Source: Sulfuricurvum sp. (lineage in GTDB: Bacteria; Campylobacterota; Campylobacteria; Campylobacterales; Sulfurimonadaceae). Taken from it: a stretch of 64,000 bases of DNA. The notes under the pieces were generated by a model that had not been told where the DNA came from, ran no database searches, and worked only from the letters and a program-made list of their open reading frames with translations. This document shows positions 1-64,000 of this stretch, piece by piece. The position numbers and the translations under genes are program-made. The stretch spans positions 1-64,000 of the forward strand of contig JAUYAU010000015.1 in the NCBI GenBank assembly GCA_030693335.1, written 5' to 3'. How positions within the stretch are numbered: the stretch's first letter is position 1; the number at the start of each line of letters is the position of its first letter.

Positions 1-131
1 AACTAAACCATAGACCTCGAAAAATACTTGGCTATAAAACTCCGCATGAAGTGTTCTTTGCTAAAATTGCACAATGGATTGATGACTCGAAGCTACACTA
101 TAAAAATAACGTTGTTGCACTTGATTGTTGA
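1..131 (+). CDS. IS30-family transposase, C-terminal end (partial)
   Basis: An open frame enters from the left edge (first full codon at 3) and stops with TGA at 129-131. The 42 visible residues contain NHRPRKILGYKTPHEVF, which matches the conserved end of IS30-type DDE transposases, the core of the recombinase integrase-like domain. The rest of the gene and the left end of the element lie outside the window. No right inverted repeat could be confirmed between 132 and 183 because the partner end is not visible. The element lies just beyond the 3' end of a tRNA operon. Family call is confident; whether the copy is intact is unknown. Confidence 0.8.
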   Translation, partial: LNHRPRKILGYKTPHEVFFAKIAQWIDDSKLHYKNNVVALDC

Positions 132-183
132 ATGGGCGTTGTTGAATGGCGGGTTGAAAGTACGCTGTGTAGGGAAAGTGTTA

Positions 184-258
184 TGGTGACTCCAAGGGGA
201 TTTGAACCCCTGTGACCAGGATGAAAACCTGGGATCCTAACCGTTAGATGATGGAGCC
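184..258 (-). tRNA. tRNA-Glu (UUC)
   Basis: The reverse strand folds as a cloverleaf. The acceptor stem pairs GGCTCCA with TGGAGTC, with one G-U pair. The anticodon stem CCAGG/CCTGG encloses the loop TTTTCAT, giving anticodon TTC, and the T-loop contains GTTCAAATC. The 3' CCA is encoded (TGG at 184-186 on the plus strand). It lies 26 bases downstream of tRNA-Lys and is probably cotranscribed from the consensus promoter at 404-432. Confidence 0.96.
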
Positions 259-284
259 ACAACAAAATGTGTAAAGTAAAAAAA

Positions 285-360
285 TGGTGTCCCGTGATGG
301 ATTCGAACCATCGACCCCTTCATTAAAAGTGAAATGCTCTACCAGCTGAGCTAACGGGAC
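285..360 (-). tRNA. tRNA-Lys (UUU)
   Basis: The reverse strand begins GTCCCGT and ends ACGGGAC plus discriminator A and an encoded CCA. The D-arm (GCTCAGCTGGTAGAGC) and T-arm (GGTTCGAATCC) are canonical. The anticodon loop CTTTTAA gives TTT, lysine. It is the first gene of a two-tRNA operon with tRNA-Glu. Confidence 0.97.
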
Positions 361-403
361 AACCTGCACTAAATCATTCGGTTAGCATGATTTGTGGATG
401 GGA

Positions 404-432
404 ATTATAGACAAAATAACCTTTTATGTCAA
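404..432 (-). promoter_or_regulatory. Consensus sigma-70 promoter of the tRNA-Lys/tRNA-Glu operon
   Basis: On the minus strand TTGACA (432-427) is followed after exactly 17 bases by TATAAT (409-404). Both hexamers are perfect consensus, as expected for a stable-RNA promoter. Transcription would start near 397, about 37 bases before tRNA-Lys. Confidence 0.88.
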
Positions 433-513
433 TGGGTTAAAGGAAAGAAAGGTGTTAATGGAAAGATAAGAGAATTTTGGAGACAATAATTCTAATAAAA
501 AAAGGAAAAAATA

Positions 514-906
514 ATGAAAAAGTTCTTTTTACTGTTACTGCTCTTTGGTTCATTTTTGTATGCTGCATCGATTGAAAGTGATAAAGAGTTTCAACAAGCC
601 ATTGCGAAGATAGGTAAAGAGGAAAAGTTGGTATTGATGATCTACACCGCAGATGATTGTCCCGAATGTGCCTATATGAAGCAAAAAGTGTTTCATGACA
701 AAACGGTAGAGCCGTTTTTGAATCGCCATTTTGTTGTGATGGAAAAGAACGTGCATCGCAGTAGCTTGCCAGATGGCTTTGATTATTTCGGTATTCCGAC
801 GATGTTTTTTATCGATAAAGCAGGGGTGAAAAAAGAGACCCTTGTGGGGAGCAAACGTCCCAAGCCGTTTTTAGAAGCGCTTCACCGTGTTTGGGGCAAA
901 AAATAA
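514..906 (+). CDS. Exported thioredoxin-fold protein
   Basis: This 130-residue protein starts with a clear signal peptide (about residues 1-18, ending YAA) and continues as a single thioredoxin-like domain. The redox motif is CPEC, about residues 49-52, preceded by YTADD. A later IPTMFF segment carries the cis-proline typical of the fold. It resembles periplasmic thioredoxin-related (DUF255/SoxW-like) proteins that reduce or isomerise disulfides, possibly during cytochrome maturation. The start has a good AAGGA ribosome site. The stop overlaps the next start (TAATG), so it is translationally coupled to the pentapeptide protein. Exact substrate is unknown. Confidence 0.8.
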   Translation: MKKFFLLLLLFGSFLYAASIESDKEFQQAIAKIGKEEKLVLMIYTADDCPECAYMKQKVFHDKTVEPFLNRHFVVMEKNVHRSSLPDGFDYFGIPTMFFIDKAGVKKETLVGSKRPKPFLEALHRVWGKK

Positions 907-1508
907 TGAGACGAGTGTTAGCCGCACTGTTGTGTTTGGGATTGCTGCAAGTGCATGGGTATGACCCTGAACATCTCAAACAATTGTTAGAAGAAAAAGA
1001 GTGCATTGGATGCGATTTGCGTGGTGCGGACTTGCGGGGTATTGATTTTAGCGGATGTGATTTGAGTAAAAGTGATTTTTCAGGTGCAAATGTGAGCCGA
1101 AGTATTTTTGTCATGGCCGATTTAAACGATGCTAATCTCAGTGATGCCAATGCGACAGAGTCTGTTTTTTGGAAAGGGACGATGCAGCGAGCTGATCTCA
1201 CCCGCATTCATGCTCAAGGGGCGAGTTTCAAAGGGACGTATCTAGAGGGGAGCAATTTGAGTTTTGCTGATCTTCGAGGGACAAAAAGCTGGAAAGCAAA
1301 TTTTAGCAGCGCGCTTTTGAAAAAAACAGATTTTAGCGATGCAGAGCTGGGAGATGCAAAATTCATCCATAATGATCTGCGCTCTTCCAAACTTACCAAA
1401 AGTCTTTTGTGGAAAACGTATTTCAGTAACGTGAATATGACCAAAGCTCAATGTGCCCATGCCAAAAAAGAGGAAGCGATTTTTGACGTCAATGTAACGT
1501 GTCGTTAA
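906..1508 (+). CDS. Exported pentapeptide-repeat protein
   Basis: The start at 906 overlaps the upstream stop codon (TAATG) and gives MRRVLAALLCLGLL, a signal peptide; an upstream in-frame start at 891 would spoil it. After CIGC (about residues 34-37) the protein is a run of A(D/N)LxG-type pentapeptides (for example LRGADLRGIDFSGCDLSKSD) over residues 38-195. Such repeats form a right-handed quadrilateral beta helix. Most known members are cytoplasmic or are DNA mimics, whereas this one is exported, so a structural or binding role in the periplasm is more likely. No catalytic motif is visible. Function is unknown. Confidence 0.8.
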   Translation: MRRVLAALLCLGLLQVHGYDPEHLKQLLEEKECIGCDLRGADLRGIDFSGCDLSKSDFSGANVSRSIFVMADLNDANLSDANATESVFWKGTMQRADLTRIHAQGASFKGTYLEGSNLSFADLRGTKSWKANFSSALLKKTDFSDAELGDAKFIHNDLRSSKLTKSLLWKTYFSNVNMTKAQCAHAKKEEAIFDVNVTCR

Positions 1509-1524
1509 TATTGAGGTTAGAAAC

Positions 1525-1983
1525 TTATTTAATTACGATAAATCCTACTTTTTGATCACTATGGCAGGTATTACAGGATAGTTTAATCTGCTCAAATACC
1601 TCATTGATTTTTGTGTTGTTGTTGGTATGAAGTGCATTACGAAACTGAGGATAAATCTTTTCTAAAAAGAATATTTCTGCAGATAATTTTCGTGCAGGAC
1701 GACGGATGGCTCCGTTGTCAATAGCTATTTTTATTTTATCCCAATGATAGGATGCAAGTAGATAATTACCCATTTGGACTGCTTTTTTTATCGCTTCGTA
1801 GCGATATCCCACTTCTATCATCGCCGTATCAAATCCACGAAATTGTTTTTGGATAGCTTCCATTTGCATAGGAGTAGCATTGAGATCAACAAGCCAGTTG
1901 GAGGTGGTTGAGTATTCCATGGCAGATAGCGAAGCACATACTGTAAGTGTCACAGAAAATACTCTCAAAGTTCTTCGGATCAA
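1525..1983 (-). CDS. Exported monohaem cytochrome c'/c556-like protein
   Basis: The TTG at 1983 is preferred as start: AGGA lies 8 bases upstream on the minus strand, and translation from it begins with the signal peptide LIRRTLRVFSVTLTVCASLSA. The mature part is largely helical and ends with CNTCHS at about residues 137-142, eleven residues before the C-terminus. A C-terminal CxxCH after a helical bundle is the layout of the cytochrome c'/c556 group. It begins one base after the DoxX stop codon, so the two form an operon. It may carry electrons or bind small gases; substrate is not determinable. Confidence 0.7.
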   Translation of the reverse strand: MIRRTLRVFSVTLTVCASLSAMEYSTTSNWLVDLNATPMQMEAIQKQFRGFDTAMIEVGYRYEAIKKAVQMGNYLLASYHWDKIKIAIDNGAIRRPARKLSAEIFFLEKIYPQFRNALHTNNNTKINEVFEQIKLSCNTCHSDQKVGFIVIK

Positions 1984-1984
1984 A

Positions 1985-2434
1985 TCACAATTCCTTTTTT
2001 TTAGATAATTTTGAAAAGATTTTTTGATCGAGAGAGTAATTGCCACCTCCTCGGATAATTAGAAAAATACTTCCAAGAAGCATCGACCAATCTGTTCTAC
2101 TTCCGTGCAGTAGCTCCCAAAATCCTTTTTCCATGAATACTTCTGATTTAGTGGTTGCAAAAGCGACAATCATAATGATAAAGGTCGGGACACTGGCTAG
2201 TCGCGTGAGTAAACCAAAAAGGATGAGAATTCCACAAATGATTTCAAAGCCTCCCACGAAAGATCCTAAAAACTCAGGGGAAGGTAACCCGATTTTTTCA
2301 AAGCGTCCTGCACCTCGAAGTTCAGGAAAAAGAAACTTTTGTATCCCTTCGGACAGAAAAACAGCTCCGACCATTAGACGTATTAATACGGTTGTATTTG
2401 ACTCATCGGTTTTTATGAGGGTATTTTGAAACAT
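1985..2434 (-). CDS. DoxX-family membrane protein
   Basis: The 149 residues contain four predicted hydrophobic segments (about 17-34, 55-78, 83-95 and 115-130). The N-terminal pattern RLMVGAVFLSEGIQKF and the motif GGFEIICGILILFGL are characteristic of DoxX/YphA-type quinone-linked membrane proteins. Relatives include the small subunit of thiosulfate:quinone oxidoreductase, but most DoxX proteins are uncharacterised. It is upstream of and adjacent to a c-type cytochrome gene, which suggests a small membrane electron-transfer or stress module. I do not assign it to thiosulfate oxidation. Confidence 0.8.
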   Translation of the reverse strand: MFQNTLIKTDESNTTVLIRLMVGAVFLSEGIQKFLFPELRGAGRFEKIGLPSPEFLGSFVGGFEIICGILILFGLLTRLASVPTFIIMIVAFATTKSEVFMEKGFWELLHGSRTDWSMLLGSIFLIIRGGGNYSLDQKIFSKLSKKKEL

Positions 2435-2460
2435 TATAAACTCCTGTGATTTATTTTATA

Positions 2461-2614
2461 GGATAGTATTGTATCCTGAATGTACTAAGAGAATAAACTG
2501 CCCTTGGTATGGGATTGCACATTGTTCAAACGCTCTCACAGAGTCGGGATTACGGTGAATATGGAGAGTCAAGAAGGTGTCGGTACGCGCGTAGAGGTGC
2601 TTTTTCCCCGCTAA
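2461..2614 (+). pseudogene. Relic of a histidine kinase C-terminus (HATPase G2 region)
   Basis: From 2506 the plus strand reads GMGLHIVQTLSQSRDYGE, the G2 box and following helix of a histidine-kinase ATPase domain. After a frame change near 2560 it reads MESQEGVGTRVEVLFPR followed by TAA at 2612-2614, the usual end of such a kinase. In-frame stops precede the segment, and nothing upstream of 2461 can be recognised as the rest of the domain. I infer a decayed fragment left after deletion or replacement; the doxX-cytochrome pair now occupies the upstream side. Confidence 0.65.
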
Positions 2615-2677
2615 TACTATGTTAATATTTTTGTGATAGAGTTTCATTAAAGAGAATACGTAACGTAACAAAAAAGG

Positions 2678-2683
2678 TATAAT
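2678..2683 (+). promoter_or_regulatory. Possible -10 element of the bat operon
   Basis: TATAAT lies only six bases before the batA start codon, so a transcript from it would begin at or next to the ATG. No good -35 is seen, and the purine tract AAAAAAGG at 2670-2677 could instead be a distant ribosome site. Weak call. Confidence 0.3.
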
Positions 2684-2689
2684 TCCCAT

Positions 2690-3601
2690 ATGAATATTTT
2701 CTCATTTCAATTTTTATGGGCATTTTTTGCACTTCCACTACTTATCTATTGTTTGTACCGCTGTAAAGTAGCTATTCGACAGCACTATTTTCCCCATCTG
2801 CATTTTTTTACTAAACTCAATAAATGGCGCAATTTTGAGTGGCTGCTCAAAGCACTTGCGGTTGCGATAATGGTGGGAGCGCTGGCGACTCCTGTGATGA
2901 TCGATTATTCTGATCCGCGTAATCGTAACGGGGTGGATATTGTTCTCTCTATCGACGGAAGCGGTTCGATGAATGCGTCAGGTTTTGGGGAAGAGGGGAA
3001 TAGGGCGAGCCGATTTGAAATTGTTCAAAAAATTGCAAGTGATTTTGTGATGAAACGCTCTCAAGATAACATTGGAATTGTCGAATTTGGCGATTTTGCA
3101 TTTATTGCTTCACCCATAACCTATGAAAAAGAGATCATTGCACAGATGATCGGATATCTCAGCTACGGGATGGCGGGGCAAAATACCGCTATTGGCGAAG
3201 GAATAGCGATGGGGGTGCGTGCATTACGTGATTCCAAAGCAGCGTCCAAAGTGATCATTTTACTCACGGATGGAGAGCACAACAGCGGTTCGATCTCTCC
3301 CAAAGAGGCGATAGGTATGGTGAAAAAAGAAAAAATTCGCCTCTACACGATCGGTATCGGAGCCAAGGGGGAGTTTGATAGCCCATTATTGGAACAACTG
3401 GCGCGCGATGGGAATGGAGCATTTTTTGCCGCTACGAATGAAAAGGAGCTTCAAGAAGTCTATGCCCAGATTGATACGATGGAGCGTTCCCGGATCAAGA
3501 GTGCGCACAATGTGTTGGAAGAGCACTATTTTCAGTGGTTTTTATCTCCTGCATTATTCTTTTTAGGTTGGCTAATGTGGCGACGCAGGGGGGTATTATG
3601 A
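2690..3601 (+). CDS. batA: BatA-like membrane protein with vWA domain
   Basis: 303 residues: two N-terminal membrane segments (about 5-22 and 53-70), a von Willebrand A domain (about 82-260) and a C-terminal membrane segment (about 281-298). The metal-dependent adhesion site is intact: DGSGS, with D89, S91 and S93, plus a later LLTDGEHNSG segment. BatA proteins belong to MoxR-linked operons implicated in stress or oxygen tolerance; the domain would face the periplasm. It is the first gene of a tightly overlapping operon (ATGA overlap with the next gene). Confidence 0.88.
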   Translation: MNIFSFQFLWAFFALPLLIYCLYRCKVAIRQHYFPHLHFFTKLNKWRNFEWLLKALAVAIMVGALATPVMIDYSDPRNRNGVDIVLSIDGSGSMNASGFGEEGNRASRFEIVQKIASDFVMKRSQDNIGIVEFGDFAFIASPITYEKEIIAQMIGYLSYGMAGQNTAIGEGIAMGVRALRDSKAASKVIILLTDGEHNSGSISPKEAIGMVKKEKIRLYTIGIGAKGEFDSPLLEQLARDGNGAFFAATNEKELQEVYAQIDTMERSRIKSAHNVLEEHYFQWFLSPALFFLGWLMWRRRGVL

Positions 3602-5133
3602 GTTTATTGACTCCTGTATGGTTGCTGGCGTTGGGATTTATTGCCGTGTATTGGATGGCGGTTCGACGGTTAGGATACCGATGGGACGGGTCGCAAAAAT
3701 GGCTTTTGGTGTCCATCGCGTTGGTGATCGTGGCGCTGACGCGTCCCGTATTGGAGCAAAAGCCGGTGACCATCGAACAAATGGGATCGGATGTGATTAT
3801 TGCCGTGGATTTATCCTACTCGATGCGCGCAACCGATGTTGCCCCAAGCCGCCTGAGTGCCGCTAAAACGCTTTTGGGTGATGTCGTGCGAAGCGATGTA
3901 AAAGATCGGTTCGGGGTAATCGGTTTTACGACCAGTGCCATCATTCTCTCACCGCTAACTAAAGATACGGAATTATTAGAACATCTTTTTGGCTCATTGG
4001 ATGAATCGCAGATCATTACAAAAGGGACGACCGTAATGAGCGCATTGGAGCTGGCCCGTAAAATGTCGTATGCCAAGCAGCCATTGGTAATTCTTCTCAC
4101 GGATGGCGGAGATGAAATGTCCTACGCAAAAGAAGCTGATTTTGTACGAGAAAATAATCTGCGATTAAGTGTTGTAATGCTGGGAACAGCGCAAGGAAGT
4201 ACATTAGCAGAGGGTGATGGAACGCTCAAAGATGACAAAGGGCACATCGTCGTGAGTTCACGTAATGATGCGATTACAGAGATTGTGGAAGCTTCTGGCG
4301 GAAAGATGATCGAGGGTGCAGATGCAAGTGCGGTGTTGGATCTCATAAAACAATCGCGGGCAGAGGATTTTCAGGGAAAATCGACGGTATTGCGGTATCA
4401 AGAACTTTTTTATGCTCCTTTGATCTTGGCGCTGATTTCTTTTATGCTCTCTATGACTTCGTTAGGGGAAAAAGTTCACAAAGGTATTTTGGTTGCGTTG
4501 GCTCTCATCGGTGTCTCTTCCCAAGCGGGGGTCCTTGAGTTCGCCTATCTCTACGGTGCAAAAAAAAGTTACGAAGCAAAAAACTATGAACGTTCAGCAC
4601 AATTGTATGCGCATGTCCCAATACCCAAAGCCAAATACAATCAAGCTGCGGCGTTGTATAAAGCGGGAAAATATCAAGATGCTCTTACTCTTTATCAAAG
4701 TATCAAATCAAACGATCCGATTTTCAAAGCGGTCCTTTATTACAATAGCGGCAATTGTTATATACGACTGCAAGAGTTTGAGAATGCGAGAGAAGCGTTT
4801 CTTAAATCATTGACCCTGCACTATACCAAAGAGGCGGACGATAATTTGCGTTTTATTGCGCATGGGGCCGAGCAACAAAGTCTGAACGTACGAAAAGAAA
4901 AAAGTGATAAAATGCAAGCCGAAGCGGGTGCACCCAAAGGGGAATCAAAACCAACCAAACAAGGTGGCGGAAGCAATATGAAAAGCGATATGGCTGCTGG
5001 CGGCGGAGGCGATGAGGGGAAAAAAGTCGAAAGTGACCCGAGATTGTCAATGTCACAGGGCAAAGCCCGTCTGAGCTCGACGCAGTATGAATTGATTAAT
5101 CAAAGGAGCGTGCATGAAACAAAGCCTTGGTAG
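3598..5133 (+). CDS. batB: BatB/BatC-type fusion: vWA domain plus TPR repeats
   Basis: The start at 3598 overlaps the batA stop (ATGA) and gives MSLLTPVWLLALGF, the standard BatB beginning; longer starts intrude into batA. The 511 residues comprise two membrane segments, a vWA domain with intact DLSYS (D71, S73, S75), two further membrane segments near 265-310, then TPR-like repeats (about 315-415) and a glycine/lysine-rich tail. In Bacteroides-type operons BatB and the TPR protein BatC are separate; here they are one chain. The tail would be exported and could scaffold the BatA/B assembly. Confidence 0.85.
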   Translation: MSLLTPVWLLALGFIAVYWMAVRRLGYRWDGSQKWLLVSIALVIVALTRPVLEQKPVTIEQMGSDVIIAVDLSYSMRATDVAPSRLSAAKTLLGDVVRSDVKDRFGVIGFTTSAIILSPLTKDTELLEHLFGSLDESQIITKGTTVMSALELARKMSYAKQPLVILLTDGGDEMSYAKEADFVRENNLRLSVVMLGTAQGSTLAEGDGTLKDDKGHIVVSSRNDAITEIVEASGGKMIEGADASAVLDLIKQSRAEDFQGKSTVLRYQELFYAPLILALISFMLSMTSLGEKVHKGILVALALIGVSSQAGVLEFAYLYGAKKSYEAKNYERSAQLYAHVPIPKAKYNQAAALYKAGKYQDALTLYQSIKSNDPIFKAVLYYNSGNCYIRLQEFENAREAFLKSLTLHYTKEADDNLRFIAHGAEQQSLNVRKEKSDKMQAEAGAPKGESKPTKQGGGSNMKSDMAAGGGGDEGKKVESDPRLSMSQGKARLSSTQYELINQRSVHETKPW

Positions 5134-6229
5134 GCTGCTGCTTTTATTTTTGTTGATATTGGGAACAGCAGATGCGGCTCAATATAAATGGAGCGTATTA
5201 AAAGCACCCAAAGAGCTCCATGTCGGAGAGGGTGCCGTGGTACGTTATCAGTGCCTTTTTGATGGTAGTGCAGGGGATTATACGGTGGTATTTAAGCCCA
5301 CTGATTCAAAGAGTTATAAAGCATCCATGGTGACGCAAGATGATCGTGTTATCAACGGGAAGCGGATTTTGCAGTTTGATGTTCTGATTACTCCTGTTAT
5401 TGGCGGAGTTTTGGATGTCAAACTGGATGCCTTGGTACGACGTACGACATTTGGTTCGATTGAAAATGCTTCCATCGGACGCGACAATGTCAAAAAATAC
5501 GATTTTAAAGATGAAAAAGTAATGATGCCCGATGTTAAGATACAGGCTATTGACAACACGGCCGACCTCAGTGGCGAGATTACTTTTGCGGTTTTGGTGG
5601 ACAAGGTCAAAGTCCGTTCGCATGAACCGGTGCATTTGAGTCTCTATGTACGAGGACGGGGCAATCTCAATGAATTCGTCCCATTTGAGCTTAATATCAG
5701 CGGGGTAAAACACTTTAGTGAACCTGCCCATCGGGATCTTTCTTTAGGAGAAAATGGATATGAAGGGGAAATTCGCCAAGAGTTTGCCCTCGTGTCCGAA
5801 AAAAGCTATGTAATTCCCCCCTTCAGTGTGAGTGTTTTTGACACCAAAACACATACGAATAAAATTTTGCGTTCGCAACCCATAAACATTGACGTTGAAA
5901 AAGGGTTTGAGCCCGGCAATCTTTTGGATGCACCGCAACTCAATGGTTACAGTGATTGGAAACGATATGGTTTTTATGCCTTTTTTATGCTGCTGGGGGT
6001 TATTTTAGCCGAAGTTGCGCGATGGCTCTGGGTTCATCGTCCTAGGAGAAAACCCAAAGCGTTTTGGGACAGTGCCGCGACGGCAAAAGAGCTGAGTATT
6101 CTTCTCTCTTTGCGTGGAGAATCTCAGTATTTACAGATTATCCAATTGCTGGATGAGGGGAACATCTCTCTAAACGAAGCCAAAAATAAATTAAGACTAA
6201 TGACAAGTACAGACGAGGAGAAACGATGA
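5114..6229 (+). CDS. batD: BatD-like exported protein
   Basis: 371 residues with a signal peptide (about 1-22, ending ADAA), a long beta-rich periplasmic region with repeated immunoglobulin-like patterns (HVGEGAVVRYQCLF, VRSHEPVHLSLYVRGRGNL), a C-terminal membrane segment (about 283-306) and a short cytoplasmic tail. This is the BatD 'oxygen tolerance' layout, although shorter than Bacteroides BatD. It overlaps batB by 20 bases and the moxR start by four, confirming one operon. No enzymatic motif is seen; a structural partner of the vWA proteins is the likely role. Confidence 0.8.
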   Translation: MKQSLGRLLLLFLLILGTADAAQYKWSVLKAPKELHVGEGAVVRYQCLFDGSAGDYTVVFKPTDSKSYKASMVTQDDRVINGKRILQFDVLITPVIGGVLDVKLDALVRRTTFGSIENASIGRDNVKKYDFKDEKVMMPDVKIQAIDNTADLSGEITFAVLVDKVKVRSHEPVHLSLYVRGRGNLNEFVPFELNISGVKHFSEPAHRDLSLGENGYEGEIRQEFALVSEKSYVIPPFSVSVFDTKTHTNKILRSQPINIDVEKGFEPGNLLDAPQLNGYSDWKRYGFYAFFMLLGVILAEVARWLWVHRPRRKPKAFWDSAATAKELSILLSLRGESQYLQIIQLLDEGNISLNEAKNKLRLMTSTDEEKR

Positions 6230-7173
6230 TAAAAATAATAGACGCCATACGCACCGAAATCGCAAAAGTAGTGGTTGGGCAAGAAAAAATGATTGACGGT
6301 CTTTTGATTGGATTGCTGTGTGAGGGACACATTCTCATCGAGGGGATCCCTGGATTGGCAAAAACAACAACGGTCAAAGCGCTTGCACAAACGTTGGGAT
6401 TGGATTTTAAACGGGTTCAATTTACTCCTGACCTATTACCAAGTGATATATTGGGGGCTGAGGTATACGATCCGCAAAACAATCTGTTCAAGATTAAAAA
6501 AGGGCCCATTTTTACCAACCTTTTGTTAGCGGATGAAATAAACCGTGCTCCTGCAAAAGTGCAATCGGCTTTATTGGAAGCGATGCAGGAACGACAGGTG
6601 ACCTTGAGCGATGAGAGTTTTGGACTCTCGTCACCCTTCTTAGTGATGGCAACACAAAATCCGATTGAAAACGAGGGGGTATATCCTCTGCCTGAAGCGC
6701 AACTGGATCGTTTTATGCTCAAAATCAAAGTGGGTTACAACACTCCCGATGAAGAGCTTCTGATCGCGCGTCGTATTGCTTCTAAGAGTTCAGAAGCTAT
6801 TCATGCCATCGTTAATGCACAAGTCATTGGAGAGCTGCAAGAGGCAGTTAAAACGGTTCACATCGATGAAGAGGTGGAACGTTACATGATTGCCCTTGTA
6901 GGAGCTACGAGAGAACCTGAACGTTTTGGGTTGGAATCTATCAAACGGTACATCCAATTCGGTGCTTCTCCTCGTGTCAGTATTGATATGTTCAAAGCCG
7001 TGCGTGCCATGGCGTTTTTGAGAGGCAAAGAGTTCGTTACCCCTAGCGATATCGCAAGTATTATCAAAGATTTGATGCGTCATCGTATTGTGTTGTCATA
7101 CGAAGCTGAGGCTGAGGGGATCGATGTCGATACCCTTATCGAACAAATCGTTACTGCGGTTCCTGTACCCTAA
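6226..7173 (+). CDS. moxR: MoxR-family AAA+ ATPase
   Basis: 315 residues with Walker A GIPGLAKTT (about 40-48), Walker B LLADEINRAP (about 100-109), sensor 1 ATQNPIENEG, and an arginine-bearing EAQLDRF segment. These are the hallmarks of MoxR ATPases, chaperone-like proteins that act with vWA partners to insert metals or assemble complexes. It lies between the vWA/BatD genes and a DUF58 gene, the usual grouping. The start overlaps batD by four bases. Confidence 0.93.
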   Translation: MIKIIDAIRTEIAKVVVGQEKMIDGLLIGLLCEGHILIEGIPGLAKTTTVKALAQTLGLDFKRVQFTPDLLPSDILGAEVYDPQNNLFKIKKGPIFTNLLLADEINRAPAKVQSALLEAMQERQVTLSDESFGLSSPFLVMATQNPIENEGVYPLPEAQLDRFMLKIKVGYNTPDEELLIARRIASKSSEAIHAIVNAQVIGELQEAVKTVHIDEEVERYMIALVGATREPERFGLESIKRYIQFGASPRVSIDMFKAVRAMAFLRGKEFVTPSDIASIIKDLMRHRIVLSYEAEAEGIDVDTLIEQIVTAVPVP

Positions 7174-7176
7174 ATC

Positions 7177-8010
7177 ATGAAAAACAGCCGCCAGATTCTT
7201 ATCAAAGCACGCCGGCAAATCGTTGGCGACCGTATCGGCAATAATGCCTCGATGTTTCGGGGGGAGGGGTATGATTTTGTAGAGCTGCGTGAATACATTT
7301 GGGGTGATGATACCCGTCATATTGATTGGAATATCACCGCTAAAATGCAGCGTCCCTATGTTAAAGTTTTTCGTGAAGAGAGAGAGCTTAGTATTGTAAG
7401 TGTTGCGATGATAGGCGGCGCATTGGATTTTGGAAAACCTGAACGCAAAATTGAGTGTGTTGCTGAAGTGGTTGCCCTAATCGGCTACTCGGCAGTCGCG
7501 AATGGGGATTTGTTTGCCCATTATAATTTTTCGCAAATTTTGAGGGATGAGGTGCGCGCGGGTAAAAAAAAGTTTGCTGTGGCTCAGAGCGTGGATTCGG
7601 TAATGAATGCCCAACTGCTAAATCATAAAGCCGATTACACCGCCATGGCACAAACTCTCTATAAGCGACTCAAACGCAGATCACTGATTGTGGTTGTTGG
7701 AGATTTTTTTGAGATTCCCGACATGCGGTTGTTAGCCAAAAAGCATGAAGTAGTAGCCATCGTCGTGAGAGATCGTTTCGAAGAAAAACCCCAGCCGTTT
7801 GGTTTTACAGCGTTGATCGATCCGGAGAATGGGACTGTGCTGGAAGGGGATTTTAATACCGCGAGTGTTCAAAAATACCATAAAAAGATTCAAGTACATG
7901 ATGGCATGCTGTTTGAACACTTTCGCCGTGACGGGATTCGTTACACGAAACTTTACACCGACAGCAACGTATCGGTGACTTTGCGACGTTTGTTTGAAGG
8001 GAGATTGTGA
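7177..8010 (+). CDS. DUF58 domain protein of the MoxR/Bat operon
   Basis: 277 residues with the DUF58 signature: a YDFVELREYIWGDDTRHIDW stretch, then KMQRPYVKVFREERELS. The C-terminal half resembles a degenerate vWA fold, with VVVGDFFE in place of an adhesion-site motif. DUF58 proteins almost always accompany MoxR ATPases and are thought to link them to the vWA membrane proteins. No membrane segment is seen, so it is probably cytoplasmic. It begins three bases after moxR and overlaps the next gene. Confidence 0.88.
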   Translation: MKNSRQILIKARRQIVGDRIGNNASMFRGEGYDFVELREYIWGDDTRHIDWNITAKMQRPYVKVFREERELSIVSVAMIGGALDFGKPERKIECVAEVVALIGYSAVANGDLFAHYNFSQILRDEVRAGKKKFAVAQSVDSVMNAQLLNHKADYTAMAQTLYKRLKRRSLIVVVGDFFEIPDMRLLAKKHEVVAIVVRDRFEEKPQPFGFTALIDPENGTVLEGDFNTASVQKYHKKIQVHDGMLFEHFRRDGIRYTKLYTDSNVSVTLRRLFEGRL

Positions 8011-8408
8011 TGCCTTCTTCGATGGATATACCCGTACATGATATAGGGCCGCTTTTAGAGATACAGGAGTATTCGATAGTTTGGTTTTTAATACTGACCG
8101 GATTGATTTTGGTGATTATTTCAGTATTGCTGAAGCAGATTCGTTCTCGAAAAAAAAGTAAAGAGCTAGATGAACGAAGCGTTCGTTACGAAAATTTTTG
8201 CCGTATCGATTTGAGCAATCCTAAGGTCGCAGCATATGAGATATGCAAGCAAGGCTCTTTTTTTGCACACGATAACGAGCAGACTCTCAGCTCTTATCGT
8301 ATCCTTTTTGAAGACTTGGAGCGATACAAATATGCTCCAAAAGTAGAGCCGATGGATGAAGAGTGTTTGGCTCTTTATGAAGCGTATTGTCACATGATTG
8401 TTGTGTAA
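8010..8408 (+). CDS. Small membrane protein ending the bat operon
   Basis: The ATG at 8010 shares a base with the DUF58 stop (TGATG); a GTG at 8007 is an alternative. The 132 residues have one membrane segment (about 22-42) flanked by a short periplasmic N-terminus and a charged cytoplasmic part. The position and shape resemble the DUF4381-like proteins found in MoxR operons. I cannot name the family with certainty. Its stop lies one base from the converging tyrA stop. Confidence 0.65.
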   Translation: MPSSMDIPVHDIGPLLEIQEYSIVWFLILTGLILVIISVLLKQIRSRKKSKELDERSVRYENFCRIDLSNPKVAAYEICKQGSFFAHDNEQTLSSYRILFEDLERYKYAPKVEPMDEECLALYEAYCHMIVV

Positions 8409-8409
8409 G

Positions 8410-9246
8410 TTACGAAAAAATTTCCTGCAATTTATTAGCATTTTTCATCTCATGGTGCAATGAGGTGTAATCTTCCGCGAGTAATGCCTCTTTCATGGTA
8501 GCAAGTTCACGCTCGAAGAGTTCAATGGCTTCCAAGACATTTAGTCTATTTTGGCGAAAAATGTCTTCCCACATGTAGGGAGAACTTTGTGCCAATCGGC
8601 TCATGGAGCGAAATCCACCTGCGGCAAGGGTAAGAATGTTTTCTTTTTCTTCTTGTGCTAACACGGTATTGGCCAGAGCATACGAGATGACGTGGGGCAT
8701 GTGACTGATAAACGCTGCATGACGGTCATGCTGATCTGCCCCCATCGTGTGAATCTGCATATTAATGGCACGAAAAAGTCTTAATGCTGTATTGCGCTGT
8801 ATCTCGCCGCTGTGTTCTAAATCACACATAACGAGCACTTTATCGGTATAAAGCCCCTCTATAGCAGCATTAGGACCAAATTGCTCTGTTCCCGTCATCG
8901 GATGCGCTGCGACAAAATTTTTGCGAATAGCTTCAGGCACCGCTTTAACAATCACAGCTTTGGTACTGCCCAAATCGATCAGTGTTTTATCACTTTCTGA
9001 TAAATCAACACATTCATGCAAGAGACGTATCACCCCATCAACGGGGACGGCAAAGAAGATAACATCGCAACGTTCTTTGAGGATGTCAAAAGGGACAATC
9101 GCGTGAACAAGACCTCGTTCCAATGCGATTTTTTGATGTTCTAAATTATGGTCACTTCCTACAACGGACGTGACAAATGGGAGCTTTTGGAGAGAGAGGG
9201 CCAAAGAGCCTCCCATCAATCCTAGCCCTACAATTCCTATGTTCAT
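8410..9246 (-). CDS. tyrA: Prephenate dehydrogenase
   Basis: 278 residues with an N-terminal Rossmann fold (GIVGLGLMGGSLA, residues 4-16) and the TyrA motifs DLGSTKA and HPMTGTEQFGPNAA. It converts prephenate to 4-hydroxyphenylpyruvate with NAD(P)+, the committed step to tyrosine. There is no fused chorismate mutase or ACT domain. Start ATG at 9246. It is divergent from bamA; I recall tyrA and bamA homologues being neighbours in Campylobacter too. Confidence 0.92.
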   Translation of the reverse strand: MNIGIVGLGLMGGSLALSLQKLPFVTSVVGSDHNLEHQKIALERGLVHAIVPFDILKERCDVIFFAVPVDGVIRLLHECVDLSESDKTLIDLGSTKAVIVKAVPEAIRKNFVAAHPMTGTEQFGPNAAIEGLYTDKVLVMCDLEHSGEIQRNTALRLFRAINMQIHTMGADQHDRHAAFISHMPHVISYALANTVLAQEEKENILTLAAGGFRSMSRLAQSSPYMWEDIFRQNRLNVLEAIELFERELATMKEALLAEDYTSLHHEMKNANKLQEIFS

Positions 9247-9355
9247 TATGAACCTTTACTTAATAATGCTTTAAAAAGGGTATTTTAGCAGATTTTGGGT
9301 TACATTTACGGTACATTAATTATGACAGTGATAAAATGAGCGCCAATTTAACGCC

Positions 9356-11626
9356 ATGGATTTTCACTTGAAACAAATCACTCTTTCTCTTTTTCTTTCT
9401 TCCGCTTTGCTGTGCGCAGCTACCGAAAATGTAACAAGTATTAAATACGAGGGTATGGTCCATATTTCCCAAGCCGTAGCCAACCAGCTCAATGAGGTAA
9501 AAGTGGGTGAACCGCTTGATCCGCAGCGTTTGGATAAAGCGATCAAAACTTTTTTTGATCAAGGTTATTTTGAAGATGTTTGGGCAGAAGAAGAAGCGGG
9601 AGTTGTGACGTTTCATTTCGTAGAAAAGCCGATTATCTCCAAAATTGAGCTCAAAGGGTTCAAAGAAAATGATGAAGAAGCGCAAAAAAGCCTTTTGCAA
9701 ATAGATAAAGGGGCACTGTACGACATCAAACGAATCGAGAGTGCTAAAAAGCGTATTATGGATGCTTTGAATCAAGAGGGGAAGATTGATTCGGTAGTAG
9801 AAGTAGAGACGACGAAACTCGACAATGGCAGTTTAAGCGTGAAGTTTATCGCAAACGAAGGTAAAGAAATTATCATCAAAGAACTCAAATATTACGGTGT
9901 TTCTGGAGTAGATACCGATGCATTTGATACGGTTATTGCAAATAAAGAACGTGATTTTATGGGATGGATGTGGGGACGTAATGACGGTAAAATGAAAATT
10001 GCCGAGTTGCAATACGATCCATTGCGTATTCATGATTATTACATGCAGTTTGGGTATTTAAATGCAAAAGTTGATGCTCCGTTTGTAACGGTCGATTTCA
10101 ATCGCTACGAGGCCAAAATGGTTTATAACGTTTTTGAAGGAGATATTTTTCGCGTAAGTGATATTCTTATTTTTCAAGATACGGCGGTTATCGAGGACCA
10201 GGCTCTCTTAGATGTTATTGCACTGGAAAAAAACAAACCGTTCAACATTAAAACCTTTCGGGACGATGCCGATCGAATCAAGACCAAAATTGCAGATCTT
10301 GGATACGCTTTTGTACAGGTTCAACCTGATTTACGCCAAGACAAAGAGACAAAAACCGTAGAAGTGATCTATCGTATCGTCCCCGGCAAAAAAGTACGTA
10401 TCGGAAATGTGGTTATTGCCGGTAATAATCGAACCCTTGACCGAGTAGTGCGTCGTGAACTCTTTTTAGCGCCGGGTGATTTATACAGTCTCACCAACCT
10501 CAAAGATTCTCGCAACGCATTGGGACGTACGGGTTATTTTGAGACCAATACCATCGAAGAAAAACGTATCGATGATGAAACGATGGACATTGTTGTTCAA
10601 GCTAAAGAAGCACCAACGGGTAACATACAGTTAGGCGGTGGATATGGCAGTTTTGGAGGATTGATGCTCAGTGCCGCCATAAGTGACCGCAATATTTTCG
10701 GTTCCGGTATCACCATGGGATTAAATTTAGAAAAATCAATGCGTACCAATAATTATGCATTTAACATTTCTAATCCACGGTTAAACGACAGCGATTTCAG
10801 CGGTAACTTTGCTGTGAATAAGAGTTCAACTCAGCTTGATAACTTTACGACGGCATCGACAGGGCTTAGCGTTGGCGTAGGGCATCGCTTTAGCCGTTAT
10901 TGGAGTGGTTATGCCGGGTATAATTATTCAGCTAATAGGTACAGCGAGGTAGATGCTAATCTAACTGGAATGGATCCTCGTTTTTTTCAAACGTATACAA
11001 AAAGCTCTGTGATGACCTCTGCCTCGTATGACAGTACGGATGATTATTATGTAGCCAGAGAGGGGATGGCTTTCTCTCAAAGTCTCGAAAAAGCAGGAGT
11101 AGGAGGAGAAGCTGATTTCCTGAAAAGCCGGACCAATTTTGGGATTTACCGAGGATTGCAGAAGCTGACTGATTTTGATTTGATTGTTAGGTATAAGGCC
11201 CGTTTAAATTATGTGGTAGATACAGGATTTGTACCGATCAGTGAGCGATTTTTTATGGGAGGGATCGGTTCAGTGCGAGGATATCGAGGTTTTTCAATTT
11301 CTCCTTATACGTATAGTGCGGATGGAAGCATTGAGAGAACAAGCAATGGTGAACCTCTTAGAAATGGCGGAACGAAGACCTTTTCAAACAGTCTTGAACT
11401 CAGCTTTCCTCTTGTCCCTGAAGCGCGGATGCGCGCTACGGCTTTTTATGATTATGGGATGATAGGTGATGAAAGTTTTACGGAAGTTACTCGAAGCAGC
11501 TTTGGAGTGTCACTGGAATGGTTCTCGCCGGTTGGACCTTTGCAGTTGGTTTTTGCGAAACCATTGGGTTCGAAAGAAGGAGATCGAACAGCACCATTCG
11601 AATTTACAATCGGGCAACGTTTCTAA
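9356..11626 (+). CDS. bamA: Outer-membrane protein assembly factor BamA
   Basis: 756 residues: signal peptide (about 1-22, LSSALLCAA), five POTRA repeats (about 23-420), then a 16-strand Omp85 barrel. The barrel has the GGIGSVRGYRG loop motif near residue 638 and ends in phenylalanine (IGQRF). It inserts beta-barrel proteins in the outer membrane. The ribosome site before the ATG at 9356 is weak. The stop converges with ppx, leaving three bases between them, and an AACGTT/AACGTT hairpin (11616-11631) spans the junction without a T tract. Confidence 0.95.
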   Translation: MDFHLKQITLSLFLSSALLCAATENVTSIKYEGMVHISQAVANQLNEVKVGEPLDPQRLDKAIKTFFDQGYFEDVWAEEEAGVVTFHFVEKPIISKIELKGFKENDEEAQKSLLQIDKGALYDIKRIESAKKRIMDALNQEGKIDSVVEVETTKLDNGSLSVKFIANEGKEIIIKELKYYGVSGVDTDAFDTVIANKERDFMGWMWGRNDGKMKIAELQYDPLRIHDYYMQFGYLNAKVDAPFVTVDFNRYEAKMVYNVFEGDIFRVSDILIFQDTAVIEDQALLDVIALEKNKPFNIKTFRDDADRIKTKIADLGYAFVQVQPDLRQDKETKTVEVIYRIVPGKKVRIGNVVIAGNNRTLDRVVRRELFLAPGDLYSLTNLKDSRNALGRTGYFETNTIEEKRIDDETMDIVVQAKEAPTGNIQLGGGYGSFGGLMLSAAISDRNIFGSGITMGLNLEKSMRTNNYAFNISNPRLNDSDFSGNFAVNKSSTQLDNFTTASTGLSVGVGHRFSRYWSGYAGYNYSANRYSEVDANLTGMDPRFFQTYTKSSVMTSASYDSTDDYYVAREGMAFSQSLEKAGVGGEADFLKSRTNFGIYRGLQKLTDFDLIVRYKARLNYVVDTGFVPISERFFMGGIGSVRGYRGFSISPYTYSADGSIERTSNGEPLRNGGTKTFSNSLELSFPLVPEARMRATAFYDYGMIGDESFTEVTRSSFGVSLEWFSPVGPLQLVFAKPLGSKEGDRTAPFEFTIGQRF

Positions 11627-11629
11627 ACG

Positions 11630-13093
11630 TTAGTCACGTAATAGAATGGAGAGTTGCGGCGGCAACGGAAGATTTTTAAGCTGCTCACGCACTAAATAAA
11701 GATGTGCTCCCTCTACAATTAGTAATCCATCAGTAAATGAAAGTGTTAACGACTGCTCACTGCTGCGTTGCGCAAGCAATATATGCGAGAGCCAAAGAAT
11801 CGTATAAAGTGCATTGAGTACTTTATTAGATGGCAGAAGAAATCCATAGCTGTTCTTGGGGATCAGATCAGAAGAGGTATGTCCTTTTTTAAACAAGAGC
11901 AAATGGGAAATAAGGGCAATCTGGGTATGAGTTAGCCCATAATCCAGAGCATTGAGCGCTAAGTAGTGGCTGTGCTTTTGATAAGCGTAATACCGTACTC
12001 CCAGTCCGATAGGGAGAAGTTTGGCCGCCATGACGAGCTCGCTACGAGTGGAGACCGGTAGATCCAGATGGACATGCATAAGCGTAAAGAGACGTTTTGC
12101 CAAAGCAGAACATTCAATACCATGGTTGCTATACGTGGCATAGGTATCTAAAAGATATCGCAGTGAAGGGTTGTAGTTCTGAGGAAATTGATCTTTTGCA
12201 TTACGTAATAAATCACTTAGATAAACCCCCTCACGAACCCCCACTCCACTACAAATCAGTTTTTGAACGTTCAAATGATTGGCAATACGCTGTAATATCA
12301 GGGTTCCCGGCTTGATGGTGTCAAAGCGGTCAGGTTTTATATTTAACGACTTGAGTTTTTTTGGTGAAGCTTCCATAATTGCGTTTGCAAATGTTTCAAA
12401 GACTTCTTTGGTGGTTGAGTAGCCATGAAGTTTTTTGAGAGGGTATTCTTCTTTTTTCATCAGCGAACGCGTCAGTGCCCGAAAAGTCCCTCCGACGCCT
12501 ATGAGCATTTGCGTGGATTTAAAAGGAAGCGTATTAAGGGCGTCATCGATGTAACGTACAGCACCCTCTATGTCTCCATGATCCATAAAAAGTTCTTTGA
12601 GCCGTACCGTACCGATGTTGAGAGAAAACATCTTTTCAACTTTACCATTGCTTATTTGCGCAAACTCACTTGAGCCACCGCCAACATCTACGCTTATAGC
12701 ATCCATCGCAGGAAGCAGGTTGGCACATGCCATACCCCCTAGATAGGCTTCTCGCGCACCGTCAATGACTTTGATGCTTAGGGAGTGCTCTTGACGAATA
12801 CGTGCAATAAATTCAGGGGCATTGGGAGCATCACGCAAAGCAGAAGTAGCAACACAAAGAATTTTACGGGCTTTAAAGGATCGGGCAATAAGCAAAAATT
12901 CACCCAAGGCACTAGCAGTACTGTCCATTGCTGATTTTTGCAAGTTCCCACCGTTTGTATAAACGGCTTCTCCTAAACGTACAGAGCTTTTAACTTCATG
13001 AATAATATGAAAAGCAAAACGGCTTGTTTTTTGAACAACCGCCATGCGCATTGAGTTAGACCCAATGTCAATGATGGCGGTGCATTGCGCCAT
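11630..13093 (-). CDS. ppx: Ppx/GppA-family phosphatase
   Basis: 487 residues. The N-terminal ASKHA fold shows the phosphate-1 loop IDIGSNSMRMAVV (9-21), the family motif ATSALRDAPN and phosphate-2 VDVGGGSSEFA. The C-terminal half is a helical HD-like region (about 310-487), as in long GppA/Ppx proteins. It hydrolyses inorganic polyphosphate and/or pppGpp; the two activities cannot be separated by sequence. It follows ferredoxin directly, an arrangement I recall in H. pylori and C. jejuni. A polyphosphate kinase gene lies elsewhere in this window. Confidence 0.9.
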   Translation of the reverse strand: MAQCTAIIDIGSNSMRMAVVQKTSRFAFHIIHEVKSSVRLGEAVYTNGGNLQKSAMDSTASALGEFLLIARSFKARKILCVATSALRDAPNAPEFIARIRQEHSLSIKVIDGAREAYLGGMACANLLPAMDAISVDVGGGSSEFAQISNGKVEKMFSLNIGTVRLKELFMDHGDIEGAVRYIDDALNTLPFKSTQMLIGVGGTFRALTRSLMKKEEYPLKKLHGYSTTKEVFETFANAIMEASPKKLKSLNIKPDRFDTIKPGTLILQRIANHLNVQKLICSGVGVREGVYLSDLLRNAKDQFPQNYNPSLRYLLDTYATYSNHGIECSALAKRLFTLMHVHLDLPVSTRSELVMAAKLLPIGLGVRYYAYQKHSHYLALNALDYGLTHTQIALISHLLLFKKGHTSSDLIPKNSYGFLLPSNKVLNALYTILWLSHILLAQRSSEQSLTLSFTDGLLIVEGAHLYLVREQLKNLPLPPQLSILLRD

Positions 13094-13348
13094 TTATTCT
13101 TCTTCTTCTGTCAGCTGTTTAAACTTATAGAGAAGCTCTTGGGTTGTTTCAACATTTTCTTTGTCAGGGATGATACAATCGACAGGGCAGACAGGAATAC
13201 AGGCTGGTTCATCGTACAGTCCAACACACTCTGTACAACGATCCGGTTCGATAAAATAAATTGGATCACCCTCTTCAATAGCCTCCATTGGGCACTCTTC
13301 GCGGCATGCATCACATGCAATACATTCATCCGTAATGATTAGTGGCAT
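13094..13348 (-). CDS. 2[4Fe-4S] ferredoxin
   Basis: 84 residues with two cluster motifs: CIACDACREECP (about 9-20) and CTECVGLYDEPACIPVCP (about 38-55). The loop inserted in the second motif and the C-terminal acidic helix mark the Alvin/YfhL type of low-potential ferredoxin. In Campylobacterota it is the likely electron carrier for 2-oxoacid oxidoreductases. It ends immediately before the ppx start. Confidence 0.95.
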   Translation of the reverse strand: MPLIITDECIACDACREECPMEAIEEGDPIYFIEPDRCTECVGLYDEPACIPVCPVDCIIPDKENVETTQELLYKFKQLTEEEE

Positions 13349-13414
13349 AGTTAAACCTTGTTTAGTAATATGATAATGGGCGATTTATATCAAAATCTAC
13401 CTTAATGGAAGGTT

Positions 13415-14716
13415 TTATTTGCGCTGTGGTAATAAACAGTAAAGTTTGGCTGGTAAAACAAGTCTTGCAACGGTACCGTCAATCCCATCAATACGGTTTG
13501 TAATACTGATGTCGGCCCCTATGGCCTCAGCAGCACTTTTTGCCAGGAAAAGCCCTAAGCCGACTCCTGACTTGTTTCCTTGACGCTTAAAGGGTGCAAA
13601 GAGATCCATCGCCTCATCAACACCGCAACCCTCGTCAATTACTTCTATAATAATGTCCGTATCACGTAAATAGCTTTGGAAGAGAATGGTCTTGCCGGGA
13701 GGGGTGAATTTCATGGCATTTTGTAAGAAGTTTTGCAGTATCTGATTAAGCAGTGTAACTTGCAAGACAGCAGTGAAATTTTCCGGTTCAAATTTTGTTT
13801 TTAATATTTTCTTTTCACTGTGCGTCAGCAGGGAAAAATCCCCTTCCCATTTTTTGAGAATTTGGATGATATCTGCTTCAACGGGCATTTCAAGTTGTGC
13901 CCCCTCTTGACGGCCAATATTGAGAATGTCGCTTACAATCTTATTCATCTCATCGACGCTTTGATTGGTGATACGAATAGCCTCAATGTACTCTTCGGCA
14001 CTTCTTTTTTTAATCAATGTAACCTGATTCTTGAGTTTGATGACGGCAAGCGGAGTTTTGAGTTCATGCGCCGTACCGATAAAAAGCTCTTTTTGGTACT
14101 TAACAAAATTTTGAATACGTCCCATGAGGCGGTTAATCGTTTCGCCCAGTGGCTCGAATTCATGGGGCAGTTGATCCACTCTGATAGGTCGAAGAAGATG
14201 TTCGTTCATATTGGCAAGTCGTCTCGTCAGTGCACTCACCGGAGCAATAAGCATCTTTGAAAACGCGATGGCATAGAGTATGATAACGATAAATCCAAAG
14301 GCATTGATGATAAAAATTGATTTGAGTATTTTTTGTAAAAGATTCTTAGTCGCTGTAATGTCACGGCTGACTTTTAGATAGGCTGAGTGTTCAAAATCAA
14401 AGGGGTAAATGAGAGTCAAGGTTGTTTCATCGTGATGCGTTGTTTCAATATACTCGATAGAAGCTTCACCTTTTGGCAAGGTGATTAAATCAACGGTTAA
14501 TTCGGATGATGGATCTGATGTTTTTTGCTGAAGCGCTGTGATGGATTTGGAATCGGAAATATTTTGAGCTTTTGTGAGAAGTTCAGCTTGTTTTTCATCG
14601 TAAATGGATTGTTTGATAAAGAGATAAAGAAAAGAGGAAAAAAGAACAACCAGTGCTGCAGAAGCGACAATGAGCTGAACTAAAAAGCGACGTCGTATAC
14701 TTCGTTTAGAAAACAT
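13415..14716 (-). CDS. Sensor histidine kinase paired with the CosR/HsrA-like regulator
   Basis: 433 residues: a membrane segment at about 11-33, a periplasmic sensor region of roughly 100 residues, a second membrane segment (about 135-158), HAMP, then a HisKA domain with AHELKTPLAV (H217). The ATPase has N-box LQNAMKFTPPG, G1 DEGCGVD and G2 GVGLGLFLAKS, so it looks catalytically complete. It starts 18 bases after the stop of the response regulator and is surely cotranscribed with it. I recall no kinase at this point in C. jejuni or H. pylori, where the orthologous regulator is an orphan. The signal is unknown. Confidence 0.9.
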   Translation of the reverse strand: MFSKRSIRRRFLVQLIVASAALVVLFSSFLYLFIKQSIYDEKQAELLTKAQNISDSKSITALQQKTSDPSSELTVDLITLPKGEASIEYIETTHHDETTLTLIYPFDFEHSAYLKVSRDITATKNLLQKILKSIFIINAFGFIVIILYAIAFSKMLIAPVSALTRRLANMNEHLLRPIRVDQLPHEFEPLGETINRLMGRIQNFVKYQKELFIGTAHELKTPLAVIKLKNQVTLIKKRSAEEYIEAIRITNQSVDEMNKIVSDILNIGRQEGAQLEMPVEADIIQILKKWEGDFSLLTHSEKKILKTKFEPENFTAVLQVTLLNQILQNFLQNAMKFTPPGKTILFQSYLRDTDIIIEVIDEGCGVDEAMDLFAPFKRQGNKSGVGLGLFLAKSAAEAIGADISITNRIDGIDGTVARLVLPAKLYCLLPQRK

Positions 14717-14734
14717 AGGACGCCCTTTTTATGG

Positions 14735-15409
14735 TTAGTTGACTTCTTTAGGAAAGCAAAATCGGTATCCGCGACGGCGAACCGTTTCAATAGTTGTAAT
14801 ACCCAATGGTTTGTCCATTTTCTGACGGATTTGGTTGATTGCAACCTCGATAACATTAGGGGTAACAAGCTCAGGCTCTTCCCAGATAGCATCCAGCAAT
14901 TGCTCTTTAGAAACGATTTGATCACGGTGGCGTGCAAGGTGTGTTAACACTTCAAACGGCTTGCCTTTGAGTTCGATCTCTTTTTCTTTGTAGATAATTT
15001 TCTCTTCTTCAGGGTTGATGATGAGATCATCAATTTCGATGATGTTGCTGCCGCCAAAACGCAAACGCGCTTCGATACGAGCGATGAGAACATCAAAATC
15101 AAACGGTTTGCGAATATAGTCATCGGCACCTGCACGTAGTGCATCGATTTCACTTTGATTGTCATCACGAGCGGATAGAACAACAACTACGGTTTTTGGC
15201 GTGTTAGACTTGATATCAGGAATGATATCAACACTGTTGCCATCTGGAAGCATCCAGTCCATCAAAATCAGGTCATAATTTCGGATATCGAGATAATACT
15301 CTCCATCTTTTAGTGTCTCAACGACATCGCTTTGGTAACCAAACTCTTTGAGGCCTTCTGAAAGAGTTTTGTTAAGTGTTACTTCGTCTTCAATGATTAG
15401 AATGCGCAT
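14735..15409 (-). CDS. cosR: OmpR-type response regulator, CosR/HsrA orthologue
   Basis: 224 residues: receiver domain (1-115) and winged-helix DNA-binding domain (about 125-220). The C-terminal half has LKGKPFEVLTHLARHRD, QLLDAIWEEPE and VAINQIRQKMDKPLG, which I recognise as nearly identical to H. pylori HsrA (HP1043) and C. jejuni CosR. Those are essential orphan regulators of redox and oxygen metabolism reported to work without phosphorylation. Here the receiver keeps the acidic pocket, D51 in LLMDWMLP-like context, and K101, so phosphorylation is possible. The neighbours ferredoxin, ppx, folB and plsY support orthology. Confidence 0.88.
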   Translation of the reverse strand: MRILIIEDEVTLNKTLSEGLKEFGYQSDVVETLKDGEYYLDIRNYDLILMDWMLPDGNSVDIIPDIKSNTPKTVVVVLSARDDNQSEIDALRAGADDYIRKPFDFDVLIARIEARLRFGGSNIIEIDDLIINPEEEKIIYKEKEIELKGKPFEVLTHLARHRDQIVSKEQLLDAIWEEPELVTPNVIEVAINQIRQKMDKPLGITTIETVRRRGYRFCFPKEVN

Positions 15410-15441
15410 TTACGTTCCTCGAAAGCGGATATTTTGCCAAA

Positions 15442-15450
15442 ATTATAACA
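15442..15450 (-). promoter_or_regulatory. Extended -10 promoter of the cosR-like operon
   Basis: On the minus strand the sequence TGTTATAAT is a perfect extended -10 (TGn plus TATAAT). It would start transcription near 15435, about 26 bases before the regulator ATG at 15409. The -35 region (TTTAAG-like) is weak, which is common with an extended -10. Confidence 0.6.
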
Positions 15451-15487
15451 CAGTTTTAGAAAATCTTAAAGTTTTATTCAATTTTCT

Positions 15488-15814
15488 TTAAAAAATAAAA
15501 TTCTCTTGGACACCAACTGTGCAATTGCTAAGAATATCAGGTTTTCGCAAGGTTAGTGAGAGGGTAGAAATAGAAGAAAACTCTTTTTTAAGGGAAGACC
15601 CAAGCCATTGGAGTGCTTCTTCGATCAGAAAAAATTCATTTTTTTGAATGCTGTTTTGTATATGATCAGATACTTCGGCATAATTTATGAAAGTATTTTG
15701 GGTGTACTGGTAGTTGATAATGCAATCAATGATCACTTTTTGAGGGGTAATCCGTTCAGCCTCTAAGATCCCGATAATGGAATCAAAGGTGAGGTTTTCG
15801 ATGAGGATGGTCAT
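15488..15814 (-). CDS. folB: Dihydroneopterin aldolase
   Basis: 108 residues, a short FolB-type T-fold protein: ENLTFDSIIGILEAER near the N-terminus and NYAEVSDHIQ in the middle match the family. It cleaves 7,8-dihydroneopterin to 6-hydroxymethyl-dihydropterin and glycolaldehyde in folate synthesis. It overlaps plsY by four bases and lies beside the cosR-like gene, an order I recall in C. jejuni. The next folate step (folK) is encoded at 49244. Confidence 0.82.
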   Translation of the reverse strand: MTILIENLTFDSIIGILEAERITPQKVIIDCIINYQYTQNTFINYAEVSDHIQNSIQKNEFFLIEEALQWLGSSLKKEFSSISTLSLTLRKPDILSNCTVGVQENFIF

Positions 15815-16425
15815 GCGACCCGTTTCTCTTCTCCTTTGAACAGACGGACAAAGTTAGGGATGTGTTTGTAAAAGAGGATAAAGGCGATAAAAAGGACAGG
15901 TGCATGAAACATTTCAGGGTGGATGACGAATGAAGCAATAATCAGCGCCAACAGCCCCATCATAGAGGAGAGTGAGGAAATGCGGATGGTTTTCGCCGCA
16001 ATAGCCCATACTGCAAGGGCAATAGCGGTTTCGGCAGGAAGCATAACTGCCATAACGCCCATACCCGTTGCCACCCCTTTACCTCCCTCAAACCACAAAT
16101 AAGGGCTGAAGCAGTGACCGATAACGGCTAAAACGGCCACAAGCCATTGTACGCTTTCAGTCATACCAAAATATTTGGCTGCCAATACAACCAAAATTCC
16201 TTTGAGTGCATCCAGCGCCAATGTTGCGGCACCGAGTTTTTTAGCCAACGAGGGATTGGTTTCTTTGACCACACGCAGTACATTGGTAGCGCCAATACTT
16301 CCTGAACCGGACTCTTTGACGTTCACCCCTGCAAAGACTTTGGCAAGGATCATACCAAAAGGGATACCGCCTAGAGCATAGGCTAAAAGGTAGAATTGCA
16401 CGTTTTGATTAAATAAAAATTCCAT
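15811..16425 (-). CDS. plsY: Acyl-phosphate:glycerol-3-phosphate acyltransferase
   Basis: 204 residues with about five membrane segments and the three PlsY motifs: KESGSGSIGATNVLR, FEGGKGVATGMG and FYKHIPNFVRL. It transfers the acyl group of acyl-phosphate to glycerol-3-phosphate, the first committed step of phospholipid synthesis at the inner membrane. It is transcribed divergently from nadA from the symmetric promoter at 16454-16489, and continues into folB. Confidence 0.93.
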   Translation of the reverse strand: MEFLFNQNVQFYLLAYALGGIPFGMILAKVFAGVNVKESGSGSIGATNVLRVVKETNPSLAKKLGAATLALDALKGILVVLAAKYFGMTESVQWLVAVLAVIGHCFSPYLWFEGGKGVATGMGVMAVMLPAETAIALAVWAIAAKTIRISSLSSMMGLLALIIASFVIHPEMFHAPVLFIAFILFYKHIPNFVRLFKGEEKRVA

Positions 16426-16453
16426 TGTGTTTGACTCTTTGTTAATAAATTTG

Positions 16454-16489
16454 GGATGCTATTATATTTCAAAAGATATAATAACATCC
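16454..16489. promoter_or_regulatory. Symmetric divergent promoter/operator between plsY and nadA
   Basis: A near-perfect inverted repeat has arms GGATGCTATTATAT (16454-16467) and ATATAATAACATCC (16476-16489), 13 of 14 positions complementary, separated by eight bases. Each arm carries a TATAAT -10 box facing outward: 16477-16482 toward nadA and 16466-16461 toward plsY. The symmetry could serve a dimeric regulator that controls both genes, or simply reflect two back-to-back promoters. Confidence 0.6.
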
Positions 16490-16511
16490 TAATGAGATGC
16501 AAGGAACCATT

Positions 16512-17510
16512 TTGACTTATACGACAGAAGAATTAAAACAAAAAATTATTGATTTAAAAAAGCGACTCAGTGTCACCGTTGTGGCCCATTTTTACCAGCG
16601 CGATGAAGTGTTTGAGATGGGGGATATTACGGGTGATTCGTTAGAGCTTGCAAAGCGTACCATGGCGGACGATAAAGAATTCGTGGTCTTTTGCGGTGTC
16701 GGTTTTATGGGGCAAAGTGTCAAAATCCTCAGTCCGCACAAACGAGTTGTAATGCCTAAAATTGCGTGTTGTGCGATGGCGAAAATGATTGATGGCCTTT
16801 ATTATGACGAATCGATTGCCACGCTGGAAAAAGCGGGAATCTTGGCAAAAGACATTCTCCCTATCACCTATATCAACTCTGATGCTGCGGTGAAAGCTCG
16901 GGTCGGGAAAATGGGGGGAATGGTGTGTACGAGTTCCAATGCCAAGACGATTATTTCCAAAGCGTTAAACGAAGGAAAAAAAATCCTCTTTGTCCCTGAT
17001 CGCTGTTTGGGGCAAAATATTGCCAATATGATGGGATTAAAATCGTGTGTCATCGGAGATGGAACAGACCCTAAAGAGGCGGATATTATTTGTTATAACG
17101 GATTTTGTTCTGTCCATCAGCTCTTTAGTGTCGATGATATTGAGTTTTACCGTAACAAATATCCGGGTATTTTGATCGCAGTGCATCCTGAATGTGATCC
17201 CTCAATTTGTGATAAAGCCGATTTTGTCGGATCAACATCTCAGCTTATCAAATACATCACGGAACTACCGGAGGATCAAAAAGTAGCGGTGGGAACCGAG
17301 TTTAACATGGTCAACCGTTTGCGCCCAAGCAACACGTATATCCTCTCCAGCACCAAACCTGAATGTCCGACGATGAATGAAACGACACTGGAAGATTTGT
17401 ATTTGACCCTCAAAGCGATCGAAGATGGAAATGTAATCAATGAGATCGAAGTGGATGAAGATACAGCATATTGGGCGAAAGTTGCTTTAGAGAGGATGAT
17501 GGCGTTATGA
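16512..17510 (+). CDS. nadA: Quinolinate synthase A
   Basis: About 332 residues. It makes quinolinate from iminoaspartate and dihydroxyacetone phosphate, using a [4Fe-4S] cluster. Motifs include VVAHFYQRDEV, GDSLELAKR, FCGVGFMGQSVKIL, AHPEC-like VHPECDP and the cluster cysteines in CAMAK, GQN/CxG and PECPTM contexts. TTG at 16512 is preferred as start because AAGGA lies at 16501-16505, whereas the in-frame ATG at 16497 has no ribosome site and would leave a leader of only about eight bases from the -10 box. It overlaps nadC by four bases. Confidence 0.93.
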   Translation: MTYTTEELKQKIIDLKKRLSVTVVAHFYQRDEVFEMGDITGDSLELAKRTMADDKEFVVFCGVGFMGQSVKILSPHKRVVMPKIACCAMAKMIDGLYYDESIATLEKAGILAKDILPITYINSDAAVKARVGKMGGMVCTSSNAKTIISKALNEGKKILFVPDRCLGQNIANMMGLKSCVIGDGTDPKEADIICYNGFCSVHQLFSVDDIEFYRNKYPGILIAVHPECDPSICDKADFVGSTSQLIKYITELPEDQKVAVGTEFNMVNRLRPSNTYILSSTKPECPTMNETTLEDLYLTLKAIEDGNVINEIEVDEDTAYWAKVALERMMAL

Positions 17511-18322
17511 TCGAACAATTTATCCGTGACGTATTAGCCGAAGATATTGGACGCGGTGATTTATATGCCCGAGTTTCAGCACCCGTTGCAGCTTCAGCTA
17601 AAATTATTGCTAAAAGCGACGGAGTCCTTGCGGGAGAAGAATATCTGCGTGTGTTGGCCACCATTGAAAGTTTTGAGATTCTTTGGTACAAACATGATGG
17701 AGAACGGTTTGCAAAAGGGGAGGTGTTGATGGAACTTTCAGGCGATTCACACACCCTTTTGCGTATTGAACGGACATTGCTAAATATGCTGCTGCATGCC
17801 AGTTCGATTGCAAGTTTGACACGTCGATATGCGGATTTGATCGCACCGTATGGAACGAAGCTTCTGGATACTCGAAAAACCCGTCCGTTGTTGCGTAATT
17901 TTGAAAAATACGCGACTCGTGTCGGCGGAGCGACCAATCATCGTATGGGGCTAGATGATGCACTAATGCTAAAAGATACCCATCTCAAAACCATTGAAAA
18001 TTTAGAACAATTTATGGAAGAAGCACGCGCTAAGATCCCTTTTACGTCTAAAATTGAAATCGAAGCTGAGACCATAGAGATGGCAAAGCGTGCAATGGCA
18101 GTGGGAGCGGATATTGTAATGTGTGACAATATGTCTGCGCAAGAACTGCGTGAAGTAGTCGAGTACAAATGGGAACATCACAGCAGTGTTTTGTTAGAAG
18201 CCAGCGGTAATATAACGCTGGATACGATTGAAGAGTATGCCAAAACAGGTGTCGATGCGATCAGTTCAGGGGCTATGATTCATCAAGCCAACTGGATTGA
18301 TCTGTCCATGAAAATGGATTAA
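17507..18322 (+). CDS. nadC: Nicotinate-nucleotide pyrophosphorylase (carboxylating)
   Basis: 271 residues; the ATG at 17507 overlaps the nadA stop (ATGA), so the longer in-frame start at 17471 is rejected. Motifs include LAEDIGRGDLYA, LDTRKTRPLLRNFEKYA, GGATNHRMGLDDALMLKD and the C-terminal barrel residues in LLEASGNITLDTI and GVDAISSGAMIH. It converts quinolinate and PRPP to NaMN, the step after NadA. Length and residues are normal for the family. Confidence 0.95.
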   Translation: MIEQFIRDVLAEDIGRGDLYARVSAPVAASAKIIAKSDGVLAGEEYLRVLATIESFEILWYKHDGERFAKGEVLMELSGDSHTLLRIERTLLNMLLHASSIASLTRRYADLIAPYGTKLLDTRKTRPLLRNFEKYATRVGGATNHRMGLDDALMLKDTHLKTIENLEQFMEEARAKIPFTSKIEIEAETIEMAKRAMAVGADIVMCDNMSAQELREVVEYKWEHHSSVLLEASGNITLDTIEEYAKTGVDAISSGAMIHQANWIDLSMKMD

Positions 18323-18325
18323 TAC

Positions 18326-19387
18326 GTGGCAGACGATCAAGAAAAAACCGAAGAACCCACCGCCAAGAAGCTCGAAGATGCAAGGGCGGAGGGGAATGTT
18401 CCCAAAAGTCAGGATATTTCCGGCGTTTTAATCCTAATCGTCGCCATTTTGGCATTGTGGATGATGTTCTCATTTATTGCCGAGCGCCTTTTGAATTTGG
18501 TTCGGTATTATTTTTCTTTGATGAACCACCCTCTTGAACAAGCTAATTTAATCGATATTGCCTTTGTAACGTTTAGAGAATTTCTCATTATGGCGTTGCC
18601 CATTACGATTATCATTGCGGTTGCAGGGGTTGCAGGGACAGTGGCACAAATCGGATTTAACTTTACAACAAAACCGCTAACGCCCAATTTTTCAAAACTC
18701 GACCCCATTGCCGGATTAAAAAATATGCTGAGCATGCAAAAAGTGATGGAGTCGCTCAAAATAACATTTAAATCTTTTACGGCATTGGGAGTCGGATTTT
18801 TATTTTTTTGGTCGTTTATCAAAGAATTGCCAACCGTAGCTCTTTTTGGTTTGTGGGATCAGATGGGATGGTTTACGGAGAAGGCAATTATTATCGCTGC
18901 CGTAATGCTGGTTATTTTGTTCGTATTTGCAGTTATTGATCTTGTTATGACACGTAAGCACTATTTTGACAAGCTTAAAATGTCTATGCAAGAGGTCAAA
19001 GATGAGTTTAAAAATATGGAAGGGGATCCGCACATCAAGGCTAAAATTCGTCAAATCCAGATGCAAGCGGCACGTAAGCGTATGATGTCGTCGGTTCCGA
19101 CAGCCGATGTGGTTATTACCAATCCAACGCACTATGCTGTTGCGATAAAATACGATGAAACCAAACATAACGCGCCTGTTGTTGTTGCCAAAGGGGTGGA
19201 TAACATAGCGATTCAAATCAAAAAGATCGCGCGGGAAAATGGAGTGCATGTGGTTCAAAATCCTCCACTGGCCCGATCGCTGTATAAAGAAGTTGAGATT
19301 GACCACCCGATTCCGGATATGTTGTTCTCCACAGTTGCAGAAGTCTTGGCTTATGTCTACAAAATGGGTAAAAAGCGCAAGGGTTGA
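18326..19387 (+). CDS. flhB: Flagellar export-gate protein FlhB
   Basis: 353 residues from a GTG start three bases after nadC. The N-terminus (QEKTEEPTAKKLEDARAEG) is diagnostic, four membrane segments follow (about 30-210), and the cytoplasmic domain holds the autocleavage site NPTH at about 266-269. FlhB sits in the flagellar type III export apparatus and switches substrate specificity from rod/hook to filament. It is separated here from the main flagellar block at 49755-54879. Confidence 0.95.
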   Translation: MADDQEKTEEPTAKKLEDARAEGNVPKSQDISGVLILIVAILALWMMFSFIAERLLNLVRYYFSLMNHPLEQANLIDIAFVTFREFLIMALPITIIIAVAGVAGTVAQIGFNFTTKPLTPNFSKLDPIAGLKNMLSMQKVMESLKITFKSFTALGVGFLFFWSFIKELPTVALFGLWDQMGWFTEKAIIIAAVMLVILFVFAVIDLVMTRKHYFDKLKMSMQEVKDEFKNMEGDPHIKAKIRQIQMQAARKRMMSSVPTADVVITNPTHYAVAIKYDETKHNAPVVVAKGVDNIAIQIKKIARENGVHVVQNPPLARSLYKEVEIDHPIPDMLFSTVAEVLAYVYKMGKKRKG

Positions 19388-19389
19388 AT

Positions 19390-20520
19390 ATGATGCATCG
19401 TATGATAGATTTTTTGGGGAATAAAAAAACAATCGCAGCTTTTTTTTTGGTGATTGTAATGCTTTTAAGTATTGTTTTTTGGTCTTTAAAGCAAGAAGTG
19501 ACGTCACAGACTCTCGCGAGTTTGAGTGATCAGCTAACCATTTCTTTAAATAATCAATTGCAAGAAGAACGCGAAACAGCATTGCGATATGCATTGATGT
19601 TGTCGCAAAATGGTGCATTGGGCAATGCATTGGAGCAAGAGGATGAAGATAAAGGATTTGACATCCTTTCTGCGGGGATGAAATCGATTAAAATTCATAC
19701 AAATGCGTTAATACGCTCGCAGGTTATTACGTCTGATTATGTTATTTTTGCACGCAGTTGGGATAATTCGTATGCTGGGATGCCGTTGGAATATCACCGT
19801 CCTGATTTACTTTATTTTCAAACGCATAAAAATCCCCGTTCTGCGATCGAAGTAGGGCGTAAGCTGGGAGTTAAAGCGACAGTGCCGATTTATAATGAAA
19901 AAAAGATGCTTGGCTTTGTAGAGGTTCTTTCGTTTTTTGAGCCGACAAAAGAGTATTTTGATCGTTTAGGAATTGATCTGTACATCTTAATGGATAAGCG
20001 ATTTTATGAAATAGCTGTTTTTATGCAGGAAAATCCGATGATTGGCAATAAGTATATTTTAGCAAATTCAAAATATACACGAAATGATATCAAGATGTTA
20101 AACAGCATTGATTACCAAGCGCTAAAAGAGACACATGCATTGATGCATAAAGGAAAATATTTTTTTTACCAGCCGATGAAAAATGGAGAAGGAGAGATTA
20201 TCGGTGCGTTTGTTTTTTCATTAACCCAGAAACAAATTAGCAATTATGCACATTCAGAGCAAGAAGACATCTCTTTTTTGATTCCTTTAAGCCGTGATCA
20301 GCTTTACGATACAATGGCCAAAGAATCATTGGAAAATGCTGTTTTTCAAACGATGCAGGATAAAGAACTGCTTTATATGAAAGACGTTGTGGCTCCTGAA
20401 GACAGAGGATTTTATTTAGAGAAAGCGCGGGAGAGATTAAACGAGTATTCCAAAGAAGAGTTGATCGGTATTATGCTCAATTACAAAGTTTCTAAAAAAG
20501 TAGAAGGAGAAATTCGATGA
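19390..20520 (+). CDS. Membrane-anchored periplasmic sensor protein (Cache-like), no output domain
   Basis: About 376 residues from ATG 19390, which has AAGGG seven bases upstream; a TTG at 19384 is less likely. One N-terminal membrane helix (about 13-32) is followed by a long periplasmic region whose pattern (SWDNSYAGMPLEYHRPDLLY, then GVKATVPIYNEKKMLGFVEVLSFFEP) resembles a double-Cache ligand-binding fold. No second membrane helix, HAMP, kinase or methyl-accepting domain is seen. It overlaps the response regulator by four bases, and the kinase follows, so it probably acts as an accessory input to that kinase. Family assignment is inference. Confidence 0.65.
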   Translation: MMHRMIDFLGNKKTIAAFFLVIVMLLSIVFWSLKQEVTSQTLASLSDQLTISLNNQLQEERETALRYALMLSQNGALGNALEQEDEDKGFDILSAGMKSIKIHTNALIRSQVITSDYVIFARSWDNSYAGMPLEYHRPDLLYFQTHKNPRSAIEVGRKLGVKATVPIYNEKKMLGFVEVLSFFEPTKEYFDRLGIDLYILMDKRFYEIAVFMQENPMIGNKYILANSKYTRNDIKMLNSIDYQALKETHALMHKGKYFFYQPMKNGEGEIIGAFVFSLTQKQISNYAHSEQEDISFLIPLSRDQLYDTMAKESLENAVFQTMQDKELLYMKDVVAPEDRGFYLEKARERLNEYSKEELIGIMLNYKVSKKVEGEIR

Positions 20521-21170
20521 AGGTGTTGCTTTTAGAGGATGAATACATGCTGAGGGTCAGCATTACTGAATTTTTAGAAGATATCGGATTTGAAGTTATG
20601 GGTTTTTCAAATGGCGAGAAAGCATTCGATGCTATTTATGAAACGCAGTTTGATCTTTATTTATTGGATGTCAATGTCCCTGGGATGAACGGCTTTGATT
20701 TGTTACGTACTTTACGAAAAGAGGGAAATAAAGTACCGGCTATTTTCTTAACATCTATGATCAATGTGGATAATTTACAAGAGGGGTATAAGTCGGGATG
20801 CTGTGACTATATTCGCAAGCCTTTTGATCTGACGGAATTACAGATTCGAATTATGCATGCGTTAAAAGATTATTATCATCATGGTGAGAATCTACTTGAT
20901 TTTGGGGAGGGGCTTATCTATGATACTGAAAAATTTGTGCTTAGTTTCAACGGAGAAAGTATAAGCTTGAGCAAAACAGAAAAAGAGATTTTGGACGTAT
21001 TGCTCAAGCATCAAAATCAGATTGTATCGGTCTCGATGTTTCAGGATGAAATTTGGGGCGAATACGTTGACCCTGCCAATATTCGTGTCCAAATCAATAA
21101 TCTTCGTAAAAAGCTTCCGATAGAAATTATTCAAAATCGGCGGGGATTGGGATACATTATTGAACGATAA
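20517..21170 (+). CDS. OmpR-family response regulator upstream of the sox cluster
   Basis: 217 residues: receiver (1-115) with D51 in LYLLDVNVPGMNG, T79/S80 and K101 in YIRKPFD, then a winged-helix domain with LSKTEKEILDVLLKHQNQ and NIRVQINNLRKKLP. It is translationally coupled to the sensor gene before it and overlaps the kinase after it. Its targets are probably genes next to it; the sox promoter is about 1.2 kb downstream and carries 11-bp spaced direct repeats of the type OmpR proteins bind. Confidence 0.92.
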   Translation: MKVLLLEDEYMLRVSITEFLEDIGFEVMGFSNGEKAFDAIYETQFDLYLLDVNVPGMNGFDLLRTLRKEGNKVPAIFLTSMINVDNLQEGYKSGCCDYIRKPFDLTELQIRIMHALKDYYHHGENLLDFGEGLIYDTEKFVLSFNGESISLSKTEKEILDVLLKHQNQIVSVSMFQDEIWGEYVDPANIRVQINNLRKKLPIEIIQNRRGLGYIIER

Positions 21171-22326
21171 CCGCTACGCACTCAAAAACGCTTTTCTTTA
21201 TACGATGCTGGTCGCCATGCTTTTATTGGTGCCGACGTATGTGTATGTTACGTATATGAAGCATGTTAAAGAAATTCAGTATGAATTTACTCTCAAAGGG
21301 CAGTCTCATCTGGTCATTAGAGCGATGGAAGATTTTGATCAAACACAAGAGACGCCGTTTGAATATCCCCGCTTTCAATCGTTTCAGTCAGGATTGTATG
21401 ATGAACATTTTTCTCCTGTTTTTACGTTAATCAAAGAGCCTTTAGCCATACATAAAGTTGGGTACCATATTCAAGACAACTATGCCTATTTGGTTGTTTC
21501 TTTGCCAGAACGACGATATTTTGAGGCTGCCTATCTCATTGTCGGAGGAAACATATCCTATGTGAGTGTTTATCAGGACGTTGTGATTATCTTGCTGGTT
21601 ATTTCGCTTCTGATTTTTATTTTATCGCTCTTTTTTCTGGACCGCTTTGCATTACGCTTTTTGCGAGTAAACCAACGTCTTGATCGGTTTATAAAAGATT
21701 CGATGCATGAGATTAACACACCGCTTTCTATTATCAATGTCAACATTGATCTCTACAATCGAGGTCATTCGACGAATAAATATTTTCAAAGAATCAAAGC
21801 GGCAACCAAAACATTGGCAACCATCTACAATGACATGGACTACCTTATTAAAAATGAACGTATCGCTTTTGACTATGAACTGATTAATCTGAGTCATTAT
21901 TTACGAGAGCGTATTGATTATTTTGAAGAAGTCGCTGCGCTTAGAAACATTACTATTGAGGCAGATATCACAGATGGAATCTTTCTCTTTTTTAACCCTA
22001 CGCAATTACAGCGGATAATTGATAACAATATTTCCAATGCGATTAAATATTCGTATGAAGAAGGGAAGATTGAAATTTCACTGAAAGCAAATAACGATCA
22101 ATGCCTAATGATTTTCAAAGACAACGGTGTCGGGATAAAAGACAGTAAACAAATCTTTGACCGTTATTATCGGGAAAACAAAGAAAAAGGAGGCTTCGGT
22201 ATAGGACTGAATATCGTTAAGTCCATTATTGATCATGCAAATATTGATTTAGAAATTGATTCTAAAGAAGAAAGAGGAAGCACATTCACCTATCGTTTTA
22301 AGCCTCCAATCTATTACAAATCATAA
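21160..22326 (+). CDS. Sensor histidine kinase upstream of the sox cluster
   Basis: 388 residues from a TTG start that overlaps the regulator by 11 bases. Two membrane helices (about 9-30 and 140-162) flank a periplasmic loop of about 110 residues; no HAMP is obvious. The HisKA motif is MHEINTPLSI with H183. The ATPase has NNISNAIKYS (N box), DNGVGI (G1) and GGFGIGLNIVKSI (G2). It completes a sensor/regulator/kinase trio and ends 81 bases before soxX. Confidence 0.9.
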   Translation: MNDNRYALKNAFLYTMLVAMLLLVPTYVYVTYMKHVKEIQYEFTLKGQSHLVIRAMEDFDQTQETPFEYPRFQSFQSGLYDEHFSPVFTLIKEPLAIHKVGYHIQDNYAYLVVSLPERRYFEAAYLIVGGNISYVSVYQDVVIILLVISLLIFILSLFFLDRFALRFLRVNQRLDRFIKDSMHEINTPLSIINVNIDLYNRGHSTNKYFQRIKAATKTLATIYNDMDYLIKNERIAFDYELINLSHYLRERIDYFEEVAALRNITIEADITDGIFLFFNPTQLQRIIDNNISNAIKYSYEEGKIEISLKANNDQCLMIFKDNGVGIKDSKQIFDRYYRENKEKGGFGIGLNIVKSIIDHANIDLEIDSKEERGSTFTYRFKPPIYYKS

Positions 22327-22345
22327 TAACTTACTATTTTATTTT

Positions 22346-22377
22346 TTTTACATAAAATTTACACTACTCATGTACAA
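22346..22377 (+). promoter_or_regulatory. Candidate sox promoter with OmpR-type direct repeats
   Basis: TTTACA occurs at 22346-22351 and again at 22357-22362, 11 bases apart, one helical turn. A -10-like TACAAT lies at 22372-22377, about 30 bases before soxX. OmpR/PhoB-type regulators bind such spaced direct repeats, and one is encoded just upstream. No convincing -35 at 17 bases is present, consistent with an activated promoter. Candidate only. Confidence 0.4.
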
Positions 22378-22407
22378 TCTCCCCGATCAATAAATCAAGG
22401 AGAGCGA

Positions 22408-22926
22408 ATGCGAAAAATGATAATGCTTGGGATCGCCACCTTTTTAGGTGCAGCCGATCTTTCAACAGCAATTGAAATTCCGGATGCAACGGCAATTCTG
22501 CTAAAAGATGCCCTTCCGGCACCAAAGCTGTACACAATGCCGGCAGGATGTATTGTTGATGATACTGCTGCAATCGCACGCGGGAATTACATTTTCCATA
22601 ACCTGAATGGAAAAGATGCAAAAGAGAATCCTCCTGCGGGTTTAACGCGATTGCTTCCAAATGGAAAAGAGAAGCAAATGGGTAACTGTGTCGCTTGTCA
22701 TCAAATCGAAGGTTCAGTAGGACACGGTAATATTGGACCTGATTTGACAAACTATAAAGCGCTTTATGTGGACAGCGGTGTTAGAACTGGGCAGTTTTTG
22801 TATCAGCAAATCGCTGATCCGCGTTTAGACAATCCAAATACCCATATGACGGTGAATTTGGCAAATGGGCTCTTTTCTGAGCGTGAAGTATGCGATTTGA
22901 TGTCGTATATCGTATCTAAAAAATAA
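22408..22926 (+). CDS. soxX: SoxX cytochrome c
   Basis: 172 residues with an N-terminal signal sequence (about 1-21) and one haem motif, CVACH, at C94, C97 and H98. M147 in NTHMTVN is the likely distal ligand. With SoxA it forms the SoxAX cytochrome, which oxidatively joins thiosulfate to the SoxY cysteine in the periplasm. It has a strong AAGGAGAG ribosome site and heads the soxXYZAB operon. Confidence 0.93.
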   Translation: MRKMIMLGIATFLGAADLSTAIEIPDATAILLKDALPAPKLYTMPAGCIVDDTAAIARGNYIFHNLNGKDAKENPPAGLTRLLPNGKEKQMGNCVACHQIEGSVGHGNIGPDLTNYKALYVDSGVRTGQFLYQQIADPRLDNPNTHMTVNLANGLFSEREVCDLMSYIVSKK

Positions 22927-22949
22927 ATTTTAAGTATAAGGGATAAAAA

Positions 22950-23423
22950 ATGGAACGTAGATCATTTTTAAAAGGATTTGGAGCAGTGAGTGCATGTGTT
23001 GCATTGGTTCCTACTATTGCAAGTGCGGCAGATGATGCTAAAAAAGTTACAGGCCCCAATGAGATGAGCGTTGAATCAGCTTTAGCTGCTATTACAGGCG
23101 GCAAGCCGGTAACACCTTCTTCAAAAGTCTCTCTTTCTGCACCTGAAATTGCAGAAAACGGAGCAGTTGTACCGGTTAAAGTAACCGTGGAAAGCCCAAT
23201 GAGTGCAAATGATTATGTAAAAGCAATCCATGTATTTGGAAGCAAAAATAATAATTCTCGATGCGCCAATGTCTATTTGACACCTGCTAATGGCGAAGCA
23301 TCTTTTGCAACGCGTATCAAGCTGGGAGCTACTCAGGATGTTTTGGCGGTTGTCGAGATGAGTAACGGTACTTTTTTAAGTGCAAAGCAAAATGTAAAAG
23401 TAACCATCGGCGGATGCGGTTGA
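22950..23423 (+). CDS. soxY: SoxY sulfur-carrier protein
   Basis: 157 residues. The N-terminus MERRSFLKGF is a twin-arginine signal, so the protein is exported folded. The chain ends in GGCG with C156, the swinging-arm cysteine to which sulfur intermediates are bound. The family Ig-like core includes VPVKVTVESPMSANDYVKAI. It pairs with SoxZ, which has no signal and is co-exported. Confidence 0.94.
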   Translation: MERRSFLKGFGAVSACVALVPTIASAADDAKKVTGPNEMSVESALAAITGGKPVTPSSKVSLSAPEIAENGAVVPVKVTVESPMSANDYVKAIHVFGSKNNNSRCANVYLTPANGEASFATRIKLGATQDVLAVVEMSNGTFLSAKQNVKVTIGGCG

Positions 23424-23440
23424 TTTCGTACTGAACAAAA

Positions 23441-23456
23441 AAATAAATAAATAAAT
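23441..23456. repeat. (AAAT)4 tandem repeat before soxZ
   Basis: Four perfect AAAT units in the soxY-soxZ spacer are followed at once by the ribosome site AAGG (23457-23460) and, eight bases on, the soxZ ATG. Slippage here would change the leader length next to the ribosome site but not the coding frame. Confidence 0.7.
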
Positions 23457-23468
23457 AAGGATTTAAAG

Positions 23469-23795
23469 ATGAAGACACTGGTCAAAATTAAACCAAAAGA
23501 CTACAATATTGGCGATATCGTAAAAATCGATTTCATGGCAATGCATCCGATGGAATCAGGAATGCGTAAGGATAAGGATACAGGAGCAATTGTTCCTGCA
23601 CACTATATTAATGAAGTAAATTTTTTCTTCAACGATAAAATGCTGACTAAAATGGTCACATGGGAATCCCTTTCGGTTAACCCTGTATTATCCATCAGTA
23701 TGAAAGTGTCAGCTGCAGGAACACTAAAGGTCCTTGCAAAAGACAACAAAGGCGAGAGCGTAGAGACAAGCGCAGCCATTACTCCAAAAGGATAA
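23469..23795 (+). CDS. soxZ: SoxZ sulfur-carrier partner
   Basis: 108 residues without a signal peptide, a typical SoxZ Ig-like domain: KPKDYNIGDIVKIDFMAMHPMESGMR, HYINEVNFFFND and LSVNPVLSISMK. It forms the SoxYZ heterodimer that carries the thiosulfate-derived sulfur between Sox enzymes. It would cross the membrane with SoxY through the Tat system. It is three bases from soxA. Confidence 0.95.
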   Translation: MKTLVKIKPKDYNIGDIVKIDFMAMHPMESGMRKDKDTGAIVPAHYINEVNFFFNDKMLTKMVTWESLSVNPVLSISMKVSAAGTLKVLAKDNKGESVETSAAITPKG

Positions 23796-23798
23796 ACA

Positions 23799-24605
23799 AT
23801 GCGTAAACTTTCTATTTGTGCAGCGTTATTCTCGCTTGCTTTATGCGGTGTTTTAAATGCCGAAGAAGCAATGAGTATGAATGCTGCGGATAAAGCAATG
23901 TATGCCGAAATGTTGGAAAACAATCCTGCTGCAATGGACATAGCAGAGGGTGAAGAGCTATTTAACTCTCTAATCGGTCAAGAAGCTTATGCAAAGGTAC
24001 TTGGAGTGAGCGTAAAAGATCTTCCAGAAACGATTGCCGGGTTTCCTCGTATGCTGATGGCCACACCTAAGTATGATTTTACTTTTCCAAAGACGATGCG
24101 TAAAGTTGTGACATTGTCTCAATCCCTGCAAATGGCATTGGCGGATCGTGATAAAAAGGTGCTAAAGCTGGAAAGTAAGGAGATGGTTAAGATGACGGCT
24201 TATGTCAAATCGCTGGCAAATGACCTTAAGACAAACATTGACGTCAAAGCTAACAAGCAAATGGAAGAGATGGTAGTGCTTGGTAAGCACATTTTTGAAG
24301 AACGTCGCGGCGGTCGCGGTCTTTCATGTAACAGCTGTCATAGCGCTGACATCGTCGGAACACGCTTGCGTATGCAGGAACTTCCTGATTTGGGTGCACC
24401 GGCAACAGCCTCTGCATCAACATGGCATGCTTACCGTATGACACAAAGTGCGATGGTCTCATTTGACAAGCGTATGCAGCAATGTATGAAAAATGCGCTT
24501 TTGGCTGAGTTGCCATTGGGTTCCAAAGAGATGGTTGCCCTTGAAGTATACGTTACGAACATGGGAAAAGGCAACACTATCCAGATCCCTGGTCTGAAGC
24601 GTTAA
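23799..24605 (+). CDS. soxA: SoxA cytochrome c, single-haem type
   Basis: 268 residues with a signal peptide (about 1-20, CGVLNA). One haem motif is seen, CNSCH at C177, C180 and H181, followed by the active-site region RMQQC, where C229 is the expected cysteine ligand carrying the persulfide. Some SoxA proteins have a second, N-terminal haem; here that site is absent. With SoxX it starts the Sox cycle. Confidence 0.93.
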   Translation: MRKLSICAALFSLALCGVLNAEEAMSMNAADKAMYAEMLENNPAAMDIAEGEELFNSLIGQEAYAKVLGVSVKDLPETIAGFPRMLMATPKYDFTFPKTMRKVVTLSQSLQMALADRDKKVLKLESKEMVKMTAYVKSLANDLKTNIDVKANKQMEEMVVLGKHIFEERRGGRGLSCNSCHSADIVGTRLRMQELPDLGAPATASASTWHAYRMTQSAMVSFDKRMQQCMKNALLAELPLGSKEMVALEVYVTNMGKGNTIQIPGLKR

Positions 24606-24615
24606 GGAAAAGATA

Positions 24616-26382
24616 ATGGATGTATCACGAAGAGACTTTTTTCACATTGCTGCTGCTTTAGGGATTGGATTACCGACCCTTGGAGCTGCAGCATCAACAC
24701 CTACGCGTCTCGATCAAGTAGGATTAAAAGATATTTACGGCTTTAACGCAAAAGGCAAAGTAACGATTCTGCATATCTGTGATTTGCATGCACATCTTAA
24801 GCCTATGTATTGGCGTGAGCCTTCAACGCTGATTTCGGCTCCAAATCTCACAGGAACTCCAGGGTTTTTGTGCGGTGAGTCGTTTTTGAAGCATTATGGA
24901 ATGAAGGGCAAGACCCTTGATGCCTATTTCGATACGTTTATGAACTTTGAAGCGTTGGCGCAGAAGTTTGGGAAAATGGGGGGGGTTGCTCACATGAAAA
25001 CCCTCATTAACCATATCAAAAATGAGCGCGGTGCGGATAATGTCATGTTGCTGGATTCGGGCGATACATGGCAGGGGACAGGTCTTGCACTCAAAACACA
25101 GGGTGAAGCGATTGTAAAAGCGCAAAACTACTTGGGCGTAGACGTCATGGTCGGTCACTGGGAATTTACTTATGGAAAACAACGGGTAAAAGAACTCATT
25201 GAAATGCTCAAAGGGAAATTTATTTCCCAAAATATCATCGGGGATGATTCCTTTGCCGATGATTACGAAGAATTGATTTTTGAACCGTACACGATCGAAG
25301 AGCGCGGCGGTGCCAAAATCGGTATCATCGGTCAATCGTTTCCGTTTACGTCAACCGCAAATCCAAAAGAGTTTACCCAAGGGTGGAGTTTTGGATTGCG
25401 TCTTGATACGCTTCAAACGTATGTGGATAAATTGCGTAAAGAAGAAAAAGTCGATTGTGTGGTTTTACTGTCACATGATGGGTTTAGTGTTGACCAAGAG
25501 GTCGCGCGTCAGGTCAAGGGGATCGACTTTATCCTCAGCGGCCATACGCATGATCCATCACCGCGTCCTACGGTTGTCAACGGTACGGTTATCATTATCG
25601 CTGGAAGTCACGGTAAATACGTCGGACGTCTGGATATTGATATCCAAAACCATAAAGTTAAAGGGTACGAGTACAAACTCATCCCGATTGCCGCCAATTT
25701 GATTCCTGCTGATCCGGAGGGGGTTGATTTGGTCAATTCTCTCTATGCTCCGCATGAAAAAGAGCTTAGTGAAATACTGGGTGTGACAAAAAACATCTTG
25801 TACAAACGTGACACGTTCCATTCACCGTTTGATGAGTTGATCAATGACTCGATTATGGATGCAATGGATTCGGACATCTCGTTTACACCGGGATACCGTT
25901 GGGGAACTACGGTTCTAGGCGGCGAGCAGATCACGATGGACAATGTCTATGATATGACGGCGATTACGTATCCAAATGTTTATACGTTTGAGATGGGCGG
26001 ATTGCAGATACGAAATGTTCTAGAGGACATCGCGGACAACGTTTTCAATGCAAATCCTCTCTACCAACAAGGCGGCGATATGAGTCGTCTTGGCGGTGTG
26101 ACGTATAACATCAAGATCGGTGCTCCAGCTGGAAAACGGATCACCAATATCATGGTAAAAGGCAAACCTTTGGATGACCGCAAGGTCTACAAAGTGTCAT
26201 CATGGGGCGGAAACCTGCAAAATGCAGGAACCAACTTAAACGATGCCTTGACCCGTCCGGTTTATGATATAACCGCTGGTTATATTAGAAAGCAAAAAAA
26301 GGTTGATATTAGCGGTAACAGCAATGTTAACATTTTAGATTACGATTGTGGTTGCCCTAAAAAAGGCTCTAAAAGCTGCTAA
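24616..26382 (+). CDS. soxB: SoxB thiosulfohydrolase
   Basis: 588 residues. A twin-arginine signal (SRRDFFHIAAALGIG) precedes a calcineurin-like metallophosphoesterase domain with HICDLHAHLKP, DSGDTWQG, GHWEFTYG and LSGHTHDP, which bind two manganese ions. The C-terminal 5'-nucleotidase domain has SWGGNLQNAG. It hydrolyses sulfate from SoxY-bound cysteine S-thiosulfonate. It is last in soxXYZAB. A terminator-like hairpin covers its stop codon. Confidence 0.96.
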   Translation: MDVSRRDFFHIAAALGIGLPTLGAAASTPTRLDQVGLKDIYGFNAKGKVTILHICDLHAHLKPMYWREPSTLISAPNLTGTPGFLCGESFLKHYGMKGKTLDAYFDTFMNFEALAQKFGKMGGVAHMKTLINHIKNERGADNVMLLDSGDTWQGTGLALKTQGEAIVKAQNYLGVDVMVGHWEFTYGKQRVKELIEMLKGKFISQNIIGDDSFADDYEELIFEPYTIEERGGAKIGIIGQSFPFTSTANPKEFTQGWSFGLRLDTLQTYVDKLRKEEKVDCVVLLSHDGFSVDQEVARQVKGIDFILSGHTHDPSPRPTVVNGTVIIIAGSHGKYVGRLDIDIQNHKVKGYEYKLIPIAANLIPADPEGVDLVNSLYAPHEKELSEILGVTKNILYKRDTFHSPFDELINDSIMDAMDSDISFTPGYRWGTTVLGGEQITMDNVYDMTAITYPNVYTFEMGGLQIRNVLEDIADNVFNANPLYQQGGDMSRLGGVTYNIKIGAPAGKRITNIMVKGKPLDDRKVYKVSSWGGNLQNAGTNLNDALTRPVYDITAGYIRKQKKVDISGNSNVNILDYDCGCPKKGSKSC

Positions 26383-26400
26383 CGCGGCTTTTGATTTTAT
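26371..26400 (+). terminator. Weak terminator-like hairpin at the soxB stop
   Basis: AAAAGCTG (26371-26378) can pair with CGGCTTTT (26385-26392) around a six-base loop, with one G-U pair, followed by ATTTTAT. The stem includes the soxB stop codon. It could reduce read-through into the porin gene rather than end transcription fully. Confidence 0.4.
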
Positions 26401-26413
26401 CTGAGGAGATTAA

Positions 26414-27913
26414 ATGAAATTAGTAAATTTGAGTATTGCAACGGCTGCTGCGTGTTTGTTGGCAACGTCAGCGCATGCTGCGTTTAAAACCAATGATCGT
26501 GATGTTAAAGGGAGTATGGAAGTTGTATATACTAAAGTACCAGGTGCAGTAAACTCCATCCAAGAGATGTTTACCGAAGGTGAAGTCTATGGACGTGTCC
26601 GTTCAAACAATTTTTGGTGGGATAACGCATATAATACAGAAGCCAGTCGTGATGGTGATATGTACGGTGTGGGCGGAAGTTTAGTATATAAAACAGGCTT
26701 TTATCATGGACTGGGTGCTACGGTAGGTTTTTATGGAGCCTTACCTTTGCATAACGAGAACCGTAGAATTGATGGAAGAAATATAGGTAGATCAGGTAAG
26801 GATACGTATCATACACGTCGTGATGGTAGTGAAGGGTCAATGGGAAATTTTGCGGAAGCCTTCTTGGAATATAAAGCGGGTAAAACGAATGTAAAAGTAG
26901 GTCGTCAGGGTATTGACAGCATTATGCTTTCTACGAATGATACCAAAATGATTCCAAATACATTTGAAGCTGCTATGATCGAGAACAAAGATGTTCCAGA
27001 TACAACTATTCGTGCCGCATATATTGTGAGCCAAAAACTTCGTGATCACCAATCTTTTCACAGTTTGATTGCCAGTGGTCTCACCACAAGTGGAGATCCT
27101 GCTATTAATGATAGAACGGCATTCAATGATGACTCCGGCAGACACAACGGGATAACGGTTGAGACGATCAATGCTAGAGGGAATGGTGACACCGATCCTG
27201 AAATGATTTTTTTTACTGCGACAAACAAATCGATTAAGGGTTTAGTGTTGGATGCGGAGTATGTCGGATTAAAAGGTTTTGTCCAAACCGCGATTGCAGA
27301 AGCAAACTATAAAATCAAACTTAATGATACATGGTCATTGACTCCTGGTGTTCGTTATTTACATCAAATGGATGATGGGGCAGGTTTTATTGGAGGCGCA
27401 GCATTAAGTGGTTCTATTAGAAATGCAGCGGTTGGTACTGCTTCAGGTGGATATAAGGATGCAAGAAATGCGGACAGTAGTATTATCATGGCTCGTTTGG
27501 TTCTTGAAAGTGGACCACTGAAGCTGTTAGCTGGGTATTCAAAAATTGAGGATGCTGCTGATATCATCGCTCCTTGGCGTGGATTCCCTACGGGTGGATA
27601 TACGCGTACGATGGCACAGGTTGATTGGTTGGCTAATACCAAAAACTCATGTTTACGTATTGATTATGATTTTGATAAAGCGGGACTGATTCCAGGCTTT
27701 AAAGCGGCGGCTGCATATGAAGATATTAACCAAGACGAAGGAAAAGGGTTATTCGATCGTACTGTTAAGCAGTTTGACTTTTGGCAAACGTTTAAATCCC
27801 TTCCAAATACAGAGTTTAGATTTCGTGTGGGGATGAATGATGCACATAGACCAGCCACTGGTGATACTGAGTCATACAATGAATACCGTTTCGAAGCTAA
27901 CTACCTATTCTAA
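26414..27913 (+). CDS. Outer-membrane porin, OprD-like
   Basis: 499 residues with a signal peptide (about 1-22, ATSAHA) and then alternating beta strands throughout, ending NEYRFEANYLF with the terminal phenylalanine of outer-membrane barrels. Features such as VKVGRQGIDSIMLSTNDTKMIPNT are typical of the OprD-type porins common in Campylobacterota. Its place right after soxB suggests a role in uptake of sulfur substrates or other anions, but porin specificity cannot be read from sequence. Confidence 0.82.
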   Translation: MKLVNLSIATAAACLLATSAHAAFKTNDRDVKGSMEVVYTKVPGAVNSIQEMFTEGEVYGRVRSNNFWWDNAYNTEASRDGDMYGVGGSLVYKTGFYHGLGATVGFYGALPLHNENRRIDGRNIGRSGKDTYHTRRDGSEGSMGNFAEAFLEYKAGKTNVKVGRQGIDSIMLSTNDTKMIPNTFEAAMIENKDVPDTTIRAAYIVSQKLRDHQSFHSLIASGLTTSGDPAINDRTAFNDDSGRHNGITVETINARGNGDTDPEMIFFTATNKSIKGLVLDAEYVGLKGFVQTAIAEANYKIKLNDTWSLTPGVRYLHQMDDGAGFIGGAALSGSIRNAAVGTASGGYKDARNADSSIIMARLVLESGPLKLLAGYSKIEDAADIIAPWRGFPTGGYTRTMAQVDWLANTKNSCLRIDYDFDKAGLIPGFKAAAAYEDINQDEGKGLFDRTVKQFDFWQTFKSLPNTEFRFRVGMNDAHRPATGDTESYNEYRFEANYLF

Positions 27914-27923
27914 AGGATAAAAC

Positions 27924-28826
27924 ATGCGTTGGATGTTGCCACTATTTATTTCTCTAAGCACGTTGAGCGGGTTTGAGTTTGATCTCAAGCCGCAGCGCAT
28001 CACTCCTGAGGTTACCTGTTTTTTTGGGGAGCCTGAGATGATGAATAAGAGCAATAACGGCAACATGGTCAACACCTGTTATGTCGATACCAAAAAGAGC
28101 TATGTCGTGATCGACAGCGGCTCTTCGTATTTGTATGCCGATGCGGCGTACAAAGCGATGCAAAAAATTAAACCACAACCTGTCGAGTTGGTAATCAATA
28201 CCCATGTTCACGATGATCATTGGTTGGGAAACGGTTATTTTGTTCAAAAGGGAGTTATGGTTTTGGGTTCGGTTGATTTTGTTTATAACTCTATCATTGA
28301 TTCTCCTTCCCGAATCCAAACCCATGTCTCTCCGGAAGCATACGAGTTTACAGTCCCGACACGTCCTACTGAAATTATCAGTGAGGATAAGACGCTTACC
28401 ATTGGTGATCAGATTATTGAACTGCATTTGATGAAGAAAAAAGCACACAGTGACAAAGATTTAGTGGTTTTCATGCCAAAGATCAAAGCCTTGTTTGCTG
28501 GAGATTTAGTTTTCAATGATCGCGTTCTCTCATTGAGAGATGGAGATATCAACGGCTGGATTGAGGCTTTGGAGTATTTGGACCAATTGCAGGCCACAAC
28601 GATAGTAGGGGGGCATGGATTCCGTACGGATAAAGATGCTGCCAAGATGACACAGGACTACCTCATACAGATGCGTACAGAAGTTCGTGAGGCGATTGGA
28701 GAGGGTATCGGTCTTGATGAGACGATTAAAAAGGTGAAAATGCCAACCTATCAATCCCAGAAAATGTACGATACACTGCATCGCGGCAATGTGGATGCTG
28801 CCTACCGTATGTTGGAGTGGGAATGA
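27924..28826 (+). CDS. Exported metallo-beta-lactamase-fold hydrolase (SoxH-like)
   Basis: 300 residues with a signal peptide (about 1-15) and a complete metal site: THVHDDHWLG with H94, H96, D98 and H99, then KKAHSDKDLV, LFAGDLVFND and GGHGFRTD. It resembles SoxH and quinoprotein-relay MBL proteins of sulfur and alcohol oxidation clusters, whose substrates are not settled. Glutathione-related or thiol-ester hydrolysis is possible. It starts 10 bases after the porin and overlaps the next gene by four. Confidence 0.82.
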   Translation: MRWMLPLFISLSTLSGFEFDLKPQRITPEVTCFFGEPEMMNKSNNGNMVNTCYVDTKKSYVVIDSGSSYLYADAAYKAMQKIKPQPVELVINTHVHDDHWLGNGYFVQKGVMVLGSVDFVYNSIIDSPSRIQTHVSPEAYEFTVPTRPTEIISEDKTLTIGDQIIELHLMKKKAHSDKDLVVFMPKIKALFAGDLVFNDRVLSLRDGDINGWIEALEYLDQLQATTIVGGHGFRTDKDAAKMTQDYLIQMRTEVREAIGEGIGLDETIKKVKMPTYQSQKMYDTLHRGNVDAAYRMLEWE

Positions 28827-29257
28827 TCAGATTTTTTTTCCTAATCGTTTTTACATGCTTCACCGCCTATGGTGAGACTAAATTTGCGAAGCCAATCCCC
28901 TCAATTGACAATCCGCGTCAGATTATTTTTTCCATCAGTGCGGGTGATGATGAATCCATAAACCATGTTCTGAGCACTGCCAACAATGTGCTCAAATTTT
29001 ACGGTCCTGAAAATGTTGAAATGGAAATTGTTGCCTATTATCATGGCATAAGAGCGCTTTTAAAAAGTGAAAAAGAGATTTCGGTTCGGGTTAGAGCACT
29101 CATGCAATACGATGTCAAATTTGTGGCATGCGGTAACACGATGGAAACGAAAAAAATACGCCCCGATGAGCTTATCGAGGGAAGTGAGATCGTGACAGCA
29201 GGAATCGTTGAGGTGATCGAACAGATCAGATCCGGCGCCACGTATATCAGACTTTAG
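28823..29257 (+). CDS. Exported DsrE-like protein 1
   Basis: The ATG at 28823 overlaps the upstream stop (ATGA) and has GGAG at 28814-28817. The 144 residues begin with a signal peptide (about 1-17). The remainder has the DsrE/DsrF-like alpha/beta pattern: QIIFSISAGDDESINHVL, VEMEIVAYYHGIRALL, and VKFVACGNTM with a single mature cysteine, C103, where DsrE-type sulfur carriers hold their persulfide. Most family members are cytoplasmic; this one is exported, which fits a periplasmic sulfur carrier role next to Sox. That role is inference. Confidence 0.75.
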   Translation: MIRFFFLIVFTCFTAYGETKFAKPIPSIDNPRQIIFSISAGDDESINHVLSTANNVLKFYGPENVEMEIVAYYHGIRALLKSEKEISVRVRALMQYDVKFVACGNTMETKKIRPDELIEGSEIVTAGIVEVIEQIRSGATYIRL

Positions 29258-29266
29258 GAGAATAGT

Positions 29267-29728
29267 ATGAAAAAATGGTTATTGCTTTTGAGTTTATCGA
29301 TGTTGTTGAATGCACAAGAGGGATTGAAGAAAGTTGTTTTTGATTTGACACTGGGAGATCAAAAAGCATTTGAACGAAAAGTTCTTAGCGGAATTGTCAA
29401 AAACAAAGATTATTATGAAGGAACTATGCAAGAATTGGATGTTGCCGTAGTGATACATGGCAATGCGTATAAGTTTTTTGTCAAAAACCTCTCAACGACA
29501 CCGTATAAAAAAGAGCGTGAGTTAATTTCTGCACAGGAATCATTTGAAAAAAGACTCAGAAGCTTAGCGGCTCACTACAACGTCAAATTTTATATCTGTC
29601 AAGCAGGACTCAACGAGCTCAAAATACCAAAGGAAAATATTTATGATTTTGTCACGCCCGTAGCAACTTCAACAATCGGACTCATTGACAGACAAAGCGA
29701 AGGTTATGTGTATATCCCTACACGCTAA
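29267..29728 (+). CDS. Exported DsrE-like protein 2
   Basis: 153 residues, signal peptide about 1-16, then the same fold pattern as the preceding protein: KKVVFDLTLGDQKAFERK, LDVAVVIHGNAYKFFVK and VKFYICQAGLNEL, with the single cysteine C111 at the matching place. It is a divergent tandem relative of the preceding gene, nine bases downstream. Two proteins of this type side by side suggest a heteromer, as in DsrE/DsrF, but located in the periplasm. Confidence 0.75.
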   Translation: MKKWLLLLSLSMLLNAQEGLKKVVFDLTLGDQKAFERKVLSGIVKNKDYYEGTMQELDVAVVIHGNAYKFFVKNLSTTPYKKERELISAQESFEKRLRSLAAHYNVKFYICQAGLNELKIPKENIYDFVTPVATSTIGLIDRQSEGYVYIPTR

Positions 29729-29763
29729 CCCTACAAACACAATTTAAAAAAACAGGAGTTGAA

Positions 29764-30681
29764 ATGAAAAAAATATTACTATTAGCATGGCTGATTTTAG
29801 GAATGGTCTCATTGTATGGGGCAGGTGATTTACGTATTTTCAGTGTCCAAAATGCAGATGGAAAGATGAATGCAACAGTAGTTGAAAAAGCACTCGAAGC
29901 CAATGGCTTTGTGATTTCGTCAAACACGGAAATGAATGGTCCGTTTGTAAAACAGTTTGGTAAAAGTGATTTTACCCAATTTAATTTATTGACGGCTTTT
30001 CATAAAGTACTGTCGGATTCATTGGTGCGCTCTCATCCGGATGCAGGTATCTTTCTCCCGATGGGTTTTGGTATTTACCAACGTAACGGCGATAAAAACT
30101 TTTACGTATCTGTATTGACGGCAGAAGCAATGAAAAAAATTGCCGGATTCGATGCACCTGAATTTGCGCTGATTGAAAAAGAAGTTCTCGCAACAATTAA
30201 AAAAGCGCTTCCAGGTGCAAAAATGGTGATGAGTGAGCCTGCTTTACCTGCCCAAGGGCCTTTGCTAACCCGTTATGTCAAACCTACGGATGCAGCAAGT
30301 TGGGCAGCTGATAAAGACAGCACGGAAATGATGATCGAAGAGGGATTAAAACCTGCAGGTTTTGTACTTTCAAACTTCACCGATTATAATTTTGTTCTCA
30401 ATGAGGGTACAGTACCAAGCCCATTTGATTTTTACGATACCTATTCCATTTGTAAACTGAAAGTCATTAATACAGTGGCAAATACACGTCCGGAAGCGGG
30501 AACATTTGCCCCATGTTCATTGATGGTGTATAAGGTAAAAGGTTCCAACGAAATCGTTATGGGCTTCCCTAGTGTGTATAATTGGATCAGCAGTGCACAC
30601 ATCACAGATCCCGATGGAAAAGCGGCGTTGTTAACAGCACAAAAAGATTTTGAAGAAGTTTTAAAATCTGCTACGGAGTAA
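29764..30681 (+). CDS. Exported protein with two DUF302-like domains
   Basis: 305 residues with a signal peptide (about 1-20). Two similar halves follow, about 35-155 and 175-300. Each has a helix beginning VVEKALEANGFV or MIEEGLKPAGFV, a strand/helix around the middle, and a pattern like HPDAGIFLPMGFGIYQ or RPEAGTFAPCSLMVYK. This is the DUF302 fold, often seen in sulfur and stress loci; its biochemical role is unknown. The duplication inside one chain is uncommon. It ends the run of sox-associated genes that share the strand. Confidence 0.72.
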   Translation: MKKILLLAWLILGMVSLYGAGDLRIFSVQNADGKMNATVVEKALEANGFVISSNTEMNGPFVKQFGKSDFTQFNLLTAFHKVLSDSLVRSHPDAGIFLPMGFGIYQRNGDKNFYVSVLTAEAMKKIAGFDAPEFALIEKEVLATIKKALPGAKMVMSEPALPAQGPLLTRYVKPTDAASWAADKDSTEMMIEEGLKPAGFVLSNFTDYNFVLNEGTVPSPFDFYDTYSICKLKVINTVANTRPEAGTFAPCSLMVYKVKGSNEIVMGFPSVYNWISSAHITDPDGKAALLTAQKDFEEVLKSATE

Positions 30682-30779
30682 ATCTCCGCAGCTCTTCTTA
30701 ACCCCTACAATACTGTATTTTTGATTGTATTTGATAGTATATTATTAGTAAAATTTATTTGCGACATGAAAGGGCACTT

Positions 30780-31289
30780 ATGCTTTCACGTTTTATCCTA
30801 TTTTCTACAGCTTTAATTTTCTCAACTGCTCTTATTTCTGCGTCGCTTCCTGACATCAAAATGGCGGATAACGGGTTGTCTTTTCGTGAGATAGAAGGGT
30901 ATCAGGATTATAAGATCGTTGCTACGCATTATCGTACGGATAAAAAGGAACTACGCTATATTCTGGCAAATCCAATCGCACTAAAAGCACTTATGGCAAA
31001 AAAACAGCCGCTTCCAGAGGGGAGCAAGATCGTTAAGGTTGCTTGGAGTATTAAACCGATGGCAACATTTCCTGATGCACTGGAAGCAGATCAGATTCAA
31101 CGGATCGAATATATGGTAAAAGACTCAAAACGCTATAACCAAAACGGCGATCATTGGGGATATGCCCGATACGTTAAAAAAGGGGATAATTATGTACCGT
31201 ATGCAAAAGGTTCGGCAGAGTGTATTGCCTGTCATGCATCGGTTTCTTCAGATGATTATCTCTTTACGAGTTTTCAAAAGACCTATTAA
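30780..31289 (+). CDS. Exported cytochrome P460-like haem protein
   Basis: The ATG at 30780 has AAAGGG six bases upstream; an upstream in-frame TTG is rejected because it would extend the signal peptide. The 169 residues start with a signal peptide (about 1-22). The C-terminal CIACH (C148, C151, H152) and the preceding GDHWGYARYVKKG segment match the cytochrome P460 family. Some members oxidise hydroxylamine or detoxify NO, others are plain cytochromes. About 100 bases separate it from the DUF302 gene, so it may have its own promoter. Confidence 0.75.
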   Translation: MLSRFILFSTALIFSTALISASLPDIKMADNGLSFREIEGYQDYKIVATHYRTDKKELRYILANPIALKALMAKKQPLPEGSKIVKVAWSIKPMATFPDALEADQIQRIEYMVKDSKRYNQNGDHWGYARYVKKGDNYVPYAKGSAECIACHASVSSDDYLFTSFQKTY

Positions 31290-31385
31290 TCATTTCGGTG
31301 ATTTAGGTCGGCATGGAATATGAGCAGCTATCGGACTGACACGAAATTTCTAACACTCCCCAACGTTCTCAATAACTATTCAAAG

Positions 31386-32738
31386 TCATTCTGCGAAATT
31401 TTTGATAACACCAATTTGATTACGTCCATGTTCTTTAGCATGATATAGTCCCATGTCCGCTCGCTTAAATAATTCAGAAAAAGTATCCTTTTCTTCTAAT
31501 GTACTGATGCCTTGACTGATAGTTATACGAGTGACTTCAGGAAATTGAGCTTTAGCTATTGCCAAACGTAATTTTTCCGCCAATACTGCAATATTTTTCA
31601 AATCAGTATTTGGGCTTAATACGAGAAATTCTTCTCCCCCCCAGCGGGCAAAAATATCGATTTTACGAATATTTTTTTGTACTATTTTAACCAAGTACTT
31701 TAATACAAGATCTCCAGTATGATGCCCGTAGGTATCATTAACCGATTTAAAATGGTCTATATCTATGATAATCAAAGAAAGCGGTTCTGAAAATCGTCGT
31801 GAGCGCTCCATTTCTAAGGTTAACAGTTGCTCAAATTTATGCCGATTATAGATTCCAGTCAGTTGATCAATCATTGCGATATGCTCAATTTCCTGACGCA
31901 TAAGCATTTCATGCGTCACATCTTTTCCGGTTGATACAAATCCGACGAGCTCCCCTTTATCATCTTTTAGAGGTGTTATCGTTTTATCTTCATAAAATAG
32001 ATCCCCATCTTTCTTTTTATTAATTAATGTAGCCCTATAAACATTACCATCTAGAATTGTTGTCCATAAGTTTTTATAAAAATTTCTATTATGCTGATGG
32101 GATTTAAATAATTTTGGAGTATTTCCCAACAGTTCTTCTCTAGAATAACCCACATGATGACAAAATGCCTGATTGACATAGGTTATCATACCTGCTTTGT
32201 CCGTTATAATAACCGAATCATCAATTTGTTCCACTACTATCGAAAGCTTTTTAATCTCCATTTGTGCTTGTAATTGTTGTGTAATGTCTCGAATAGATTT
32301 CAAAATACAAGGTTGTCCATGGTACGTTATAAGTTTCGCATAAACTTCAACATCTATACGATCTCCATTTTTACACATATGCTTCACCCGAATTGTCACA
32401 TATCCATCTTTTTTCATCTTCTCGGCTGCTGCTTTAAGTCTGTGAGGATCACCATTTTCACATTCAGGAGCAATAATCTGTTTGATCGTCATTCCCATCA
32501 TCTCTTCATGGGTATAGCCTCGTGTTTTCCAAGCAGTTTCATTCAGATAGAGAAATCTTCCTTCTAAGTCATGCAGCATGATAGAATCCTGAATCGAATC
32601 AAAAATCATTGCTTGCTCACGTAAAGTTTCTTCTTGTTGAAGGTTATCTGAAAGTACTTTTTCCGATCCATCAAAATTTTTATTAAGATTTATTGTAAGT
32701 TCCTTGTTTGCAAGCATATGCTCAAAAGATTTATTCAA
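31386..32738 (-). CDS. PAS-PAS-GGDEF diguanylate cyclase
   Basis: 450 residues without membrane segments: two PAS domains (about 40-160 and 165-285), then GGDEF (about 290-445). The signature is RWGGEEF, active form, with an RKID product-inhibition site five residues upstream. It should make cyclic di-GMP from GTP in response to a cytoplasmic signal sensed by PAS. The start is TTG at 32738; the downstream ATG at 32717 is an alternative. It stands alone and converges on the P460 gene. Confidence 0.88.
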   Translation of the reverse strand: MNKSFEHMLANKELTINLNKNFDGSEKVLSDNLQQEETLREQAMIFDSIQDSIMLHDLEGRFLYLNETAWKTRGYTHEEMMGMTIKQIIAPECENGDPHRLKAAAEKMKKDGYVTIRVKHMCKNGDRIDVEVYAKLITYHGQPCILKSIRDITQQLQAQMEIKKLSIVVEQIDDSVIITDKAGMITYVNQAFCHHVGYSREELLGNTPKLFKSHQHNRNFYKNLWTTILDGNVYRATLINKKKDGDLFYEDKTITPLKDDKGELVGFVSTGKDVTHEMLMRQEIEHIAMIDQLTGIYNRHKFEQLLTLEMERSRRFSEPLSLIIIDIDHFKSVNDTYGHHTGDLVLKYLVKIVQKNIRKIDIFARWGGEEFLVLSPNTDLKNIAVLAEKLRLAIAKAQFPEVTRITISQGISTLEEKDTFSELFKRADMGLYHAKEHGRNQIGVIKNFAE

Positions 32739-33090
32739 CTATAGTCCAAATTTTATTACTAGTGTTAATAGAAAATGGATTAGCATACAGCACCGCCGAG
32801 TATGAAAGTAGTATCCGTATTGCTGGGGAACAATCCAAATATGACAAAACAAAATTTAGGAGAATTATGTTTCGACGGTGTTGTATGATAACGCCACAAT
32901 CAAGAAGATTTTTGTTGCATAGATAGTTTAACTTTTATTTGTAAAAATTATGTAAAATTTTGTGATATTTTTGTGATACTATTTTTTTAATTTTGCTAAA
33001 GAGTAATGATAAAAAAATGGATTGATGGGGTATTATGGTTTGTAATGGTAAAATCGCTTTCTAGATTATCCTAATAAATAAGAGAACGCG
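32739..33090. other. Intergenic stretch between divergent genes, no gene recognised
   Basis: About 350 AT-rich bases separate the divergent diguanylate cyclase and DHH genes. Short frames exist on both strands, but none has a ribosome site and recognisable product. The only supported element is the promoter at 33046-33054. A local near-direct repeat, TTTGTGATA/TTTGTGATA, occurs around 32957-32980. Confidence 0.5.
33046..33054 (+). promoter_or_regulatory. Extended -10 promoter for the DHH-M23 genes
   Basis: TGGTAAAAT fits an extended -10 (TGn plus TAAAAT). Transcription would begin near 33061, 30 bases before the ATG at 33091, which has AGAGAA as ribosome site. No good -35 is visible. Confidence 0.5.
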
Positions 33091-34023
33091 ATGCCATCAT
33101 CCTTGATTGAAAAATCAAATCATATTGTCCTGATTGCACACGAAAATCCTGATGCGGATTCATTAGGGTCCGCATCCGCCTTTTACTCTTATCTCTTGCG
33201 CACGCAAAAGAAAATCACTTTTTATTGTGTATCGCCTACTATTCATACCCACCTTTCCTTTATACCTTGGGTAGATAAAATTATTAATCGATTTCCAATG
33301 GATGCAGATCTTGCCATTAGTTTTGATTGCGGCAGTTTTGGAAGATTGGGCGTTGATTATGAGGGGAAACTCATAAACTTTGACCATCACATCAGTAATG
33401 ATCAATACGGCACCCTAAACTGCATTGATACCTCTGCTATGAGTACAACTCAAGTCATTTATGAGTGGTTTATCGGCCAAGATATAAAAATCAATGGTAA
33501 AATGGCAAATGCGCTTTATGCCGGATTGATGGACGATACAAAATGTTTCCGTGATCCTAGATGCACGCTGAAGATTTTTAGTATGGCGCACCGCTTGCTT
33601 GAACTGGGGGCCAATCATGAAGAATGTGTTAATGGGCTGTATAACAGCAAAACATTAGCCTCCTTGAGACTTCAAGGCGAGATGTTAAAGCGGATGACGC
33701 TTGTTTTGGATGGTCAATTGGCGCTGTTTGAAGTCGATCAGGAGCTTTTGGCTTTCACGGGGGCTTCTTTGGGAGATTGTAAAGCAGTTTTGGATGAAGC
33801 GGTTACGCTTAAAATCGTAAGCGTTGCTTTGTTGTTGGCAGTGCGCAAGAAGGGCGGAATCAGTCTCTCATTGCGCAGTGACGGAGCCGTGAACGCTTCT
33901 GCGATGATGCAAAGATTTCAAGGTGGCGGTCACCATGATCGCGCAGGTGCGAAAGTGATGGATAAGCCTTTGGCACAAATAAGAGAAGAAATGATAGGTT
34001 ATATTAAAGAGGAGCTAGAATGA
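33091..34023 (+). CDS. DHH-family phosphoesterase (NrnA-like)
   Basis: 310 residues with the DHH motifs HENPDADSLGSA (17-28), ISFDCGSFG, NFDHH and DDTKCFRDPRC, followed by a DHHA1 domain with GGGHHDRAGA near the C-terminus. This layout is that of NrnA-type nano-RNases and 3'-phosphoadenosine phosphatases. The NrnA role, degrading 2-5 nt RNA, is the best guess. The stop overlaps the M23 gene by four bases. Confidence 0.82.
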   Translation: MPSSLIEKSNHIVLIAHENPDADSLGSASAFYSYLLRTQKKITFYCVSPTIHTHLSFIPWVDKIINRFPMDADLAISFDCGSFGRLGVDYEGKLINFDHHISNDQYGTLNCIDTSAMSTTQVIYEWFIGQDIKINGKMANALYAGLMDDTKCFRDPRCTLKIFSMAHRLLELGANHEECVNGLYNSKTLASLRLQGEMLKRMTLVLDGQLALFEVDQELLAFTGASLGDCKAVLDEAVTLKIVSVALLLAVRKKGGISLSLRSDGAVNASAMMQRFQGGGHHDRAGAKVMDKPLAQIREEMIGYIKEELE

Positions 34024-35390
34024 GAAGACGAAACAGTGGTTCGGGAATGATAGGTTGGGCTTTGGGATTAGCAGCGGCAGGGGCTATAGGATTTATGACG
34101 TTTTCACCGATGTTTGAACGCAATGATCCGACGATAACTGTTTCTCATGACGGATATTGGAATTTTCAAGAACCGATTCATGTAAGTGTTGCGGATGAGA
34201 GCGGGTTAAAATCGTTTAAAGCTACCATATCGACTGACCATGACGACTGGGTAGTCGTGGATGATTCGACGATGAGCAAAGAGAAAAAAAGAGGGTTTGA
34301 GGTACTTCCTCCCAAAGGACGCAGAAGTGTTGAGTCTCAATCAGTCGTATTAAAGATTGAAGCAACAGACAACAGCCTTTGGGGACTTTTTATGGGCAAT
34401 ACGGTTAGTCAAGAGGTAACGTTGATTATCGATCAGCGTCGTCCTGTTCTTTCGGTAATTACAAGTTCGTATAAAATACAAAAAGGGGGATCGGCTATTG
34501 TTATTTTCAAAGCGAGTGATCCTCATATGGAAAGTTTGAAAATACAAACCAATTTTGGAAAAACGTTCATAGCACAGCCTTTTTACAAACCGGGTTATTA
34601 TGCTTCTTTGTTGGCATGGCCGGTGCAAGCGCAGAGTTTCAGCGCAACGGTTGTAGCACGGGATAAAGCGGGCAATGAAACAAGAAGCTCTGTTCCCGTA
34701 CGACTAAAAGATCATGCGTATAAAGTATCCAAGATTGAGCTTAGTGATACCTTTTTGGATGGTAAAATCGCAGAACTTGCCAATGTGTATCAGCAGACGA
34801 TCGGAGTGGATGACCGTTTGGAGCAGTTTCGTATTATCAATGAAAAAGTACGTTCCGATAATGAAAAAATCATTCATCAAATTACTTCCAAAGTTTCCAA
34901 TGCAATGGTGAGTGATTTTAGACCTGTCCCTTTCTATCCGTTGGTGAATGGTCAAAAAGTAGCGGACTTTGGAGATCACCGTATTTACAGTTACAAAGGT
35001 CAAGAGAATGTAAGTCAAGCGTATCACATGGGGTTGGATTTGGCAAGCGTTCAAATGGGCGCAATTAAAAGCTCAAATAACGGGAAAGTTATTTTTGCGA
35101 AGTCCAACGGTATTTACGGGAATTTACCGATTATTGACCATGGATTTGGACTTTATACCCTTTATGGACACTGTTCGCAGCTGCATGTCCAAGAACAAGA
35201 TCATGTAGTGTCCGAACAAGAGATCGCTAAAACCGGTATGAGCGGTTATGCGATGGGAGATCATCTCCATTTTGGTATTTTGGTTCAAGGTATTGAAGTG
35301 CGTCCGGAAGAGTGGATGGACAGCAAATGGATTTCTGATAATATAACCAATGTTATTGATTCGGCCAAGATGTTTATCGACCAGCAGTAA
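34020..35390 (+). CDS. M23-family peptidoglycan endopeptidase
   Basis: 456 residues: one N-terminal membrane helix (about 10-28), a long beta-rich periplasmic region, then an M23 domain (about 330-440) with HMGLDLAS (H and D zinc ligands) and GDHLHFGIL (HxH). It should cut peptide cross-links in the cell wall. Helical Campylobacterota use such enzymes for cell shape, and I recall an M23 gene beside lpxC in C. jejuni as here. Whether it sets shape or only remodels wall is unknown. Confidence 0.85.
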   Translation: MRRRNSGSGMIGWALGLAAAGAIGFMTFSPMFERNDPTITVSHDGYWNFQEPIHVSVADESGLKSFKATISTDHDDWVVVDDSTMSKEKKRGFEVLPPKGRRSVESQSVVLKIEATDNSLWGLFMGNTVSQEVTLIIDQRRPVLSVITSSYKIQKGGSAIVIFKASDPHMESLKIQTNFGKTFIAQPFYKPGYYASLLAWPVQAQSFSATVVARDKAGNETRSSVPVRLKDHAYKVSKIELSDTFLDGKIAELANVYQQTIGVDDRLEQFRIINEKVRSDNEKIIHQITSKVSNAMVSDFRPVPFYPLVNGQKVADFGDHRIYSYKGQENVSQAYHMGLDLASVQMGAIKSSNNGKVIFAKSNGIYGNLPIIDHGFGLYTLYGHCSQLHVQEQDHVVSEQEIAKTGMSGYAMGDHLHFGILVQGIEVRPEEWMDSKWISDNITNVIDSAKMFIDQQ

Positions 35391-35436
35391 GAATGTGGCT
35401 ATAATCACAATGAATGTCCCGGTTTAAGGAAAGAGC

Positions 35437-36324
35437 ATGAAAAGACAGACAACCATCGCCAAAAGTGTAGAACTGGTCGGTATTGGACTGCACAAAGGGG
35501 TGCCCGTTCATTTGCGGCTTGAACCCCTTGAAAGTAACAGCGGCATCGTTTTTTTTCGCAGTGATGCCGGGGTTTCTATCCCTTTGACACCTGAGAGCGT
35601 TGTGGATACAAAGATGGCAACGGTCATTGGCAAAGACGGCGTTTCAATTTCTACTATTGAACATATGCTTTCTGCTATTTATGCCTATGGTATTGATAAT
35701 ATTCGTGTGGTGGTCAATGCGGATGAGGTACCTGTCATGGACGGTTCATCCATGAGTTTTTGCATGCTTTTGGATGAAGCGGGGATACAGGAACTTGAAA
35801 GTCCTAAAAAAATTATGCGCATTAAAAAAGAGGTTACGGTTCAAGAGGGGGACAAGTATGTCAAGCTCTCTCCCTCAGATGATCTTAGCTACGATTTTAC
35901 GATTAAATTTTCACATCCTGCCATCGATAAACAAAGCTATGTATTGAAATTTACCAAAGAAAATTACAAAAAAGAGATTGCCAGAGCGCGCACCTTCGGA
36001 TTTGTGCATGAAGTTCAATATCTTCGCTCCAAAGGGCTTGCTTTGGGGGGAAGCTTGGAAAATGCAGTCGTTTTGGATGATAAAAAAGTCCTTAACCCGG
36101 AAGGTTTACGCTTCACCGATGAGTTTGTACGCCACAAAATTCTTGATGCTATTGGCGATATGTCACTGATCGGGATGAACTTTATCGGCAATTATGAAGC
36201 CTTTGCAGGGAGCCATGATTTAAATCATAAGCTAACCCTTGAGCTTTTAAAAGATCCTGCTAACTATGAGATTTTAGAGCTCGTTACCGCAGAATCCGAA
36301 GCGTTGGTCAAAGCGTATGCATGA
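35437..36324 (+). CDS. lpxC: UDP-3-O-acyl-N-acetylglucosamine deacetylase
   Basis: 295 residues of normal length with the zinc ligands in STIEHMLSAIYAYG and RHKILDAIGD, and the general base/transition-state histidine in AGSHDLNHKL. It commits UDP-acyl-GlcNAc to lipid A synthesis. A ribosome site AAGGAA lies before the ATG. It overlaps tsaB by eight bases. Confidence 0.96.
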   Translation: MKRQTTIAKSVELVGIGLHKGVPVHLRLEPLESNSGIVFFRSDAGVSIPLTPESVVDTKMATVIGKDGVSISTIEHMLSAIYAYGIDNIRVVVNADEVPVMDGSSMSFCMLLDEAGIQELESPKKIMRIKKEVTVQEGDKYVKLSPSDDLSYDFTIKFSHPAIDKQSYVLKFTKENYKKEIARARTFGFVHEVQYLRSKGLALGGSLENAVVLDDKKVLNPEGLRFTDEFVRHKILDAIGDMSLIGMNFIGNYEAFAGSHDLNHKLTLELLKDPANYEILELVTAESEALVKAYA

Positions 36325-36772
36325 TGCGCTTATCATTGCGCTTGGAAGTCCCGTTTATGTCGGAATATACGATGAACAGGGACAGCTGATCGAATCCATG
36401 AAAAATGATGGAATGGGTTCGGATGTTCTTCCTTCGATTTTTGAAGATGTGTTGAAACGCTACTCTCTCAAACATTTAATTTATGCCAATGGTCCCGGCA
36501 GTTTTATGGGGATCAAAGTGGCGTATCTTTTTTTAAAAACGTTGAGCATTGTACGAAATATCCCTTTATTGGCGATTGATGGGTTCTTTTTTAATGAAAA
36601 TCACCCCATAAAAGCAGTAGGAAAGCTCTATTTTGTTAAAAATAGTAATACGATTGGCGTGGAGCCATTGGACAATCCGGTTCTTCAGGGATTTGAGCTT
36701 CCGCAAACAATAGATGTAAAGAATTTTAATACTGACAGTGCCCCATATTATGGAATTGATGCGGTTGGATAA
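36317..36772 (+). CDS. tsaB: Short TsaB-like protein (tRNA t6A synthesis)
   Basis: 151 residues. The motif GPGSFMGIKVAYLFLKTLS matches the ASKHA signature of TsaB (GPGSFTGLR). Usual TsaB proteins are about 220-230 residues; this one lacks much of the second lobe, as I recall for Campylobacterota homologues. TsaB is a non-catalytic partner of TsaD in making N6-threonylcarbamoyladenosine. Position between lpxC and thrB is conserved. Confidence 0.72.
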   Translation: MHDALIIALGSPVYVGIYDEQGQLIESMKNDGMGSDVLPSIFEDVLKRYSLKHLIYANGPGSFMGIKVAYLFLKTLSIVRNIPLLAIDGFFFNENHPIKAVGKLYFVKNSNTIGVEPLDNPVLQGFELPQTIDVKNFNTDSAPYYGIDAVG

Positions 36773-36781
36773 GGAAATAGA

Positions 36782-37663
36782 GTGTTTATAAGTGTACCCG
36801 CAACCAGTGCAAATTTAGGGCCTGGATTTGATTCATTAGGATTAGCCGTCGATTTACGTAATCGTGTTGAGTTGGTCCCGTCCCGTTTTTTTACCGTAGC
36901 AATCAAAGGTGAGGGAGAAAACAATCCCAGGCTAAAAGGCAATAACCTTTTTGTGAGTATTTTCAACGAGCATTATCGACGACTCACACAAAAGCGTCAA
37001 AATTTTAAATTTACCTTTTACAATCAAATCCCCATGTCTCGTGGACTTGGGAGCTCATCCGCAGTGATTGTAAGTGCGATCAGTTGTGCTCACGAAGCAG
37101 CAGCAGTCAAAGTATCTAAACGCCGTATTTTGAATCATGCACTCATTTATGAGTCTCACCCTGATAACATCACTCCTGCTGTAATGGGCGGATTCAACTG
37201 TGCTATGGTCGAAAAACAAAAAGTCTTTTCACAGCAAAAACATATGCCTGATTATTTAAGAGCAGTCGTTGTAATTCCGAATAAACCGATTTCAACGGCT
37301 AAATCACGGACGACACTTCCACGCTCTTACAGTAAAGAGAGCGCTGTTTTTAATCTCTCTCATACGGCAGTGACGGTGGGGGCATTTTTTAATGAAGATT
37401 GGGAAATGCTGCGTCTTGCAACGCAAGACCGATTTCATCAACGAATACGGATGAAAATGCTCCCCGAACTTTTCGAGGTGCAAAAAATGGCCTATGATAA
37501 CGGCGCATTAATGAGTACCCTTTCAGGAAGCGGATCCACCTTTTTTAATATGGTCTATGATGAAGATGCGCTGGGCATGGCGGATAAATTTACAGAAGCA
37601 TTCCCAGATTTTGAAGTAAAAATTCTCAGGTTTGATAATGATGGACTGGTTATTGAACGGTAA
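36782..37663 (+). CDS. thrB: Homoserine kinase
   Basis: 293 residues from a GTG start. The GHMP-kinase motifs are present: [16 protein letters not shown], the ATP loop [15 protein letters not shown] and C-terminal [11 protein letters not shown]. It phosphorylates homoserine for threonine synthesis. It is followed 21 bases later by ylxR. Confidence 0.94.
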
Positions 37664-37684
37664 GTAAAGAAAGTATTGGATATA

Positions 37685-37939
37685 ATGGCGCAAATTGTAA
37701 ATCAACCAACGCGTATGTGTGTGGTATGTCGCGAACGCTCTACTCAATCATCCCTTATTCGGCTTCAATGTCGTCAGGGGATTTTGGAATCCTATAGTGG
37801 GATGGGGCGAAGTTTTTATTTATGTTCAGCTTGTATTGAGCATAAAAAAACTCCAGGGCTTCTCGCCCGACAGTGCAAAAGCAACGCACTTGATATGCTT
37901 ATGAATCGGTTAAAGGAGATAGTCGTTAATGATGGATAA
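37685..37939 (+). CDS. ylxR: YlxR-family RNA-binding protein
   Basis: 84 residues with the family start RMCVVCRER and a GMGRSFYLC segment; both carry cysteines of the conserved fold. Members sit upstream of infB in most bacteria and have been linked to RNase P and to transcription control. ATG at 37685 is preferred over TTG at 37676, which lies too close to the AAGAAAG ribosome site. It overlaps infB by 11 bases. Confidence 0.85.
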
Positions 37940-40475
37940 AGTAAGAGTTCATGAAATTGCCAAAGAACTTGGTATCAATTCTAAAGAGGTTGTTGATAAA
38001 GCAACAGCAATGGGGTTGAATCTAAAAACAGCTTCAAGTACCGTATCAATGGAAGAGGCTGAAAAAATCATGAACTACATCATGAGCGGAGCAGCTGTCG
38101 AAAGCCACGTGCCAAAAGCGGTTGCTCAAGAAGTTGTAGTGTCTAGTACGGAAGTTAAAGCAGAAGCAAAAGCACCTGTTGTTGCGGTAGAAGCTGAACT
38201 TGTATCTGTTCCGCAGGCTGCAAGTGTACCTAAGGAGCAAGCTGCTGTAGAGGTTTCTGAAGTCGATGTTCCAAAACGGTCTGGTTTGAAGATTGTTAAA
38301 AAAGTGCGTCCTGTTGAAGAAACTGTGGTTATACCAAAGTATGAGAACGTTAATGTTTCTCAATATGGAAAGGTCAGTGCAGAAGTACAGCGTGAGTTGG
38401 AAGCAAAAAAAGGAAAAAAAGCGCATAGCAGCTCTCCTTCTCAACGAAAAGATCAGGGTGTAAGACTTGATATTTTCGGTGGAGATATTTCCAATGTATC
38501 TATGGACTATGAAGAAAATCAAATTGTTTTGATGGATTTAAATGATTTAGGACAAAATCTTCCGCCCGAAGAAGAGCAAAAGCCTAGAGAGAAAAAACCG
38601 CCTGGGCGTAATGCCGGGAAGAAACAAGGCGCTAACAAAGGCAAGCCTCGCAAAGTTTCCAGAGAAACACGTAAGAAATACGCAAAAGATGCGAAAGAAG
38701 ACGAAGTTATCACTCACGTAGAAATTCCAGAAGACGTTCGTGTCTATGAATTTGCCGAAAAAGTGGGCCAAAGTATTTCCAATGTTATCAAAGTTTTATT
38801 TGATCTAGGGATGATGGTAACTAAAAATGACTTCTTGGGCAAAGATGAAATCGAAATTTTAGCCAGTGAATTTGGTGTTGAAGTAACTACGATTGATCCA
38901 AAAGATGCCTTTAATCTGGAAGAAGCGTACGATGAATCGCTGGTGGATTCCAAAAACTTACAAGAGCGTCCTCCGGTCATCACGATTATGGGGCACGTTG
39001 ACCATGGTAAAACATCCTTGCTTGATGCGATTCGCAGTGCAAAAGTGGCACACGGCGAAGCAGGTGGAATTACGCAGCATATCGGTGCGTATTCTGTTGA
39101 GCAAAAAGGTAAGTTGATTACCTTCTTGGATACTCCGGGTCACGAAGCGTTTAGTGCAATGCGTGCTCGCGGTGCACAGCTGACGGACATTATTATTATT
39201 GTTGTTGCCGCGGATGACGGGGCTAAGCCGCAAACGCGTGAAGCCGTACAGCATGCAAAAGATTCAAAAGTTCCGGTTATTGTTGCAATCAACAAAATGG
39301 ACAAGCCGGGTGCTAACCCAGATATGGTTAAAGGACAAATGGCCGAACTTGGTCTTAATCCGATCGAGTGGGGCGGAGATGTTGAGTTCGTCGGCGTATC
39401 GGCAAAAGCAATGACCGGTCTTGACGAATTGCTCGAAGCGATTTTATTGCAAGCAGAAATCATGGAGCTTCAAGCAGATCCAACGGCGATGGCAAAAGCA
39501 GTTGTAGTTGAAAGTACTCTTGAAAAAGGGCGTGGACCGGTTGCAACGGTCATTGTTCAAAACGGTACACTTAAAGTTGGAGACAATATCGTATGTGGCG
39601 GATCCTATGGACGTGTACGTGCCCTTATCAACGATCGAAAAGCGCAGTTGCAACAAATTGGACCAAGCCAAACGGCAGTGGTTGTAGGGCTTAATGAAGT
39701 TCCACCATCGGGTGAAATTATGATGGCAATGGAAAGTGACCGAGAAGCACGTGAATACGCGCAAAAACGTTATGAGTACGATCGTCATCGTGAGTTGTCA
39801 CTCAGCACTAAAACTACCTTTGATGAGTTAACGTCATTGGTTGTTGAAGGACGAATCAAAGCATTGAAAGTCGTTCTTAAAACAGACGTACACGGTTCAC
39901 TGGAAGCAATTAAGGCAGCACTTGCAGAACTTCGTAATGAAGAGGTAAAAGTTGAGGTTATTTCATCAGGTGTTGGTGGCATTACTGAAAATGATGTTGC
40001 GTTGGTCAACAACAGTGAAAACTGTGCATTGTTAGGCTTTAATGTACGTCCTACCGGTAATGTAAAAGCAGCCGCAAAACAAATGGGTGTTGATATTAAA
40101 ACTTACTCGATTATTTATGAGCTTATTGATGATATCAAGCTTATGTTGACGGGCATGATGGCGCCGCAGTATCGCGAAGAGAATACGGGTCAAGCAGAAG
40201 TGCGTGATACCTTCCCAATGCCTAAAGGTGCTGGAACCATTGCAGGATGTGTCGTTGTTGATGGCAAGCTTGTCCGTGGTGGAATGGTACGTGTTATTCG
40301 TGAGGGTGTTGTTATCCATGAGGGTGACTTGACGTCACTTCGACGTTTCAAAGACGATGTCAAAGAAGTTACCAAAGGATTTGACTGTGGTGTTGTTCTA
40401 AACGGATACACGGATGTTAAAGTCGGTGACGTTATCGAAACGTTCAAGAAAATCGAGAAAAAAGTAACTCTGTGA
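37929..40475 (+). CDS. infB: Translation initiation factor IF-2
   Basis: 848 residues. N-terminal IF2_N modules ([18 protein letters not shown] and [17 protein letters not shown]) flank a charged linker. The GTPase has [13 protein letters not shown] (G1), DTPGHEAF (G3), NKMDKPG (G4) and SAKA (G5). Two barrel domains and the fMet-tRNA-binding C2 domain complete it. It positions initiator tRNA on the 30S subunit. AAGGAG lies 10-15 bases before the ATG. Confidence 0.97.
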
Positions 40476-40837
40476 CTCCAGGACAGATTAAAGTAAAACG
40501 GACAGAATCTATTCTCAAAGAGTTGATTCCTGAAGCGCTTTCACAACTTTCAGACGCACGTCTTCGTGAAGTCGATGTGATTGATGTGAAATGTTCAAAA
40601 GGTCGCAGTGACGCTAAAATCTATTTAGATCCCCACTCGTATACTTCACAAGAACAGGCGACATTTATCCGTATGCTTGAAAAAGCACGACCCATTATAG
40701 AAGAGTATTGTTTACGGGATCAAGGGTGGTTTCGCTCCCCTTCATTAACTTTTGTCTTCGATGATACGCTAAAGCGCAGTCAAAACATTGAGGCACTTTT
40801 TGCCAAAATTGCCAAGGAGAAGAAAGATGAGTCTTGA
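40472..40837 (+). CDS. rbfA: Ribosome-binding factor A
   Basis: 121 residues from a GTG that overlaps the infB stop. [20 protein letters not shown] and the KH-like region [18 protein letters not shown] match RbfA. It helps 16S rRNA 5'-end maturation. It overlaps rimP by 11 bases. Confidence 0.9.
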
Positions 40838-41258
40838 GAGTGATATCAAAAAAATGGTTGAATCGGTCGGATTGTCTTTGTATGATACGGCCATTGTCAA
40901 TGAAAATGAAAACACTATCTATCGCGTAAGCGTAACAGCTGCGGGTGGTGTGAGCTTGGATCAATGTGCCAATCTTTCGCACTTGATTTCTCCTCTTTTG
41001 GACATAACGGCACCCGTCAGCGGGGATTATCGTTTGGAAGTGAGTTCTCCGGGCATTGAGCGTCGTCTTAAAACAGTGGATCATTTCATTCAGTCAATTG
41101 GTGAAAAGGTATCGGTTACGACACTTGAAAAAGAAAAAACTGAGGGTGAACTGATCGCCGCTAACAGCGATAGTATTACGATTCGAACGAAGGAAGAGGG
41201 GGATAAAAATATCCCTTTTCGCTCAATAAATAAGGCTAAGACCTATTTTGAGTGGTAA
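40827..41258 (+). CDS. rimP: Ribosome maturation factor RimP
   Basis: 143 residues from ATG 40827 ([13 protein letters not shown]), preceded by AAGGAGAAGAAAG; longer in-frame starts lie deep inside rbfA. The motif YRLEVSSPGIERRLK is diagnostic. RimP aids 30S assembly. The stop overlaps ribD (TAATG). Confidence 0.92.
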   Translation: MSLESDIKKMVESVGLSLYDTAIVNENENTIYRVSVTAAGGVSLDQCANLSHLISPLLDITAPVSGDYRLEVSSPGIERRLKTVDHFIQSIGEKVSVTTLEKEKTEGELIAANSDSITIRTKEEGDKNIPFRSINKAKTYFEW

Positions 41259-42271
41259 TGAACACCGCTTCTAAACTCTCCCCTATGAATCTTGCGCTCA
41301 ATGCAGCGTGGGAGTATCAATTGCTCACTTTTCCTAATCCTGCTGTAGGTGCTGTATGCATCGGTGAGTCAGGTGAAATTCTTTCTATCGGTGTACACAA
41401 GGAAGCGGGTGGGCCTCACGCAGAGGTTTACGCGCTGCGTGATGCCTATATGCTCCTAAGCGGTGACAGAACGCTTATTGATTGTGATGATTCATCTCTT
41501 ATACATATGTATCTACGTGAACATCATAATGGGTGCTTTAAATCCATTTCAATGGCAGTGACACTTGAACCGTGTGCACATCATGGGAAAACCCCTTCAT
41601 GTGCAATGCTCATGCGTGATTTGGGGATTAAAAAAATAAGTATTTCGTGTAAAGATCCTAACCCAAAAGCTACGGGTGGATCGGCTCTTTTGATGGAAGC
41701 CGGTGTTGAGTGTGAAATGGATGTTTTGTCTCATGAAGGGACAAATCTTCTAGCTCCATTTAATGCATGGCAGGTCAGGCCATTTGTGTTTTTCAAATGG
41801 GCGCAACGACTTGACGGTACGGTGGATGGCGGGATTATAAGTTCTACTGCTTCACGAGAGCATGTCCACAATTTGCGAGACAAATGCGATTTGATTGTTA
41901 TTGGCGGAAGTACCGTGCGCACGGATCGCCCGACATTGGATGCACGTCTGGTGAATGGAAAAGCGCCTGATATTCTCATATACTCACACACAACTGATTT
42001 TGATCAATCGATTCCATTGTTTGGGATAGAGGGCAGACGCGTATTTATTGAACCAACATTGGATAGGATTAAATCTTACAGGTTAGTGATGATAGAGGGG
42101 GGCGCTTTGATGATGAAAGCGACTCATGAGATATGCGATTGGTATTTGGGTTACATTGCCCCTAAAATTGGCGGTGGAATGACAACTATTGGGCAAAATC
42201 AAGAGGATTTTGAGGTAATGAGCGCTAGAATTCAAGAAGATATTATCCTATGGATGAAGATAAAAGGGTAA
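41258..42271 (+). CDS. ribD: Riboflavin biosynthesis deaminase/reductase
   Basis: 337 residues from ATG 41258 coupled to rimP. The deaminase half (1-150) has GPHAEVYAL and PCAHHGKTPSCA, the zinc ligands. The reductase half has FFKWAQRLDGTVDGG and IVIGGSTVRTDRPTLDAR. It carries out steps two and three of riboflavin synthesis. Between the two deaminase motifs there is an insertion, about residues 60-95 (YMLLSGDRTLIDCDDSSLI), longer than in standard RibD. Confidence 0.92.
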   Translation: MNTASKLSPMNLALNAAWEYQLLTFPNPAVGAVCIGESGEILSIGVHKEAGGPHAEVYALRDAYMLLSGDRTLIDCDDSSLIHMYLREHHNGCFKSISMAVTLEPCAHHGKTPSCAMLMRDLGIKKISISCKDPNPKATGGSALLMEAGVECEMDVLSHEGTNLLAPFNAWQVRPFVFFKWAQRLDGTVDGGIISSTASREHVHNLRDKCDLIVIGGSTVRTDRPTLDARLVNGKAPDILIYSHTTDFDQSIPLFGIEGRRVFIEPTLDRIKSYRLVMIEGGALMMKATHEICDWYLGYIAPKIGGGMTTIGQNQEDFEVMSARIQEDIILWMKIKG

Positions 42272-42273
42272 AC

Positions 42274-42981
42274 GTGACTAAGCAAGAAAAAATAGTCTCT
42301 ATGTTCGATGAAATCGCTCCAACATACGATAAAGCCAACCGAGTTCTCTCGATGGGAGTGGATATCGTCTGGCGTAAAAAAGGGTGTAGTCAAGCGTTTA
42401 GCTATTGCTCTAATAAACCATTGAAAATTGTGGATGTAGCGTGTGGTACGGGCGATATGATGGGATATTGGCAAAGTGTAGCACGTGATAGTAGTGTGGC
42501 AATTGATGAGATTGTGGGTGTTGATCCTAGCGAGGGAATGGTGGGCGTTGGTCGTGATAAATTTCCAGATTTGAGCTTTTTTATTGCCCCTGCGACCCAA
42601 TTGCCACGTGCTGATGAGAGTGCAGACATTATCAGTATCTCTTACGGCATTCGCAATGTGATGGAGCGTAAAGAGGCACTTTTGGAGTTTAATCGTGTGT
42701 TAAAGCCGGGGGGATTGGTGGTAATTTTAGAATTTATGAAAAATGAAAACCCATCTGCACTTGGTAAAATCCGTGATTGGTACATGGGCAACGTATTGCC
42801 ACGATTGGGAGGGTTTATTTCAAAAAATTACGAGGCATATAAATATTTACCTGATTCGATCGAGGGGTTTTTAACGGTAGCAAGAATGCAACAGGAGCTT
42901 GTTGAATCAGGCTTTGAGATGATGTATACCAAAAGCTTTTCGATGGACATTTCCTCATTGATGATCGCGCGTAAAAAATGA
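42274..42981 (+). CDS. menG: Demethylmenaquinone methyltransferase
   Basis: 235 residues from GTG 42274, which has AAAAGGG five bases upstream and gives the family start VTKQEKIVSMFDEIAP; an ATG at 42250 overlaps ribD and lacks a site. SAM motif DVACGTGDMMG and SISYGIRNV mark the UbiE/MenG family. It methylates demethylmenaquinone; the futalosine-route enzyme gene at 45087 indicates that menaquinone, not ubiquinone, is the product. Confidence 0.92.
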   Translation: MTKQEKIVSMFDEIAPTYDKANRVLSMGVDIVWRKKGCSQAFSYCSNKPLKIVDVACGTGDMMGYWQSVARDSSVAIDEIVGVDPSEGMVGVGRDKFPDLSFFIAPATQLPRADESADIISISYGIRNVMERKEALLEFNRVLKPGGLVVILEFMKNENPSALGKIRDWYMGNVLPRLGGFISKNYEAYKYLPDSIEGFLTVARMQQELVESGFEMMYTKSFSMDISSLMIARKK

Positions 42982-44231
42982 ATACGACGCTAAGCGTCTC
43001 GGGGCTTAACGAGCAGATCAAAACGCTGCTTGAGACAACCTTTGAATTTGTCAGTGTGGAGGGGGAACTCTCCCGTATCACGAACCACAACAGCGGTCAT
43101 ATTTATTTTACCCTCAAAGATGCAGACTCTTCGATCAAATGCGTTATGTTTCGCGGCAATGCGGCACGTCTAAAATTTGCGCTGAGCGAAGGGGCGCATG
43201 TGGTTATCCATGGTGCGCTGTCGCTGTACAAACCGCGCGGTGAATATCAGATTAACTGCGTCAGTGCTGAACCGTATGGGCAGGGTGCATTGGCGGTCGC
43301 CTTTGAGCAGTTGAAAAAAAAGCTGGAAGCAAAAGGCTATTTTGACTCAGCACGAAAAAAAGTCTTTCCCAAATATCCTCAAACTATTGTTTTAGTCACG
43401 TCTGCAACCGGTGCTGCCTTGCAAGATATGCAGCGCGTAGCGTCACAACGCTGGCCGCTTGTTAATCTCATCGTTATTGATGTATTGGTTCAAGGGACCA
43501 TGGCGGCAGGGCTGATTGCCAATGGACTGCGTTATGCGGATTCACTCAATGCAGATGCGATTATCGTCGGTCGCGGGGGCGGAAGCATCGAAGATTTGTG
43601 GCCGTTTAATGAAGAAATAGTTGCTGATACACTTTATGCTTTGAAAACCCCGGTAGTATCTGCAGTCGGGCATGAAATTGATTGGGTCATCAGTGACTAT
43701 GTCGCGGATATGCGCGCACCGACACCCAGTGCCGCAATGCAGATGTTACTTCCCGATCGCAATGAGCTGATGCAAAGCATTGATGAGATGCGGTACGGTG
43801 CGTATGGGATGATTATGCAGCGCATAGAGCGTAAGAAAGAACAGCTTGTTAACATGCAAGAGTCTTTCAAGCGGCATGGGGTAGAGCATCGTTTGGAAGC
43901 TCAGCGTCAGCAGATAAACGAATTAAAAGAACGATTAAATACGCAAATCATGATGAACATTCAACGATCTTCTCGTGATCTGCTCCCTCTCAAAGAGCGT
44001 CTTGGCGAATATACCAAAAACGTGCTGCATCAGCGTAAAGCTTTAGTTGTTCAACTGATGGAAGCTTTTGAATCACAGCACCCAAAACATAAAAACAGAC
44101 GTGGCTTTGCACAAATCACGAAATTAGGTAAAGTAATTGATTTGGATGAATTATGTGCTGGAGATGAGTATGAAGCGATGAACGATCACCGAAGTGTTCG
44201 CTCACAGGTGATAGAAATTACTTCAATGTAA
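42978..44231 (+). CDS. xseA: Exodeoxyribonuclease VII large subunit
   Basis: 417 residues: OB-fold (FVSVEGELSRITNHNSGHIYF, about 22-42) then the catalytic domain with VTSATGAALQDM, GRGGGSIEDLWPFN and SAVGHEIDWV, and a coiled-coil tail. It degrades single-stranded DNA with XseB. The start overlaps menG by four. The stop overlaps the converging sppA by 14 bases. Confidence 0.95.
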   Translation: MNTTLSVSGLNEQIKTLLETTFEFVSVEGELSRITNHNSGHIYFTLKDADSSIKCVMFRGNAARLKFALSEGAHVVIHGALSLYKPRGEYQINCVSAEPYGQGALAVAFEQLKKKLEAKGYFDSARKKVFPKYPQTIVLVTSATGAALQDMQRVASQRWPLVNLIVIDVLVQGTMAAGLIANGLRYADSLNADAIIVGRGGGSIEDLWPFNEEIVADTLYALKTPVVSAVGHEIDWVISDYVADMRAPTPSAAMQMLLPDRNELMQSIDEMRYGAYGMIMQRIERKKEQLVNMQESFKRHGVEHRLEAQRQQINELKERLNTQIMMNIQRSSRDLLPLKERLGEYTKNVLHQRKALVVQLMEAFESQHPKHKNRRGFAQITKLGKVIDLDELCAGDEYEAMNDHRSVRSQVIEITSM

Positions 44232-45087
44232 TGGGTGGGAAATAGATGTGAGCCAAGCTCGCTCCCTCTGCGGCAAAGCGCTTGAAGAATCGATCCATCG
44301 GATCTTCTTTATTCCAAACAGGGTCTTTGACTTTGGTGAGTACTTCGACACGCTTCTTGGCATCATATTCAACGCCGATGCTGTCTACTAATCCGACTTG
44401 TTTGGCCTGATTTGCGGTAAAGATATGGGCATCGGCATAGTCACGGCTTTTATTTATATCCAGTTTACGCGCTTGCGCTACATCGTGAACGAAGAGGTCA
44501 TAGGTTCCATTGATCACTTTATCCAGTTCAGCACGTTCGGCAGGATTCCAAGGGCGGTCAAAAGTGCCTACTTGTTTATAGGTTCCTGCATGAACCACTT
44601 GAGTTTTAATGCCTACTTTTTGCATTAACTCAGATACATCGGCACCTTGCATAATTACCCCAATGGAACCTATCATGCTGCCCGGATTGGCGATGATTTC
44701 ATTTCCCCAGATGGCACTGTAATATCCACCGCTTGCCATAATACCGGCTGCATAGACAACAGTTGGTTTTGTTTGTGCGAGGCGCTTGATTGCATAGGCA
44801 ATTTCGACGGAGGGGGCAACGGCACCGCCGGGAGAATCAATGGAAAAGAGCACCCCTTTGATCTCTTTGTCCTCCCGTGCTTCATCTATTTGCTCAACAA
44901 TGGGAGTGGCATCCAAAATCGGCCCTGTCAGGGTGATTCTTTGAAGATTATAAAAGGTAATTCCTTCCTCCTTGGAGGGTATGATAAGCCACAGGATAAA
45001 AAGGACCAATAAGGTTGCTTTGAAATTGGTTTGTATGAGTCGCAATCCTGAAACGAGAAATGCGCCGATATTTTTGAGTGTTTCCAT
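44218..45087 (-). CDS. sppA: Signal peptide peptidase SppA, short form
   Basis: 289 residues: one N-terminal membrane helix (about 20-40) and a single ClpP-like domain. The nucleophile serine lies in MASGGYYSAIWG and the general-base lysine in HAGTYKQVGTF; FSIDSPGGAV is also conserved. It removes leftover signal peptides from the inner membrane. It begins next to the end of the amidohydrolase gene (shared base) and converges on xseA. Confidence 0.93.
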   Translation of the reverse strand: METLKNIGAFLVSGLRLIQTNFKATLLVLFILWLIIPSKEEGITFYNLQRITLTGPILDATPIVEQIDEAREDKEIKGVLFSIDSPGGAVAPSVEIAYAIKRLAQTKPTVVYAAGIMASGGYYSAIWGNEIIANPGSMIGSIGVIMQGADVSELMQKVGIKTQVVHAGTYKQVGTFDRPWNPAERAELDKVINGTYDLFVHDVAQARKLDINKSRDYADAHIFTANQAKQVGLVDSIGVEYDAKKRVEVLTKVKDPVWNKEDPMDRFFKRFAAEGASLAHIYFPPITLK

Positions 45088-46322
45088 TATTTATTTCCTT
45101 TTACTTTTTGCCCTTGGATAAAGACCGATTCTATCGTGCACGGTTGAAGCAGAAGATGGATCGGCAACTGTTCATTAATGGGATAATCAACGCGTGTGAC
45201 CAAAATGTCAGCATCATAGTCAGGTGCGATTGTACCACAGTTTAAATCCAGCGCCTTAGCCGCATTGAGGGTAACACTGTGCCACAGTTGATATGCCAGA
45301 GTCAAGAGATCATGAGAGTGGTGGGTAAAAAGGGCTATTTTCATCTCTTCAAACAAATCCAGAGCATAGTTGGAACTAAGGCCATCTGTTGCGCATACCC
45401 ATTGTATATTATGGGACTGGATATTGGCTAAATCAAGGGTCCCATTACCTAAAAGACGATTGGAAATAGGGCAGTGGATGATGGTATGCCCTGCCTCTCC
45501 TATGAGGGCCAATTCTTTTTCTTTTGGGTGAACGACATGGGTAAATAATGTCGGAACCTCTTGGAAGTAGCTCAAAAACTCTTCTGCCGTATTGGCGGCT
45601 TGGTGCTGTTTTAAAAAGTTTTCAAAAAAGGGCTTGAAATCGCCTCCGTTTGCATCGAGCCATTCTCGCTCGCTTGGACTTTCCATAAAGTGAGCCGTAA
45701 CACGAAGGGTGTTTGCTTTTGCGTAGGCAAGTGCTTTTTGGATTAAAATTCGATGAACAGCATAAGGAGAATGAATGGCAATCGAGGGATAAAAACCTTC
45801 TCTTTTACGCTCTTGTGAAGCAAAAAGACGCTCTTGAAAATTACCATAAAGCGCATCCGCCATTTTGGGATCGGAGCCTATGAGTTCGTTGAAATAGACC
45901 ACTTTTTGCGGTGCGTTGAGACAGGCATCCAGATCATAGCCATATGAACTCACAGCGCCGAATGCCGTAATCCCGTTAGAGAGCATTGTCTCAATAGTAT
46001 TTGTGATACAAGTATCGTCACAGTCGTTGATCAAATCATCACGGTTAATCATGACGCTGGAAAGCCATGGCATAAAACCGCCATAAGTCAAAGTAGAACG
46101 ATTGGCACTGAATTCTAAATGGACATGAGGGTTAATTAGACCGCTCATAATGACTGAGCCATTTCCCAGTTCTTGACATTGATCACCGTAGTGAGTTCTA
46201 AGCTCATCATTGGGAGAGATTTGAAGGATGGTTTTATCAAAAACGATTCCGTGATCACGGAGAATTGCATCGTGGGTAAAAATAGCATCGGCGAGGAGTA
46301 TATGCAAACGAAAGCCTTCCAA
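45087..46322 (-). CDS. mqnX: Aminofutalosine deaminase-type amidohydrolase
   Basis: 411 residues of the amidohydrolase superfamily: the metal motif LINPHVHLEFSANR (HxH), an RVTAHFMESPSE segment with histidine, and CATDGLSSNYALD with aspartate. In Campylobacterota this subfamily is the 6-amino-6-deoxyfutalosine deaminase of the futalosine menaquinone pathway. I recall the gene next to the peptidase gene in C. jejuni, as here. Substrate inferred from family. Confidence 0.8.
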   Translation of the reverse strand: MEGFRLHILLADAIFTHDAILRDHGIVFDKTILQISPNDELRTHYGDQCQELGNGSVIMSGLINPHVHLEFSANRSTLTYGGFMPWLSSVMINRDDLINDCDDTCITNTIETMLSNGITAFGAVSSYGYDLDACLNAPQKVVYFNELIGSDPKMADALYGNFQERLFASQERKREGFYPSIAIHSPYAVHRILIQKALAYAKANTLRVTAHFMESPSEREWLDANGGDFKPFFENFLKQHQAANTAEEFLSYFQEVPTLFTHVVHPKEKELALIGEAGHTIIHCPISNRLLGNGTLDLANIQSHNIQWVCATDGLSSNYALDLFEEMKIALFTHHSHDLLTLAYQLWHSVTLNAAKALDLNCGTIAPDYDADILVTRVDYPINEQLPIHLLLQPCTIESVFIQGQKVKGNK

Positions 46323-46364
46323 TAGTTTTACCGTAAGTATAGCAGAAGCTTTTTAACGTTAATT

Positions 46365-46373
46365 TGTTATAAT
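46365..46373 (+). promoter_or_regulatory. Extended -10 promoter of the CheY-CheC-GGDEF operon
   Basis: TGTTATAAT is a perfect extended -10. Transcription would begin near 46380, 22 bases before the start codon at 46402, which has AGAGGGAG as ribosome site. The -35 is poor. Confidence 0.65.
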
Positions 46374-46401
46374 ACTGTTATTAAAAAGAGAGGGAGTATA
46401 C

Positions 46402-46761
46402 GTGAAAATATTGGTCGTAGACGATTCAAAATTAGCACGGTTGACGTTGATTAAGACGCTCAAAGAGTATGAACCCTCCGCAGAAGTTTATGAAGCAGAA
46501 AATGGTGCGATCGCAGTGGAACTTTTCAAATCTGAAAATCCGAGGGTTGTTTTTTTGGATCTGACGATGCCGGTTATGGACGGATACGAAGCGCTAAAGC
46601 TGATTATGCAGATTGATCCGCACGCTCAGGTGGTTGTTGTCTCTGCGGATATACAGACCCATGCGCAGGAGCAAGTATTGGCCTTGGGGGCTAAATTGAT
46701 GGTTCCAAAACCGATTAATTCGGAAAAAATGGTAGGCATACTTCAGCAGCTGGTGTTTTGA
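46402..46761 (+). CDS. CheY-like single-domain response regulator
   Basis: 119 residues, receiver domain only, from a GTG start. The acidic pocket (VVDDSKLAR), phosphoacceptor D in VVFLDLTMPVMDGYEAL, S in VVVSAD and K in VPKPIN are all present. It is followed by a CheC-like phosphatase gene, so it probably signals by phospho-dependent protein contact and is reset by that phosphatase. The kinase is not encoded nearby. Confidence 0.9.
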   Translation: MKILVVDDSKLARLTLIKTLKEYEPSAEVYEAENGAIAVELFKSENPRVVFLDLTMPVMDGYEALKLIMQIDPHAQVVVVSADIQTHAQEQVLALGAKLMVPKPINSEKMVGILQQLVF

Positions 46762-46780
46762 TTGATAATAAAGGAATCAT

Positions 46781-47398
46781 ATGCAAACCGATGAGTTTTC
46801 AAGCGATCATTTGGATGTTCTCAAAGAGTTGATGAACATTGCGATGGGAAATGCGACTGCCAGTATCGCCGATTTGCTTCAGGCGTTTGGGACGATGCAT
46901 ATCCCTCATTTGACTATCACAGATATGGATGGACTGAAAAAGTATATTGATGAAGCTCTTAAGTATGATGAGAAATATTATGTCACGAAACAGCTTTTTG
47001 GGGGCATTATCGGCGGAGAGTTTATCTTTGTCATGACCGATGAATCGGCCGCGAATCTCGGAAACTATCTTTATGATGTTTCCCAACCTAATGATGCCGA
47101 TATTATGGACGCAGTGATCGAGTTAACCAATATTCTGAGCTCTACAATTATTAGCCGTTTGACGGAAGAGCTTAAGACAAAAGTTCAGTTTTTTGCCCCT
47201 TCTACAGAGATTATTTCCGGCAATCATTTGATTGGGGACGAAGACACGCTGAATTATCATAAAATCATTATTGTAAGTACTGTGATGGAGTTTCAAAGTC
47301 ATAAAATAAGCGGCCAAATTTTCATCCTTGCGCGGGATGAAACGATTATTCGTCTGAGAGAATTAATCGATCAAAAACTTGAAGAGCTTTATGCATGA
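46781..47398 (+). CDS. CheC-like CheY-phosphate phosphatase
   Basis: 205 residues with two copies of the CheC active-site pattern [DS]x3Ex2Nx22P. The first is D12, E16, N19, P42 and the second D110, E114, N117, P140; both are complete. CheX has one such helix, CheC two, so CheC is the better name. It lies 19 bases after the CheY-like gene and overlaps the GGDEF gene by four, forming a phospho-signalling unit. Flagellar-motor control or a separate pathway are both possible. Confidence 0.82.
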   Translation: MQTDEFSSDHLDVLKELMNIAMGNATASIADLLQAFGTMHIPHLTITDMDGLKKYIDEALKYDEKYYVTKQLFGGIIGGEFIFVMTDESAANLGNYLYDVSQPNDADIMDAVIELTNILSSTIISRLTEELKTKVQFFAPSTEIISGNHLIGDEDTLNYHKIIIVSTVMEFQSHKISGQIFILARDETIIRLRELIDQKLEELYA

Positions 47399-48690
47399 CA
47401 CATACGTTAGATCACTGTAATATCGTTTTTGAATCACTGGAAAATGGAACTCTCGTGGTGGATGAGGAGTGTACGGTCTGGTCATGGAACAAATGGCTTG
47501 AGATCAATACCGGAATTGCATCGGAAACGATTATCGGTAACAATTTAACTGCGTTTTATCCTGAACTCGATTATAAAGGATTCCAGCGTAAAATACGGAC
47601 AACCCTGCGCCTTGCTACCCCTACTTTTTATGATGCATCCCTGAGCAACCGTTTTATTACCATTCCCAGAAAGAAGGTCACAACATCCCTGTTGACAAGT
47701 ATGCAGCTGCAGGTGACAATCTCTCCTTATATCCCCTCGCTTAAGAGGGTAATGGTCTCAATCCATGATATCAGTGATTTGCATGAGCTTAAGATGACAT
47801 TGCAACATCGCATGATGGAAATCGCCAAGCTTAACAGTGTATTGAAACAAGACAAGCAGATTATAGATACGAATCTGATGATCGTCAAAACCGATTGCGG
47901 ATGTTTGATAACCGATACTACTGAGGCATTTTCTCACTTTTTTGGATATGAAAAAGAGGAATTAGTGGGGAATTCTTTATCGAGTATTTTTGTGGCCAAT
48001 AAACATGACACAGAGTTTTTGCAGATGAAAGATCTTTTGCAAAAGAAGCAAAAATGGTCTGGAGAGATGGAAGTCCATAAAAAAAATAGACAACAGGTAT
48101 GGATGGACACAGTCATATCTCCCTATTTGGATGAGACAAGTGAGATTGTCAGTTATACCGCTATCTATCATGATATTACGGATAAAAAGCGCATTGAACT
48201 TCTGTCCGTAACCGATCCGTTGACGAAACTGTATAACCGACAAAAATTTAATGAAGTCTTTGAAGAAATGCTCATGAGACAACATTGGACCGAGGACAAT
48301 ACTTTCGGACTTCTTATTGCCGATGTGGACTATTTTAAAAATGTCAATGACACTTACGGGCACCAAGTGGGGGATGCTGTTTTAATCGCCATGGCAGATA
48401 CCCTTACAGGTGCAATTCGGACGAGTGATATTTTGGCCCGCTGGGGAGGGGAAGAGTTTGTCATTTTGCTTCCTGATATGGATATGGAGAAAGCTGCTCT
48501 TGTTGCAGATAAATATCGGCAGGCGATTGAACAGATGAACATCCCAGAGGTTGGATTGATTACCGCATCGTTCGGTGTTACCGTTTTTTCTAAGGGAGAC
48601 ACACAAGAGAAGATGATGTACCGGGCGGATTTAGGTCTTTATCGTGCCAAAAAGAATGGAAGAAATCGAGTTGAGTCGGTATTGCCTTAA
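47395..48690 (+). CDS. PAS-GGDEF diguanylate cyclase of the CheY-CheC operon
   Basis: 431 residues: two PAS-like regions (about 5-130 and 155-265) joined by a short helix, then GGDEF (about 270-430). The active-site motif is RWGGEEF with an RTSD inhibition site five residues before it. It should make cyclic di-GMP. Overlap with the CheC-like gene suggests the three proteins work in one pathway that links CheY-type signalling to cyclic di-GMP. Confidence 0.88.
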   Translation: MTHTLDHCNIVFESLENGTLVVDEECTVWSWNKWLEINTGIASETIIGNNLTAFYPELDYKGFQRKIRTTLRLATPTFYDASLSNRFITIPRKKVTTSLLTSMQLQVTISPYIPSLKRVMVSIHDISDLHELKMTLQHRMMEIAKLNSVLKQDKQIIDTNLMIVKTDCGCLITDTTEAFSHFFGYEKEELVGNSLSSIFVANKHDTEFLQMKDLLQKKQKWSGEMEVHKKNRQQVWMDTVISPYLDETSEIVSYTAIYHDITDKKRIELLSVTDPLTKLYNRQKFNEVFEEMLMRQHWTEDNTFGLLIADVDYFKNVNDTYGHQVGDAVLIAMADTLTGAIRTSDILARWGGEEFVILLPDMDMEKAALVADKYRQAIEQMNIPEVGLITASFGVTVFSKGDTQEKMMYRADLGLYRAKKNGRNRVESVLP

Positions 48691-48704
48691 CCTAATTTAG
48701 TTCC

Positions 48705-48732
48705 TTATAATCTATTACCGTTTATAATCTAT
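48705..48732 (+). promoter_or_regulatory. Tandem -10 elements before aroQ (direct repeat)
   Basis: The 11-base sequence TTATAATCTAT occurs at 48705-48715 and 48722-48732, 17 bases apart. Each copy contains TATAAT, so two start sites are possible, near 48719 and 48736, both upstream of the aroQ ATG at 48762. No clear -35 is seen for either. Confidence 0.5.
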
Positions 48733-48761
48733 CCTTAAAAAGAAACACTCAAGGTTTATGA

Positions 48762-49238
48762 ATGAAAATAGCGGTAATCCAAGGTCCTAATCTCAATATG
48801 TTGGGAGTTCGTGAACAACAAGTTTACGGTCCAATGCGTCTAGAGCAAATTCATGCTCAAATGAAAGATTTTGCAGAGCAAAACGGGATTGAAATCGAAT
48901 TCTATCAAAGTAATCTCGAGGGTGAGATTGTTGACCGTATTCAAGAGTGCTATGGAGATACGGACGGGATTATCATTAACCCGGCAGCGTATACACACAC
49001 CTCTATCGCGATTCGTGATGCCATCGCTGCGGTGAATCTTCCGACCATCGAAGTACACATCAGCAATATTTATCGCCGGGAAGAGTTTCGTCAGAAAAGT
49101 ATGACGGCTCCAGCGTGCACTTCTTCTATTATAGGATTTGGACCGTTTGGATACCATTTGGCAATGGTAGGAATGATGCAGGTACTGAGTGAGATCACTG
49201 CAATACGCGCGGCACAGCAAGGTGCAGTACAAGAGTAA
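48762..49238 (+). CDS. aroQ: 3-Dehydroquinate dehydratase, type II
   Basis: 158 residues with [17 protein letters not shown] (catalytic tyrosine loop), [24 protein letters not shown] and [14 protein letters not shown]. It dehydrates 3-dehydroquinate in the shikimate pathway. It heads an operon that reads through folK into flagellar genes, an order also known in Helicobacter. Confidence 0.95.
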
Positions 49239-49243
49239 CGTTC

Positions 49244-49774
49244 ATGCCACTACAGCGCCCATTGGATGAACAGCATTGCGTGATCATCAATCGGTGTTTT
49301 CCGCATCATCGTGTAAAGCCCGTTGGGTATCGACACCGTGTTGTGTTGGGTGTTGGCGGAAATGTAGGAGATACGCAGCGTCGATTGGAACATTTATGGA
49401 TTTATTTACGCCGTACCCCGCAGATTTATCCGATTCAAAGTGGAGTGGTTGTTCGCAATCCCCCTTTTGGTTATACGCAACAAGCTGATTTTTACAATAC
49501 AGTTATGGAAATCGCAACTTCTTTGAATCCACGAAGTTTGTTGCGCAGAATTTTTAGAATAGAAAAATACTTTGGGCGTAAACGCAGTTTTGCCAATGCG
49601 CCTAGAACGCTTGATTTGGATATGATATTCTTTGACAACAGAATCATGAATACGGCAGAGTTGACACTTCCTCATCCGGGATGGAAAGAACGGCTCAGTG
49701 TTCTTATACCAATGCGGAGTTTGGGTACAAACGCACAGAAAAGACGGAGACGATATGAAAATCTTGACCTTTAG
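49244..49774 (+). CDS. folK: 2-Amino-4-hydroxy-6-hydroxymethyl-dihydropteridine pyrophosphokinase
   Basis: 176 residues. VLGVGGNVGD, NPPFGYTQQADFYN and FANAPRTLDLDMIFFD are HPPK motifs; the DLD pair binds magnesium. The N-terminal about 28 residues precede the usual start and may be a lineage extension. It makes the pyrophosphate ester of hydroxymethyl-dihydropterin for folate. It overlaps flhF by 20 bases. Confidence 0.88.
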   Translation: MPLQRPLDEQHCVIINRCFPHHRVKPVGYRHRVVLGVGGNVGDTQRRLEHLWIYLRRTPQIYPIQSGVVVRNPPFGYTQQADFYNTVMEIATSLNPRSLLRRIFRIEKYFGRKRSFANAPRTLDLDMIFFDNRIMNTAELTLPHPGWKERLSVLIPMRSLGTNAQKRRRRYENLDL

Positions 49775-51017
49775 CGGTTCCACTCCTGCCGAAGCGCTTA
49801 AAAAAGCGCAGTTGGAAGTAGGCGAAGATGCGATGCTTATCGAAACCCGAGAGATCCAAAAAAAATCACTGGGTAAAAGTGCGCTTTATGAAATTGTCGT
49901 CGGGATCGAAGAAGACTCTCTATCTAAACCCATGCCAAGGCATAAAGAGCCATTGACGCAACAACGGCCTCTTGCACAAAAAAGCAGTGATGTTCTCTTT
50001 AATATTTCCGAAGCAGCGAAGCAGATTTCCAAAATCGCAGAAGTTACCGAAGAAGAACGCACTCCAAAACATACCTCTTCAGCACCCAGTGAAGACCTTA
50101 AGCGAATCAAAGATGAAATCGAAAAACTCGGGGATAAAGTTAAAATAATTCAGAATATGTTTTGGGATGAAAAATCACCGAAAACATCGATTGCGATTCC
50201 TCCGGAGTTTGCGGAAATTTATCGTCTTGCCCGTGAAAGTGGAATGAATCAAGAGCATTTGGATGAGATTATGCAACTCACCTTAGAGCACATGCCCTCT
50301 AAGATGCGGGAGAATTCGGAAACCGTTAAGCGCTATTTCCAAGTACTGTTACGTAAAATGATTCCTGTTCGCCTGGAAACGTCACCAAAAATGGGCGGTA
50401 AAAAAGTGGTCATGCTCGTAGGTCCTACCGGTGTTGGAAAAACAACTTCGATTGCAAAGCTGGCAGCACGCTATTCGTATCTTTTAGAGAAAAAATACAA
50501 AGTAGGGCTTGTTGTTTTGGATACGTACCGTATTGGTGCGGTTGAGCAGCTTATGCAGTATGCCCGAATGATGAAGCTAGGTATTGAGACGGTTGTCGAC
50601 CCGCCTGAGTTTTCCACTGCCTTGAATTCTTTGCGTTACAGTGATTATATTTTGATTGACACCATGGGGTCTTCTCCTTATGACAAAGGTAAAATTGAAA
50701 AAATTTACGAATGTTTACGCTCCAATGATACCGATTACAGCGTCGATGTGGTTCTTGTTTTACCAAGCTCTATTAAGTATGAGGATCTCAAAGCAACCTA
50801 TGAAAACTTTGCCCCACTAGGGATAGACACGATGATGTTTACAAAGCTGGATGAAACCAGAGGATTCGGCAATATTTTCTCGTTGGTGTATGAGACCAAG
50901 ATACCGATTAGCTACTTTTCAGTCGGGCAAGAAGTGCCTGAGGATTTAGTAGTGTCAAACAGCGACTTTTTAGTAGATTGTTTGCTGAATGGATTTCGTA
51001 AGGGCGAATTGTCATGA
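49755..51017 (+). CDS. flhF: Flagellar SRP-like GTPase FlhF
   Basis: 420 residues from ATG 49755 (MKILTFSGSTPAEALKKAQ); upstream starts lie inside folK. An N-terminal basic/flexible B domain (about 70-145), then NG GTPase domains with GPTGVGKTTSIAKLAARY (about 222-239), DTYRIGAVEQ and TKLDETRGFGN. It directs the pole where flagella assemble. It overlaps flhG by four bases. Confidence 0.95.
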   Translation: MKILTFSGSTPAEALKKAQLEVGEDAMLIETREIQKKSLGKSALYEIVVGIEEDSLSKPMPRHKEPLTQQRPLAQKSSDVLFNISEAAKQISKIAEVTEEERTPKHTSSAPSEDLKRIKDEIEKLGDKVKIIQNMFWDEKSPKTSIAIPPEFAEIYRLARESGMNQEHLDEIMQLTLEHMPSKMRENSETVKRYFQVLLRKMIPVRLETSPKMGGKKVVMLVGPTGVGKTTSIAKLAARYSYLLEKKYKVGLVVLDTYRIGAVEQLMQYARMMKLGIETVVDPPEFSTALNSLRYSDYILIDTMGSSPYDKGKIEKIYECLRSNDTDYSVDVVLVLPSSIKYEDLKATYENFAPLGIDTMMFTKLDETRGFGNIFSLVYETKIPISYFSVGQEVPEDLVVSNSDFLVDCLLNGFRKGELS

Positions 51018-51886
51018 CACATCAAGCCGCCAAGCTCGAAGCATTGGTGAATCAAAACAGGAATGCCAACCCTAAAAAAACCCGTTTTATCGCGATTACA
51101 AGCGGAAAGGGCGGGGTAGGTAAAAGTACGATTAGTTCCAATATGGCACACATGATGGCAAAGCATGGACTTAAAGTGGGTATTTTCGATGCCGATATCG
51201 GTTTGGCAAATCTCGATGTTATGTTCAATGTCAAAATAAAAAAGAATATTTTGCATGTCCTAAAAGGGGAAGCTACCGTTGAGGAGATTCTGGTTCCCAT
51301 TGAAAAGAATTTGGTGCTGATACCGGGTGAAAGCGGCGAAGAGATTTTTAAGTATGCTTCTTCCGGAATATTTGAACGCTTTATGAATGAAGCGCATGTT
51401 TTGGATGACTTGGATGTGTTAATTATCGATACAGGGGCAGGGATTGGAGAACATACACAGCTTTTCTTGCGGGCATGTGATGATGTCATTGTCGTAACGG
51501 TCCCTGATCCTGCGGCGATTACGGATGCTTATGCTACTATAAAAATTACATCGCGTCTTCGCGATGAAATCAATGTTATAATGAACCAGGTTCGAAATGA
51601 CAAGGAAGCAGCCGCGTTGTTTGAAAAAATACAAAAAGTTGCCCTTGCCAATATAGGTGATAAGCTGCGCTTAAACTATTTGGGGCAAATTTCCAGCGAT
51701 CCAAAAGTTGCGGTAAGTGTCAAAAAAAGGGCTCTTTTTGCACGAGAATTTCCTACTTCTAAACCAGCGACGGAATTAGAGATGATTGTGAAGCGCATTG
51801 CGAAGAAATTGGAACGAAATGTGCTGGTAAATCCCCAAGAGAGTGGATTGGGCGGATTATTCAAGCGTTTAATGGAACACTTCTAA
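51014..51886 (+). CDS. flhG: Flagellar number regulator FlhG (MinD-like ATPase)
   Basis: 290 residues. The N-terminal THQAAKLEALV helix resembles the FlhF-activating motif (DQAxxL). The deviant Walker A is SGKGGVGKST (30-39), followed by FDADIGLANLDVM and VLIIDTGAGIGEHT. It limits flagellar number by acting on FlhF. In the conserved flhF-flhG-(small protein)-fliA-fliM-fliY order. Confidence 0.94.
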   Translation: MTHQAAKLEALVNQNRNANPKKTRFIAITSGKGGVGKSTISSNMAHMMAKHGLKVGIFDADIGLANLDVMFNVKIKKNILHVLKGEATVEEILVPIEKNLVLIPGESGEEIFKYASSGIFERFMNEAHVLDDLDVLIIDTGAGIGEHTQLFLRACDDVIVVTVPDPAAITDAYATIKITSRLRDEINVIMNQVRNDKEAAALFEKIQKVALANIGDKLRLNYLGQISSDPKVAVSVKKRALFAREFPTSKPATELEMIVKRIAKKLERNVLVNPQESGLGGLFKRLMEHF

Positions 51887-51902
51887 TTTATTAAGGCTGT
51901 TC

Positions 51903-52226
51903 ATGCGGGGTTCAAATTTTGTTGCTTTTTTTACGATACAGGGATTTATTGCGGGTATCGTTTTTGGGGTATTACAATCGGACAGTGCTGAAGATTTTTT
52001 AATTTATGTTCTCCTTATTTCTACTTTTTTTTATCTTTTTGCACATTTGTGCGTAGGCTTTTATTTTCAGACATTGGGAGTTAAAGCCCATTCGTTTCCT
52101 AAGTATTCGCATGAACGAAGCTTGGATGGTTATGTACGTGAAATTAATAGACGTGAGCAATTTATCGATGCATACTATGCAAATAAAGATGAATTGCTAA
52201 GCGGCGATGAACGGAGGAAAGCATGA
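51903..52226 (+). CDS. Small membrane protein of the flagellar operon
   Basis: 107 residues with two membrane helices (about 6-24 and 32-58) and a charged cytoplasmic C-terminus rich in R, E, Y and D. No domain is recognised. A small gene occupies this same place between flhG and fliA in H. pylori and C. jejuni as I recall, so it is real and probably flagellum related. It overlaps fliA by four bases. Confidence 0.72.
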   Translation: MRGSNFVAFFTIQGFIAGIVFGVLQSDSAEDFLIYVLLISTFFYLFAHLCVGFYFQTLGVKAHSFPKYSHERSLDGYVREINRREQFIDAYYANKDELLSGDERRKA

Positions 52227-52909
52227 GCGGTGCCGGTATTTACTGTCAAGAACTAAAGCACATTGAAGATCAGCTCGCTTTGCAATACCTTCCTGCGGTT
52301 AAAGCTATGTCGTTTCGCCTAAAAGAACGACTGCCCAGTTCGATTGATTATATGGATTTATGCGCTATTGGGACAGAAGAGCTTGTTAAATTGGCGCGTC
52401 GTTACGATGAGGCCCAAAATGATTCGTTTTGGGGATATGCAAAAACAAGAGTTTACGGCGCCATGTTGGACTATTTGCGTTCGCTGGATTTGGTAAGTCG
52501 TTCCAGTCGTCGTCTTATTAAAGAGATTGATAAAGCAATCGAGAAATACTTGGTTGAACATGATACCGAGCCTTCAAATGCCGAGTTGGCACTTATCCTG
52601 ATGATGGATATAGAAAAAATTCATGATGCACGTATTGCATCGGATATCTATACTGTGCTCCCGTTGGATGATCAGTTCGGAAATGAATCGGACGGAACAC
52701 TGGATCGTATGGAACATGAAGAACTTATAGATGCCATCAAAGATGTTTTAATGGGTTTTGAAGAGCGTGAGCAGATGATAATACAGCTATATTATTTTGA
52801 AGAACTGACGCTTAAAGAGATAAGTGAAATTGTAAATATTACAGAATCCCGTATTTCTCAGATACATAAGTCCGTTATTCGGCGTATTAAAGAAGCGGTG
52901 GAGGGATAA
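52223..52909 (+). CDS. fliA: Flagellar sigma factor sigma-28
   Basis: 228 residues with regions 2 (SSIDYMDLCAIGTEELVKLARRYD and FWGYAKTRVYGAMLDYLRS), 3 and 4 (LTLKEISEIVNITESRISQIHKS reading helix-turn-helix). It transcribes late flagellar genes and is held by FlgM until hook completion. It is three bases before fliM. Confidence 0.95.
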   Translation: MSGAGIYCQELKHIEDQLALQYLPAVKAMSFRLKERLPSSIDYMDLCAIGTEELVKLARRYDEAQNDSFWGYAKTRVYGAMLDYLRSLDLVSRSSRRLIKEIDKAIEKYLVEHDTEPSNAELALILMMDIEKIHDARIASDIYTVLPLDDQFGNESDGTLDRMEHEELIDAIKDVLMGFEEREQMIIQLYYFEELTLKEISEIVNITESRISQIHKSVIRRIKEAVEG

Positions 52910-52912
52910 AAC

Positions 52913-54010
52913 ATGGCAGATATTTTATCCCAAGAAGAAATTGACGCTCTATTGGATGTTGTTGATGATGACGGTGATGTTGGCGGCTTAGAAGCAGAAG
53001 AAGAAAATAGTTTCTCTTCTCATCGTCAAATTACACTGTATGATTTTAAGCGTCCTAACCGTGTATCTAAAGAGCAGCTCCGCGCATTTCGTGGTATTCA
53101 TGACAAAATGGCACGCTCGATCTCATCACAAATTTCCTCGATAATGCGCTCCATTGTAGAGATACAGCTGCATTCAGTTGATCAAATGACGTATGGCGAA
53201 TTTTTAATGTCATTGCCAAACCCTACAAGTTTTAATGTTTTTTCAATGAAACCCTTGGAAGGTAACGGGGTTTTAGAAATTAACCCTTCTATTGCTTTTC
53301 CTATGCTGGACCGTATTTTGGGAGGACGCGGAGAGCCTTTTGAAGCAAGTCGCGAGTTTTCGGATATTGAGCTTTCATTATTTGAAACCATTTTACGTGT
53401 CATGATGAATACTTTACGTGAAGCATGGGGCCCAGTTACCGATCTTTATCCTCAGGTTGAGTCAAAAGAATCGAGTCCTAATGTAGTTCAGATTGTGGCA
53501 CAAAATGAAATCGTTGTTATGGTAGTAATGGAAATTATCATCGGGCACAGTTCTGGTATGATGAATATTTGTTATCCGGTTATCGCACTGGAGCCTATTT
53601 TGCCAAAATTGGCAAGCCGTGATTTGATGCTCAATGAAACCAGCTCTAAAAAAAGTCGCAATCAGGAACTTCAGGTGCTTCTTGGAGGTGCTCATGTTAA
53701 TTTTGAAGTCAATCTTGGAACGGCGGAATTAACCCTGCAAGAATTATTGGATATAGAAGTCGGGGATATTTTACGGCTTAATGTTGCAGCAAATGATGTT
53801 GTGAGTGTCAGTGTAGATGGAAAAGAGCGTTTTGTAGCAGAAATGGGACTGCGGCGTTTTCGCAAATCCGTGCAGATAACCCAAAAAATAGACACTGAAA
53901 AAGATGCGGTCAAGCGAGCGCTCAAAGAGTTTGAATTAAAACGAAAAGCGCGTGCCGCAGTGGCCAAAGAGATGGTTAAATCCATAGATGAGTTTGAAGA
54001 GGATGAATAA
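52913..54010 (+). CDS. fliM: Flagellar motor switch protein FliM
   Basis: 365 residues: the N-terminal CheY-P-binding peptide LSQEEIDALLD (4-14), a CheC-like middle domain with MLDRILGGRGE, and a SpoA/FliN C-terminal domain (about 265-340). Part of the C ring that reverses rotation. It shares one base with the fliY start. Confidence 0.95.
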   Translation: MADILSQEEIDALLDVVDDDGDVGGLEAEEENSFSSHRQITLYDFKRPNRVSKEQLRAFRGIHDKMARSISSQISSIMRSIVEIQLHSVDQMTYGEFLMSLPNPTSFNVFSMKPLEGNGVLEINPSIAFPMLDRILGGRGEPFEASREFSDIELSLFETILRVMMNTLREAWGPVTDLYPQVESKESSPNVVQIVAQNEIVVMVVMEIIIGHSSGMMNICYPVIALEPILPKLASRDLMLNETSSKKSRNQELQVLLGGAHVNFEVNLGTAELTLQELLDIEVGDILRLNVAANDVVSVSVDGKERFVAEMGLRRFRKSVQITQKIDTEKDAVKRALKEFELKRKARAAVAKEMVKSIDEFEEDE

Positions 54011-54879
54011 TGAGTGATTTTACGAGCCTTTTTGCTCAAGAAACAACGGCAACGATTGAAGGATTAACGGGGCAAGCGCCTTCGGTTGTATTTAAAGAAT
54101 CGGAAACCATTTCCATTGTTTCGAATGTTATCCCTCCTATAGCGACGGTTGGTTTGAGTTTTTCGGGTCCTGCAACAGGGAAGGGAATCATATTGGTTCA
54201 ACCTGCTTTGGCAACAGCACTTGGCGATATGATGCTTGGCGGTGATGGCGAGAGTAAAGAGGAAATGAATGATGAAGATCTTGATGCACTCAAGGAAATC
54301 ATTTCCAATATAGCAGGGGCAATGAGCACCACGCTGGCGTCTCAAAAAGAGCTGCCTAAATTTACTATCAAAACTGAAGAAGCGTTTTTTATTCCTGATA
54401 ACGGTGAAGTGGATTTGGATAGATATACAAAAATGTTTGTCTATAGCTTTTCATTAGGAACGATTACCACGCTCATAATGTTTGCGATTGACAGTGCTGT
54501 TTCGGAAGCATTAGAGGGCCCGAGTGCTGCAAGAAGTAATGTTTCGTCATTTACTTCAGCACCCTCATCAGGTACAGATTCACAAAGTTATGAGCGAAAG
54601 CTTGATGATATCGAAATGAAAAATATCAATCTTATTTTGGATGTTAAACTGCCGGTACGTGTTCGAATCGGAAAGAAAAAAATGCTTCTGAAAGATGTTT
54701 TGAGTATGGATATCGGTTCTGTTATTGAACTTAATCAGTTGGCCAATGATCCTTTGGATATTTTAGTGGATGATAATGTCATTGCACAAGGAGAAGTGGT
54801 TATCGTTGATGGAAACTTTGGGGTTCAAATAACGTCTATAGGCAGTAAGCGAGATCGCTTAACGAAGCTCAAGGGGTAA
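54010..54879 (+). CDS. fliY: Flagellar motor switch protein FliY
   Basis: 289 residues: a CheC-like domain (about 30-180) with ALGDMMLGGDGE, a low-complexity serine-rich linker (about 180-200) and a FliN/SpoA domain (about 205-285) with LDVKLPVRVRIGKKKMLLKD. FliY takes the place of, or works beside, FliN in the C ring. ExxN phosphatase helices are only weakly conserved, so phosphatase activity is uncertain. Confidence 0.9.
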   Translation: MSDFTSLFAQETTATIEGLTGQAPSVVFKESETISIVSNVIPPIATVGLSFSGPATGKGIILVQPALATALGDMMLGGDGESKEEMNDEDLDALKEIISNIAGAMSTTLASQKELPKFTIKTEEAFFIPDNGEVDLDRYTKMFVYSFSLGTITTLIMFAIDSAVSEALEGPSAARSNVSSFTSAPSSGTDSQSYERKLDDIEMKNINLILDVKLPVRVRIGKKKMLLKDVLSMDIGSVIELNQLANDPLDILVDDNVIAQGEVVIVDGNFGVQITSIGSKRDRLTKLKG

Positions 54880-54881
54880 AA

Positions 54882-55667
54882 ATGCCGCACGGAAGAGCGA
54901 AAAAAAAAGAGTATCAAAGCAGCCGTTACGTTAAAGACATTAAGTCGGGAGATATGTGGAGTGTTTTTAAAATCATCGCCGATTTTGTACAAGGTTTTGA
55001 TGAACTTGGAGATCTTGGTCCCTCGGTGACAATTTTTGGTAGTGCACGGGTACATGAGGATCATCCTTATTATGCACAGGCAACCCATTTGGCAAGTATG
55101 TTGGGTGAGCGCGGTTACAACATCATAACAGGAGGCGGACCTGGCGTGATGGAAGCTGCCAATCGTGGAGCTTATGAGCATGAAAATATTGAATCAATAG
55201 GGCTTAATATTGAGCTTCCAGAGGAACAGGCGCCCAATCGTTTCATTACAAAGGGACGAAGTTTTGATTATTTCTTTTCCCGTAAGGTGATGTTGGTTAA
55301 ATATTCCATGGCATATGTAATCTTTCCGGGTGGCTTTGGAACTCTTGATGAGTTATTTGAAGCATTGACTCTGATTCAGACACGTAAAATGTGGGGCGTA
55401 CGGCTTTTTGTTGTAGGAGCTGAATTTTATGCTCCACTAATGCAATTTATTAACGATAAACTGTTGGCCGAGGGGATGATCGAAGAGAAGGATTTGAAGC
55501 TTATAACACTAACAGATGATCTGGACTTTGTGGTACATGAGATTGAAAAATCATTGGTTGCGCAGATGGCTACGCTTGAGAAAGAGGGCTTGTGCGATAC
55601 GAAATATTATAAAGTCCTCTCCTCTTATTTTGATAACAGACCTATATGTGAGGGGAGTAGTGAATAA
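54882..55667 (+). CDS. LOG-family nucleotide 5'-monophosphate phosphoribohydrolase
   Basis: 261 residues with both family motifs, GGGPGVMEAANRGA and PGGFGTLDELFE. The family splits AMP or cytokinin riboside monophosphates to base and ribose phosphate. It begins two bases after fliY and abuts mnmA, a cotranscription without clear functional link. The charged N-terminus (about 1-20) is an addition. Confidence 0.9.
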   Translation: MPHGRAKKKEYQSSRYVKDIKSGDMWSVFKIIADFVQGFDELGDLGPSVTIFGSARVHEDHPYYAQATHLASMLGERGYNIITGGGPGVMEAANRGAYEHENIESIGLNIELPEEQAPNRFITKGRSFDYFFSRKVMLVKYSMAYVIFPGGFGTLDELFEALTLIQTRKMWGVRLFVVGAEFYAPLMQFINDKLLAEGMIEEKDLKLITLTDDLDFVVHEIEKSLVAQMATLEKEGLCDTKYYKVLSSYFDNRPICEGSSE

Positions 55668-56686
55668 TGGGAGAAAAAGTACTGATTGGCATGAGTGGCG
55701 GTGTTGACTCAACTGTATCGACACTGTTGTTAAAAGAACAAGGGTATGAGGTAGAAGGTGTTTATATGAAGCTTCACTCAAAACCGGGCTATCATGAGAT
55801 CCATCAGGCAAGGGCACAAAAAGCAGCTGAATTTGCTGGAGTCAAACTGCATATTTTGGACCTGCAAGAAAAATTCAATGAAAAAGTGTTTACTCCGTTT
55901 ATTCAAACGTATCAAGAAGGAAAAACACCTAATCCTTGTGCTTTGTGCAACCGAAATATTAAATTTGGCGCGATGGTGGATTTCGCAGATAAAATAGGTG
56001 CTCACTATATCGCAACAGGGCATTACATTCGCCATGACGAACAATACTTGCTTCAAGCTCATGATGATACCAAAGATCAAAGCTACTTTCTTTTTTACAT
56101 CAACCCTGCAATAGTGCCGCGTTTGCTCTTCCCTTTGGGTGAAAAACATAAAGTCGATATAAAAGCGTATGCCGCGAGTATTCAAGGGTTGGAGTCGTTT
56201 GCATCTCAAGGAGAATCAAGCGAAATATGTTTTGTAGAAACAACCTATGCTGACGTATTAAAGCCCTATGTCAATGTGGATCAAGAAGGAGAAGTTCTTG
56301 ATTTGGAAGGTAAAGTAGTCGGAAAGCATAAAGGTTATATGCACTACACAATTGGGAAGCGCAAGGGTTTTACAGTCAACGGTGCGCATGATCCTCACTT
56401 TGTTGTAGAGATCAGACCTAAGACAAATCAAATTGTAGTCGGACCAAGGGAAGCATTAGAGTGTCACTCTGTCGAGCTTGAAAATGTCAATATGTTTGAT
56501 AAGCGTCAAGAGTTTGACTGCACTGTGAAGCTTCGCTATCGTACAGAGGCTGTAAATTGTCATGTGGTCATTCATGGTGATCATGCAACGGTAAAGCTTG
56601 AAACACCTGTTTTAGGTATTGCTGCTGGACAAGCAGGAGTCTTTTACGATGGTGACAAACTTCTAGGTGGTGGTTGGATTGTTTAA
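55667..56686 (+). CDS. mnmA: tRNA-specific 2-thiouridylase
   Basis: 339 residues. PP-loop GMSGGVDSTVS (8-18), catalytic cysteines in NPCALCNRNIKFG and SSEICFVE, and KDQSYFLFYI. It makes the 2-thio group of wobble uridine in Lys, Glu and Gln tRNAs, including the two tRNAs at the left of this window. The start shares a base with the LOG stop. Confidence 0.95.
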   Translation: MGEKVLIGMSGGVDSTVSTLLLKEQGYEVEGVYMKLHSKPGYHEIHQARAQKAAEFAGVKLHILDLQEKFNEKVFTPFIQTYQEGKTPNPCALCNRNIKFGAMVDFADKIGAHYIATGHYIRHDEQYLLQAHDDTKDQSYFLFYINPAIVPRLLFPLGEKHKVDIKAYAASIQGLESFASQGESSEICFVETTYADVLKPYVNVDQEGEVLDLEGKVVGKHKGYMHYTIGKRKGFTVNGAHDPHFVVEIRPKTNQIVVGPREALECHSVELENVNMFDKRQEFDCTVKLRYRTEAVNCHVVIHGDHATVKLETPVLGIAAGQAGVFYDGDKLLGGGWIV

Positions 56687-57914
56687 TCCAAAACAAAAAA
56701 TTATTGCTGCAGGTATTATTGGAAATATCATCGAATATTATGATTTTGCTCTGATCGGTTTTTTAGCGGTCATGATGGGAAATCTTTTTTTCCCCTCTAC
56801 AAATCCATTTCTTTCTCTTTTAGGCTCTTTTGGTGCGTTTGCAGCGGGAATGATTATGCGTCCGATCGGAGCTGCGATTTTTGGCCATATCGGTGATCGG
56901 ATTGGACGGCGGTTTGCTCTTATCAGTTCGCTCATTTTGATGGCATTGCCAACTTTCTTAATTGGTTTTTTACCGACGTATGCTCAAATAGGAATGACGG
57001 CTCCGATTTTATTAGTGCTATTGCGTATGATTCAGGGCCTCTCAGTTGGTGGTGAATATGCAAGTTCAATTGTTTATCTTGTCGAACAATCAACACCTGG
57101 GAGACAAAACCTATACGGTTCTTTTGTTTCAATAGGGGCAAAAATTGGAATGGCATTGGGCTCAGGACTATGCGGAGTACTTCTGTGGTATTTGGGTGAA
57201 GATGCAATGGGGCAGTGGGGTTGGCGTATTCCATTTATTCTCAGTATTTTTATTGCTATGGCTGGGATCTATTTACGTCGAGGCTTGAGTGATGATTATG
57301 AGCCCAATGAAGAAAAGATAATCCCGATTGTAGCTATTTTCCGTCACCATCGCAAAGCTTTTGGGCAATTTCTCATTGTTGCTTCGGTTATTTGGATGTT
57401 TTACTATACGCTCTTCATTTATTTGCCTGTTTGGCTTCAAGGCAGTGCTGGCTTGAGTAAAACGCAATCGGGACAAATTAATACGTTTTCAATCGTTATG
57501 GGTGTTATTTTTATCCCTCTTATGGCGATGTTAGCGGATAAAATTGGCTCCATACGGGTCATGAAAATGGCGGCATTGGCAACGGCGACGGCTATTTTTC
57601 CACTCTTGTACATTATGATGCATGGGGGATTTTTGGGAGCACTCATTGCTACGTCCATTATGGTAATTTTACTGTGCGCGTATCAAGCCCCTATTTTTGC
57701 CGCTACGGTTCATGGTATTAATCATCATGGATTTCGTGCTTCGTTTACGGCCCTTATTTTAGGCAGTGCCGCAGGTATAGTAGGCGGCATTACTCCGGCA
57801 CTTATGACCTCTTTGGTGGAGTTCAGCCATGATCCGTATTCTCCTTCCTACCTTATCGGACTTTCGTCATTGATGGTATGGAGGGTTCTTAATCGAATAC
57901 GAGTATTAAAATGA
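56667..57914 (+). CDS. MFS transporter, metabolite:H+ symporter type
   Basis: 415 residues, about 12 membrane segments. NIIEYYDFALIGFLAVMMG (20-38), PIGAAIFGHIGDRIGRRFAL (the loop 2-3 signature) and MIQGLSVGGEYASS match the MHS branch (ProP, KgtP, citrate carriers). Substrate is unknown. The GTG start overlaps mnmA by 20 bases, and its stop overlaps the converging mtgA by nine. Confidence 0.85.
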   Translation: MVVGLFNPKQKIIAAGIIGNIIEYYDFALIGFLAVMMGNLFFPSTNPFLSLLGSFGAFAAGMIMRPIGAAIFGHIGDRIGRRFALISSLILMALPTFLIGFLPTYAQIGMTAPILLVLLRMIQGLSVGGEYASSIVYLVEQSTPGRQNLYGSFVSIGAKIGMALGSGLCGVLLWYLGEDAMGQWGWRIPFILSIFIAMAGIYLRRGLSDDYEPNEEKIIPIVAIFRHHRKAFGQFLIVASVIWMFYYTLFIYLPVWLQGSAGLSKTQSGQINTFSIVMGVIFIPLMAMLADKIGSIRVMKMAALATATAIFPLLYIMMHGGFLGALIATSIMVILLCAYQAPIFAATVHGINHHGFRASFTALILGSAAGIVGGITPALMTSLVEFSHDPYSPSYLIGLSSLMVWRVLNRIRVLK

Positions 57915-58784
57915 AATATTAGTTTCCGGACTAGGGGATTCAGAAGACAGCTGTTCGCTTTCTCCCGAAGGAAATCCTTCATTTTCTGCAGAAACATCAT
58001 CGTCTGAGATATTGAAGAGGGAATCCAAAGAACTATTTCCTTCGGAGGATTCGCTTACTTCTTCTTTTGGTATCGTCATCACTTCTTTGTAAATCGCTTG
58101 AATTACTCCTCGTCTTTTCATGATATTTAGGATAATGCGTGAACGGTTTTTGACGTATTTTTGATTTCCTGTCGGATTGTATTTAATTGGATTGGGCAAT
58201 ACGGCGGCAAGACGTGAAGCCTCAAGTGCCGTTAAGTTTTTGGCACTTTTGTGGTAATAATGGCGTGCCGCCGCTTCAATACCAAATATTCCATTCCCCC
58301 ATTCGGCAACATTGAGATAGATTTCCAAAATACGGCGCTTGGAAAGTGTTTTTTCAATACGCCAGGTGATGATGGCCTCTTTTATTTTGCGAACGGGATT
58401 TTTACTCGGAGAGAGATAAAGATTTTTTGAGAGCTGCTGACTGATGGTGCTTCCACCTGCTAACGTCCCTTTTTTGATACTGCGTTCAATGGCATTTTCC
58501 ATCCCTTTGACATCAAAGCCCTCATGTTTCCAAAAACCGTCATCTTCGCCGATCAATACAGCTTTGATGATGTTTGGAGAGATGTTTTTCATCTTCACCC
58601 ACTTGTGAGTGATGTGCATCTCACGATTTTGATGTGCCCATTGCTCCTCGCGGTATTGCATAAAGGCTGTAGGGATAGGACGAGTTTCTTTAAGTGCAGA
58701 AATATCAGGATAAATAAAATAGCGGGCGATATCGACTATTCCTAAAATGAAAAGAAGTACAAAAATTTTCGAAAACAGTTTCAT
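57906..58784 (-). CDS. mtgA: Monofunctional peptidoglycan glycosyltransferase
   Basis: The ATG at 58784 (TAATG overlap with the preceding stop) is preferred to one at 58817. About 292 residues: membrane anchor (about 3-20), then a GT51 domain with IGEDDGFWKHEGFD (catalytic glutamate), AGGSTISQQLSKNLYL, RKIKEAIITWRIEK and NVAEWGNGIFGIEAAA. It polymerises lipid II without a transpeptidase domain. A C-terminal tail of about 60 residues, rich in S and E, is extra compared with typical MtgA (about 230-240 residues). Confidence 0.9.
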   Translation of the reverse strand: MKLFSKIFVLLFILGIVDIARYFIYPDISALKETRPIPTAFMQYREEQWAHQNREMHITHKWVKMKNISPNIIKAVLIGEDDGFWKHEGFDVKGMENAIERSIKKGTLAGGSTISQQLSKNLYLSPSKNPVRKIKEAIITWRIEKTLSKRRILEIYLNVAEWGNGIFGIEAAARHYYHKSAKNLTALEASRLAAVLPNPIKYNPTGNQKYVKNRSRIILNIMKRRGVIQAIYKEVMTIPKEEVSESSEGNSSLDSLFNISDDDVSAENEGFPSGESEQLSSESPSPETNISF

Positions 58785-59410
58785 TAAAAGTCCGATGAGA
58801 GTTTTGGTAAATGCCATTGTTTATAATAAGCCAAAAGGCGTAAACCGATAGCAAATATTGCAATGGATGTAACCTCAATGGTATGAATACCCCAGAGTTT
58901 GTTGGTTACGAGCAGGAGTATAGCGACGATTAGAGCAATTGAGCCATAAAAATCGGTTATCAGTACCGAGGGTACTTGGTTGATCATGGTGTCACGTATA
59001 ACCCCTCCACCGACTGCGGTTAAAAAACTCAAAATGGTGACACCGAAAAAATTAAAACCGGCATCCATAGCCAACAGTGCTCCTGTGATACTAAATGCCA
59101 CCAATCCGATTGTATCGCTGATGACAAAGAGTCTTTTCCTCTCAAGCTGTTCACTGCGATAGAGGCGAAAAACAAACGCTACCGTAATGGTGGAGAGTAC
59201 AGTGATGGCAGGATAGTACTCGGTAAAGGCAAACGGAGTACGGTTGAGAATGGCATCTCTAACGACGCCGCCTCCCAAAGCTGTGATGGAAGCTGCGATA
59301 ATAATCCCAAGAAGATCAAGTTTATTACGAACACCGATGAGAAATCCGCTCAATGCAAAAGCGATGATTCCGAGAATATCGGCGACAACGACGAGATTAA
59401 TATCAGACAT
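58784..59410 (-). CDS. YicG-like (UPF0126/TRIC) membrane protein
   Basis: 208 residues with six to seven membrane helices in two repeats. Each repeat carries the family motif: ALGGGVVRDAIL and AVGGGVIRDTMI. TRIC-type channels are cation channels, and several bacterial YicG relatives are linked to glycine or other small-solute transport. Function is not fixed. It overlaps the hexapeptide gene by eight bases. Confidence 0.86.
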   Translation of the reverse strand: MSDINLVVVADILGIIAFALSGFLIGVRNKLDLLGIIIAASITALGGGVVRDAILNRTPFAFTEYYPAITVLSTITVAFVFRLYRSEQLERKRLFVISDTIGLVAFSITGALLAMDAGFNFFGVTILSFLTAVGGGVIRDTMINQVPSVLITDFYGSIALIVAILLLVTNKLWGIHTIEVTSIAIFAIGLRLLAYYKQWHLPKLSSDF

Positions 59411-59939
59411 TGGGTGCGCGGTAATTTTCTTTGAAGGCTACGTAGCGTTTTGCTGAGGCATAAAGCTCCGCCACTTCATGGTCTGTGAGCTCTCGTACCA
59501 CCTTGGCAGGGCTTCCCATAATCAGAGAACGGGGAGGAAAGATTTTGTTCTTGGTGACAAGCGCACCTGCGCCGACGATGGACTCTTTACCGATAACCGC
59601 ACCATCGAGAATCGTTGCACTCATCCCGATCAAACAGGCATCCTCTATCGTACAGCCATGCAGCATGACCCGATGCCCTACCGTGACGTCATTGCCAATG
59701 ACGGTTGGGTATCCGTCACTCATATCGTCGAGTTTGTGATGGGTAATGTGTATCATGCTGAGATCTTGAATGTTGGTACGATCACCAATAGTGATGTAGT
59801 GAACATCACCGCGAACGACACAACCAAACCAAATACTGACATCTTCGCCCATCGTGACACGTCCGATAACATCGGCTGAGGGAGCAATCCATACACGCTC
59901 TTGCATCTGTGGAATAAAATCTAAGTAATTAGTAATCAT
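59403..59939 (-). CDS. Gamma-carbonic anhydrase-like hexapeptide protein
   Basis: 178 residues, left-handed beta helix: repeats such as VWIAPSADVIGRVTMGEDVS and VVRGDVHYITIGDRTNIQD, with metal histidines in ITHHK and GHRVMLHGC. YrdA/CaiE-like. Metal binding is likely, carbonic anhydrase activity is uncertain. It follows ppk with 11 bases between. Confidence 0.86.
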   Translation of the reverse strand: MITNYLDFIPQMQERVWIAPSADVIGRVTMGEDVSIWFGCVVRGDVHYITIGDRTNIQDLSMIHITHHKLDDMSDGYPTVIGNDVTVGHRVMLHGCTIEDACLIGMSATILDGAVIGKESIVGAGALVTKNKIFPPRSLIMGSPAKVVRELTDHEVAELYASAKRYVAFKENYRAPNV

Positions 59940-59950
59940 GAATATCCTTT

Positions 59951-62050
59951 TTAGCTCTCTTTGAAAAGACGAGCAGTGAGTTGTTGAGCGTAATTTGGAG
60001 CCTGTTTTTTGGTGGAATTATACACTTTACTGGTGTGGGTTTCAACAATTTGGTGGCTGTTAATGATACTGCTGCTTTCATGTTTGAGTTGAACATAGGT
60101 ACCATCGTTTTGAAGCTCATGCGCCAGAACATTATCGGAAATCTGCAATTGCAGAATTTGAAGAAGTTTAGCCGAAGTTTCTTCTCCCTCCACGGGTGTC
60201 AGCAATTCAATACGGCGTAAAAGGTTACGCGGCATCCAGTCGGCACTGCTGATGTAGGTCTGCGGCTTCGAGTGTTTAAAATAAAAGATACGGGCATGTT
60301 CAAGGTATTTTCCGATAATCGAGATAACACGGATGTTTTCACTGATTCCTGGGATTCCTGGGCGAAGACAGCAAATGCCACGGATAATGAGCTGAACTTT
60401 AACCCCTGCCATAGAAGCTTTGTAGAGTGCTTTGATGATATCTTCATCAACAAGAGAATTCATCTTGGCGATAATAACGCCCTCTGCTCCCATGCGTGTT
60501 TCATTCTGGATGAGAGAGAGCACTTTTGGTTTTATTTGTGTCGGAGCCATATAGAGCTCATTGAGTTTCCCTTTTTTACTAAACCCTGTGAGAAAGTGAA
60601 AGAAGCGTGTCATATCGTGAGTAATGGCATCGTTGGAAGTCATGTAGCTGATATCGGTATAGACAGTAGCCGTTGAGGGGTTATAGTTTCCTGTCCCCAG
60701 GTGGGCATACTGTTTGAGTTTCCCATCGACACGGCGGGTGATGAGGGCCGCTTTTGCATGAACCTTGAATCCGGTAATACCATAAATGACATGTGCTCCT
60801 GCACTTTCAAGTGCTTTTGCCCAGATGAGGTTATTTTCTTCATCAAAACGGGCTTTAAGTTCTACCATAACGGTGACTTGTTTACCTGATTCTGCCGCGG
60901 CAATCAGTGATTGGACAATGAGTGATTTTGAACCGGCACGATAAAGCGTCATACGGATTGAGACGACATCAGGATCTTTAGCTGCTGTTTGGATGAGGCG
61001 AACCACGGGTTCAAAACTTTCAAAAGGATGATAGAGGATGAGGTCCTGTTTATCGAGTATGCTGTATAAGTTATCTTCTGAATTGAGGGGAGGAAGGTTT
61101 TGCGGTTTAAAGCTGGGACTTGTCAAATGGGCAAAATCTTTATTTCCTACTACTTCCCAAAGAGCTCCCAAATTGAGATAGGTTTGGAAACGATAAATGT
61201 CATCTTTAAAAACATTGGCATGTCGGTTGAAAAAATTGAGCAGATCGTCATCAGCATGATTACTCAATTCCAATCGAACCAACTCCCCTTTTTTACGAAG
61301 CTTCAGCCCCTCTTCGAGAATTTCCATAAAATCATCGGCTTCTTCTTCTTCAATCGCGATATCGGCATTGCGGGTAACACGAAAAGCGGCAAATTTAATG
61401 AGCTCATAGCCTGGGAAGAGATCATGGATGTGCTCAGATACAATGCTGCCTATCGGGACATAAATACGGTTATCGATATCAACAAAACGCGGTAATACAC
61501 GCGGTATTCGTACAATCCCGTAACGTTCCATATTTGCGTCGTCTTTGTCTCTAAGTTTGACGATCAAGCCAAAGCTGAGGTTGTTCAAATGGGGAAACGG
61601 ATGGGTTGCATCCACGGCAATAGGGACGATGACAGGATAGATGTTTTCATAAAAATAGCGGTTAAGAATCTGACGTTGAGCCTGAGTGACCTCTTTGTAG
61701 GATTTAAAGAAAATACCCTCTTTTTCAAGTTTTGTCATAATTCCTTGGAGACAATGCTCGACAGCTTGCTGTTCCTTGTGTAAATATTGGCGTATTTCAC
61801 GAAGCTGGTGTAACGGAGTAAAGCGATCGGCTCCAGAGACATTAACTCCTGCGCTGAAAAGTTTTTTCAACCCAGCAACACGAATCATATAAAACTCATC
61901 GAGATTGGTTCCATAAATTGCAAGAAATTTTAACCGCTCAAAAAGAGGCAGTGATTCTTCTTGTGCTTGTTTGAGAACACGAGAGTTAAATTGCAGCCAC
62001 GAGAGCTCACGATTGATATAAAGAGCAGGATCTTTGAGATTATTGACCAT
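59951..62050 (-). CDS. ppk: Polyphosphate kinase 1
   Basis: 699 residues: N domain starts YINRELSWLQFNSRVLKQA, head domain, then the two phospholipase-D-like domains with phosphohistidine in GFKVHAKAAL and RSADW/FKHSKPQTYISSADW. GTGNYNPSTATVYTD is also diagnostic. It polymerises the gamma phosphate of ATP to polyphosphate; the ppx/gppA homologue at 11630 could degrade it. Confidence 0.96.
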   Translation of the reverse strand: MVNNLKDPALYINRELSWLQFNSRVLKQAQEESLPLFERLKFLAIYGTNLDEFYMIRVAGLKKLFSAGVNVSGADRFTPLHQLREIRQYLHKEQQAVEHCLQGIMTKLEKEGIFFKSYKEVTQAQRQILNRYFYENIYPVIVPIAVDATHPFPHLNNLSFGLIVKLRDKDDANMERYGIVRIPRVLPRFVDIDNRIYVPIGSIVSEHIHDLFPGYELIKFAAFRVTRNADIAIEEEEADDFMEILEEGLKLRKKGELVRLELSNHADDDLLNFFNRHANVFKDDIYRFQTYLNLGALWEVVGNKDFAHLTSPSFKPQNLPPLNSEDNLYSILDKQDLILYHPFESFEPVVRLIQTAAKDPDVVSIRMTLYRAGSKSLIVQSLIAAAESGKQVTVMVELKARFDEENNLIWAKALESAGAHVIYGITGFKVHAKAALITRRVDGKLKQYAHLGTGNYNPSTATVYTDISYMTSNDAITHDMTRFFHFLTGFSKKGKLNELYMAPTQIKPKVLSLIQNETRMGAEGVIIAKMNSLVDEDIIKALYKASMAGVKVQLIIRGICCLRPGIPGISENIRVISIIGKYLEHARIFYFKHSKPQTYISSADWMPRNLLRRIELLTPVEGEETSAKLLQILQLQISDNVLAHELQNDGTYVQLKHESSSIINSHQIVETHTSKVYNSTKKQAPNYAQQLTARLFKES

Positions 62051-62064
62051 TTTGAGACACCATT

Positions 62065-62093
62065 ATTGTTATGTTTGTGTGATTATATTATAC
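62065..62093 (+). promoter_or_regulatory. Sigma-70 promoter of the TPR-NYN-Nif3 operon
   Basis: TTGTTA (62065-62070), 17-base spacer, TATACT (62088-62093). Transcription would start about 62100, 16 bases before the ATG at 62116. On the minus strand TATAAT boxes (62086-62081 and 62091-62086) overlap it and may serve ppk, so the two promoters would compete. Confidence 0.7.
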
Positions 62094-62115
62094 TTTGATA
62101 ACAAAAGGGAGTTTT

Positions 62116-62694
62116 ATGAGTGTATTTGCCATTATTATGTTTGCCGCAACACTGTATTTTGCGTATCAAATTTTTCGTCATGTCCAATCTTTGGAAGATA
62201 CATCCTTGGTGCAAAGCGAGAAAAAGACGCCATCTATTGATATTCAAAGTCTTGTTCGCGAAGCCGATGACGCGTATCAAAACGGAGATTTAAAAACGGC
62301 ACAGGAAAAATTGGGACAAGGCTATCTTATCCAGCCGGAAAATATAGAGATTTTAAATAAATTAGCATTTGTTCATGCTAAACGCGGCGACATTCAGCTG
62401 GCCATTGATCTGTATAACCGTTCGTTAAGTATGAATGAAAACGATGATTTGGTGCACAATGCACTTGCCTCACTGTATCGCACTCAAGGCTCTTTGATGT
62501 TGGCAAAAGAGCATTATGAAAAAGCTTTAATCATAGATGATGCGTATGCAGTTAGCTATTATAACTATGCCAATCTTTTAGTTGATTTAGGTGAGAAAGA
62601 GCAAGCCGAAGCTATGTATTTGCGTGCCATAGAGTTGGACAGTGAGATGACCCAAGCGCATGAAGCGTTAGAGACGCTAAGGAGAGCTAAGTGA
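62116..62694 (+). CDS. Membrane-anchored TPR protein
   Basis: 192 residues from ATG 62116, which has AAGGGAG upstream; a TTG at 62095 is rejected. One N-terminal membrane helix (about 2-18) and then four TPR repeats (about 45-185), for example NIEILNKLAFVHAKRGD and AYAVSYYNYANLLVDLGE. A scaffold role is likely; partner unknown. The stop overlaps the NYN gene (GTGA). Confidence 0.8.
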   Translation: MSVFAIIMFAATLYFAYQIFRHVQSLEDTSLVQSEKKTPSIDIQSLVREADDAYQNGDLKTAQEKLGQGYLIQPENIEILNKLAFVHAKRGDIQLAIDLYNRSLSMNENDDLVHNALASLYRTQGSLMLAKEHYEKALIIDDAYAVSYYNYANLLVDLGEKEQAEAMYLRAIELDSEMTQAHEALETLRRAK

Positions 62695-63428
62695 ATCAAA
62701 ATCAAGCACGATTGGCGGTACTCATTGATGCCGATAACTCTCAACCCTCCATTATTGCAGGGTTACTTGATGAAATCGCATCCCATGGTATTGCCAGCGT
62801 CAAGCGTATTTACGGGGACTGGACCGATACGAAACTCAAAGGATGGAAGCATGAGCTGCTTCAACATGGGTTGCATCCTATGCAGCAGTTCGCGTACACA
62901 ACAGGGAAAAATGCGACAGACAGTGCCATGATTATTGATGCGATGGATTTACTCTATACGAAAAATTTTGACGGTTTTTGCATTGTTTCCAGTGACAGTG
63001 ATTTCACCCGACTGGCCAGCCGTATACGCGAATCGGGGGTGAAAGTCTATGGATTTGGAGAACAAAAAACACCCAAATCCTTTATAGGGGCGTGCGATAA
63101 ATTCATTTATACCGAAAACTTGCGCCGAACGCATACTGCGGTGACGCCAATAGCAAAGATTAAGCACGATGAGAAAGCTCTTTTGGCCTTGGTGCGCAAT
63201 GCCGTTGAAGATACGACGAATGAAGCAGGATGGTCGTATATGGGAGCAATCGGACAAAATTTGATAAACAAACTGCCAGAGTTTGATCCGCGCAGCTACG
63301 GGTATAAAAAACTGGTGGACTTAATCGAGGGATTAGGAGAATTTGAATTGAAATATTCTGATCCACTATCGGGTTCACAATCAATACATGTCCGACTCAA
63401 GCGAAAAAAAAGGAGTTATGAAAAATGA
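62691..63428 (+). CDS. NYN-domain nuclease with LOTUS/OST-HTH domain
   Basis: 245 residues from a GTG start. NYN (PIN-like) domain, about 1-140, with acidic residues in LIDADNSQPS, TDSAMIIDAMD and SSDSDFTRLASRIRE. C-terminal OST-HTH/LOTUS domain (about 155-235) with SYMGAIGQNLINKLPEFDPRSYG. The family (LabA/MARF1-like) cleaves or binds RNA. The LOTUS domain is known for binding RNA G-quadruplexes or RNA helicases. Substrate is unknown. Confidence 0.88.
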   Translation: MNQNQARLAVLIDADNSQPSIIAGLLDEIASHGIASVKRIYGDWTDTKLKGWKHELLQHGLHPMQQFAYTTGKNATDSAMIIDAMDLLYTKNFDGFCIVSSDSDFTRLASRIRESGVKVYGFGEQKTPKSFIGACDKFIYTENLRRTHTAVTPIAKIKHDEKALLALVRNAVEDTTNEAGWSYMGAIGQNLINKLPEFDPRSYGYKKLVDLIEGLGEFELKYSDPLSGSQSIHVRLKRKKRSYEK

Positions 63429-64000
63429 CGGTTCAAGAAATCTACACCTTTTTAGACGCACTTTCCCCTTTTGTACTTCAGGAGAGTTGGGACAATTCAG
63501 GATTACTAGTAGGCGACTTTACACAAGAGATTAGTACGGTCATCCTATCCATTGACATAGATGAGGGCTTGATCGAGTCTATGCCGGACAATGCGTTGCT
63601 AATAACGCATCACCCTATTATTTTCGGAGGGCTTAAACAGCTCAAATTTAATCAATACCCTGCGAAGCTTATAGCCCCAATGATACGTAAAAATATTACG
63701 AACATTGCCATGCATACTAATTTTGATCAAACTCACCTCAATGAATACGTTGCAAGTAAAGTATTGGGGTATGAAATTATTGCAAAAGAAGGATTTGTGG
63801 CGTATTTAGGAGTAGATGAACCTTTCGATGTATTTGCACAAAAAATCAAAATGGCATTAGGACTCAAGCACATCCATACGGTTCAATGTCACGATCACAT
63901 TAAAACCTGTGCATTGGTAACGGGTTCAGGGGCATCGCTAATGCGCAATATTGAAGCCGATTGTTTTTTGACAGGTGACATAAAATATCACGATGCAATG
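63425..64000 (+). CDS. Nif3-family dinuclear metal protein (partial)
   Basis: The gene starts at 63425, overlapping the previous stop (ATGA), and runs off the right edge with 192 codons visible. WDNSGLLVGD, LITHHPIIFGG (two metal histidines) and MHTNFDQT are the Nif3/YbgI motifs; TGDIKYHDAM is the beginning of the last conserved segment. Often called GTP cyclohydrolase I type 2, but its true activity is unresolved. A C4-type zinc-ribbon gene usually follows in Campylobacterota but is out of view. Confidence 0.93.
   Translation, partial: MTVQEIYTFLDALSPFVLQESWDNSGLLVGDFTQEISTVILSIDIDEGLIESMPDNALLITHHPIIFGGLKQLKFNQYPAKLIAPMIRKNITNIAMHTNFDQTHLNEYVASKVLGYEIIAKEGFVAYLGVDEPFDVFAQKIKMALGLKHIHTVQCHDHIKTCALVTGSGASLMRNIEADCFLTGDIKYHDAM

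Follow-up and report, generated by a model that had tools for sequence, protein, structure and literature searches.

The window, i.e., the whole stretch of 64,000 nucleotides of Sulfuricurvum DNA analysed here, contains soxX, soxY, soxZ, soxA and soxB in one cluster (Table 1). All five score above the NCBIfam equivalog cut-offs, and together they constitute a Sox thiosulfate system. They are followed by a porin gene and then by four genes encoding a metallo-beta-lactamase (MBL)-fold protein, two DsrE-family proteins (DsrE1 and DsrE2) and a protein with two DUF302 domains, whose Pfam matches all exceed the gathering scores. The first-pass annotation had called these four genes after soxXYZAB and the porin, and its gene calls and coordinates are correct. 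The short or overlapping junctions that it described are borne out as well: all genes are on one strand (+), with gaps of 31 bp between soxB and the porin gene, 10 bp between the porin and MBL genes, 9 bp between dsrE1 and dsrE2, and 35 bp between dsrE2 and the DUF302 gene, and the MBL stop overlaps the dsrE1 start in ATGA (-4 bp). The four genes probably form the distal part of a co-transcribed thiosulfate-oxidation operon. The cluster is not a chance arrangement, since dozens of genomes share this neighbourhood.

The host genome is 2.17 Mb in size, and its closest named relatives are Sulfuricurvum MAGs. A second cluster in this genome (L090) comprises soxC (G000:C1, 564.7 bits, above the cut-off), a SoxD-like cytochrome, soxY2 and soxZ2, together with a thioredoxin, a MOSC protein and three double-DUF302 proteins.

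Table 1. Genes and conserved cysteine codons of the sox cluster and its distal part in the window.
Feature	Positions	Strand	Evidence
soxX, c-type cytochrome	22408..22926	+	TIGR04485 81 bits, above cut-off
soxY, sulfur carrier, C-terminal GGCG	22950..23423	+	TIGR04488 163.5 bits, above cut-off
soxZ	23469..23795	+	TIGR04490 103.8 bits, above cut-off
soxA	23799..24605	+	TIGR04484 183 bits, above cut-off
soxB, thiosulfohydrolase	24616..26382	+	TIGR04486 811 bits, above cut-off
OprD-like outer-membrane porin	26414..27913	+	PF03573 4.6e-15
MBL-fold protein, SoxH-related, predicted exported	27924..28826	+	PF00753 1.8e-19; TIGR04559 2.3e-56, below its cut-off
DsrE1, DsrE family, predicted exported	28823..29257	+	PF02635 4.4e-8; AlphaFold2 pLDDT 92.9; MTH1491 Z 20.6
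DsrE1 Cys103 codon	29129..29131	+	sequence; Cys invariant 81/81
DsrE2, second DsrE-family protein, predicted exported	29267..29728	+	PF02635 1.5e-11
DsrE2 Cys111 codon	29597..29599	+	sequence; Cys invariant 24/24
Two-DUF302-domain protein, predicted exported	29764..30681	+	PF03625 4.9e-8; AlphaFold2 pLDDT 91.1; best PDB 1q9u
DUF302-protein Cys230 codon	30451..30453	+	sequence; invariant
DUF302-protein Cys251 codon	30514..30516	+	sequence; invariant

The four predicted exported proteins

Signal peptides had been proposed for all four proteins, and we do find signal-peptide-like N-termini that recur in relatives. In a simple hydrophobicity test, a heuristic rather than SignalP, the four show h10 values of 1.9–2.9 preceded by K/R, the weakest signal being that of the MBL protein. 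Two cytoplasmic DsrE controls fail the test (h10 0.4–0.5), and the relatives pass it in 63/63 cases for DsrE1, 23/23 for DsrE2, 67/68 for the DUF302 protein and 33/35 for SoxH. The four proteins should thus be exported, as far as this heuristic can tell.

Both DsrE proteins match PF02635 above its gathering score of 22.7 bits (33.8 bits for DsrE1 and 44.9 bits for DsrE2). The AlphaFold2 model of DsrE1 takes the DsrE fold, and it superposes on MTH1491 (1l1s) at 0.9 Å over 111 residues, with ST0148, YchN, TusD and DsrE as the next matches. A fold other than DsrE, named in the first-pass annotation as a possible refutation, has thus not turned up. DsrE2 is predicted to share the fold, an assignment made from the Pfam match and the hhalign alignment to DsrE1. 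The annotation had also noted one cysteine in each protein at matching positions. In agreement with this, hhalign aligns C103 of DsrE1 with C111 of DsrE2 (99.5% probability), both are invariant in the aligned relatives, and mature DsrE1 would hold a single cysteine, as its second one, C12, is non-conserved and lies inside the signal peptide. By hhalign, C103 does pair with the active Cys78 of TusD, though not at a significant level (E 0.67). The solved relatives MTH1491 and ST0148 have the same cysteine in the same motif. The cysteine therefore predates the association with Sox and, since neither of these two proteins has a known function, the cysteine alone is no proof of sulfur transfer.

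A recent duplication of dsrE1 was considered as the source of dsrE2 and rejected: the two are only 21% identical in the profile alignment, and DsrE2 belongs to a separate family flanked by different genes. In sister species, its relatives are found away from sox, in loci that follow a divergent regulator of the ArsR type and encode an N-terminally extended rhodanese, a cytoplasmic DsrE, DsbD and thioredoxin. The backbone of the DsrE2 tree does not separate an origin of the window copy in such a rhodanese locus from one in a Sulfurimonas-like sox cluster.

The MBL protein appears from its sequence to be a relative of SoxH, a known sox gene product for which a role as a substitute for SoxB in freeing sulfate from SoxY has been put forward (PMC9122950, PMC11237559). 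It has the PF00753 match, the dinuclear-site ligands and the position adjoining soxB, and its export is judged by the heuristic. The HxHxDH motif and the other metal ligands are intact (H94, H96, D98, H99, H175, D194 and H231), and they are conserved in 22–23 of 23 aligned proteins.

The double-DUF302 protein scores 33.2 bits against PF03625 (gathering score 23), and its AlphaFold2 model consists of two DUF302-like halves, with 1q9u as the best PDB match (TM 0.82 by target). TCTP matches in PDB sequences (E 0.04) were discounted as chance beside 1q9u. C230 and C251, both in the second DUF302 domain, are invariant in all 74 aligned proteins, and the first domain is without both cysteines. Paralogs in the same genome still keep the pair at 19–28% identity.

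Recurrence beside soxB

Scanning genomes with a profile of dsrE1 gave 197 relatives, and the best 80 were read. Among these best 80 of 197, 55 loci have at least 5.5 kb of upstream sequence, and in all 55 soxB and soxY lie upstream of dsrE1 on the same strand. An OprD-like porin gene stands between soxB and the module in 46/55, soxH is present in 41 and missing in 14, and a thioredoxin-like gene is located just 5' of dsrE1 in 35/55. A double-DUF302 gene follows dsrE1 in 70 of 75 loci, again among the best 80 of 197 (66 counted by script and four by hand, i.e., L093, L094, L095 and L097, where it lies behind dsrE2), and in 12 loci of this set dsrE2 is found behind the DUF302 gene. The loci come from Sulfuricurvum, Sulfurimonas, Hydrogenimonas, Nitratiruptor and Arcobacter, and also from Sulfurovum and Sulfurospirillum. 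Among 60 relatives, the order and strand of soxB, porin, soxH, dsrE1 and DUF302 are kept in the soxB-carrying genomes of the genus that were read, with soxH missing in G028, and are kept in two other families as well. The set is likewise present on an annotated plasmid of Sulfurovum mangrovi (NZ_CP087125), as soxXYZA, an MBL protein, a DUF255 thioredoxin, DsrE, DUF302 and DsrE.

The usual order in the phylum is soxXYZAB-porin-soxH-thioredoxin-dsrE1-DUF302(-dsrE2). Compared with it, the window lacks the thioredoxin gene and has dsrE2 between dsrE1 and DUF302, as in close relatives. The placement of dsrE2 varies: many clusters lack it, in Sulfurimonas and Sulfurovum it comes after DUF302, and it can also occupy a separate locus with a rhodanese. 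The co-occurrence beside soxB that the first-pass annotation had suggested looking for is therefore found, with dsrE1 downstream of soxB and in the same orientation in every one of the 55 loci, and the scattering without sox that would have counted against it did not occur for the core genes. As to the proposed four-gene set, dsrE1 and DUF302 are constant, mostly together with soxH, but the second DsrE is not a fixed member. Since SoxH is missing in 14/55 loci and dsrE2 in most, neither SoxH nor DsrE2 should be essential to the module. All seven genus genomes bearing the dsrE2 insertion have SoxC (7/7). We do not claim a tie between the two, because these genomes look closely related and may represent one event.

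Among 47 good-quality genomes, dsrE1 and soxB are both present in 28, soxB alone in one and dsrE1 alone in none, with 18 remaining (P ~4e-12, which overstates the independent evidence, as 27 of the 47 genomes belong to one genus). The direction is the same in other families. For soxC no association is observed: 8 genomes have both genes, 20 only dsrE1, 5 only soxC, and 14 remain. Thus 20 of the 28 dsrE1 genomes have soxB and no true SoxC. We did not find dsrE1 in the SoxC-positive, soxB-negative genomes G005 and G018 of the genus, nor in G042 and G047. Overall, the core of the module is locked to soxB and independent of soxC. Since most carriers have SoxB without true SoxC, the sulfane sulfur on SoxY must be cleared in some other way.

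Similar kinds of proteins are also found beyond the phylum. The alphaproteobacterium Indioceanicola profundi has two tandem DsrE proteins with signal-like N-termini encoded close to CcdA, thioredoxin and soxD, C, B, Z, Y and A, and a Paracoccus sox cluster holds DUF302, thioredoxins, CcdA and two MBL proteins together. The same protein kinds have thus met beside sox more than once.

Possible roles of the module

We propose that the module assists the thiosulfate branch as an accessory and that the cysteines of periplasmic DsrE proteins would take sulfane sulfur off SoxY, and we give this reading, whose chemistry is inferred, roughly an even chance (about 0.5). It draws on the linkage to soxB rather than soxC, on the invariance of the cysteines and on the DsrE fold, and further on the rhodanese beside DsrE2 relatives, the tandem DsrE pair of Indioceanicola, and the induction on thiosulfate in Sulfurovum indicum, where dsrE, soxW and soxH1 adjoin soxABXYZ and rise 2.17–3.83 fold (PMC10045233). 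The periplasmic handling of sulfane sulfur or polysulfide that the first-pass annotation had suggested for the two DsrE proteins is likewise an inference. In the Sox cycle, SoxXA couples thiosulfate to the SoxY cysteine and SoxB cuts off sulfate, leaving the sulfane sulfur on SoxY. Cys103 of DsrE1 would then accept this sulfur as a cysteine persulfide and free SoxY, assisted in the lineage of the window by Cys111 of DsrE2. The double-DUF302 protein, in which one cysteine pair survives, may be a partner in transfer or release, a role often shared by the thioredoxin in other genera, and the SoxH-like hydrolase may be an optional helper. In members without SoxCD the sulfur might exit as polysulfide or S0, and in the genome of the window it could pass to a second carrier, SoxY2Z2, and SoxCD. 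More broadly, and only tentatively, Sox systems that are split or lack SoxCD might have their missing carriers of sulfane sulfur in the periplasm in exported DsrE proteins, through which the sulfur left by SoxB would pass from SoxY to SoxY2Z2-SoxCD or out as polysulfide, with DUF302 as the dedicated partner. If true, a fold familiar from sulfur transfer in the cytoplasm would be running a sulfur relay outside it.

The module might instead maintain thiols, keeping the SoxY cysteine (as well as heme and disulfide sites) reduced and reactivating blocked SoxY like SoxV/SoxW/SoxS of Paracoccus, with DsrE and DUF302 as thiol reductants or adaptors outside the main sulfur flux. The thioredoxin-like genes within the module (35/55 of the loci counted above) are consistent with this, as are the CcdA and thioredoxins beside the paired DsrE genes of Indioceanicola and beside DUF302 and the two MBL proteins of Paracoccus, and the DsbD accompanying DsrE2 relatives. 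However, each DsrE protein has one cysteine and no CxxC, which rules out the cycling of an ordinary dithiol reductant, and the cluster in the window keeps DsrE and DUF302 though it has no thioredoxin. We regard this account as rather unlikely.

Uptake is less probable still. Here the porin, the DsrE pair and DUF302 would import polysulfide or S0 and load SoxY, i.e., they would serve as an entry route rather than an exit of the thiosulfate cycle. The OprD-like porin is present in 46/55 of the clusters above, and porins of this type have been proposed for S0 uptake in Campylobacterota (PMC10045233). Yet the same source gives higher levels of dsrE-soxW-soxH1 on thiosulfate than on S0, and the module is absent from G005 and G018, where S0 oxidation by SoxYZ2-SoxCD would be expected. 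Finally, periplasmic hydrolysis of tri- or tetrathionate by SoxH and DUF302, with DsrE catching the freed sulfane sulfur, is very improbable in spite of the intact SoxH metal site and the soxA-DUF302-soxB order for which a role in trithionate oxidation was proposed in Acidithiobacillia (PMC5037610), as the latter idea comes from a correlation across a small number of genomes, 14/55 module loci have no SoxH, and growth data for these organisms on polythionate were not found in the open-access literature.

The sulfane-sulfur reading matters because Campylobacterota are major sulfur oxidisers of vents, sediments and aquifers. Most Sulfuricurvum genomes examined have soxXYZAB and no true SoxC, which raises the question of how sulfane sulfur is removed from SoxY, and the soxB-locked, soxC-independent cysteine proteins, predicted to be exported, are a concrete candidate for it.

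Relation to known systems

The first-pass annotation knew of no described pathway with this gene set. This is too strong, as parts of it have been described already, namely dsrE-soxW-soxH1 beside sox and DUF302 in other sox clusters (PMC10045233, PMC5037610 and PMC11034169). A functional test of any of the four proteins was not found in the open-access literature. The Sulfurovum indicum locus resembles the window in that genes for DsrE and SoxH adjoin its soxB cluster. In the available part of the paper, which terms DsrE and SoxW thioredoxins, it differs by soxW and one DsrE, with DUF302 not named, whereas the cluster in the window encodes two DsrE proteins and lacks a thioredoxin.

With the SoxH/quinoprotein relay zinc metallohydrolases (TIGR04558, TIGR04559), the MBL protein shares a full-length match (E 1e-52 to 1e-56), a predicted exported MBL fold and complete metal ligands. 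However, it falls below both curated cut-offs (176.4 bits against 300 and 191.3 bits against 280, respectively), and no PQQ dehydrogenase is nearby. It is ~29% identical to an MBL protein of a Paracoccus sox cluster. DsrE1 resembles the DsrE/TusD carriers and the MTH1491-type branch of PF02635 in its modelled fold and in the single invariant cysteine after the central strand, but it is predicted to be exported, and MTH1491 (Z 20.6) and ST0148 are closest to it, with TusD and DsrE further away (Z 14).

DUF302 genes also occur in the sox clusters of Acidithiobacillia (between soxA and soxB, PMC5037610), of Sulfitobacter, where DsrE and DUF302 are given as unknown genes (PMC11034169), and of Paracoccus. 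They share the conserved cysteine pair, located here in the second domain. In contrast to them, the protein in the window has two fused domains, the first without the cysteines, and its putative partner is an exported DsrE. Lastly, the locus agrees with the split Sox system of Campylobacterota, in which soxXYZAB and soxCDYZ form separate clusters, in that soxXYZAB lies directly upstream and soxCDYZ elsewhere in the genome, while the distal soxH-dsrE1-dsrE2-DUF302 part falls outside the defined Sox cycle.

Genes flanking the operon

The two-component pair that precedes the operon in the window is a possible regulator of sox. A response regulator and a sensor histidine kinase likewise lie upstream of soxX on the Sulfurovum mangrovi plasmid NZ_CP087125, and a histidine kinase gene is found there in the S. 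kujiense-like locus L059. For the small exported protein behind the module, we observed 88% identity in genome G020, and going by gene labels it was not seen in most relatives.

Coordinates of the features discussed (window positions unless a genome, locus or record is named)
Feature	Location	Strand	Content or position
Response regulator and sensor histidine kinase	20517-22326		immediately upstream of soxX
Small exported protein, CIACH haem-like motif	30759-31289		downstream of module
Second sox cluster, window's genome	L090 (G000:C1:84000-100000), 4686-13640	-	soxC, SoxD-like cytochrome, soxY2, soxZ2, thioredoxin, MOSC protein
Split soxB, S. mangrovi	L171 (NZ_CP087125), 3800-5574		several open frames
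DUF302-like fragment	G014:C11:24837-24965		60-residue open frame

Loss and possible decay of sox and module genes

In two loci (L071 of genome G028, and L093), soxH is absent between the porin and dsrE1 while the other module genes are intact, so soxH can be lost separately. The soxB of the S. mangrovi plasmid is broken in the record, which reflects either a sequencing error or a decayed gene. Genome G014 is without soxB, and its short frame, matching residues 263–305 of the DUF302 protein at 60%, is apparently a leftover of a lost module.

Additional sox and DsrE loci

Two genomes hold an additional small sox cluster (L069, G031:C5; L074, G022:C63). Besides soxY, soxZ, soxB and dsrE1, it encodes a protein resembling SoxB (28%) and carries a distant dsrE2, whereas soxX and soxA are absent from it. 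Since its match scores are identical in both assemblies, this compact cluster is perhaps mobile or a shared contamination.

Three more double-DUF302 proteins flank the soxC-soxY2-soxZ2 cluster of the window's own genome, and similar paralogs are retained near soxC in two genomes of the genus, G005 and G018, which have SoxC and are without soxB.

Outside sox, loci of sister species (L080-L086) combine an exported DsrE2 relative, a rhodanese with an N-terminal extension and a cytoplasmic DsrE with a divergent ArsR-type regulator, DsbD, thioredoxin and a porin; L086 also holds a single-domain DUF302 protein. This gene set is a putative sulfane-sulfur locus of its own.
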